In this document: one piece after another, positions 1-26,270 of the stretch | Position numbering within the stretch: position 1 is the stretch's first letter | Layout: every line of letters begins with the position of its first letter | Virus record (IMG/VR): IMGVR_UViG_3300025276_000192 | Location: 1 to 26,270 of that record | Reading direction: 5' to 3' (one strand) | Origin: a virus | Length of the DNA stretch: 26,270 nt | The notes under the pieces: generated by a model | What the model was told of the DNA's origin: nothing | What the model saw: the letters and a program-made list of their open reading frames with translations, nothing else | Databases searched by the model: none | Program-made: the position numbers and the translations under genes

Positions 1-93
1 GTGATGAAACACTCTGACATAGATAGTATAAGTAGGGTTTTTCCATTTGGCCGAGGTGACGTAAACACTGACCTAATACCAAAGAAGATCTAA
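1..93 (+). CDS. C-terminal end of a hypothetical phage protein (cut by window edge)
   Basis: Frame 1 is open from the first base to a TAA at 91-93, giving about 30 residues that end in NTDLIPKKI. The window starts with GTG ATG, so a very short complete protein is possible, but a longer gene entering from the left is more likely. Only one base separates the stop from the next ATG, which points to co-transcription and translational coupling. No family is recognised. The tight coupling and continuous frame support it being real, but the short length keeps confidence modest. Confidence 0.45.
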   Translation: MMKHSDIDSISRVFPFGRGDVNTDLIPKKI

Positions 94-94
94 G

Positions 95-340
95 ATGCCA
101 TTCACAATAGAAGAGAAACCTTGGACCACTGAGATAGTTATCATGGATGATTCAGGAGATGACATTGACCTCGCAATAATAATAGAAAACGTAGGGGAAT
201 ACGAAGGCTATGTATCTATGAAACAATTCAATGAAGACATAGGATGTTATGATGTGATAACCATGTCACCCTTAATGTTCAAAGATCTTATGAAATCCTT
301 TGATTCCCCAGAGGGTTTCCACGGACTTCTATGGAAATAA
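95..340 (+). CDS. Small acidic hypothetical protein
   Basis: An 81-residue protein rich in Asp and Glu, with no membrane segment or cysteine cluster (one Cys near residue 51). The early part holds a DDSGDDIDLAI stretch, and beta-strand-like hydrophobic alternation runs through the first half. I do not recognise a family. It starts one base after the stop of the preceding gene and ends just before a strong terminator, so it is the last gene of a rightward unit that comes from left of the window. Its size and acidity resemble small phage proteins that bind host factors or mimic DNA, but nothing in the sequence proves such a role. Confidence 0.6.
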   Translation: MPFTIEEKPWTTEIVIMDDSGDDIDLAIIIENVGEYEGYVSMKQFNEDIGCYDVITMSPLMFKDLMKSFDSPEGFHGLLWK

Positions 341-343
341 AAA

Positions 344-383
344 AAAGAACCCAGAGACTCTCACAGAGAATCTTTGGGTTCTT
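344..383. terminator. Bidirectional intrinsic terminator between convergent genes
   Basis: AAGAACCCA at 345-353 pairs perfectly with TGGGTTCTT at 375-383, and the stem continues inward through AGA/TCT and CTCT/AGAG with a CAC loop. An A-run precedes the stem (341-346) and a T-rich run follows it (390-392 region), so it can stop both the rightward unit ending at 340 and the leftward transcript from the gene at 476-868. Confidence 0.85.
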
Positions 384-396
384 ATAATTTTTCAAT

Positions 397-446
397 AACC
401 GACAAGCCGCACTAACTTGTTTTTTTGTAAACCGACAAGCCGCACT
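397..446. repeat. 17-bp direct repeat, two copies 33 bp apart
   Basis: The 17-mer AACCGACAAGCCGCACT occurs at 397-413 and again, without mismatch, at 430-446. The 33-bp period is close to three helical turns, as expected for paired protein sites on one DNA face. The first copy is followed by CTTGT and a run of seven Ts, so ACAAG/CTTGT can form a weak terminator-like hairpin (402-406 with 416-420). No other copy was seen in the window. The function is unknown: operator, phage promoter element or packaging-related site are all possible. Confidence 0.7.
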
Positions 447-459
447 GGCATTTTCTTTC

Positions 460-476
460 AGGTTCTATCAGAACCT
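460..476. other. Perfect 7-bp hairpin with 3-base loop, no T-run
   Basis: AGGTTCT (460-466) and AGAACCT (470-476) form a perfect 7-bp stem around the loop ATC. It overlaps the stop codon of the leftward gene at 476-868. Downstream on the leftward strand the sequence is GAAAGAAAA rather than a T-run, so it is not a typical intrinsic terminator. It could protect a mRNA 3' end or, more speculatively, resemble the short-stem, three-base-loop hairpin promoters used by N4-type virion RNA polymerases. Confidence 0.6.
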
Positions 477-868
477 CACACTATCCTCAGTGCTCGTATC
501 TTGCTGTCGAGTTCTTCATCAGATAAACTCTCAGCGCCTATCTCCTCAATCTGAAGCTCCCTACGCTGTAGCTTAGGCTGCTCATACTCTGCAATCTTTG
601 ATGCAAGATCACTAGCAGTATCAAAGTCTTCTTTGTCTAAAGATTTAAACATAAGTATCTTCAAGACATCTAGAGAGTTCATATCGATATGGTCTAGTAC
701 ATCTTCTTTGTACTGACGCCAATCTTTCATGCTCATCTTTAAGGCTTCTCTAGCATCTCTTGCTGCTTTACGAGAAGCTGCTGATTTCAATTGCATCTCC
801 TTAGCATTTTCTTTAGTGAATGAAGGTGCTAAATTTTTAAGGCTGTTTGGATGAACCTCTCTAGTCAT
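476..868 (-). CDS. Probable small terminase subunit (TerS-like)
   Basis: A 130-residue, highly charged, helical protein. The N-terminal part (HPNSLKNLAPSFTKENA) and a basic Lys/Arg/Ala-rich helix resemble the DNA-binding start of phage small terminase subunits. The C-terminal SLSDEELDSKIRAL stretch also resembles the acidic tail seen in several such proteins. TerS oligomers recognise the packaging site and load the large subunit. The start is ATG at 866-868 behind AAGAGGT. The gene stands alone on the leftward strand between two rightward blocks, with its own divergent upstream region and hairpins on both sides. The large subunit is not in the window. The family call rests on pattern recognition only; a small DNA-binding regulator is the main alternative. 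Confidence 0.5.
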   Translation of the reverse strand: MTREVHPNSLKNLAPSFTKENAKEMQLKSAASRKAARDAREALKMSMKDWRQYKEDVLDHIDMNSLDVLKILMFKSLDKEDFDTASDLASKIAEYEQPKLQRRELQIEEIGAESLSDEELDSKIRALRIV

Positions 869-971
869 AGTAATTACCTCTTATTATACTTTATTAATCC
901 GACCACGGGGGTCGGATTTTAGAAGAGGAATAACTCTCTTCTCTATAAGGAACTTAAAGAAAGGGCATAAA
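869..971. promoter_or_regulatory. Divergent intergenic control region with two hairpins
   Basis: This is the only divergent intergenic region in the window, between the leftward TerS-like gene and the start of the rightward replication operon. It must hold the start signals of one or both units. It contains a 9-bp perfect hairpin (896-918) and a second hairpin made from AGAAGAG (921-927) and CTCTTCT (936-942). No convincing sigma-70 promoter with both boxes was found on either strand. The operon's first gene has an AAAGGG ribosome site just before its ATG. One of the hairpins may be a promoter for an N4-type polymerase, but this is inference. Confidence 0.5.
896..920 (+). terminator. Strong GC-rich hairpin followed by TTTT
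   Basis: AATCCGACC (896-904) pairs perfectly with GGTCGGATT (910-918) around the loop ACGGG, and the run ends in TTTT (917-920). By form it is a rightward intrinsic terminator that could stop read-through from the left block before the replication operon. Its place just upstream of that operon, where no gene ends on the + strand, is odd and leaves open a role as a hairpin promoter or leader structure. Confidence 0.5.
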
Positions 972-1217
972 ATGTCAGATATTATTAACAATCCTACACA
1001 CTACACAAAGTACAAAATACAACCTATCACATTTATCATGGAGAATGACTTACCATTTCATGTAGGTAACATTATTAAATATGTTATGAGAGCTGGTCAT
1101 AAGATCTATGAGGGTGAGGACGGGGTTGGATCAGAGATAACAGACCTACGTAAAGTCATCAGGTACGCAGAGATACGTATTGAACAACTTGATAAAAACA
1201 TGAAGGACTATATCTAA
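972..1217 (+). CDS. DUF3310 family protein (T7 gp1.7-like nucleotide kinase relative)
   Basis: An 81-residue protein matching the DUF3310 pattern: NPTHYTKYKIQPITFI near the start, then NDLPFHVGNIIKYVMRAG, then a helix with LRKVIRYAEIRIEQL. In phage T7 this domain is part of gp1.7, which has nucleotide kinase activity, so a role in dTMP/dGMP metabolism or nucleotide handling is likely but not shown here. It is the first gene of the rightward replication operon, with AAAGGG upstream of ATG. Its stop TAA shares its last A with the ATG of the next gene. A nucleotide role fits ThyX and glutaredoxin downstream. Confidence 0.8.
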   Translation: MSDIINNPTHYTKYKIQPITFIMENDLPFHVGNIIKYVMRAGHKIYEGEDGVGSEITDLRKVIRYAEIRIEQLDKNMKDYI

Positions 1218-1408
1218 TGGGTAAATATAAAAACATAGAAACAAACATAGATGAAATCATAAGGCTTACATACCTACTGGGAGACTTCAGTACCCACAAA
1301 GAGTTCACTGAGATTGTCTATGCTAAATGCTTGGACCAAAACATACCCTCAGCAAACATCAATTATGCAGATAAACGAATAGGAGAAGTACTAGGTGACC
1401 TTATATAA
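1217..1408 (+). CDS. Hypothetical small protein
   Basis: A 63-residue protein with no recognised family. It is mostly helical in appearance with one cysteine (in YAKCLDQNI), and has no membrane segment. It starts with ATG sharing one base with the stop of the DUF3310 gene and overlaps the next gene by 14 bases, so it is embedded in a translationally coupled series. Coupling and position support it being a real gene; its function is unknown. Confidence 0.6.
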   Translation: MGKYKNIETNIDEIIRLTYLLGDFSTHKEFTEIVYAKCLDQNIPSANINYADKRIGEVLGDLI

Positions 1409-1607
1409 TAAAATAAAAGAAACTTTACGTAAACGTGTGAACATGAATCAGACAATCAATCAACTTCACAACCTATCTGATACAGAACTAAAAGACATTG
1501 GTATATATCGTGGTCAAATTGAGGAAATAGCTAGGGGTATTATCGATTTCCACCGGACAGTACGAGATGGAAACCTATTAACTTCACCTGATAAAGACGA
1601 GGAATAA
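1395..1607 (+). CDS. DUF1127 (YjiS-like) small protein
   Basis: A 70-residue protein. Residues 21-47 match the DUF1127 pattern, in particular the LSDTELKDIGIYRGQIE core (family form: L-S-D-x-E-L-x-D-I-G-x-x-R-x-x-I-E). DUF1127 proteins are short and common in Alphaproteobacteria and other Proteobacteria. Some are linked to RNA binding and to phosphate or stress regulation. The start is GTG at 1395, chosen because AGGAG lies at 1381-1385 with good spacing; the in-frame ATG at 1443 has no comparable site. The short N-terminal basic segment (KIKETLRKR) would help nucleic acid contact. It is probably host-derived. Confidence 0.75.
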   Translation: MTLYNKIKETLRKRVNMNQTINQLHNLSDTELKDIGIYRGQIEEIARGIIDFHRTVRDGNLLTSPDKDEE

Positions 1608-1610
1608 ATA

Positions 1611-1796
1611 ATGACAGCACTATGGGTACTCCTTTGGCTACAAGTAGAAACACCAGTGGGTGTCAACTACTTTCAATTAGGATCTTATGAGAGCTTACAG
1701 AAATGTAACTCTGCATTAGAAAGGGGTAAGGTTATGATAACAACTATAGACACTCAGGTAGTGTGTGTGGAGATTGGAGTAAACTCGGATGATTAA
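1611..1796 (+). CDS. Small protein with hydrophobic N-terminus and two cysteines
   Basis: A 61-residue protein starting MTALWVLLWLQ, a short hydrophobic stretch that could act as a signal or membrane anchor. It has two cysteines, one in LQKCNSAL and one in QVVCVEIG, which could form a disulfide if the protein is exported. Small proteins with this layout are common in marine phages, but their role is unknown to me. A GAGGAA ribosome site precedes ATG 1611. It overlaps the start of thyX by 8 bases, so it belongs to the same operon. Confidence 0.55.
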   Translation: MTALWVLLWLQVETPVGVNYFQLGSYESLQKCNSALERGKVMITTIDTQVVCVEIGVNSDD

Positions 1797-2448
1797 TGTA
1801 ACATTCATAGATAGTATGGGTACTGACCTATCTGTAGTAAATGCAGCGCGTACAAGTTTTGGGAAAAAGAGCCAATGGCACTACCCAAATGATGATGACA
1901 CTCAGAGAACACTTAGTGATCGTGATACAAAGTTGGTAAGGTATCTTGCAAGTCATAAACACACCTCACCATTCGGACATTGCTTCGCGTCTTTTCACAT
2001 TAAGTCAAGTGTTGTGGTAGCCAGACAGCTAGTCAAGCATAAATTTTTAAGATGGAATGAAATATCTAGGCGATACGTTGCAGATGAGCCACAGTATGAC
2101 ATACCTAAGCTTCGTAAAGCCACTAAAGATAAGAAGCAAGGGTCAGGAGATTTAATTAATAACCCCATGTTAGATGCAGTAATACAACAGTCTTACATTG
2201 AGTCCACTAAACAGTACAAATATCTACTTGCAATGGGTGTCTGTGAGGAGCAAGCGAGAGGTATACTACCCCTCAATCACTTCACTGAATGGTACTGGTC
2301 AGGTAGCCTTGATGCCTTTGCTGACATGTGCAACCTCAGATGTTCAGGTGATACACAGGAAGAGACTAGGTTAGTAGCTAATGGTATCTGTAATATTATG
2401 AAAAAGTTATTCCCTGTATCTTGGTTTGCATTGAGGTTAGAGAAATAA
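1789..2448 (+). CDS. thyX: Flavin-dependent thymidylate synthase ThyX
   Basis: A 219-residue protein of usual ThyX length. ThyX makes dTMP from dUMP using FAD, NADPH and methylene-tetrahydrofolate. Seen here: an N-terminal VVNAARTSFG segment, HTSPFGHCFASFHI (residues 58-71), the signature region RQLVKHKFLRWNEISRRY (79-96), LPLNHFTEWYW, and a TQEETRLVA stretch that corresponds to the family QxEIR region. The canonical RHRx7S motif appears as K83-H84-K85-x7-S93, with both arginines replaced by lysine. It sits between a small protein and glutaredoxin and feeds thymidine nucleotides to phage DNA synthesis. Start ATG 1789 has GGAG nine bases upstream. Confidence 0.93.
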   Translation: MINVTFIDSMGTDLSVVNAARTSFGKKSQWHYPNDDDTQRTLSDRDTKLVRYLASHKHTSPFGHCFASFHIKSSVVVARQLVKHKFLRWNEISRRYVADEPQYDIPKLRKATKDKKQGSGDLINNPMLDAVIQQSYIESTKQYKYLLAMGVCEEQARGILPLNHFTEWYWSGSLDAFADMCNLRCSGDTQEETRLVANGICNIMKKLFPVSWFALRLEK

Positions 2449-2451
2449 TTA

Positions 2452-2673
2452 ATGTATGAAGTATATAGCATAACTAACTGTCCATTCTGTGAGAGAGCTA
2501 AAGAACTCCTCCGAGAAAACAAAGAAGGCTTTACAGAATACGCTATCGACATACAAACTGAAATGGGTAAGTCGGTAATGAAACGATCAATGATGAAAAC
2601 AGTTCCTATTATATACCACAATGATATATTTATTGGTGGGTATAATGATCTTAAGATGTACTTAAACAAATAA
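2452..2673 (+). CDS. Glutaredoxin
   Basis: A 73-residue thioredoxin-fold protein. It has the dithiol active site C10-P-F-C13, the TVPII segment with the cis-proline, and IGGYNDL near the C-terminus that binds glutathione in this family. Glutaredoxins reduce disulfides and supply electrons to ribonucleotide reductase. Located three bases after thyX and just before the DNA polymerase, it probably supports dNTP production; a reductase gene is not in the window and may lie to the left. Its length is typical of phage glutaredoxins. Confidence 0.92.
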   Translation: MYEVYSITNCPFCERAKELLRENKEGFTEYAIDIQTEMGKSVMKRSMMKTVPIIYHNDIFIGGYNDLKMYLNK

Positions 2674-2687
2674 GGAAAGGACGCAAC

Positions 2688-4526
2688 ATGCGTTTATGCT
2701 ATGATATAGAATGTAATGGTCTCACTCCGGATACTATCTGGATGATTGTTGCACAGAATTTAGATAATAATCAGATCTACAAGTTCTCTGATCACGATAA
2801 CCTACATGGTTCTATTGCTGATGGTGCTGCACTACTGCAGAACGCAGAGATACTGGTAGGTCATAACATTATTGGTTTTGATAATGTAGTGATGGATAAG
2901 ATATGTGGTACTACACTCAATGAGAAACGCTGTCATGATACTTGGGTTATGTCTCAGGTGTTACGATACAAACGAGCACACAAGCATGGTCTTGCCGGTT
3001 GGGGTGAACACCTAGGCAACAATAAGATTTCATATGAAGGTGGTTGGGATGCTTACTCACGTGAGATGCTCCGCTACTGCGTACAAGATGTTCGTGTGAA
3101 TGTTGATGTGTACTATGAGTTACTTACAGAGTACAAGAAGGTTGCTAAATTTAACCCTAAGATTAAGTTAGGTATGAAAGCTGAACATGAGACAGCAAAG
3201 TTCAATGCCTTCTGTAAGAACAAGGGTTGGTACTTCGATATGGAAGAAGCTATGACTCTAGTAGGTATCATGCAACAACGTATGGCTGAAATATCTAACA
3301 CCATTGAACCTCAGATGGGAACTAAGGTTGTTTACATTGACAAAGAACCTAAGTCCCCTAAATACAACAAGAATGGAAAGTACAATGCGACTACTGCCAA
3401 GCTGCTTAGCGAATATTTTGGAACGGAAGTTGCGGTCACAGACACCCATCTCGCAGGACCAACTTTCAAATTCCAACGAACAACTAAGGAACAAGCTAAA
3501 CTGGGATCTCAAGAAGCGGTTAAAGATTGGCTCATCACTATCGGATGGAAACCAGACGATTACAACCGAAAGAAAATCGGAAGAGAATGGGTAACTACTG
3601 GACCTAAACTCACAACATCCTCATTGGCTAAGCTTGGGGAAGTTGGTATGATGGTTGATGAGTACTATGTACTACGTCACAAGGCTTCTCTTATGGAGGG
3701 CTGGGTGGAAAAGGTAGAAGGTTCTGAGGACAAGAGACTTCATGGTAACATGTGGACTATCGGTACACCTACCTTCAGAGTACGTCATGAGGTAATTGCA
3801 AACCTTCCAGGTATTGAAACACCTTGGGGTAAAGAGATACGTGGGATGCTTAAGCCTGATCCCGGATACGTTATTGTTGGTGCAGACAGTGCTGGTAATC
3901 AGTTACGTGGTCTTTGTCATTACGTAGATAACGATGAGTTCACTAAGGAAGTACGATATGGTGACCAACACCAGCGCAATGCTGATGCACTTGGTTGTTC
4001 TAGACCCATAGCCAAAGGCTATCTGTACGCTTACCTCTTTGGAGCAGGTGATGCTAAGCTGGGTCAAGTATTATCCGGTAAGTCCAATAGCGAAGTAGGC
4101 CGTAAGTCACGTGTTGATTTCTCTAAGGGCATCAAAGGCTTAGAAGAACTTAAGAAGAAACTCTTAAACATCTGGAACAAAACATCTAACCAACAAGGTG
4201 ATGGATGGTTCCCTGCACTTGATGGACGCCCAGTGTTCTGTGGGTCTGGTCATCAAACTCTTAACTACTTACTCCAAGCTGCTGAAGGTGTTACCTGTAA
4301 GGCATCACTGATGTGGGCATGGGATAAGATACGTGAAGAGAAACTACGTGCCGAACCTCGTCTGTTCTACCATGATGAGATGGCATTCCAATCACACCCT
4401 GACGATGCTAAACGTGTTGGGGAAATACTAACAGAGTCCTTTTCTGCTGGTCCAAAGATGTTCGATGTAACATGCATGGATGGTGGTGAGTACATAATAG
4501 GAGAAAGCTACGCAGATGTTCACTGA
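2688..4526 (+). CDS. Family A DNA polymerase with 3'-5' exonuclease domain
   Basis: A 612-residue T7/Pol I-type replicative polymerase. The proofreading exonuclease is N-terminal: exo I YDIECNG (D6, E8), exo II GHNIIGFD, exo III YCVQDV. Polymerase motif A is ADSAGNQLRG with metal-binding D400. Motif B is RPIAKGYLYAYLFGAG with R439, K443, Y447 and F451. Motif C is YHDEM (H562, D563, E564). Y447 is at the position equal to E. coli Pol I Phe762 and T7 Tyr526. F451 replaces the usual tyrosine (Pol I Tyr766, T7 Tyr530). It is shorter than T7 gp5 (704 residues). The start is behind an AAGGAAAGGA site, and the gene overlaps the exonuclease by 11 bases. Confidence 0.96.
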   Translation: MRLCYDIECNGLTPDTIWMIVAQNLDNNQIYKFSDHDNLHGSIADGAALLQNAEILVGHNIIGFDNVVMDKICGTTLNEKRCHDTWVMSQVLRYKRAHKHGLAGWGEHLGNNKISYEGGWDAYSREMLRYCVQDVRVNVDVYYELLTEYKKVAKFNPKIKLGMKAEHETAKFNAFCKNKGWYFDMEEAMTLVGIMQQRMAEISNTIEPQMGTKVVYIDKEPKSPKYNKNGKYNATTAKLLSEYFGTEVAVTDTHLAGPTFKFQRTTKEQAKLGSQEAVKDWLITIGWKPDDYNRKKIGREWVTTGPKLTTSSLAKLGEVGMMVDEYYVLRHKASLMEGWVEKVEGSEDKRLHGNMWTIGTPTFRVRHEVIANLPGIETPWGKEIRGMLKPDPGYVIVGADSAGNQLRGLCHYVDNDEFTKEVRYGDQHQRNADALGCSRPIAKGYLYAYLFGAGDAKLGQVLSGKSNSEVGRKSRVDFSKGIKGLEELKKKLLNIWNKTSNQQGDGWFPALDGRPVFCGSGHQTLNYLLQAAEGVTCKASLMWAWDKIREEKLRAEPRLFYHDEMAFQSHPDDAKRVGEILTESFSAGPKMFDVTCMDGGEYIIGESYADVH

Positions 4527-5265
4527 TAATGCAGTAATACTGGTAGACTCAGACTCAATCTACTTTAGGATGGCTTGTGTAACAACCAAACAAAAAGAGA
4601 TTCGTGTGGGAATTGATAGCACTATGAGAGAGATCCAACGTAACTGTGGGTCTGATAGTTTTCTCGTAGCAATTAAAGGGAGGGGTAATTTCCGAAAGGA
4701 GATGTACCCTCTCTACAAAGGAACCCGAAGGGAGATAGAACCTAGCGTTAAAGAAGCGTTGAACTATGGACACAAATACATGGTTGAGAAGTACCAAGCT
4801 GTTGAAGCTGACTACATGGAAGCTGATGATCTTGTTGCTATCTGGGCTGCTGAATGCAGAGATGTAAACCAAGAGTATACAGTTGTAGGTATTGACAAAG
4901 ATCTTTTACAGATACCTGGAACACATTACAACTTTGTAAAGAAAGTAATCACAGAGGTTGATGAAGACACTGCTAACTTAAAGCTTATGCTTCAATGCCT
5001 TACTGGTGATAGGTCTGATAACATACCTGGAATTAAAGGGATTGGACCTAAGAAGGCAGAGAAGATACTACATGGAGTTCCTATGCACCGCAGGTGGAAT
5101 AGGGTAAGGGCTGCTTGGAGAACAAATGGATCCGGAGATCCTGATATTTCCAAACGACTATTAACAATGGTAACATCTTGGGAAGAATTAGATGACATTA
5201 AAAAACAAATTGAAGAGCATAAGTCGAAAGAACAAACGTCAGTTCATCGGGATACTGAAGACTGA
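4516..5265 (+). CDS. 5'-3' exonuclease / flap endonuclease (T7 gp6-like)
   Basis: A 249-residue protein of the FEN/5'-nuclease family. It has the acidic residues expected for two-metal catalysis: VDSDSIYFR near the N-terminus, EADYMEADDL in the middle and VGIDKDLLQIPG. The helix-hairpin-helix DNA-binding segment is TGDRSDNIPGIKGIGPKKA. In T7-like phages this enzyme removes RNA primers, degrades host DNA and acts in recombination. It overlaps the polymerase by 11 bases and the HNH gene by 74 bases, so the three are translated as one compact block. The C-terminal 24 residues lie inside the overlap and are charged, likely non-catalytic. Confidence 0.93.
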   Translation: MFTDNAVILVDSDSIYFRMACVTTKQKEIRVGIDSTMREIQRNCGSDSFLVAIKGRGNFRKEMYPLYKGTRREIEPSVKEALNYGHKYMVEKYQAVEADYMEADDLVAIWAAECRDVNQEYTVVGIDKDLLQIPGTHYNFVKKVITEVDEDTANLKLMLQCLTGDRSDNIPGIKGIGPKKAEKILHGVPMHRRWNRVRAAWRTNGSGDPDISKRLLTMVTSWEELDDIKKQIEEHKSKEQTSVHRDTED

Positions 5266-5545
5266 CATTGGTTGTGTTGATTGTGGTTACAATGAACATC
5301 CAGATGCTCTAGGCTTTGATCACCTTCCTAAGTATGAGAAGCTTCACGATGTATCACGAATGGTATCTTGGGATAAAGATATCGGTGACATCCTTAATGA
5401 AGTCTTTAAAACAGAAGTGGTGTGCCATAACTGTCATGCTATTAGAACAGCAGAGAGGCGCAATGGAAAACCTATTCCAGATAAAACCACTGTCAGCAAA
5501 CAGAATGTTTGTAAGGAAAGGCAGGATAACCTACAAGACAGCTGA
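5192..5545 (+). CDS. HNH endonuclease (recombination endonuclease VII-like zinc type)
   Basis: A 117-residue protein. C28-x2-C31 (CVDCG), the D43-H44 pair in GFDHLPK, and C78-x2-C81-H82 (VVCHNCHAIRT) make a zinc-stabilised HNH/beta-beta-alpha-metal nuclease. The basic N-terminus (about 20 residues rich in Lys and Arg) could contact DNA. The gene is overlapped on both sides: 74 bases with the exonuclease and 83 with the resolvase. The nuclease core lies in the non-overlapped part. It could be a homing-type intruder or a structure-specific nuclease working with the resolvase; the sequence alone does not decide. ATG 5192 follows GGAAG. Confidence 0.82.
   Translation: MTLKNKLKSISRKNKRQFIGILKTDIGCVDCGYNEHPDALGFDHLPKYEKLHDVSRMVSWDKDIGDILNEVFKTEVVCHNCHAIRTAERRNGKPIPDKTTVSKQNVCKERQDNLQDS
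5453..5458 (+). promoter_or_regulatory. Ribosome binding site deciding the resolvase start
   Basis: GAGAGG lies four bases before ATG 5463. The spacing is short, but the protein made from here begins with the IKPLSxN segment typical of RusA-like enzymes. No similar site precedes the alternative in-frame ATG codons at 5316 or 5505. Confidence 0.5.
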
Positions 5546-5861
5546 CTATAAGAGGTTTCAAGAGGAGATGGCAGTCATACTTATGGGTGAGACATGGGAG
5601 TTTAAAGACAACCCTGTCCACTTCATTGTGTATGCTGGCCTCTCTAACAAAGCCTCTGACTTAGATAATATAATTAAACCTTTACTTGATACCTATCAAA
5701 ATATATTCGAGGAGTTCAATGATAAAACGGTACAAGGAATTATCCTTCAAAGAGACAGAGTTAAACGAGGAAGAGAATACCTCTGGGTTCGAGTTGCAAA
5801 AGCAGAAGAACTTGAAGTGGGATTCGAAGCATTCGAAGACTCGACAGAAAAAGAATCGTAA
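5463..5861 (+). CDS. RusA-family Holliday junction resolvase
   Basis: From ATG 5463 the protein has 132 residues, close to the 120-residue RusA. It starts with FQIKPLSAN, as family members do. The three catalytic aspartates of E. coli RusA (D70, D72, D91) are matched with identical spacing by D66, D68 (SDLDN) and D87 (FNDK), and the conserved lysine K76 by K72 (IIKPLLD). The enzyme resolves four-way junctions formed during replication and recombination before packaging. The frame is open further upstream to 5316, but that would add a stretch unlike the family lying inside the HNH gene. It ends 30 bases before the primase-helicase. Confidence 0.88.
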   Translation: MENLFQIKPLSANRMFVRKGRITYKTADYKRFQEEMAVILMGETWEFKDNPVHFIVYAGLSNKASDLDNIIKPLLDTYQNIFEEFNDKTVQGIILQRDRVKRGREYLWVRVAKAEELEVGFEAFEDSTEKES

Positions 5862-5891
5862 TCGTGATATAAAAACCGAAAGGGATTTCTG

Positions 5892-7511
5892 GTGAAAACT
5901 AACTGTGATAAATGTGGCAGCTCAAATGCCAATGAAATATACAATGATGATAACCCAAGAACCCATTGCTTTTCATGTGGAACAACTGTATTTTTAAATG
6001 AAAGAAAACAAATGGAACTAATAGATCAAGACGATTTCCTCATCAACTCATCTATGATTGACGAGGTAAGCTCATACAATAGCTACCCAATGACTAGTCG
6101 TGGGATCTCTCAGGGTGTGGTTGATCATTTCAATGTCAAGATGTCTGTAGATATCAATGGCAAACCTCAATCACACTTCTACCCTTACACTGTTGGAGGA
6201 GAGCTGGCTGCATACAAAGAGCGTAAGCTCCCTAAAGAGTTTCGTACTCATGGAGACTTTAAGAATGTCGAATTGTTTGGACAACAGCAAGCAACTGGAG
6301 GATTTACGCTGGTCATCTGCGAAGGAGAAGTCGATGCACTCAGCGTGGCACAGGCGTACAAAGAAAAGTATGGAAGAACCTATTCTGTGGTTGCTGTACC
6401 TTCTTCATCTGCTACCTCTTGTGCTCTTGCTCAAAGGGATTGGATAAACTCCTTCAAGACTGTCGTAATTATGATGGATCAAGATGAAGCTGGCAAGAAG
6501 ATGTCTGACTTCCTAGGTAAGATGATTAAGCCGGGTAAGGCTAAGGTCGCAAAGCTACCAGAGAATGACGCAAATGCTACATTACTTAAGCATGGTTGGA
6601 AGACTCTGTTAGAGTGTGTGTGGAATGCACAAAGTTGGAACCCCTCAGGTATCGTTACAGGTAAACCTATCTGGGAACAATTCATTCAACGACAGAATGT
6701 AGAGTGTGTACCCTACCCTGATTGTTTGAATGGTTTAAATGATAAACTAAAAGGAATTAGACATGGTGAGATTACTCTATTCACTTCTGGAACTGGGAGT
6801 GGTAAGTCTACTATTATCAAAGAGATTATATTGGATCTCCTCTCGAAAACAAAAGACCGCATTGGGCTTGTCAGTTTGGAAGAGAGCGTTGGAGATACGG
6901 CAGAGAAGTTCATTGGCATGGTTCTCAAGAAGTCTCTTAATGAGGATACACCTCCGGATGAAGACGAACTTAGACAGGGTTTTGATGAAGTCTTTGGAGA
7001 CGAAAGACTAGTATTACTAGACCACCAAGGATCAGTAGGTGATGATAGTCTTATAGATAAGATTGAGTACATGGCACTGATGGGTTGTAAGTATTTAGTA
7101 CTAGACCACATAACTATTGCTGTGTCTGAGGGAAGTGATGGGTTGTCTGGTAACGAAGCCATTGACAAGTTCATGTCTGACCTACTTAAGATTGTTAAGA
7201 AGCACAACATCTGGCTTGGGTTGATCTCACACTTACGTAAAGCACAAGGTGGTAAAGCATTCGAGGATGGTAACATTGCATCCATCGATGACATCAAGGG
7301 CTCTGGTTCTATCAAACAGATATCATTTGATATCATTGCATTCTCTAGGAACCTAACAGCAGATGATGAGTATGAACGTAACACTGTTAAATTCAGAGTC
7401 TTAAAGTCTAGATTCACAGGTAAGACAGGTGATGCTGGTTCTGCTACCTACGATGCACAAACTACCCGACTTCAAAATAAAGAGGTTGGTTTTGATTACT
7501 TAACTTCATAG
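5892..7511 (+). CDS. Bifunctional DNA primase-helicase (T7 gp4-like)
   Basis: A 539-residue protein with three parts. The N-terminal zinc-binding domain has C5-x2-C8 and C26-x2-C29, for primase template recognition. The TOPRIM primase core has VICEGEVDAL and MMDQDEAGKK. The DnaB/RecA-type helicase has Walker A GTGSGKST (residues 300-307, K305), SLEESV with the likely catalytic glutamate, Walker B YLVLDHI, and the LISHLRK motif. It is slightly shorter than T7 gp4 (566 residues). It primes lagging-strand synthesis and unwinds DNA at the fork with the polymerase encoded upstream. The start is GTG at 5892; the zinc ligands begin at residue 5, so no shorter form with the zinc finger is possible. 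Confidence 0.95.
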   Translation: MKTNCDKCGSSNANEIYNDDNPRTHCFSCGTTVFLNERKQMELIDQDDFLINSSMIDEVSSYNSYPMTSRGISQGVVDHFNVKMSVDINGKPQSHFYPYTVGGELAAYKERKLPKEFRTHGDFKNVELFGQQQATGGFTLVICEGEVDALSVAQAYKEKYGRTYSVVAVPSSSATSCALAQRDWINSFKTVVIMMDQDEAGKKMSDFLGKMIKPGKAKVAKLPENDANATLLKHGWKTLLECVWNAQSWNPSGIVTGKPIWEQFIQRQNVECVPYPDCLNGLNDKLKGIRHGEITLFTSGTGSGKSTIIKEIILDLLSKTKDRIGLVSLEESVGDTAEKFIGMVLKKSLNEDTPPDEDELRQGFDEVFGDERLVLLDHQGSVGDDSLIDKIEYMALMGCKYLVLDHITIAVSEGSDGLSGNEAIDKFMSDLLKIVKKHNIWLGLISHLRKAQGGKAFEDGNIASIDDIKGSGSIKQISFDIIAFSRNLTADDEYERNTVKFRVLKSRFTGKTGDAGSATYDAQTTRLQNKEVGFDYLTS

Positions 7512-7519
7512 GAGAATAC

Positions 7520-9814
7520 ATGTCAGCAATCCAAGAGATAGTTGATTACCTTGTCAATAGGGTAGATGGTGTCAGTCCTGCACGTCGAAGACCCCATCTT
7601 GCTGGGCTCTTAATGAGATTGTCTGGAAATTATAGTGAACGTATGGAAAGGTATGTTATTAAAAGCATATCGATACTCCAAATGCAATTCACTAAGGACA
7701 CCAGCTCAAGCCCAGCTGGCACAACCACACTCACTAATGCATCTACTAAGGTAGGTCAGAGTATTGGTAAAGAACTAGACCGAGAGCCCCTCCCGTGGGG
7801 CTCTGTGGTGTCCATAGGAGACCTGTTCATAGAAGCCTTATACAACCTAGGATTTGTAGACTTGTCCTATGCTAAGACCCGTGACAGCTGCCACGTGGTG
7901 TCTGCATCACATAGGTGGTACGAGTTAGGTGTGATCCCAGATAAAGGTGGGAGCTTTCCCTTAGCCTCTACAAGTACCATAAGACCAAGGAATATATCTG
8001 GTATGATCCAGAAGATAAATGGTGTGGAAAGACCAGTCATAAAGGGGCGGGTAGAAGGAGATCCAATAGACCCCTATGCACCTTGGGTACAAGCACTTAA
8101 CAAACTACAACAGACTGCTTGGAAGATAAACAAACCAGTCTACAATGCAATGATTGAGAACAAAGAGTTGTTCCTATCTACTGATCCTATCAAAGACAAT
8201 GATGCTAAGGAGCTAAAGCGTAGGAGTAAGATGGTAGAGTGGGCATTCATCTCAGAGAAAGCACGTAAGCTATCAGAGCTAGAGGAGTTCTACCAGTACC
8301 TAGATGTGGACTATCGTGGTAGGTTCTATTACTGTGAAAGCTTTATGAACTTCCAAGGATCAGATCTAGCTAGGGGATTGTTCAAGTTTGAACACGCAAA
8401 GCCAATGACTGCAAGTGGGTTACAGTGGTTAGCTATACACACAGCCTCTGTCTTCAACATGTCTTACAGCATCGATGAGATACCTGAGTGGTGTACTGCT
8501 GACTACAAGACACACCTTGAGGGTGAGGATTTAGATAACATCTCTGTTGACAAGATGACACTAGAAGATCGCATCAGTTGGACCAACGAGTACATGGATG
8601 AGATAGTCGAAGCAGGTAAACACTCACAGTTCTCTGAGGAAGCTGAGAAGAAAGTGTCTTTCCTTGCTGCATGTGTTGAGTGGTATGAATTTGACTGTGC
8701 TTACAAAGACAATCGTATCCACATGACAAGCCTACCAATCCCTATTGATGGTAGTAACAATGGTTGGCAACACCTCGGAGCAATCTCTAAGGATGAGAAA
8801 ACTGGTGAGCTAGTAGGTCTTATCCCCTCAGAGATACAGAAAGACTTCTATGTGAAGACTGCTAAGGAGACTATAGATCTGTGTAAAGATGATCGACTCA
8901 ATAGTATCTTGTCTAGTATGCCAATGAAAAGAATACGCAAGGGGATATCTAAGCGTGGCTCTATGACTAGGGCATACTCAGCAGGCTCTAAGAAGATCGC
9001 TGAGAACATGTTCTTTGATTGTAAGTCAGAGGACTACCATACAGAGTACGGCATCACACAAGATGACTGTACTAAGTTATCTAAACTGCTGATCAAAGCA
9101 ATTGATAAGGTATGTCCAGGACCCCTAGCTACTATGAGTTACCTACAGAACCTAGCGATGTACCAATTAGGTACACATGTGAAGGTAGACTCAGAGGGAT
9201 ACGAAGCTAACACTGAGTACAGAAACCTATCTAAGATCCGTGATACCCTCATGAAAAAGAACTTCAAGACTGATGAGGATCTCTATGAGCTTAACGATGT
9301 TGTAATTAAACTTAAAGAATTTACAACAAGACTTAAGCATGGGAAGGGTAAAGATAGGATTGAATGGAGCACACCTTCAGGTTTCCATGTGATCTATGAG
9401 AAATGGATCATGCAAGATAGGAAAGCCAGAGGACGTATCAAAGGGTATGGTAACAAGACCGGACAGGTTACACACGTAGCCCTTGTGCCTACACGTATGC
9501 CAGACAGAAGAGGTTTCATCTGTGGTATGTCACCCAACTACATACATTCTATGGATGCTAGTCACATGGCTTTAGTTATCTCTGAGTGGGATGGTTCCTT
9601 TGCAGCTGTACACGACAGCTTCAGTACACATGCTGGTGATGTGGATAAACTACTAGACTTAACTAAACAAGTATTCATACGCATGTATAACTACGATAAT
9701 TACTTTGAGGTTATACGTAACTTCATAACAGATGCTGAAGACGATGTGGAACAACCTACATTGGGCAGCTTAGATATAAAGGAGATTGAAAACAGTGACT
9801 ACTTCTTCACGTAA
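7520..9814 (+). CDS. T7-type single-subunit RNA polymerase
   Basis: A 764-residue DNA-dependent RNA polymerase. Motifs, with T7 equivalents: DYRGR at D264-R268 (T7 D421-R425) followed by MNFQGSDLARGLF; motif A PIDGSNNGWQH with D410 (D537); motif B SKRGSMTRAYS with K478 (K631) and Y486 (Y639); MSPNYIHSMDASHMA; motif C VHDSF with D699 (D812). It has only about 263 residues before the DxxGR motif against about 420 in T7, so the N-terminal promoter-binding and RNA-binding region is much reduced. Position 474, equal to T7 Arg627, is lysine. It has ten cysteines. Start ATG 7520 has AGGAG upstream. Being near the operon end, it is made after the replication genes and probably transcribes the late arm. 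Confidence 0.96.
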   Translation: MSAIQEIVDYLVNRVDGVSPARRRPHLAGLLMRLSGNYSERMERYVIKSISILQMQFTKDTSSSPAGTTTLTNASTKVGQSIGKELDREPLPWGSVVSIGDLFIEALYNLGFVDLSYAKTRDSCHVVSASHRWYELGVIPDKGGSFPLASTSTIRPRNISGMIQKINGVERPVIKGRVEGDPIDPYAPWVQALNKLQQTAWKINKPVYNAMIENKELFLSTDPIKDNDAKELKRRSKMVEWAFISEKARKLSELEEFYQYLDVDYRGRFYYCESFMNFQGSDLARGLFKFEHAKPMTASGLQWLAIHTASVFNMSYSIDEIPEWCTADYKTHLEGEDLDNISVDKMTLEDRISWTNEYMDEIVEAGKHSQFSEEAEKKVSFLAACVEWYEFDCAYKDNRIHMTSLPIPIDGSNNGWQHLGAISKDEKTGELVGLIPSEIQKDFYVKTAKETIDLCKDDRLNSILSSMPMKRIRKGISKRGSMTRAYSAGSKKIAENMFFDCKSEDYHTEYGITQDDCTKLSKLLIKAIDKVCPGPLATMSYLQNLAMYQLGTHVKVDSEGYEANTEYRNLSKIRDTLMKKNFKTDEDLYELNDVVIKLKEFTTRLKHGKGKDRIEWSTPSGFHVIYEKWIMQDRKARGRIKGYGNKTGQVTHVALVPTRMPDRRGFICGMSPNYIHSMDASHMALVISEWDGSFAAVHDSFSTHAGDVDKLLDLTKQVFIRMYNYDNYFEVIRNFITDAEDDVEQPTLGSLDIKEIENSDYFFT
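9779..9784 (+). promoter_or_regulatory. Ribosome binding site for the gene at 9795
   Basis: AAGGAG inside the 3' end of the RNA polymerase gene. It is one base from a TTG at 9786, too close to serve it, and ten bases from the in-frame GTG at 9795, a workable spacing. This favours 9795 as the start. Confidence 0.6.
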
Positions 9815-10076
9815 ATCATATAATCATTTAGCACTACGAGGTGTTCAAGTAGATGATGATGAATTTATCTCTGATTGGAACACTAACCCACTGACAAAGG
9901 TAGCCCTTGACCCAGAGCTAGCTTACACAAAGGATCTCATGCCAATCATAATGGATATTGGTATCGAAGAAGACTTGAGTGGTGGTGTGATAAACGATAA
10001 ACAAGCACGACAACGTAAGCAAGAACAGATGAAAGAGTACCGAGAGCTTCTTGCAAAGAAAGGTATGCTTAAATAA
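9795..10076 (+). CDS. Hypothetical small protein downstream of RNA polymerase
   Basis: A 93-residue protein from GTG 9795 (96 residues if TTG 9786 is used). It overlaps the RNA polymerase gene by 20 bases. The middle is acidic (VDDDEF, IGIEEDL), while the C-terminus is a basic, Gln/Lys/Arg-rich helix (KQARQRKQEQMKEYR), which suggests a protein- or nucleic acid-binding helix. It has no cysteine or membrane segment. I do not recognise the family. As last gene of the operon, directly after the polymerase, it may modulate transcription, but that is only suggested by position. Confidence 0.65.
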   Translation: MTTSSRKSYNHLALRGVQVDDDEFISDWNTNPLTKVALDPELAYTKDLMPIIMDIGIEEDLSGGVINDKQARQRKQEQMKEYRELLAKKGMLK

Positions 10077-10082
10077 AATTAA

Positions 10083-10123
10083 AAAGCCCCCAAGAAAACC
10101 TTAATGGTTCTCTTGGGGGCTTT
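10083..10123. terminator. Strong bidirectional terminator at the junction of convergent arms
   Basis: AAAGCCCCCAAGA (10083-10095) pairs perfectly over 13 bases with TCTTGGGGGCTTT (10111-10123), and AACC/GGTT can extend the stem inward. ATTTTTATTT follows on the + strand and an A-rich run precedes it, giving a U-tract in both directions. It ends the replication operon on one side and the structural operon on the other, and insulates the two RNA polymerase genes from antisense transcription. Confidence 0.95.
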
Positions 10124-10131
10124 ATTTTTAT

Positions 10132-13100
10132 TTAGTGTGCATAGTACTGCAATGGAATACGTCTACCGCTTTCGGTTTCGTAACCATTCATTAGTATTTC
10201 CTTTTTCAAATCTTTCTTTGCCTGATTAGTTGAGGAAATAACTTTAGGAAGTCTATTAATTAGGTTCAATTCATTACGAAGAAGACCTTTAAAAGTTTTT
10301 AGTTGTTGAACAGTAGGTTCATTGGGTGGGTTGAATGGATCGTACCCAACTTTTTTCATCTCTAAAACAACCACTTTGGACATACGAATCTTATCGTCCC
10401 GCAGCTGCGCTTCTGTCCTAACTTTATCAGAAATGTTTGTTAGTTTGCTCATACGTCCCCAGAGATTAGCCATGTACAGATTACCACTGGCAGCAGTAGA
10501 TACCTTAAGCATCCAATCCATATAGACCCTCTCATTAACTGTGAGTTTATCGTCAGGATTCCTACCTTTCATCTTCTCTTCAAAACGTTTAGTTGCCTTA
10601 GTCAGAGAGTTACGTGCTTGTTCTAAGTAACTCCATTCAAGAGTTGCATCCATCCAGTTAAGATTAATCTCTTCTAGTGCAACGTCATAACCATTAGCAT
10701 CTACTTTAAAAGCATCATAGATAGTTAAAAGATATGCATTACCATTAGATGCCCTGTTCATCCTATCCCAAGACTTTCCAGAGGCAGTCATTGCTACGGT
10801 AGCAGCATCGACAGCTTGAATAGGTGCAACAACAGATCCACCATAGGCAAACTCACCGGGGGTACCTTCAATAGAACCATCTGAGTTTGTCCTATTGCGA
10901 ACAGCTGATGCTGTAGTCTCAGTTTCATAGTGAGCAACGTTTGTTTTAGCCCTTTCAACTTGAACACCTTCTACAAATACAGGTGAGAATGCGCCTTGAA
11001 CATTCTTTGGGCCAACAATACTCTTAAAGGTGCTCATAGAAGCTTCATCATAACCTGTAGAGGATTCACCACCAATATTGATGGCCATACCTGTTGGACC
11101 ATAGATAATAAAAGGTTCATTCATAGCAGCATGTAGTGCAGCCGCAGCCCTCATAATAGATCTAGCTTCTCTGGAAGCAGGTGTCATAATCCCTTCAAGT
11201 GATACACTATATTTCTCTAAGAGAACTTTAGCTAAGTCTCTACGTGACATAGTAGAATCTACAATAGAAAGACTTGGAGCATAAGAACTTTCAGGGTCTT
11301 CAAGAAGTTTCTGATTCATAACCTCTAAGACTTCTTCAATGTCAGTTACGAAACTTTCAATCTCCTTACCATAACCATAAGTCATGATTGTTAACTTAGC
11401 TAAATCTCTATTGTTAAACACAGCACGTGCAACATCATTCAGTTGTGGAAATAAATCCTCACTGATGTTTGACCATCCACTATCTATACTCTCATTGGCT
11501 AATCCCATAAGTCTATCACGGATATCACCATCATCTAAGAGTGTTGTTCTGTTCCCCCTAGCCCTGAGGACACCAGTGTAGTAAGCCATATTGATCTCAC
11601 CCATTTGCATACCCTGACTTGCAGGACCATTGGTCTTACCATCCATATAAGCATTGACATAACTAATAAATTGTTTATCCTTGGGGTAGTTCCTTTTAAA
11701 GTCAACGTACTTAGCGAAGTCTATCAATGTGTCCATCAGAAGTGGGCCATCTTCTTTCTTATCTTTAATCATCTTGATAATCATACTATCATAATCACTA
11801 TTTGGATCAAGGCTAAGCTGATTAAACTGTGGGAATTGTGGAGAATCTAAGGGAACCCCATTAGCAATGGCCTCAGACACAGCTTCATACTGTGCATCAG
11901 TCATTTCTAATGCTTGTTGAAGACGTTTACCATACCCATACAGTTCAGACTCTCTGGCCTTAAGCATAACTTCTCTTTGACGAGGTAAGAAAGTATCACC
12001 AGCATCTGTTATTGTATTACCTGCAGAGTCTTTAACTTTAGACAATAAGATCATGGCATACATCTGACGTAGGTTCTTCTCTTGCCTGTTTCCAGGTCTA
12101 ATAATAGCCCCTACAGGTGCTCTTGTAGCAAATCGAACAGCCTTAGATGTCACTGGGTTAAAGAAAGATTGCTGAGGTGTCAGCCTCCCCTGAAAACCTT
12201 GAACATTATAAGTAAGGTAGTTAATACCATTACGATCTTGGGCTAATGCTTGAACTTCCTGTGCTAATTTATCCATCAAATTGTTGATGTTCTCTTGTGG
12301 AATATAAAGTTCTTCATTTAGTTGTGGATTATTGTCCATCCTACGTTCCTGCATCTTAGCAGCAGCATTAAATTTGTTCATTCTTGATTGACCAACATTG
12401 TTGATCTCAGCCTGCCAAGTAGTGTGGTCATTGGACAAGAGTGTAGCTAACGCAGTAGAATATAAGATTTTCATACGTTGCTTATCAACCACATGACCTA
12501 CCTGACCTAAGTTATTAATAGCTTCTTCAATAATCTTACCCATCTTCTGACCAGAATTACCACCAGACACTGCCCTAACTACATTCTTACCAACATCAGT
12601 ATCAACCATTTGGTTAGGTGTTTTCTGAGGTCTCACTATTTGACGAGGAAAAAGTTTCTTACGATCAAGCTCACCTTCTTTAATAGCTGCCTCACCTTCT
12701 GCAGAAAGTGTATATACTTTTTGCCGAGTATTTGGATCAGTAGAGGTTGTGACCAGTGTTGGGTTAGAGTCTGCCCATAACTGTTTGAACGCAGCGCCAA
12801 GTGTCTCAGCCTCCTTACGGTTCAGTTTATCTGGTGAAGCTAATGCTTGAACCATAGGATCAGTCTCAGGCACACCCTGACTTATCATAGCCTGCCTATT
12901 CCTACGCTGATACTCAAGATGTATCCTGTTACCTATCTGCCCGTTACCTTCAGCAAGTGTAAGCGTTTGGTTTACACCTTCCTTAGGTACAGATGTGTCT
13001 CCCATTGCCTCTGAAACAGGGTCAACAGTGCTTTCCATATTACCACCAAAAACATCCTCAACAATAGCAGAAGCAATTTGAGTATACATTAGATTAGGTA

Positions 13101-13680
13101 TCTTCATACCACTCTCAGATTCTATAATTGCATCTGCCCTACTGATAGCAGCTACGATATTACCATCAGCGGTCTCAGCGATAGCGTCTGCAAGTGCTGG
13201 ACCTGATACAGGAGATTTACCTTGGGTTAGTGGGTAAGCTGCATTCCCAAGGGCTGTTAAGTTTAACCCAAGGTTACCATGATTTACATTCTTAAAAAGA
13301 GTCTTTGCACGAGATCTAATATTACCACCAGCTTCAGATTGTGCTGCAACAGATAACTCTTGTTTCCTAACAGGGGGTGTGACCCGTCTATACCTTTGGT
13401 TACCAGTCTGAGCATTGGTAGCCATGTCAGGAACTAAGAATCTGTCATCATTACTTTGTTGTTCTGGGTTAATTAAATCAGGCGCTAACCCAGATGCAGC
13501 CTGTGTGATCTCTGCAATTTGTTCTGGAGTAGTGTTAGCAATATCTTGTAGGATGCCTGATGAGGCAGGTGAAGATGCAGGTTGTTGAGGGACTACCTCT
13601 TCCTCCTGCCTAACAAATCGATCTTCTAAAGATTGAGAGGGGAGCTCAGCACTCCCCCCTTTAATTATTGGTATCGCCAT
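10132..13680 (-). CDS. Diverged single-subunit RNA polymerase, probable virion-packaged (N4 vRNAP-like)
   Basis: An 1182-residue protein. In order it shows F496-Q-G-R499 followed by SFFNP (counterpart of T7 DxxGR...FNP); motif A MDGKTNGPAS with D680; motif B NRDLAKLTIMTYGYG with R758, K762, Y770 and G771, an exact match to the T7 Rx3Kx7YG spacing; APIQAVDAA (D958), like the APNFVHS element; and motif C TIYDAF with D989. Spacings are R499-D680 181, D680-K762 82 and K762-D989 227. About 495 residues precede the core, starting with a low-complexity Pro/Gln/Ser region. Its length is similar to the N4 vRNAP central domain. It has no cysteine. It is the last gene of the structural operon, beside ejection proteins, and starts two bases after its neighbour behind AAGGAGA. 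It was probably injected with DNA; activity and packaging are inferred. Confidence 0.82.
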   Translation of the reverse strand: MAIPIIKGGSAELPSQSLEDRFVRQEEEVVPQQPASSPASSGILQDIANTTPEQIAEITQAASGLAPDLINPEQQSNDDRFLVPDMATNAQTGNQRYRRVTPPVRKQELSVAAQSEAGGNIRSRAKTLFKNVNHGNLGLNLTALGNAAYPLTQGKSPVSGPALADAIAETADGNIVAAISRADAIIESESGMKIPNLMYTQIASAIVEDVFGGNMESTVDPVSEAMGDTSVPKEGVNQTLTLAEGNGQIGNRIHLEYQRRNRQAMISQGVPETDPMVQALASPDKLNRKEAETLGAAFKQLWADSNPTLVTTSTDPNTRQKVYTLSAEGEAAIKEGELDRKKLFPRQIVRPQKTPNQMVDTDVGKNVVRAVSGGNSGQKMGKIIEEAINNLGQVGHVVDKQRMKILYSTALATLLSNDHTTWQAEINNVGQSRMNKFNAAAKMQERRMDNNPQLNEELYIPQENINNLMDKLAQEVQALAQDRNGINYLTYNVQGFQGRLTPQQSFFNPVTSKAVRFATRAPVGAIIRPGNRQEKNLRQMYAMILLSKVKDSAGNTITDAGDTFLPRQREVMLKARESELYGYGKRLQQALEMTDAQYEAVSEAIANGVPLDSPQFPQFNQLSLDPNSDYDSMIIKMIKDKKEDGPLLMDTLIDFAKYVDFKRNYPKDKQFISYVNAYMDGKTNGPASQGMQMGEINMAYYTGVLRARGNRTTLLDDGDIRDRLMGLANESIDSGWSNISEDLFPQLNDVARAVFNNRDLAKLTIMTYGYGKEIESFVTDIEEVLEVMNQKLLEDPESSYAPSLSIVDSTMSRRDLAKVLLEKYSVSLEGIMTPASREARSIMRAAAALHAAMNEPFIIYGPTGMAINIGGESSTGYDEASMSTFKSIVGPKNVQGAFSPVFVEGVQVERAKTNVAHYETETTASAVRNRTNSDGSIEGTPGEFAYGGSVVAPIQAVDAATVAMTASGKSWDRMNRASNGNAYLLTIYDAFKVDANGYDVALEEINLNWMDATLEWSYLEQARNSLTKATKRFEEKMKGRNPDDKLTVNERVYMDWMLKVSTAASGNLYMANLWGRMSKLTNISDKVRTEAQLRDDKIRMSKVVVLEMKKVGYDPFNPPNEPTVQQLKTFKGLLRNELNLINRLPKVISSTNQAKKDLKKEILMNGYETESGRRIPLQYYAH

Positions 13681-13682
13681 TA

Positions 13683-16600
13683 CTAATTCTCCTTGTTGTC
13701 CTTATAGTTCCAACCACCACCAGTCATTAGACTAGCTAGTCTTTTATTAGTATCTGTAAAAGGTCCAATTCCAGGGGCTGATTTTAAACCCTGATATAAA
13801 GAACGTTCAAAGTCACCCTTAGCTGCATTCAAAGTTGCATCACCGAGCCTACCAACGTACCCAACAGTTGGGCTTTCACCTGTGGCTTGATTGTATAACC
13901 AACCACCAAGACCCTCAGAGCGTTGACCATAGATAGGTGCAAAGATATCAACAATCCTTTCACCTGTGCCAAGCAAACCAGAAGACATGACACCACGGCG
14001 AATGTACTCAGGTGTGTCCAAGTATGGATTACCAAGTGTACCTTCGTCATCATCATCGTCATCAAACTTTATCTCATCTTTCATAGCCTGTGAGAAGAAC
14101 CCTAAGGCAATCATAGTAGACATGAGAACAAAGGTGTTGTACTTCATTGCTGGAGTGCCACGTTTGATATAGTCATTCCACATACGAGGTATATGGTTTG
14201 CTGTAAAGGTAGAAATGAAACCTTGGAACTGTGTAAACAAAGCGAACCTTGGATCTTGATAGAGCAAAGGACGATTAGCTGCACTTGGAAGGGCTACTGC
14301 TTGGTTAATAAAGTTGTAGGTAGCTTCCTTCATTGTTTGATTCCATGCATCCATCTCTTTAGCACTTAAAGGTAATCCTTTTTCAATAGCATTCATCATA
14401 GGAATGAATTGTTCTATAGGTATTCCCAAGCTTCTTAGCTTTTGCTCAGCCTCTTGAGCCTCACGAGTAGGGCCTTGAGATACAATCTCCCCATCCTTAG
14501 TGACATACTCTGTTACAGTAGTTTTCTTCTTAGTCTTTTTATCAACAGTAGTAGTTGTTCTTGCCTCGTTCCTTTGATATAATATTTTAGAGTTAATAGA
14601 TATAAAATCATAGGCCATACTTGCACGAACAGCACGAGTATAGTCAGTCCATTGAGTCAAACCAATAGCCCTAAAGAAAGCTTCCATAACATTCTTACGA
14701 TTGTCTGAAACCTCACTGACACCTGTGGTTGTTGCAGCGCCTACTTCCCAAGCATAGAAACCAGTTTCTCTAAGAAGCTTTTGACCTTCACTACCATTGT
14801 TCTGTTGAAGTATACCTTCATCAGTGCTGGATTCAACCTTCTTTAGATTAGGCAATAACCCCGCCACTGCTTCTTGAGCAATGTTTCTAATGCTTCCATT
14901 CTTACCAAAGATTTGTTCCTTAGTGAGCGCCCCTTGTGTCATAGCCATTTCAGGCAGTGAGGAAAATGTTGCAAGTGGAAGTGCGGATAGTGTCATCCAG
15001 AACATTACATTCTTCTGGAACCTCATAAGCTTTTTACCAGCTTGGGTAGTCGGCCTGTTGTAGTTACCTGACACAGCCTCTAAGATATTCTTAACCTCAG
15101 AAGCTACACGATTAACCTCTTCCTCAGGCACACCCTCGGCCTGCATCTTGTTCAAGAGTTTAGATATAATCTCTCCATCCTTACCAACATACTTCATTTG
15201 AGTTACGTAACGAGCCGCAGTCTTACTTGCATTAGCAACGTTAGCGAAGATGTCTTTCTCATAGAACTGATCAAACTTTTCATTCTGAGATAGACCAAAC
15301 TTCCTACGCTTGTGTGATGGTGGGTTGAGAGATCCTACATTACTGATAATAGCATCCGCAGAGTCCAGATCGTAGACGTTTGGGTTGTCTCTGATCTCAT
15401 CTGTAATCCTTAAAGCTAGGTCAGGAGTGATTCCATACTCAGATATTAAAAGATTTTTAAACTTCTCTGGATCCTTAGACACAGCAGCCTTATCAATTGA
15501 CTTGTACTTAAGGAGGTAACCTTTAATATCTCCCAAATCAGCACCAGCATCTAATTGGTTTTGACGGAGTTCCTTACCAAGAGTCATCAATTGATTACCC
15601 AAGTCAATAATTACCTGCCTGTTCTCAGTGTCCTTTGGTACAAGATTCTGATTAAAGTTACCTCGTTTATCGATAGCTCCCCTCAACACTTTGTAAGTCA
15701 TGTCACTTACCCTAGCTCTATCAGAAGACTTAAACACTCCTGCAATAGATCGAAGACCCAATCTCTTATAGTAAGCTTTTGGGTCATGCACTTGGTTCTT
15801 GTAGTAAGTTACAAGATGGTGTTGTGCAGCTTCGATACCAGAACCACCATGTAAAGGAGTCAGTGTCCCACCTAAGATAGATGCCAATGCACGAGCAGAC
15901 CTAGACTTATCTAGTGTAGCTTTTGGAATTGCATTTGTAACAGCAGCTTGCCAAAGATTAGAAACATTCATTACAGATGTAGATGCACGTTCCATAAATG
16001 TTTTCTGACCAGTTGTTTGCTTGTGCTTATCTCCTCTTTGATTAACGTTGGGACCGAGGTTGTCAGAGGCATCCACTTCTTTCTGAACATCTGACAGTAG
16101 TTGGGGTGTAGTTCTTACAGTCCCACCGTGATTTGCCTTCTCTTCTTCTATGTATCTTTCATTGTCTGATTGAGATATTGGTTCTCCAAAACGAGCAGCT
16201 GCATCCATCCAAGTTATCTGATCTTTAACTGTACCGGGAATAGAAAAGGCACCACCTAAGGCAGTGCCAGCAATAGCAGCATTAGCTAAACGTTCTTTAA
16301 ACTCTTCGTAGTCAAACACTTTATCTGAACCTTGAACAGCAGCAAGATAGCCAATAGCTTCTTGACCAACTTCAGTCAGTCCCTCAGATACAGAACCAAC
16401 ACCTACAGTTCCTAAAGCTCTCATAGAAGCCTGCTTAGCTGTTATCTGAGCCTTTGCAATCCTCTGTGCTTCATTGGCAAACTGACCAATGGCAGAGTCT
16501 GCTTCTGCTTTAACAAGTATCTTAGCATCTAGTAAACTTATTCCACGAGATTTAGCAAGCGCCTTTGGTATCTCCTCTCGTATAGTTTGTATTGGGTTTT

Positions 16601-17771
16601 TTCCTATACCTCCAATACCTTTAAGACCTAACCTATCAAGGACAGCTTGAGCTATGCCAGAACCAATTGCAATGGTAGCTGACTTACTATCGTTATCACC
16701 TTCCATGTCATTCCAAGTTTGACCTGCATACATGAATGATGGGATAGCTACAGCACCTGAGACAGCAAGAGCAGTACCTATAACAGGGGCAAGTACAGTT
16801 CCAGCAAGAGCCGAACCAGCAGTGATTGCCATATAAGGAAGAGACAAAGCCATTGTGTTCCCAAGGTACTCAATGAAACCTCCAATGTTATCAATATCTT
16901 TGTAGTTGTTAGTCGTATATCCAAACTCAGCCAGCTTACCTTGCTGCCTACGTACACCAGCTTCACCCCATCTTTCAAGACCCTCAGCTCCAGTAGAAGA
17001 ACCAAACAGATTAGCAATACCATACGCACTCTCACCTACACTGATCCACCCTTGTTCCCAAGAGTCGCTGATAGGGTTGAGAGATTTGTTGTCAAGTGAG
17101 ACACCAGGTCTTCGGATATCTACATCACGATAAAAATACTTATTCATTTCGCTTGTAGCTTGATCCCTAGACATTCCTTGGGTCATGAAGTAACTGATGT
17201 AAGAAGCTCTTTCTTTTTCATCTACAAGGGTTTGTTTAAAGCCTAAAGACTTGGCACCTTGAGATCTCTCAGCAATCTCAATATCAACTGCAGCTTTATC
17301 AAATGCAGAAGGTTCGTATGTACCCTCGAAAATAGCCCTGTCCCTAGCAGCTGTTGTGGCTGTCTTTTGAATCCTATCAGAGTCTGTTGAGAACTCTGTT
17401 AGATCCATTGCACCTGAACTCATTAACATGCCTGAGAAAGTTTCCCCAACATCATTGACAAGATCAACCATCTGACGAGTACCACCAGAATCCATCATAG
17501 GGGAACCGTCTGAATTGAACACAGGTTTTATGTTATTAAACCCCTGTTCATTAGCTAGTCGGGAGATAATGCCAGTGGTTTCTTTACCACCAGCAGTACC
17601 TTCCTTAACTTCCCCAGTGTATAAGATCTTAGACACCTCGGCAGCATCATAACCACGAAGACGATAGTTGGGACCATCTGGGTTATCCAATGTGTCACCA
17701 TCGATGAAGTGAGTACCAGTACCTGCTAAAGTATTAGGCTTAAAGTTACTAATATCATCTAATATTCCCAT
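13683..17771 (-). CDS. Large internal virion (ejection) protein with N-terminal SNase-like domain
   Basis: A 1362-residue protein. Residues about 20-160 look like a staphylococcal nuclease-type domain: D24-G-D26-T, then R37-L-R-G-Y-D42-A-A-E45, matching SNase D19-G-D21-T, R35, D40 and E43. A VGETFSGMLMSSGAM segment follows, then an AARDRAIFEG helix, as in the SNase C-terminal half. Residues about 297-349 are hydrophobic and Gly/Ala-rich, apt to insert in membranes. Another hydrophobic stretch is near 922-942, and one near 1210-1229 precedes six aspartates (1237-1242). The C-terminal third (RPLLYQDPRFALFTQF, GLLGTGERIVD) looks like large internal proteins of marine podoviruses. No cysteine. 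AAGGAG precedes the ATG. It likely forms part of the DNA-ejection conduit. Confidence 0.75.
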   Translation of the reverse strand: MGILDDISNFKPNTLAGTGTHFIDGDTLDNPDGPNYRLRGYDAAEVSKILYTGEVKEGTAGGKETTGIISRLANEQGFNNIKPVFNSDGSPMMDSGGTRQMVDLVNDVGETFSGMLMSSGAMDLTEFSTDSDRIQKTATTAARDRAIFEGTYEPSAFDKAAVDIEIAERSQGAKSLGFKQTLVDEKERASYISYFMTQGMSRDQATSEMNKYFYRDVDIRRPGVSLDNKSLNPISDSWEQGWISVGESAYGIANLFGSSTGAEGLERWGEAGVRRQQGKLAEFGYTTNNYKDIDNIGGFIEYLGNTMALSLPYMAITAGSALAGTVLAPVIGTALAVSGAVAIPSFMYAGQTWNDMEGDNDSKSATIAIGSGIAQAVLDRLGLKGIGGIGKNPIQTIREEIPKALAKSRGISLLDAKILVKAEADSAIGQFANEAQRIAKAQITAKQASMRALGTVGVGSVSEGLTEVGQEAIGYLAAVQGSDKVFDYEEFKERLANAAIAGTALGGAFSIPGTVKDQITWMDAAARFGEPISQSDNERYIEEEKANHGGTVRTTPQLLSDVQKEVDASDNLGPNVNQRGDKHKQTTGQKTFMERASTSVMNVSNLWQAAVTNAIPKATLDKSRSARALASILGGTLTPLHGGSGIEAAQHHLVTYYKNQVHDPKAYYKRLGLRSIAGVFKSSDRARVSDMTYKVLRGAIDKRGNFNQNLVPKDTENRQVIIDLGNQLMTLGKELRQNQLDAGADLGDIKGYLLKYKSIDKAAVSKDPEKFKNLLISEYGITPDLALRITDEIRDNPNVYDLDSADAIISNVGSLNPPSHKRRKFGLSQNEKFDQFYEKDIFANVANASKTAARYVTQMKYVGKDGEIISKLLNKMQAEGVPEEEVNRVASEVKNILEAVSGNYNRPTTQAGKKLMRFQKNVMFWMTLSALPLATFSSLPEMAMTQGALTKEQIFGKNGSIRNIAQEAVAGLLPNLKKVESSTDEGILQQNNGSEGQKLLRETGFYAWEVGAATTTGVSEVSDNRKNVMEAFFRAIGLTQWTDYTRAVRASMAYDFISINSKILYQRNEARTTTTVDKKTKKKTTVTEYVTKDGEIVSQGPTREAQEAEQKLRSLGIPIEQFIPMMNAIEKGLPLSAKEMDAWNQTMKEATYNFINQAVALPSAANRPLLYQDPRFALFTQFQGFISTFTANHIPRMWNDYIKRGTPAMKYNTFVLMSTMIALGFFSQAMKDEIKFDDDDDDEGTLGNPYLDTPEYIRRGVMSSGLLGTGERIVDIFAPIYGQRSEGLGGWLYNQATGESPTVGYVGRLGDATLNAAKGDFERSLYQGLKSAPGIGPFTDTNKRLASLMTGGGWNYKDNKEN

Positions 17772-17792
17772 TACATATCTCCTTGTGTTAAA

Positions 17793-20700
17793 TTATGCTA
17801 TTAGTCCATTCACCATACTATCCATGACATACTGCATTAACCCACTTACACCAATAGCAGCACCTGTGTCAATGTGGACTTGCCTTAATTCAGGGTCTAG
17901 ATCTCGCCAATCGTTGTAAGTATCTGTAGTCATTAGCCAAGATGAAACCTGAGTATCATTCATGCCAGCTAATTCTTCTTTACCTTCACGAGCTGCCGCA
18001 TCCTTAAGAGTCTTTATGAAAGTTGTAATATTTGCTATAGGAACTGGTTTATCAAAAGTAGCCTCACCCTTACTATTCTTTGAAGGTAAGAAGAAGTTTT
18101 GTGCATCAGTAGTATTAGATTCTACCCAAGCTCTTGAGAAATAGTTACTTAATCCAGAGATTTTCTTACCAGACTTAGTATCAATCAATGCTTCATTGTA
18201 AGCCTTTTCTACAAGCTCTTCCATCTGCTCTAGTTCCATACCATTCTCAATAGCAAACACAACAGCTTCCCTTCCAATTTTTGCTTTTGGAATGCCCAGA
18301 TATGATTGACCAGTCACAATAGCACCAGCACTGTCTCTCTTTGGATTATTAGTATCTAGTTGTCCTACAAACGTTGATATCTTATCTCTTATTGATTTCT
18401 TGTATGTCTGATTGGCTTGTGTATTAGGGGCAAACCTACCATCGTTGGTAAGTGTACTTAGATTAACCTGCTTATTGCCATCAAACCAATAATTACCATC
18501 ACCTACTTTTTTTTGAATTAAAGTAATTTCCCTACCTGTTCGCCTATCATACATGGTCATTGGCTGAGCACTAGTGGGAACGGCAGGGAGACCTTTAGTT
18601 ACAAGATCACCAAAGTCCATTGATTTCTTAAATATTGCAAGACTTTCCTTAGTATGTGTATCTGCAATAGCAACCTTATTATAGGTACTTTCCTTAGCAT
18701 CTACCCTAGCAATGTAGTTCTTACCTGCAAAGGCAAGAGCTTGATTACCACTAAGACCAGTAGCACGACCACCAAGGTACATAACAGCAGCCCTAGCAAG
18801 TTCTTTACTGTCAAACAGATTCCCAAAGACACCTTTGAGCATAGCCATAGCACCTGTTACTTGAGGGGTTTTCTTGGCTAAGGCCTCTTTTGCTAATCGA
18901 TCAGCCTCATCTTTAGCAGCCTTTATTTGTACTGGAGTTAATTCAGTCTCATTTACCCCTAAGTCTTTAACAATGTCTCTAGCATTATCTATAGGTTTTA
19001 CAACAGTAGTAGTGTCTACAGTTGTATTATCAGCAGGGTTGACATAAGGTACGATATTATCACGTTCCTGTTCTATCCTAATAACATCAGAGTTCTTCCT
19101 AGTTAGTTGCATCTCAGCTCTTTTTTCAGCCTCTTGCGCCTTTGCAAGTTCCAACTTATTAGCTTCAGCTTGAGCTTTAGCATCTGCCAGTTGTTGAATT
19201 GCCTGCTGACTTCCAGGGTTTAATCTTATGTACTCTTCAAGATTTGTAATGACGTTTAGAGTAGTTTCCAAAGTATCTCTCGCAGAGTAAACCTGCTTTT
19301 CTACTATATCAAGAGGGCCTCGTTCAAGAGTATCTCGCATAATACGGTCCATGTAGAGATTGTCTCCACCTGTACTCATATCACTCTGGTCAGTCGCAGC
19401 TTCAATTTCGTTTAACCGGATTTGATTAATTGCTTGATCATCCCCGTCAGTAGCAAGACGTTCTAATTCAGTTCTAGTCATACTCTTATAGTTCTTATTC
19501 ACTACAGGGGGTATGTCATTATCCAAATTAGGAATATTTTCTCTAGTTTCTTGGTACAGAGTGCCGTATGGAGGGATATTGTAACCAGTCAACTCCTCTA
19601 AGCTTGTCATTGATGGTGTGAATGCCCCTGAAATAAGATTAGATACCTTGCTGTGTTCAGGTGATCCAACCTCTAGCCTTTTACGAAGATCTATTAATCT
19701 TTTCTGTGCTTCAGACCTACGATATTTATCTGGGTCATTACCAATGAAGTCATTACCAATGACATTACCACCCATAGGTATATTATTACCCATCATCCTA
19801 GGAACATCTTGAATAGATGCTGGAAGGTTGTAACTCATCAACTCATCTAGGCTTATCATCGATGGGCTTAATGCCTTTGTAATAATATCAGATATCTTGA
19901 TGTGTTCAGGTGATCCAACAGGTAAACTTTCACGCAGATCCATTAACCTTTGTTGTTCTACAGTCCTACGAGAAATAGCATCACCAGTCTGACCATACCC
20001 TGAAGCACCTAAAGTACCAAATCCTGTCTCCCTAGGATCACTAATCACTTGTCTATCCTGACCATTAGTGAAGATATTACCTTGACCAAATGTCTCATTA
20101 CCTAAGCCTGAGCCCGGTCTTGGTACACTGTAATTCAATTGCTTGAATGGAAATTCCTTCCTAGCCTCTTCAACACTATCAGAAGATCCTTCAAGTAATG
20201 ATTGATCACTGTTAGGGATTGGGAGGTATGAGAGGTCTGGTGGAGGTGTGTTCATCAATTCAGGTCCAGCCACTGGAGGAGAGTTGGGGATTGGGAGATA
20301 TGAGAGGTCTAATGGAGGTGCAACAACTGGCTCCGGAGGGGCTTGCCTCTGAGGCATCTTATCAATTAGAAGTTGCGATTGATCAAACTTAGTAAGAGCA
20401 TCACGCTCATTCCTTTTAAACCAAGCGTTATCAACATCATTTTGAAGATTACGCCGAGCCATTTGATCTAGAGATAACCCGCCTGTATTTAAGTGGATAG
20501 GGCCACCCATATTTTTCTCGTCAGTATAACCAGCAGTATAACCACTACTAGGAAAGTTAGAGATACCTCCCGCTCCCATGTCTGAAAGCCTTGGACTATC
20601 TTGTACCCCTCTAGGAGTAGGTACACCAATAAACCTTGGATCAGGAACACTTACCTGATTTGCAATCATTACATTCGGATCAAGTCCAGCATACATGTCT

Positions 20701-21713
20701 TGAGATGGCATCATCTGATTAGCACGAGTTGCATTAGCAAGTTCCTGTTCTATCCTAATAACATCAGAGTTTTGAGGTTGAGGAGGTGCTGCCTGCATCT
20801 GTGGTATTAAATTAGGTGCCATACCAATCTGGCCATACCCTGAAGAGCCCTCAAGTTCCCTAAGATCATAATTCTGCTGTGGTTCAGGAGAGGTTGGACG
20901 TAACTCTGGACGTAGTAATGTGTCAGAAGTTGTCATAGTATCTGGGCGTGACTGTGGACGTAGTGATGTGTCAGGGGCCATTGGACGTGACTGTGGACGT
21001 AGTGATATTTCAGGTGCTGCAAGAGGTGAAGTGACAGGAGCAACTTGAGTTTGGTCTTGAGCTAAGAAAACCTTAACCATATCATCAGAACGATCATGAG
21101 TTTGACCAGCCCAGTCGCTATCATTAGCCTCAAAGGCAGCCTTAGCGTAGTCACCTGCTTCAACAGCTTCGATCATCTTTTCAAATTTAAATTGACCAGC
21201 TCCACCAAGTTGAAATGCCATATTAGTCAACCCATTTTGAACAGATTCTGGTAATTGATCCCAATTAGAAAAGTTCTTTTTTGCAGCATCCCTAGCAGTA
21301 CTTACATCATCTAGGAGCATCTGATCTAACTCAGCTATACTATATGGTTTGTACTGTGTACTTTTGTTTTTACCATCCCACGCATATTTTTTAAAACTAG
21401 CTGGAAGTTTGTGACCAGTACCTATAGTGGCATGTCCTTCGGTATCTATATACACATAGTCTCTAAAGCCTTCACGCTTTTCAAGATTCTTTAGCCAAGG
21501 CGCTTTATCAGGTACCCCACCAGAACTTCCATCATTGTAATGTTGAATACCACCACCCATGTTTTTCATTGCACGATGCTGTAAACCTGCGCTATTCATC
21601 TGCTCTATCACAGGAGCAAACATAGTTGATGCTTCCTTATTGAGGACAAATTCTCCGGGTGTTAGCATCGCAGGTACAGTATCCCGATTAGTCGGATCTG
21701 TTTTATCAATCAT
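17793..21713 (-). CDS. Virion-associated lysozyme and repeat-rich internal protein
   Basis: A 1306-residue protein from ATG 21713. Near the N-terminus is DTVPAMLTPGEFV, a motif recurrent in phage structural proteins. Residues about 70-220 are a T4-type lysozyme (GH24): E81, D90 and T96 in KREGFRDYVYIDTEG...ATIGTGH have the same spacing as T4 E11, D20 and T26. Next comes a long disordered region with repeats: LRPxxRP three times, LSYLPIPNS twice, NSDVIRIEQE twice, and a duplicated block of about 50 residues. A helical, coiled-coil-like stretch (about 804-884) and a globular C-terminus follow. No cysteine. It probably digests peptidoglycan during DNA entry; no separate endolysin is in the window. 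An AGGAG with six-base spacing supports this start over one at 21785. Confidence 0.83.
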   Translation of the reverse strand: MIDKTDPTNRDTVPAMLTPGEFVLNKEASTMFAPVIEQMNSAGLQHRAMKNMGGGIQHYNDGSSGGVPDKAPWLKNLEKREGFRDYVYIDTEGHATIGTGHKLPASFKKYAWDGKNKSTQYKPYSIAELDQMLLDDVSTARDAAKKNFSNWDQLPESVQNGLTNMAFQLGGAGQFKFEKMIEAVEAGDYAKAAFEANDSDWAGQTHDRSDDMVKVFLAQDQTQVAPVTSPLAAPEISLRPQSRPMAPDTSLRPQSRPDTMTTSDTLLRPELRPTSPEPQQNYDLRELEGSSGYGQIGMAPNLIPQMQAAPPQPQNSDVIRIEQELANATRANQMMPSQDMYAGLDPNVMIANQVSVPDPRFIGVPTPRGVQDSPRLSDMGAGGISNFPSSGYTAGYTDEKNMGGPIHLNTGGLSLDQMARRNLQNDVDNAWFKRNERDALTKFDQSQLLIDKMPQRQAPPEPVVAPPLDLSYLPIPNSPPVAGPELMNTPPPDLSYLPIPNSDQSLLEGSSDSVEEARKEFPFKQLNYSVPRPGSGLGNETFGQGNIFTNGQDRQVISDPRETGFGTLGASGYGQTGDAISRRTVEQQRLMDLRESLPVGSPEHIKISDIITKALSPSMISLDELMSYNLPASIQDVPRMMGNNIPMGGNVIGNDFIGNDPDKYRRSEAQKRLIDLRKRLEVGSPEHSKVSNLISGAFTPSMTSLEELTGYNIPPYGTLYQETRENIPNLDNDIPPVVNKNYKSMTRTELERLATDGDDQAINQIRLNEIEAATDQSDMSTGGDNLYMDRIMRDTLERGPLDIVEKQVYSARDTLETTLNVITNLEEYIRLNPGSQQAIQQLADAKAQAEANKLELAKAQEAEKRAEMQLTRKNSDVIRIEQERDNIVPYVNPADNTTVDTTTVVKPIDNARDIVKDLGVNETELTPVQIKAAKDEADRLAKEALAKKTPQVTGAMAMLKGVFGNLFDSKELARAAVMYLGGRATGLSGNQALAFAGKNYIARVDAKESTYNKVAIADTHTKESLAIFKKSMDFGDLVTKGLPAVPTSAQPMTMYDRRTGREITLIQKKVGDGNYWFDGNKQVNLSTLTNDGRFAPNTQANQTYKKSIRDKISTFVGQLDTNNPKRDSAGAIVTGQSYLGIPKAKIGREAVVFAIENGMELEQMEELVEKAYNEALIDTKSGKKISGLSNYFSRAWVESNTTDAQNFFLPSKNSKGEATFDKPVPIANITTFIKTLKDAAAREGKEELAGMNDTQVSSWLMTTDTYNDWRDLDPELRQVHIDTGAAIGVSGLMQYVMDSMVNGLIA
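19064..19094. repeat. 31-bp perfect direct repeat, copy 1
   Basis: The 31 bases from GTTCCTG to CAGAGTT are identical to 20741-20771. Both copies lie in the lysozyme-bearing virion gene and encode NSDVIRIEQE in the leftward frame. The flanks differ, so this is a short, recently copied or strongly conserved unit. Confidence 0.85.
19569..19970 (-). repeat. Diverged tandem duplication of about 50 codons
   Basis: Two blocks, about 19569-19721 and 19816-19970, encode similar segments: both contain LRxxLxVGSPEH, then a helix, then PSMxSLxEL and YNxP. They are separated by a linker of short repeats (NVIGNDFIGND). Both keep the frame, so the duplication is at protein-domain level and of some age. 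Confidence 0.75.
20215..20320 (-). repeat. 34-bp imperfect direct repeat encoding a SYLPIPN segment
   Basis: Bases 20215-20248 and 20287-20320 differ at about three positions. In the leftward frame each encodes PPxDLSYLPIPN, 24 codons apart, in the proline-rich region of the lysozyme-bearing protein. Confidence 0.8.
20741..20771. repeat. 31-bp perfect direct repeat, copy 2
   Basis: Identical to 19064-19094, 1677 bases away in the same gene and same reading frame. Confidence 0.85.
20896..21013 (-). repeat. Three near-identical 31-bp units encoding LRPxxRP
   Basis: Units at 20896-20926, 20944-20974 and 20983-21013 share the core TGTGGACGTAGTGAT with few changes. Each encodes an LRPQSRP or LRPELRP peptide directly after the lysozyme domain, forming a proline/arginine-rich linker. 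Confidence 0.8.
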
Positions 21714-21719
21714 ATCATT

Positions 21720-21724
21720 CTCCT
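21720..21724 (-). promoter_or_regulatory. Ribosome binding site for the lysozyme-bearing protein
   Basis: AGGAG on the leftward strand, six bases before ATG 21713 and inside the 19-base gap after the upstream gene's stop. The frame is open 24 codons further to an ATG at 21785, but that lies inside the upstream gene and has no ribosome site. Confidence 0.75.
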
Positions 21725-21732
21725 GATAGTGG

Positions 21733-23028
21733 TTACTTCTTTTGTTTTGGATAAGGGACTTTACCCCCTTTGTTAAATACTCCAAAGAGCTTTCCTAATC
21801 CAAGACCAATGCCTACAGGTCCAAGAGCTGCCATCATAGCAGAGCCTCCTGCAGCTGCGGTAGCAGCAGTACCAGTTGCAGCACTACCTCCCAGCATACT
21901 TCCTAGAGAACCCATGATACCCTCTTTAGCTGCGAGAGCACCAAGACCATTAGTGATCCCATTATTAACAGCTCCCATAGCAACCTTTTCACCAATACCA
22001 CTTAAAGGTCCAGCTTCTTGTTGAGGGGCAATCTGAGCTTGCATCATTTGACGTTGACGTATCTCGTCTTCACGAAGACCAGTGTTAGCTACTGAAATAC
22101 CACCTGTGTTGTAACCTATAGGGCCTCCCATGTTACGTGCGCCCCAGAAGCGATTAGTTTCGCCTGTTTTGGTATTAACGTATCCTGTACCTGCACCCGT
22201 ATAGGCTGGTGTATTTGAATGGAATGAATTATTCGCTCCATCATCAGAAACAGGGGTTGGATCGTAGGTGCTTATAGGTGCTGTTGCTAGGTTAGATGCT
22301 ACAGTTGCTCCAGGAATTAATTTAAGAATGGGGGCTTTATTAACGGCATTTTTTATCCCACTAGTAATACCTCCATAGATATCCTTAACACCTCCAAAGA
22401 ATCCAGTAGTAGGATCATTTGCATTGTAACCACCACTTACATTTTTAAAACCTGCTGAAGCCATAGATGCTGCAGCATATTCTTCTGGTGTCATAGTCTT
22501 CTTATCTTCAGCGGTAGGTGCAGGATTAGCTGCAGCCATCTCCGCATTGTAACCTGGATTTTCTGTTACATCAATCTTAGAAATAGTCCCATCTGGATTA
22601 ACCTTACCATACACGGATTCTAAACCAAACGTTGCAAAAGCATTATTTACATTTTCATGTGCTACATCCTTATGACCACCATAAGTAGTATAGTTACCCC
22701 CACCAGAACTACCAGCCAAAGGGGCTATGTTAGCTGTGTTCATTTCGTCTGCCTTTTTAAGACTAGCTTCTTGAACTTCAGGGGATAAACCAGAGGCTGC
22801 TAATGCTTGCCGTAATTTACGGCGAGAGTCTGCAAGTGTGTGGTAATCAGGGACACCGGATGCATTACTACCAGCTCCATAACTCAATGGACCAGAAGTG
22901 TTACCGCTTGAATTACCACTCAAGTAGTTCTGAATAGCTGGTGCTGCATAACCCCCCTGAGGTATCCCAGTGTTGACTGCAGGTTGAACTACACCACCTT
23001 CTTGATACTTTTGAATTATATGTTTCAT
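21733..23028 (-). CDS. Gly/Ala/Asn-rich internal virion protein
   Basis: A 431-residue protein without cysteine. Most of it is low-complexity and rich in Gly, Ala, Asn and Thr. An ARNMGGPIGYNTGG segment near residue 300 repeats one found in the next protein. The C-terminal region (about 350-418) is strongly hydrophobic with glycine-zipper spacing (for example GPVGIGLGLGKLFG), suited to membrane insertion. The last residues, NKGGKVPYPKQKK, are basic. Its ATG overlaps the stop of the preceding gene as TAATG. Position and composition suggest a T7 gp14/gp15-like ejection protein, but no homologue is recognised with certainty. Confidence 0.6.
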   Translation of the reverse strand: MKHIIQKYQEGGVVQPAVNTGIPQGGYAAPAIQNYLSGNSSGNTSGPLSYGAGSNASGVPDYHTLADSRRKLRQALAASGLSPEVQEASLKKADEMNTANIAPLAGSSGGGNYTTYGGHKDVAHENVNNAFATFGLESVYGKVNPDGTISKIDVTENPGYNAEMAAANPAPTAEDKKTMTPEEYAAASMASAGFKNVSGGYNANDPTTGFFGGVKDIYGGITSGIKNAVNKAPILKLIPGATVASNLATAPISTYDPTPVSDDGANNSFHSNTPAYTGAGTGYVNTKTGETNRFWGARNMGGPIGYNTGGISVANTGLREDEIRQRQMMQAQIAPQQEAGPLSGIGEKVAMGAVNNGITNGLGALAAKEGIMGSLGSMLGGSAATGTAATAAAGGSAMMAALGPVGIGLGLGKLFGVFNKGGKVPYPKQKK

Positions 23029-23723
23029 TACTTACCACCCCCACCACCTGATTGGGTACTTGTGCTCCCTATAGCAGGAGAGCCGTACAAACCAAACAGT
23101 CGTTGAATACCTTGATAGGCTGCATCACCTTCGTTTTGATTCTGCTGCTGAATAGCTGAACCAACACCGCCAAGCATAGAGGCACCTGCGCCGAATTGAT
23201 TCTGAAGACCAGTGCCAGCATTTAATACTCCACCTGCCCCAGACAAAGCTGCTGAACGGCGATTGGCAAGCTCAGCTGCAGCCATATCTCCACCCACTTT
23301 CATAGCAGATGTGTCCATAGACTGTTGTGCTCTAGCACTGCCAAGATTACCTGACTGACTAAACTGACCTCTCTGTTGACCAAGTACGTCACCAACAGCG
23401 GTACCAATACTTTCTTTTAGCGCAGTTGTTTGTTTACCTAGAGCGTCAGCTCCAAACATACCAGTTCCAGCTGCTGCGTTACGATAGGCTTCAGTAGCCC
23501 CATAGCTATCGGCAGCAATCTTATCGTATACACCACCTGTACCACCTAATTCTTTTTGTTTCTTCATAGCAGCAAGCTGTTCTGGAGTAAATCCTGCAAC
23601 ATTTTCATAGGCACCTGAACCATATAAATCTACTGCACTACCTAAGCTATCCTCAACATAGGGCTGAGCATAATCTGGTAACCCTGTTGTACTAGTTGTT
23701 GTGTTTCCACCACCACCTGACAT
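23028..23723 (-). CDS. Gly/Ala-rich internal virion protein (gp14-like position)
   Basis: A 231-residue protein without cysteine. Both ends are glycine runs (SGGGGN at the start, SGGGGGK at the end). The middle is Ala/Gly/Gln-rich, with a PEQLAAMKKQKELGG helix and a QRGQFSQSGNLGSARAQQ stretch. This resembles small DNA-ejection proteins of podoviruses in composition and place, between the tail genes and the very large internal proteins. A perfect AAGGAGGT ribosome site precedes its ATG. It is coupled to the next gene by a TAATG overlap. Confidence 0.6.
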   Translation of the reverse strand: MSGGGGNTTTSTTGLPDYAQPYVEDSLGSAVDLYGSGAYENVAGFTPEQLAAMKKQKELGGTGGVYDKIAADSYGATEAYRNAAAGTGMFGADALGKQTTALKESIGTAVGDVLGQQRGQFSQSGNLGSARAQQSMDTSAMKVGGDMAAAELANRRSAALSGAGGVLNAGTGLQNQFGAGASMLGGVGSAIQQQNQNEGDAAYQGIQRLFGLYGSPAIGSTSTQSGGGGGK

Positions 23724-23724
23724 A

Positions 23725-24120
23725 TTAAACCTCCTTGGTGAGCGTTATAAACGGCTCACGGTATCCATATTGTTTTAGGGCGCGAACCCAACCCTTTCGC
23801 CCATAGACTACAGTTCTTTTGCAATCATTGAAACGTGCGAAATCTTCTAGTACTTTTAGTATCTCAGGGCCATGAGAGAACCAACCAAAAGATGTGCAGG
23901 CAACTACAGCTAACTGTCGTTTACCTTCTATTTCTTCAAAGCGAGTTATACAAACTTCACCCTCTTCTCTTACCCAGCACTGTCCAACAGCACCGAGGCA
24001 TTGTAAAAAGAGTCCGTGAGATGTCACAACCCCAGCTCCATGAACCAATGCTTCTTCAACTAAGGGCCTCAACTTGTTCCATTGTTCTGCCAACTCAGGA
24101 CCACTTAATAGTTTTATCAT
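23725..24120 (-). CDS. GNAT-like small protein (T7 gp13-like position)
   Basis: A 131-residue protein. The end, YGRKGWVRALKQYGYREPFITLTKEV split by its W and GY residues, has the W-x2-L-x3-G-[FY] pattern of the GNAT C-terminal half. The beta-strand and helix order before it (QLAVVACTSFG, then EILKVLEDFAR) also fits. Proteins like this are common beside internal virion proteins in podoviruses and may be structural or assembly factors rather than true acetyltransferases; I see no clear acetyl-CoA loop. It has five cysteines, in contrast to the five cysteine-free genes after it. It overlaps the preceding gene by four bases (ATGA). Confidence 0.6.
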   Translation of the reverse strand: MIKLLSGPELAEQWNKLRPLVEEALVHGAGVVTSHGLFLQCLGAVGQCWVREEGEVCITRFEEIEGKRQLAVVACTSFGWFSHGPEILKVLEDFARFNDCKRTVVYGRKGWVRALKQYGYREPFITLTKEV

Positions 24121-25337
24121 TTCTTTAACTCCGTAGTTTCAAGGAATCTGTTTTGCACAGTCGGACTTGAAGGGGAACCCCCATTAAGTTTTACATGCAC
24201 TGTGATAACCCTAGTACCTGCAGAAGGTGTTAGTGTCATAGCAATGGTTATCATCTGTTCGTGATATGTATGTGTAGTACCATCTGTAAAGAAACCAGCG
24301 GCTGCATTAAATACACGTTGAGATACTCCATCAAGTCTTATATCAAACTGAACTAAGTTAGCTCCGTCTAGACCACAATTAAATAGAATAGATGTAAGGT
24401 CACCACTAGAGGTAATACTTAAAGTTTCTAATAACTGATATGTTGAAGTTGGTATTAAACTAGCACCAGTAAATGTAGCAAATTTATTAGACACAGCATT
24501 ATTAGTTATCTGTCCTGTGCCAACTACATTGCTGTTAAGTTGAGCAGCAGATGTTATGATACCTGTGGAGGCTAACTTATTCCCAACGATACTACCTGCA
24601 GCTACATTATCACCATCGATATTAGTTACAGTATTACCATCTAGTGTAAAGTCACCAGATTCAAATGTTACAACCCCTGAGAAAGAAACAACTACTCTAG
24701 ATATTCCACCAGTAGCTGCGCTAGTTGTGGCTGATCCTGTATCATCTGTAAATATAAAATCAGAAAAATAAATCAAAGTAGTTGAAGTTGCACTAGCTGT
24801 TGGGGCAGTCTCTGACCACCCTGAAGTTAATGAGGATAGTGCGAGGGTTGCCCATGTCACTGTAGCAGTTGGGGGACTAGGTGTTCCGGTTGAAGACGGG
24901 AAGTACACCCTCCTAGAGAGCGCCCTAGGTGCTGGAGCACCATCATTACCATCCTCAGACAACAGAGCCACAGTGTTCCAAGTGTTTGCATCAGTTATTG
25001 TAGCTTCTAGGGTTGATACATACCTAAATGTAATCCAAAGATACTTACCACCTGATGCTGGGATTGACCCCACCCATCCATTGTTAGCTACAATAGTTAC
25101 ACTCCCAATGTTTGTATAGTTATACGAGACACTGGAAGGTCTAGTTGGAGCTGTCTCTGTTGTAGTTCTTTGATACAGATAAATAGCAGTGTTACCTGTT
25201 GGTCCAGATGAGCTGGTTGAAGATGATGATCCTTGAGTTCCAGGCAAAGCACTACCCATATTAAGAGCTTGGGTTATTTGATTTGTCCAAGAGTCTAGGG
25301 TAGCATCTCCGGTAAAGGGTGGTCTGATAATTGCCAT
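24117..25337 (-). CDS. Tail/fibre-like structural protein
   Basis: A 406-residue, Ser/Thr-rich, beta-rich protein with a single cysteine. It begins AIIRPPFTGDATLDSW, a form of N-terminus seen in virion proteins of marine podoviruses. A Ser-rich linker (about 38-47) follows, then a domain with AIYLYQRTTTETAPTRP that resembles fibronectin-like or tip-protein repeats. The middle has TNIDGDNVAAGSIVGNKLAS and QITNNAVS, typical of tail fibre shaft sequences. The C-terminal about 120 residues form a likely beta-sandwich. It probably contributes to the tail tip or host recognition. AAAGGAGGT precedes ATG 25337, which overlaps the upstream stop. Confidence 0.65.
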   Translation of the reverse strand: MAIIRPPFTGDATLDSWTNQITQALNMGSALPGTQGSSSSTSSSGPTGNTAIYLYQRTTTETAPTRPSSVSYNYTNIGSVTIVANNGWVGSIPASGGKYLWITFRYVSTLEATITDANTWNTVALLSEDGNDGAPAPRALSRRVYFPSSTGTPSPPTATVTWATLALSSLTSGWSETAPTASATSTTLIYFSDFIFTDDTGSATTSAATGGISRVVVSFSGVVTFESGDFTLDGNTVTNIDGDNVAAGSIVGNKLASTGIITSAAQLNSNVVGTGQITNNAVSNKFATFTGASLIPTSTYQLLETLSITSSGDLTSILFNCGLDGANLVQFDIRLDGVSQRVFNAAAGFFTDGTTHTYHEQMITIAMTLTPSAGTRVITVHVKLNGGSPSSPTVQNRFLETTELKK

Positions 25338-26270
25338 TATCGACTACCTCCTTTACTCGCTTGAATCTGATAGCCTGTGAGAGTCCAATCAAGAGTGATC
25401 TCACTGCTTTGACTTTCAATTCTATAGTTTAAAAATCTACCATTAAACCTGACGTCTGCTTTGTATTCAAGAGCACTGTCAAAAGTTATTGCATCATTAG
25501 CTGAGAAGTCAATTGCCTCACCAACCTTATCAATGCCATCATACTTGATACTAACTTTAGAAGGACCATCAAATAACAGGGCCATACTAGATACACTCTC
25601 AGTGTCAAACTCAGGGGTAATTGCCAAGCGTTTACGTTCTACTAGAGCATTGGGTAAAAACGAAGTACCATCCACACCAACTAGTTTTGTAGGGCTTCCG
25701 AGAAGTAGGTCTCCTCTGCTTGAAGACACAGCATTTGTACCTGTAGGTAAGTCTCTCTTAGTCCACACATTGTTGCGATAGTTCCAAACATATATAGTTG
25801 AGGTATTCCAAAACCAGATCTCATCATACTTATTAAACCTAACAGATTTAATTGTTGAGTTATTACGGAAAAAGTTTCTTACACGACCATCAGAAATAGA
25901 TGCAATAGATCCAGGATGTCCTTCAAACTTATAACAATCATCACTTCCATATACAATGTGTGTACCATCTACTTCAATTACACCATCTGTATTATGTACA
26001 CCATAGTTATCAGTCACTGTGGCAATTTGAAAAGGAATAACAGTAGAGTCAGTTCGCTGCATAGAGTGTATAGATGAGTCTGTATATACGTACATCACAC
26101 CTTGTAGCTCTGCAAGATCTTGAATAGTTCCTGTAGAAGCTAAAATAAATTCATCTGCAGTATTAGCCCCTCTCTTAAAGGGGTTCCAATTCTGAGGTAG
26201 AAATCCTGGACCTGCAACATCAGAGGTTCTGACAGTACCTGTAAGGGTACGACCTCCTGTTTCTTTGAGG
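25337..26270 (-). CDS. Tail nozzle/stabilisation-like structural protein (5' end cut by window edge)
   Basis: The leftward frame is open from the right edge to the TAA at 25337-25339, giving about 310 residues with no start needed inside. A GTG at 26098 is only an internal valine. The segment just upstream of it encodes WNPFKRGANTADEF and GTIQDLAELQGVMY, which read as continuous protein. The rest has many beta strands (TSTIYVWNYRNNVW, HIVYGSDDCYKFEG), as in beta-propeller-containing tail tubular B or gp10-type stabilisation proteins of podoviruses. The C-terminal about 90 residues contain IKYDGIDK and WTLTGYQIQ. It is the first visible gene of the structural arm; family confidence is moderate. 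Confidence 0.6.
   Translation of the reverse strand, partial: LKETGGRTLTGTVRTSDVAGPGFLPQNWNPFKRGANTADEFILASTGTIQDLAELQGVMYVYTDSSIHSMQRTDSTVIPFQIATVTDNYGVHNTDGVIEVDGTHIVYGSDDCYKFEGHPGSIASISDGRVRNFFRNNSTIKSVRFNKYDEIWFWNTSTIYVWNYRNNVWTKRDLPTGTNAVSSSRGDLLLGSPTKLVGVDGTSFLPNALVERKRLAITPEFDTESVSSMALLFDGPSKVSIKYDGIDKVGEAIDFSANDAITFDSALEYKADVRFNGRFLNYRIESQSSEITLDWTLTGYQIQASKGGSR

Follow-up and report, generated by a model that had tools for sequence, protein, structure and literature searches.

The phage behind IMG/VR record IMGVR_UViG_3300025276_000192 almost certainly encodes, to judge from sequence comparison, an ordinary T7-type RNA polymerase together with a second, very diverged single-subunit polymerase of the N4 kind, one third the size of the N4 protein. 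Positions below refer to the whole stretch analysed (26,270 nucleotides, positions 1 to 26,270 of the record; hereafter the window). The second enzyme, P0001, had been singled out in a preliminary description as a highly diverged polymerase in the virion gene cluster, and this claim is now supported by four lines of evidence: conservation of its catalytic residues, a profile-profile alignment with shuffled controls, a fold predicted without N4 or T7 sequences, and weak, repeated matches to independent polymerase profiles. The same description held that the phage also carries a T7-type polymerase, and the 764-residue single-chain enzyme listed here agrees with that. The features concerned are as follows.

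10132..13680, minus strand: candidate compact N4-type virion RNA polymerase P0001, 1182 aa (open reading frame, homologues, motif conservation, hhalign, AF2 and Foldseek)
12184..12186, minus strand: R499 codon, X2GR element; N4 counterpart R424, T7 counterpart R425 (conservation and hhalign)
11641..11643, minus strand: D680 codon, motif A DGKTNGP; N4 D559 in DGVTNGP, T7 D537 (66/66 homologues and F-x8-DGxTNGP scan)
11395..11409, minus strand: R758 to K762, start of motif B; K762 corresponds to N4 K670 and T7 K631 (K762 in 66/66)
11371..11373, minus strand: Y770 codon, motif B; N4 Y678, T7 Y639 (66/66)
10714..10716, minus strand: D989 codon, motif C IYDAF; N4 D951, T7 D812 (66/66)
7520..9814, plus strand: single-chain T7-type RNA polymerase, 764 aa, convergent with P0001 (Pfam RNA_pol, E 1.8e-54; phrog_414, E 4e-99)
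10083..10123, no strand assigned: 18-bp inverted repeat between the two converging polymerase genes, likely a bidirectional terminator
13683..17771, minus strand: virion structural protein, 1362 aa, directly upstream in the same operon (phrog_6958, E 1.8e-19); adjoins the polymerase gene in relatives too
17793..21785, minus strand: internal virion protein with a phage lysozyme domain, 1330 aa (Pfam Phage_lysozyme, E 3.6e-9; phrog_2083, internal virion lysozyme motif)

Conservation of catalytic residues

The P0001 open reading frame runs on the minus strand from an ATG at 13680 to 10132 and comprises 1182 codons with no internal stops. The residues named in the preliminary description lie where it had placed them, namely R499 (QGFQGR...FNP), D680 (DGKTNGP), R758-x3-K762-x7-Y770-G771 and D989 (IYDAF), and the K-to-Y spacing of motif B does equal that of T7 RNA polymerase, with the M766-T767 pair kept (T7: R627-x3-K631-x7-Y639, M635-T636). 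In the register given by hhalign, the GR-element Arg, the catalytic Asp of motifs A and C, and the Lys and Tyr of motif B are ordered as in the T7-like superfamily.

Homologues were gathered from IMG/VR searches in steps, from 5 loci to 13 and then 63, plus one contig from a Bacteroidetes metagenome-assembled genome (MAG). Identity within the family falls to about 23-30% (about 28% in the best segment), and an alignment of 44 sequences has just 20 invariant columns, with D680, K762, Y770 and D989 among them. These four residues are invariant in 66/66 homologues, and R499 is kept in all 63 members of the 66-sequence set that cover its position. Given this constancy in a diverged family, the motif match is more than chance. 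The final P of DGxTNGP varies in distant members, and the N varies in six. The motif B arginine, R758, is present in P0001 as described but is not strictly conserved, the 66 homologues having 56 R, 9 K and 1 S at this position. The 53 members counted as full length span 1116-1342 aa, compared with about 3500 aa for N4-type enzymes. The phages that carry the compact polymerase almost certainly form a lineage, mostly marine, whose members were not previously recognised to have it. One member (L209, DNHN01000098.1) is found on a 10-kb contig binned in the Bacteroidetes MAG UBA10340, which is either a hint at the host or a binning artefact.

Profile relationships to N4 and T7 polymerases

Single-sequence searches with P0001 found no Pfam family and, by phmmer, no PDB sequence, and a tblastn search of 50,697 phage genomes with P0001 and two distant members returned no relative. 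A profile search of PDB sequences with the family gave just unrelated low-scoring matches, and the NCBIfam search gave nothing relevant. The PHROGs search of P0001 produced one weak match, to the RNA polymerase family phrog_414 (E 0.0012, residues 655-866). The same family matches 25 of the 44 aligned members (best E 3e-7), phrog_2206, the N4 virion RNA polymerase (vRNAP), matches two, and weak Pfam matches are likewise seen in just two. When 2.9 million viral contigs were scanned for F-x8-DGxTNGP, the matches listed comprised giant N4-type open reading frames, the present family and a few short spurious reading frames.

Comparison of the 66-sequence family profile with 55 N4-type vRNAP cores by hhalign gave a probability of 98.4% (E 4.4e-15, 564 columns), with the family's GR...NP..K..R placed over VGR...NPQSAKLVR of N4. 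A 20-sequence family profile gave 97.0% (E 1.2e-10) and a score of 101.7 against the same cores, for which the controls reached at most 25.3 in 40 column-shuffled profiles and 23.0 with a reversed profile. In the same set-up the N4 vRNAP cores align with T7-type enzymes at 97.8% (E 1.1e-12). At the level of sequence profiles, the family is therefore joined to the N4-type vRNAPs at least as well as those are joined to T7 polymerase. The family sits closer to the N4 vRNAPs than to the T7 enzyme, because its alignment with the T7-type enzymes reaches only 10.6% (E 0.003) as against 98.4% (E 4e-15), with the qualification that the T7 profile held fewer sequences.

Predicted fold

An AF2 model of P0001 built from 44 family members, with no N4 or T7 sequences in the input, has a pLDDT of 81.6 and a pTM of 0.81; an earlier model from six near-redundant sequences (pLDDT 35.5) was discarded. 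In the model D680 lies at the end of a beta strand (676-681), K762 within a helix (758-769) with Y770 directly after it, and D989 in the turn between two strands (984-987 and 990-994). This placement on strand, helix and turn is the known arrangement of motifs A, B and C. All of the best 50 PDB matches found by Foldseek are single-subunit RNA polymerases (mitochondrial, T7 and N4), and among these 50 the query-normalised TM-score is greatest, at 0.44, for 3c3l, the N4 mini-vRNAP with promoter P2. The TM-scores are moderate, at 0.33-0.44 by query length. Comparison with viral models is in agreement. P0001 is thus predicted to have a right-hand polymerase fold, with the caveat that AF2 has met such folds in training. 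The absence of this fold had been named in the preliminary description as the finding that would count against a polymerase; the model contains it, and the claim is not refuted.

Genome organisation

The P0001 gene is the last of a leftward virion operon, where it begins two bases after the 1362-aa gene and stands behind two genes for internal virion proteins. In relatives of 57-58 kb, the early genes, the replication genes and the T7-type polymerase gene are read in one direction and the virion genes in the opposite one. A T7-type polymerase gene adjoins the family gene in 20/20 contigs tested. The vRNAP gene of N4 is similarly the last in a leftward virion cluster that converges on the early and replication genes, as P0001 does.

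The portal gene of one relative (G001, 51279-53438) belongs to phrog_1216 (E 2e-84), a family shared with N4 gp59. The major capsid protein and large terminase of the relative fall in phrog_1328 and phrog_2, as against phrog_1357 and phrog_38 in N4. In a published survey of N4-like phages, no two gene trees agreed better than those of portal and vRNAP (PMC10654107). The N4-family portal in G001, present beside a capsid and a terminase of other families, raises the possibility that an N4-like portal and vRNAP travel together.

Candidate promoters

The vRNAP promoters of N4 are hairpins of 5-7 bp with a 3-nt loop, in which the template-strand loop has G first and A last, and a C:G pair closes it (PMC4496689). 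In the left 12 kb of N4 this loop rule picks out exactly three sites, all in early sense, in agreement with the number and position published for P1-P3. Chance matches to the rule by itself (CTNCG plus 5 bp) are not rare, and its raw counts across loci were not clearly above chance; only repeated, strand-consistent sets were used. The window starts too far to the right to include the hairpin sites, and all of those described here are in relatives.

On the early-sense strand of their early regions, the relatives contain 2-4 small DNA hairpins whose stems covary. The main class, CC-ACAGG-GG, has a 5-nt loop, unlike N4. All 13 sites of CCACAGGGG, from five contigs, are on the early-sense strand, and they lie in the early region wherever whole contigs were read. 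This motif is part of a 9-bp inverted repeat in which 15 compensatory cells are spread over 5 pairs. Pairing holds in 94% of the cells, compared with no more than 63% after sliding, and sliding lowers the covariation score from 0.41 to 0.09 or less. Four hairpins each are found in G008 and G020, all in early sense, and three of those in G020 obey the N4 loop rule. Two hairpins with an N4 loop are present in each of G007 and G009 (ATCCC-TTC-GGGAT, ATTCC-TTC-GGAAT and GTCCC-TTC-GGGAC), with compensatory changes in the stems, so that the rule is obeyed in three lineages (G007, G009 and G020). One hairpin usually lies 40-80 bp ahead of a gene for a gp2.5-like single-stranded DNA-binding protein (SSB), with a sequence that differs between lineages; dinucleotide shuffles of the stretch before this gene were strongly exceeded in just about half of the lineages. 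The hairpins may be promoters of the compact polymerase; they could instead be RNA elements or terminators.

Some other repeats were set aside. An apparent N4-like repeat in G007 (GTAACCCAGGGGGTTCC) was discarded because its site was taken to be within the T7-type polymerase gene, and a 75-nt leader repeat was left out of the promoter candidates as it pairs better as RNA than as template-strand DNA. In two genomes of different lineages (L210 50-127 and 497-574; L212 16896-16980) this leader of about 75 nt, in which the hairpin CAGCAATCGTAATGGTTGCTG is followed by AACACTTAACCTATATCTTGAAAGGATATACC-ATG, stands in near-identical form ahead of the first early genes; it is also present in G005 (41411-41799).

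A different motif, TCTAAGTTCCTTATAG, is found on either strand at the heads of late and middle genes in relatives (G001 7504, 35636, 54138 and 55945; G003 5037, 42353 and 44169) and is probably, from these positions, the promoter of the T7-type enzyme. The window holds one match with one mismatch, which is not above chance within the window alone:

943..958, plus strand: CTATAAGGAACTTAAA, one mismatch to TCTAAGTTCCTTATAG (or its reverse complement); may be a promoter of the T7-type polymerase

Proposed role and alternative explanations

We put at roughly 0.84 the probability that P0001 is a working N4-type virion polymerase which is packed, injected and starts the first genes from the early hairpins, the T7-type enzyme then taking over. 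The protein would be a single-subunit RNA polymerase cut down to roughly the length of the N4 catalytic domain. Expressed late as part of the virion operon, it would enter the particle alongside the neighbouring internal virion proteins and be injected together with the DNA. Transcription of the first genes, which would include that for the T7 gp2.5-like SSB and, further along, that for the T7-type polymerase, would begin from the small DNA hairpins of the early region, and middle and late genes would subsequently be served by the T7-type polymerase. That the protein is packaged, injected and active, that the hairpins are its promoters and that the two enzymes divide the work in this way is all inferred.

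The negative single-sequence searches of PDB, phage genomes and Pfam are what a chance resemblance of motifs in an unrelated internal virion protein would give, yet such a coincidence is scarcely credible, as it is already contradicted by the profile alignment with its shuffled controls, the predicted fold, the PHROGs matches in 25/44 members and the residue conservation. A polymerase-derived ejection protein that has lost catalysis and aids DNA ejection alone would suit a gene lying among those for internal virion proteins. This is very unlikely, because a dead enzyme is not expected to keep invariant catalytic residues, and here they persist in 66 diverged homologues and among just 20 invariant columns in 44 sequences.

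It is less improbable, while still unlikely, that P0001 is an active polymerase which stays unpackaged and is made late in the cell for late transcription or for priming replication. The gene is indeed in a late operon, and the case for packaging rests on gene position. Against this, the homology to N4 is accompanied by an identical gene position, the hairpins cluster at early and not late genes, and it is the different motif TCTAAGTTCCTTATAG that is repeated at late gene heads. A packaged, injected enzyme that starts the early genes is the reading we prefer.

Comparison with known systems

The protein most similar in kind is gp50 of N4, the Schitoviridae vRNAP (phrog_2206; mini-vRNAP residues 998-2103), which shares with the family F-x8-DGxTNGP, GR...NP..K..R, RxxxK-x7-YG and motif C, as well as the predicted fold, the terminal place in the virion operon, a further single-subunit polymerase encoded by the same genome, and hairpins in the early region. 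In contrast to gp50, with its length of about 3500 aa, the family (1116-1342 aa) lacks most of the N- and C-terminal domains; identity is about 15% in the profile alignment, and the motif B M-T pair of the family is as in T7. The second polymerase of N4 is the gp15/gp16 heterodimer, whereas the partner in the family phages is one chain (764 aa in the window). These 57-58 kb phages have the portal family of N4 but other capsid and terminase families, and their promoter-loop classes differ in part from those of N4, the family hairpins being candidates.

T7 RNA polymerase belongs to the same superfamily and shares the catalytic residues, the exact K-to-Y spacing and the M-T pair, but its profile link to the family is much weaker (10.6%, E 0.003) and it is not a virion protein. 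The window phage has its T7-type enzyme in addition to P0001. A likeness in strategy is offered by Thermus phage P23-45, whose first genes are reported to be transcribed by a polymerase carried in the particle, with a second, non-virion enzyme following (PMC10770324). That virion polymerase is of a different enzyme family, being a homologue of cellular RNA polymerases fused to a tape measure protein (PMC10770324).

Our literature search found no description of a compact N4-type vRNAP outside the Schitoviridae. The survey of N4-like phages ran iterated vRNAP profiles against IMG/VR, but a genome entered its high-quality set only with the full seven hallmark genes of the Schitoviridae (PMC10654107), so genomes with a compact polymerase may have been seen and then set aside. 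Three N4 hallmarks including a vRNAP are reported for the Poorviridae (PMC11654794).

N4-type virion polymerases have so far been tied to the Schitoviridae and to a giant protein of 3500 aa, with flanking domains that have presumed roles in packaging, ejection and regulation. The existence of a family one third of this size in other phages asks which parts of the N4 vRNAP are needed, suggests how such phages could begin transcription without the host polymerase, and offers compact enzymes whose promoter specificities may be new. The odds are slightly better than even that a mostly marine lineage outside the Schitoviridae runs its whole infection on a minimal virion polymerase, which is packaged and injected without the extra N4 domains and reads several classes of hairpin promoter, plus a one-chain T7-type enzyme. 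If this is true, the large flanking domains of N4 would be a later addition or a dispensable elaboration, and the lineage would supply polymerases matched to their hairpins in a series made by nature.

A more divergent case occurs in the Roseobacter podovirus CRP-7 (MK613349, 58 kb), whose T7-type polymerase is 35% identical to that of the window; the available excerpts of the CRP-7 paper name just this T7-type enzyme (PMC6918029). Beside it, in the same place as P0001, lies gp33 (L017 17859-21566), a hypothetical protein of 1235 aa. In a profile comparison with the family, YGK of motif B and HDA of motif C align, scoring 39.3 where 60 shuffles reached no more than 28.2. The protein is very diverged, having a profile probability of just 14% and EADARQSN as motif A. 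On this alignment gp33 is a probable further, still more diverged member of the virion RNA polymerase family, and hypothetical proteins of this kind become testable as polymerases in a cultured marine phage.

Elsewhere in the window, two open reading frames (5192-5545 and 5316-5861) overlap in different frames, one having HNH-like cysteine pairs and the other looking, by eye, like a RusA-type nuclease; both are also present in relatives.

Follow-up and report, generated by a model that had tools for sequence, protein, structure and literature searches.

A cysteine-free gene block opposite a T7-type RNA polymerase gene

The window analyzed here, a stretch of 26,270 nucleotides from an IMG/VR virus record (IMGVR_UViG_3300025276_000192), carries five consecutive minus-strand genes, which we call A to E: gene A (10132-13680; 1182 aa), gene B (13683-17771; 1362 aa), gene C (17793-21785; 1330 aa from a TTG start, 1306 aa from an ATG at 21713), gene D (21733-23028; 431 aa) and gene E (23028-23723; 231 aa). 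An initial annotation had claimed that these genes lack cysteine (Cys) altogether, and translation of positions 10132-23723 bears this out, with no Cys in any of the five proteins (0 in 4,512 residues). The comparison with codon composition that the annotation had called for points the same way: codon-position base composition predicts 61.5 TGY codons in genes A-E, and none is found. Out of frame, TGT or TGC occurs 408 times (frame +1, 70; frame +2, 338).

The counts given for the neighboring genes were also confirmed. Gene F (23725-24120, minus strand; 131 aa), gp13-like by synteny and the boundary marker of the cassette, encodes 5 Cys, and the T7-type RNA polymerase (RNAP) gene (7520-9814, plus strand; 764 aa), which is convergent with gene A and served as an internal control, encodes 10. 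The boundary of the block had been described as sharp. This holds at gene F, but the genes past it (24117-26098) have one Cys each, and the boundary appears sharp mainly because the adjoining gene encodes a Cys-rich gp13-like protein. In G001, a 57-kb genome near-identical to the window, ten other structural proteins contain 12 Cys in 4,522 aa (0.27%). At this rate about 12 Cys would be expected in A-E, and zero is still unlikely.

Cysteine content in relatives and in control phages

Cys was counted per family on 90% nonredundant sets drawn from about 70 IMG/VR loci. In these relatives, down to about 25% identity, A, B, C and E encode almost no Cys (0.005-0.04%). The gene A family has 5 Cys in 47,779 aa (about 0.01%), with 37 of 42 nonredundant members lacking Cys, and the gene B family has 2 in 38,611 aa (31 relatives). 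Most of the 14 Cys found in 35,070 aa of the gene C family belong to one knuckle motif, and 29 of its 34 relatives have none. The gene E family has a single Cys in 3,856 aa, leaving 17 of 18 relatives Cys-free. Gene F stands at 2.1% (25 Cys in 1,171 aa; eight relatives), and the T7-type RNAPs from the same genomes as gene A stand at 1.4% (297 Cys in 21,543 aa; 29 relatives) versus 0.01% in A. Gene D behaves differently from its neighbors. In several relatives it ends in a C-terminal four-Cys knuckle (CxC-x4/5-CxC), which, judging from the aligned sequences, is lost in the window; gene D thus lies outside the constrained set, and among the five genes the Cys-free rule is kept by A, B, C and E only. 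The proposal of five ejected proteins is therefore reduced to four, since the Cys counts in relatives bear it out for every gene but D.

As controls, the proteins of six reference phages were sorted into known or syntenic ejection proteins, other structural proteins and replication or packaging enzymes. The ejection class has 7 Cys in 15,207 aa (0.046%), the other structural proteins 129 in 19,621 aa (0.66%) and the enzymes 122 in 8,962 aa (1.4%). The comparison with known ejected proteins, also proposed initially, gave the expected match: the known or syntenic ejection proteins of T7, SP6, P-SSP7, P22 and N4 are Cys-depleted like A, B, C and E, in contrast to replication enzymes and to most of the remaining virion proteins, among them capsid, portal and tail proteins. 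The putative ejection proteins of epsilon15 have 1-2 Cys each. Absence of Cys had been taken to mark ejected proteins. The Cys level of A, B, C and E is indeed that of the ejected class, but 8 of 40 nonejected structural proteins in the six phages are also Cys-free, four of them scaffolds. Because scaffolds lack Cys though they are not ejected, absence of Cys alone is no proof of ejection.

Predicted fold and catalytic residues of gene A

Gene A had been described as polymerase-like, and the evidence goes further, to a single-subunit RNAP fold with all five catalytic residues conserved. An AlphaFold2 model of residues 130-1182, built from a 51-sequence alignment, reached pLDDT 86.5 and pTM 0.86; an earlier model from six close sequences (pLDDT 35.7) was useless and was discarded. 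The model matches T7 RNAP with Z 28.9 and the N4 mini-vRNAP (3c46) with Z 24.6, the latter over 750 aligned residues spanning the whole model (VIA). Foldseek gave E values of about 1e-14 for T7 and mitochondrial RNAPs and of 3.8e-12 for the RNAP domain of the N4 virion RNAP (vRNAP; 9pnq), and matches in a viral library include N4-like vRNAPs.

All 51 sequences keep the catalytic residues D680, K762, Y770 and D989, and the 48 that cover the position of R499 all have this residue, at a mean column identity of 24%. By alignment, R499 of the T/DxxGR-type motif (QGFQGR) is encoded at 12184..12186, motif A (DGKTNGPA, whose first residue is D680) at 11620..11643, motif B (R758..K762..Y770) at 11371..11409, and the motif C aspartate D989 (IYDAF) at 10714..10716, all on the minus strand. 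The K-Y spacing is 8, as in N4. Full-length relatives have about 1,116-1,366 aa.

Sequence similarity to active RNAPs is low, at 10-13% over the aligned regions. Gene A matches the RNA polymerase family PHROG 414 with E 0.0012 in the window and 2.9e-5 in a relative (L140), and one distant member has a weak match to an N4-like vRNAP (E 0.07). The first gene A alignment, used as an HMM against solved structures, found nothing, and neither cassette DNA similarity nor a gene A protein search gave a match in 50,697 phage records. Profile comparisons with N4 vRNAPs and T7 RNAPs gave weak, mostly collinear matches, partly because the N4 set is narrow. A DNA pattern for DGKTNGPA recovered the gene A family together with Cys-free giant proteins, one of which has 42% identity to N4 gp50 over 2,164 aa. 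The sequence matches of gene A to N4 gp50 itself are weak, so that it may descend either from an N4 vRNAP or from a T7-type RNAP. Gene A is best read as a compact virion-type single-subunit RNAP; the fold and catalytic residues are found in the model and alignments, and we infer its packaging.

Cassette order and promoters

In every locus that is long enough, the order C-B-A (usually E-D-C-B-A) faces a T7-type RNAP gene. Gene A always lies tail to tail with this Cys-rich RNAP and always accompanies B and C where the contig reaches them. By tblastn, the T7-type RNAP of the window matches Autographiviridae-type RNAPs and that of Roseobacter phage CRP-7 (36% identity). The core of a T7-class promoter, TAAGTTCCTTATA followed by G, occurs at 22 sites in seven sequences, versus 0.1 expected from four shuffled genomes. 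In the window, TAAGTTCCTTATA followed by GAGAAG lies at 943..964 on the minus strand, with a start site at about 943.

The search for a vRNAP promoter identified none: hairpins are present, but no early-gene hairpin family is common to the four genomes compared. An N4-like hairpin (5-bp stem, 3-nt loop) precedes three early genes of G001 but is absent there in three other genomes; it may alternatively be read as a weak sigma-70 site, and we do not claim it as a promoter. Sigma-70-like sites are no more numerous in the early region than shuffling predicts, a result compatible with host transcription as well as with its absence. The early genes could instead be transcribed by the host RNAP.

Comparison with known phages

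Gene B is a putative large ejection protein at the position of T7 gp16. It matches a virion structural protein family (PHROG 6958; E 1.8e-19), and its N terminus resembles a degenerate staphylococcal nuclease (DGDT...RLRGYDAAE); the SNase Pfam match in the L140 relative is below cutoff. Gene C encodes a putative internal or ejection protein with a phage lysozyme domain near its N terminus (Pfam PF00959, E 3.6e-9; PHROG 2083, internal virion lysozyme motif). By synteny, gene E would be a small ejection or membrane protein at the T7 gp14 position. Gene F is syntenic with gp13 of T7, P-SSP7 and epsilon15, all Cys-rich; epsilon15 gp13 is annotated with a GNAT-fold match. The cassette resembles the gp13-gp16 cluster of T7 (and of SP6 and P-SSP7) in gene order and sizes, in having large members without Cys and a lysozyme domain in one of the internal proteins, and in a Cys-rich gp13. 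It differs in that the lysozyme lies in gene C, not in the protein at the gp16 position (B), and in the RNAP gene added at the end. At HMM sensitivity, A, B, C and E show no detectable sequence homology to T7 gp14-16 or N4 gp51/52, and the B, C and E profiles have no significant match to T7, SP6, P-SSP7 or P22 proteins. The location of the set is where T7-like and N4-like phages hold their ejection proteins.

With N4 gp50 (Schitoviridae), gene A shares the single-subunit RNAP fold with T/DxxGR, A, B and C motifs, the catalytic residues (R424, D559, K670, Y678 and D951 in N4, corresponding to R499, D680, K762, Y770 and D989), the motif A form DGxTNGP (DGVTNGP in N4) and the lack of Cys. Like gp50, it is the last gene, at the 3' end, of an internal or ejection cluster that converges with the genome's other half. 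At 1,182 aa versus about 3,500 aa, however, it lacks the large N- and C-terminal domains and falls outside the size range of N4-type vRNAPs (2,842-3,820 aa). Nor does it have the signature that defines N4 vRNAPs, ExDGxxxG (PMC10654107), since NAYMDGKTNG has Tyr for the required Glu. A further difference from N4 is that its genome carries a T7-type RNAP. The portal of G001 belongs to PHROG 1216, the family of N4 gp59, whereas its capsid protein is in PHROG 1328 and that of N4 in 1357.

Another close counterpart, CRP-7 (MK613349), has the same cassette (gp33-gp38) and a T7-type RNAP. HMM matches link F to gp38 (E 3e-41), E to gp37 (2.5e-35), C to gp35 (5e-19) and B to gp34 (1.6e-91); gp36 carries a four-Cys knuckle, unlike gene D of the window. 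CRP-7 gp33, annotated as hypothetical, occupies the gene A position with 1,235 aa and 0 Cys, and shows QxxD, an IHDA motif C and a motif-B-like RAAKDYxRGLVVAGLYG. Its alignment to gene A is weak (domain E 0.005), motifs A and B are altered, and hhalign of gene A against the gp33 family was not significant. On synteny, motifs and the weak HMM domain match, gp33 is a probable homologue of gene A.

A putative vRNAP has also been proposed for StenR_269 and Zobellviridae on the basis of size, helices and absence of Cys (PMC10747016), and it likewise is a virion protein of large size, free of Cys and encoded close to where the structural region ends. The example from ICP2 (gp6) scores -1.1 against the gene A family and has no visible RNAP motif, so its assignment as a vRNAP is unsupported. 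Absence of Cys thus marks ejection-class proteins, not RNAPs.

Discussion

Our preferred reading, with a probability of roughly 0.78, is that a marine podovirus of the CRP-7 type encodes its internal virion (ejection) proteins in genes E, C, B and A, with A as an added virion RNAP. They would form a T7-like set of a small gp14-like E, a lysozyme-bearing C and a gp16-sized B, with the stand-alone RNAP at the end of the operon. Upon adsorption, the four proteins would exit via the short tail, traverse the envelope and refold. Unfolded threading through the tail and passage across the periplasm is a published hypothesis for the N4 vRNAP (PMC3715699, PMC2784036, PMC3915230). Lack of Cys would prevent wrong disulfides while the proteins are unfolded in the virion core, the tail and the oxidizing periplasm. 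The gene A product, refolded on the cytoplasmic side, would transcribe the early region and with it the gene for the T7-type RNAP, which would in turn transcribe the late leftward operon (A and the virion genes) from promoters of the form TTCTCTAAGTTCCTTATA followed by GGGAGA.

It is unlikely that A, B, C and E are ordinary structural proteins, Cys-poor as phage structural proteins generally are and with no need of ejection. The low Cys content of the other G001 structural proteins and the 8 Cys-free nonejected proteins in the controls fit such an account, but in A, B, C and E Cys is scarcer by a factor of at least about seven (0.005-0.04% versus 0.27-0.66%), a depletion that extends over about 125,000 residues of nonredundant relatives and has the same value as the known ejection class. 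A doubtful but possible account, compatible with ejection, is that Cys was selected against by dense packing in an extracellular oxidizing particle rather than by threading or the periplasm. Every ejected protein also stays in the capsid for the life of the particle, and scaffolds, crowded in the procapsid, are Cys-free as well. Capsid, portal and tail proteins are equally exposed outside the cell, yet they keep Cys, and scaffolds are gone before maturation, so that crowding, not oxidation, would have to act.

Gene A could also be a second RNAP made late in the cell and left unpackaged, its absence of Cys being inherited or accidental. It does lie in the late operon, like any late gene, but we consider this improbable: the adjoining T7-type RNAP has the same fold in the same genome and is rich in Cys, gene A, like N4 gp50, closes the internal-protein cluster at its 3' end and keeps company with B and C, and it is hard to see what purpose an RNAP synthesized only late in infection would serve without being packaged. 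Folds are often reused among virion proteins, and the low similarity to active RNAPs would suit a catalytically dead relative retained in a structural role, as an ejection protein or as an anchor for pulling DNA. A dead enzyme, however, needs none of the five catalytic residues conserved across the divergent 51-sequence alignment, which makes this account very improbable.

Possession of a virion RNAP is considered the hallmark of N4-like phages, and such RNAPs are regarded as giant proteins with many domains. Candidates of less than 2,500 aa were dropped from a 2023 survey of vRNAPs (PMC10654107), a cutoff that would have hidden the gene A family from it. Current annotation misses this compact second RNAP, which is apparently carried in the virion, and our best reading is that gene A encodes a small virion RNAP that stands alone and is ejected along with a T7-like internal set, a lineage not found in the literature searched. 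Passage through a tail channel narrower than the enzyme, and refolding afterward, would be simpler to study with a natural virion RNAP that is compact and forms a separate chain. The T7-type RNAP of the same genome offers an internal control for the constraints that ejection places on a protein. With CRP-7 as a cultured relative, key tests are possible now. The Cys rule, quantified on six model phages, provides an inexpensive way to predict which proteins are ejected, scaffolds being a known class of false positives. We consider it likely that compact ejected RNAPs of about 1,200 aa are an undescribed, widespread lineage in CRP-7-like podoviruses. In these phages the polymerase would be a chain of its own, apart from the ejection machine, and would act in relay with the T7-type RNAP of the same genome, and strict exclusion of Cys, broken mainly by four-Cys knuckles, would mark the whole ejected set.

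Cysteine is absent from five consecutive genes

Translation of the five consecutive minus-strand genes A (10132-13680), B (13683-17771), C (17793-21785), D (21733-23028) and E (23028-23723) confirmed that they contain no Cys codons, and that the flanking 131-residue gene F (23725-24120) and the T7-type RNA polymerase (RNAP; 7520-9814, plus strand) contain 5 and 10 Cys, respectively. Base composition per codon position predicts 61.5 Cys codons for the five genes. TGT and TGC are plentiful out of frame (70 and 338 in the two other frames), indicating that the amino acid and not the trinucleotide is avoided. The boundary at F, described as sharp in the initial annotation, does exist, but the contrast is heightened since F encodes a Cys-rich gp13-like protein; the other structural proteins of G001, a 57-kb genome near-identical to the window, have about one Cys apiece (12 in 4,522 residues).

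Relatives of gene A were gathered by iterative collection scans (about 70 loci, 96% to about 25% identity), and Cys was counted per family after removing members >90% identical. The counts were 5 in 47,779 residues for A, 2 in 38,611 for B, 14 in 35,070 for C, 21 in 5,011 for D, 1 in 3,856 for E, 25 in 1,171 for F and 297 in 21,543 for the neighbouring T7-type RNAP. The rare Cys of A and B are mostly single substitutions common to sub-lineages. Thus, A, B, C and E are constrained across relatives, but D is not: a compact CxC-x(4-6)-CxC motif holds nearly all Cys of D and most of those of C, and D is Cys-free in the window because this motif was lost. The motif is present or missing as a unit; its location varies among genomes, either the end of D or within C, and it looks like a metal site that shifts within the ejection region. 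An example of this four-Cys knuckle is GGKVPCSCGKTSCKC; it occurs at loci L008, L009, L010, L093, L095, L122 and L129, in gene C of L005 and L101, and in gp36 of L015. D of the window terminates in KGGKVPYPKQKK, with the knuckle gone.

Cys depletion is common to the ejection class. In six control phages (T7, SP6, P-SSP7, epsilon15, N4 and P22), ejection proteins, either known or placed by synteny, have 7 Cys in 15,207 residues, and 13 of 19 have none, including T7 gp15 and gp16, P22 gp7, gp16 and gp20, and N4 gp50, gp51 and gp52. The 40 other structural proteins have 129 Cys in 19,621 residues, with eight Cys-free (four of them scaffolds), and replication and packaging enzymes have 122 in 8,962. 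Absence of Cys therefore marks the ejected class, yet is not specific to it. It has already been noted in N4-type virion RNAPs (vRNAPs), and the same reason proposed (PMC3715699, PMC2784036, PMC3915230, PMC4837373, PMC5795418). The Cys-free observation on the five genes is confirmed; its interpretation as a probable ejected set is partly supported, and is extended here.

Gene A probably encodes a virion RNA polymerase

A has a weak match to PHROG 414 (RNA polymerase; E 0.0012); the match of a distant relative to it is stronger (E 2.9e-5). The structure of A predicted from a 51-member alignment (mean pLDDT 86.5, pTM 0.86) retrieved T7 and mitochondrial RNAPs and N4 vRNAP from solved structures with Foldseek (E 1e-14 to 1e-11). 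A structural aligner gave Z 28.9 over 531 residues with T7 RNAP and Z 24.6 with N4 mini-vRNAP, the latter over 750 residues across the whole model. D680, K762, Y770 and D989 are invariant in the alignment, and R499 is Arg wherever the position is present; these correspond to the N4 vRNAP catalytic positions D559, K670, Y678, D951 and R424 (PMC2784036). The strongest support for a different constraint on A is that the T7-type RNAP, which shares its fold and genome, contains 1.4% Cys vs 0.01% for A.

We conclude that A is a putative virion RNAP that very probably works like the Schitoviridae vRNAP, from which it differs in size and signature. A is a polypeptide of its own, about as large as an RNAP domain, and lacks the N- and C-terminal domains that N4 gp50 has; its motif A reads DGKTNGPA vs DGVTNGP in N4. 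A DNA pattern for DGKTNGPA recovered the A family and giant proteins without Cys, of which one shares 42% identity with N4 gp50; being pattern-retrieved, these are illustrative and not independent evidence. Environmental contigs L089, L060 and L073 encode giant N4-like vRNAP-type proteins, nearly or wholly Cys-free, with motif A DGKTNGPA; that of L089 is only about 21-25% identical to N4 gp50. No account of such a compact vRNAP alongside a T7-type RNAP was found in the literature searched, which excludes subscription journals and bioRxiv.

Gene order and relatives

Wherever a contig is long enough, the order F-E-(D)-C-B-A lies on one strand and meets, on the opposite strand, the T7-type RNAP, primase-helicase and DNA polymerase. 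C carries a phage lysozyme domain, and the B N-terminus is degenerate SNase-like in some members. In the window, B, putatively ejected, begins with an SNase-like DGDT...RLRGYDAAE in which the apparent catalytic Arg, Asp and Glu are kept. The portal groups with N4 gp59 in one family; the capsid protein falls outside the N4 capsid family. The sole isolated relative found was the short-tailed Roseobacter phage CRP-7 (PMC6918029), in which gp34, gp35, gp37 and gp38 are clear homologues in the cassette and an unannotated Cys-free protein, gp33, occupies the position of A. Most close relatives share a Cys-free ORF of 94-98 residues between the T7-type RNAP and A (9786-10076 in the window); a strong hairpin resembling a bidirectional terminator comes after it. 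The G001 contig ends share a 127-bp overlap, which circularises the 57.3-kb sequence; this genome is therefore probably complete, and the window represents part of a genome of this kind.

Promoters and hairpins

A 14-nt core, TAAGTTCCTTATA|G, is present in five copies per genome in four long genomes (G001, G003, G004 and G006), against 0.1 expected in four shuffled genomes. The full site, TTCTCTAAGTTCCTTATA|GGGAGA, is laid out like a T7 promoter and lies at 943-964 on the minus strand of the window. Such sites, presumably used by the T7-type RNAP, precede the late leftward operon, a 550-residue gene (probably a terminase) and a 130-residue gene, and one faces the early genes. The T7-type RNAP gene has none a short distance upstream, so that the host or A would be needed for its first transcription. 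Sites resembling sigma-70 promoters were at chance level in the early region, and no hairpin promoter for A was established. The leader of the 943-964 promoter contains a conserved hairpin, AATCCGACC-ACGGG-GGTCGGATT (896-918), which has no Rfam match. Its stem changes in G006 are paired, and several genomes carry it a second time at another place. Five tandem hairpins, conserved in G003 and G004, occupy 3313-3440 of G001 (L016), where the early region has 390 bp of non-coding sequence.

A model for ejection

Work on N4 and the related phage DEV has shown, or strongly supports, that vRNAP ejection follows that of two smaller proteins, which build a channel across the envelope (PMC12633501, PMC10925440). 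On the same scheme, the channel here would consist of E, C and B, and B may functionally stand in for the missing terminal domains of N4 gp50. Lacking Cys, these proteins would be spared disulfide errors while unfolded. A would then follow through the channel and start early transcription.
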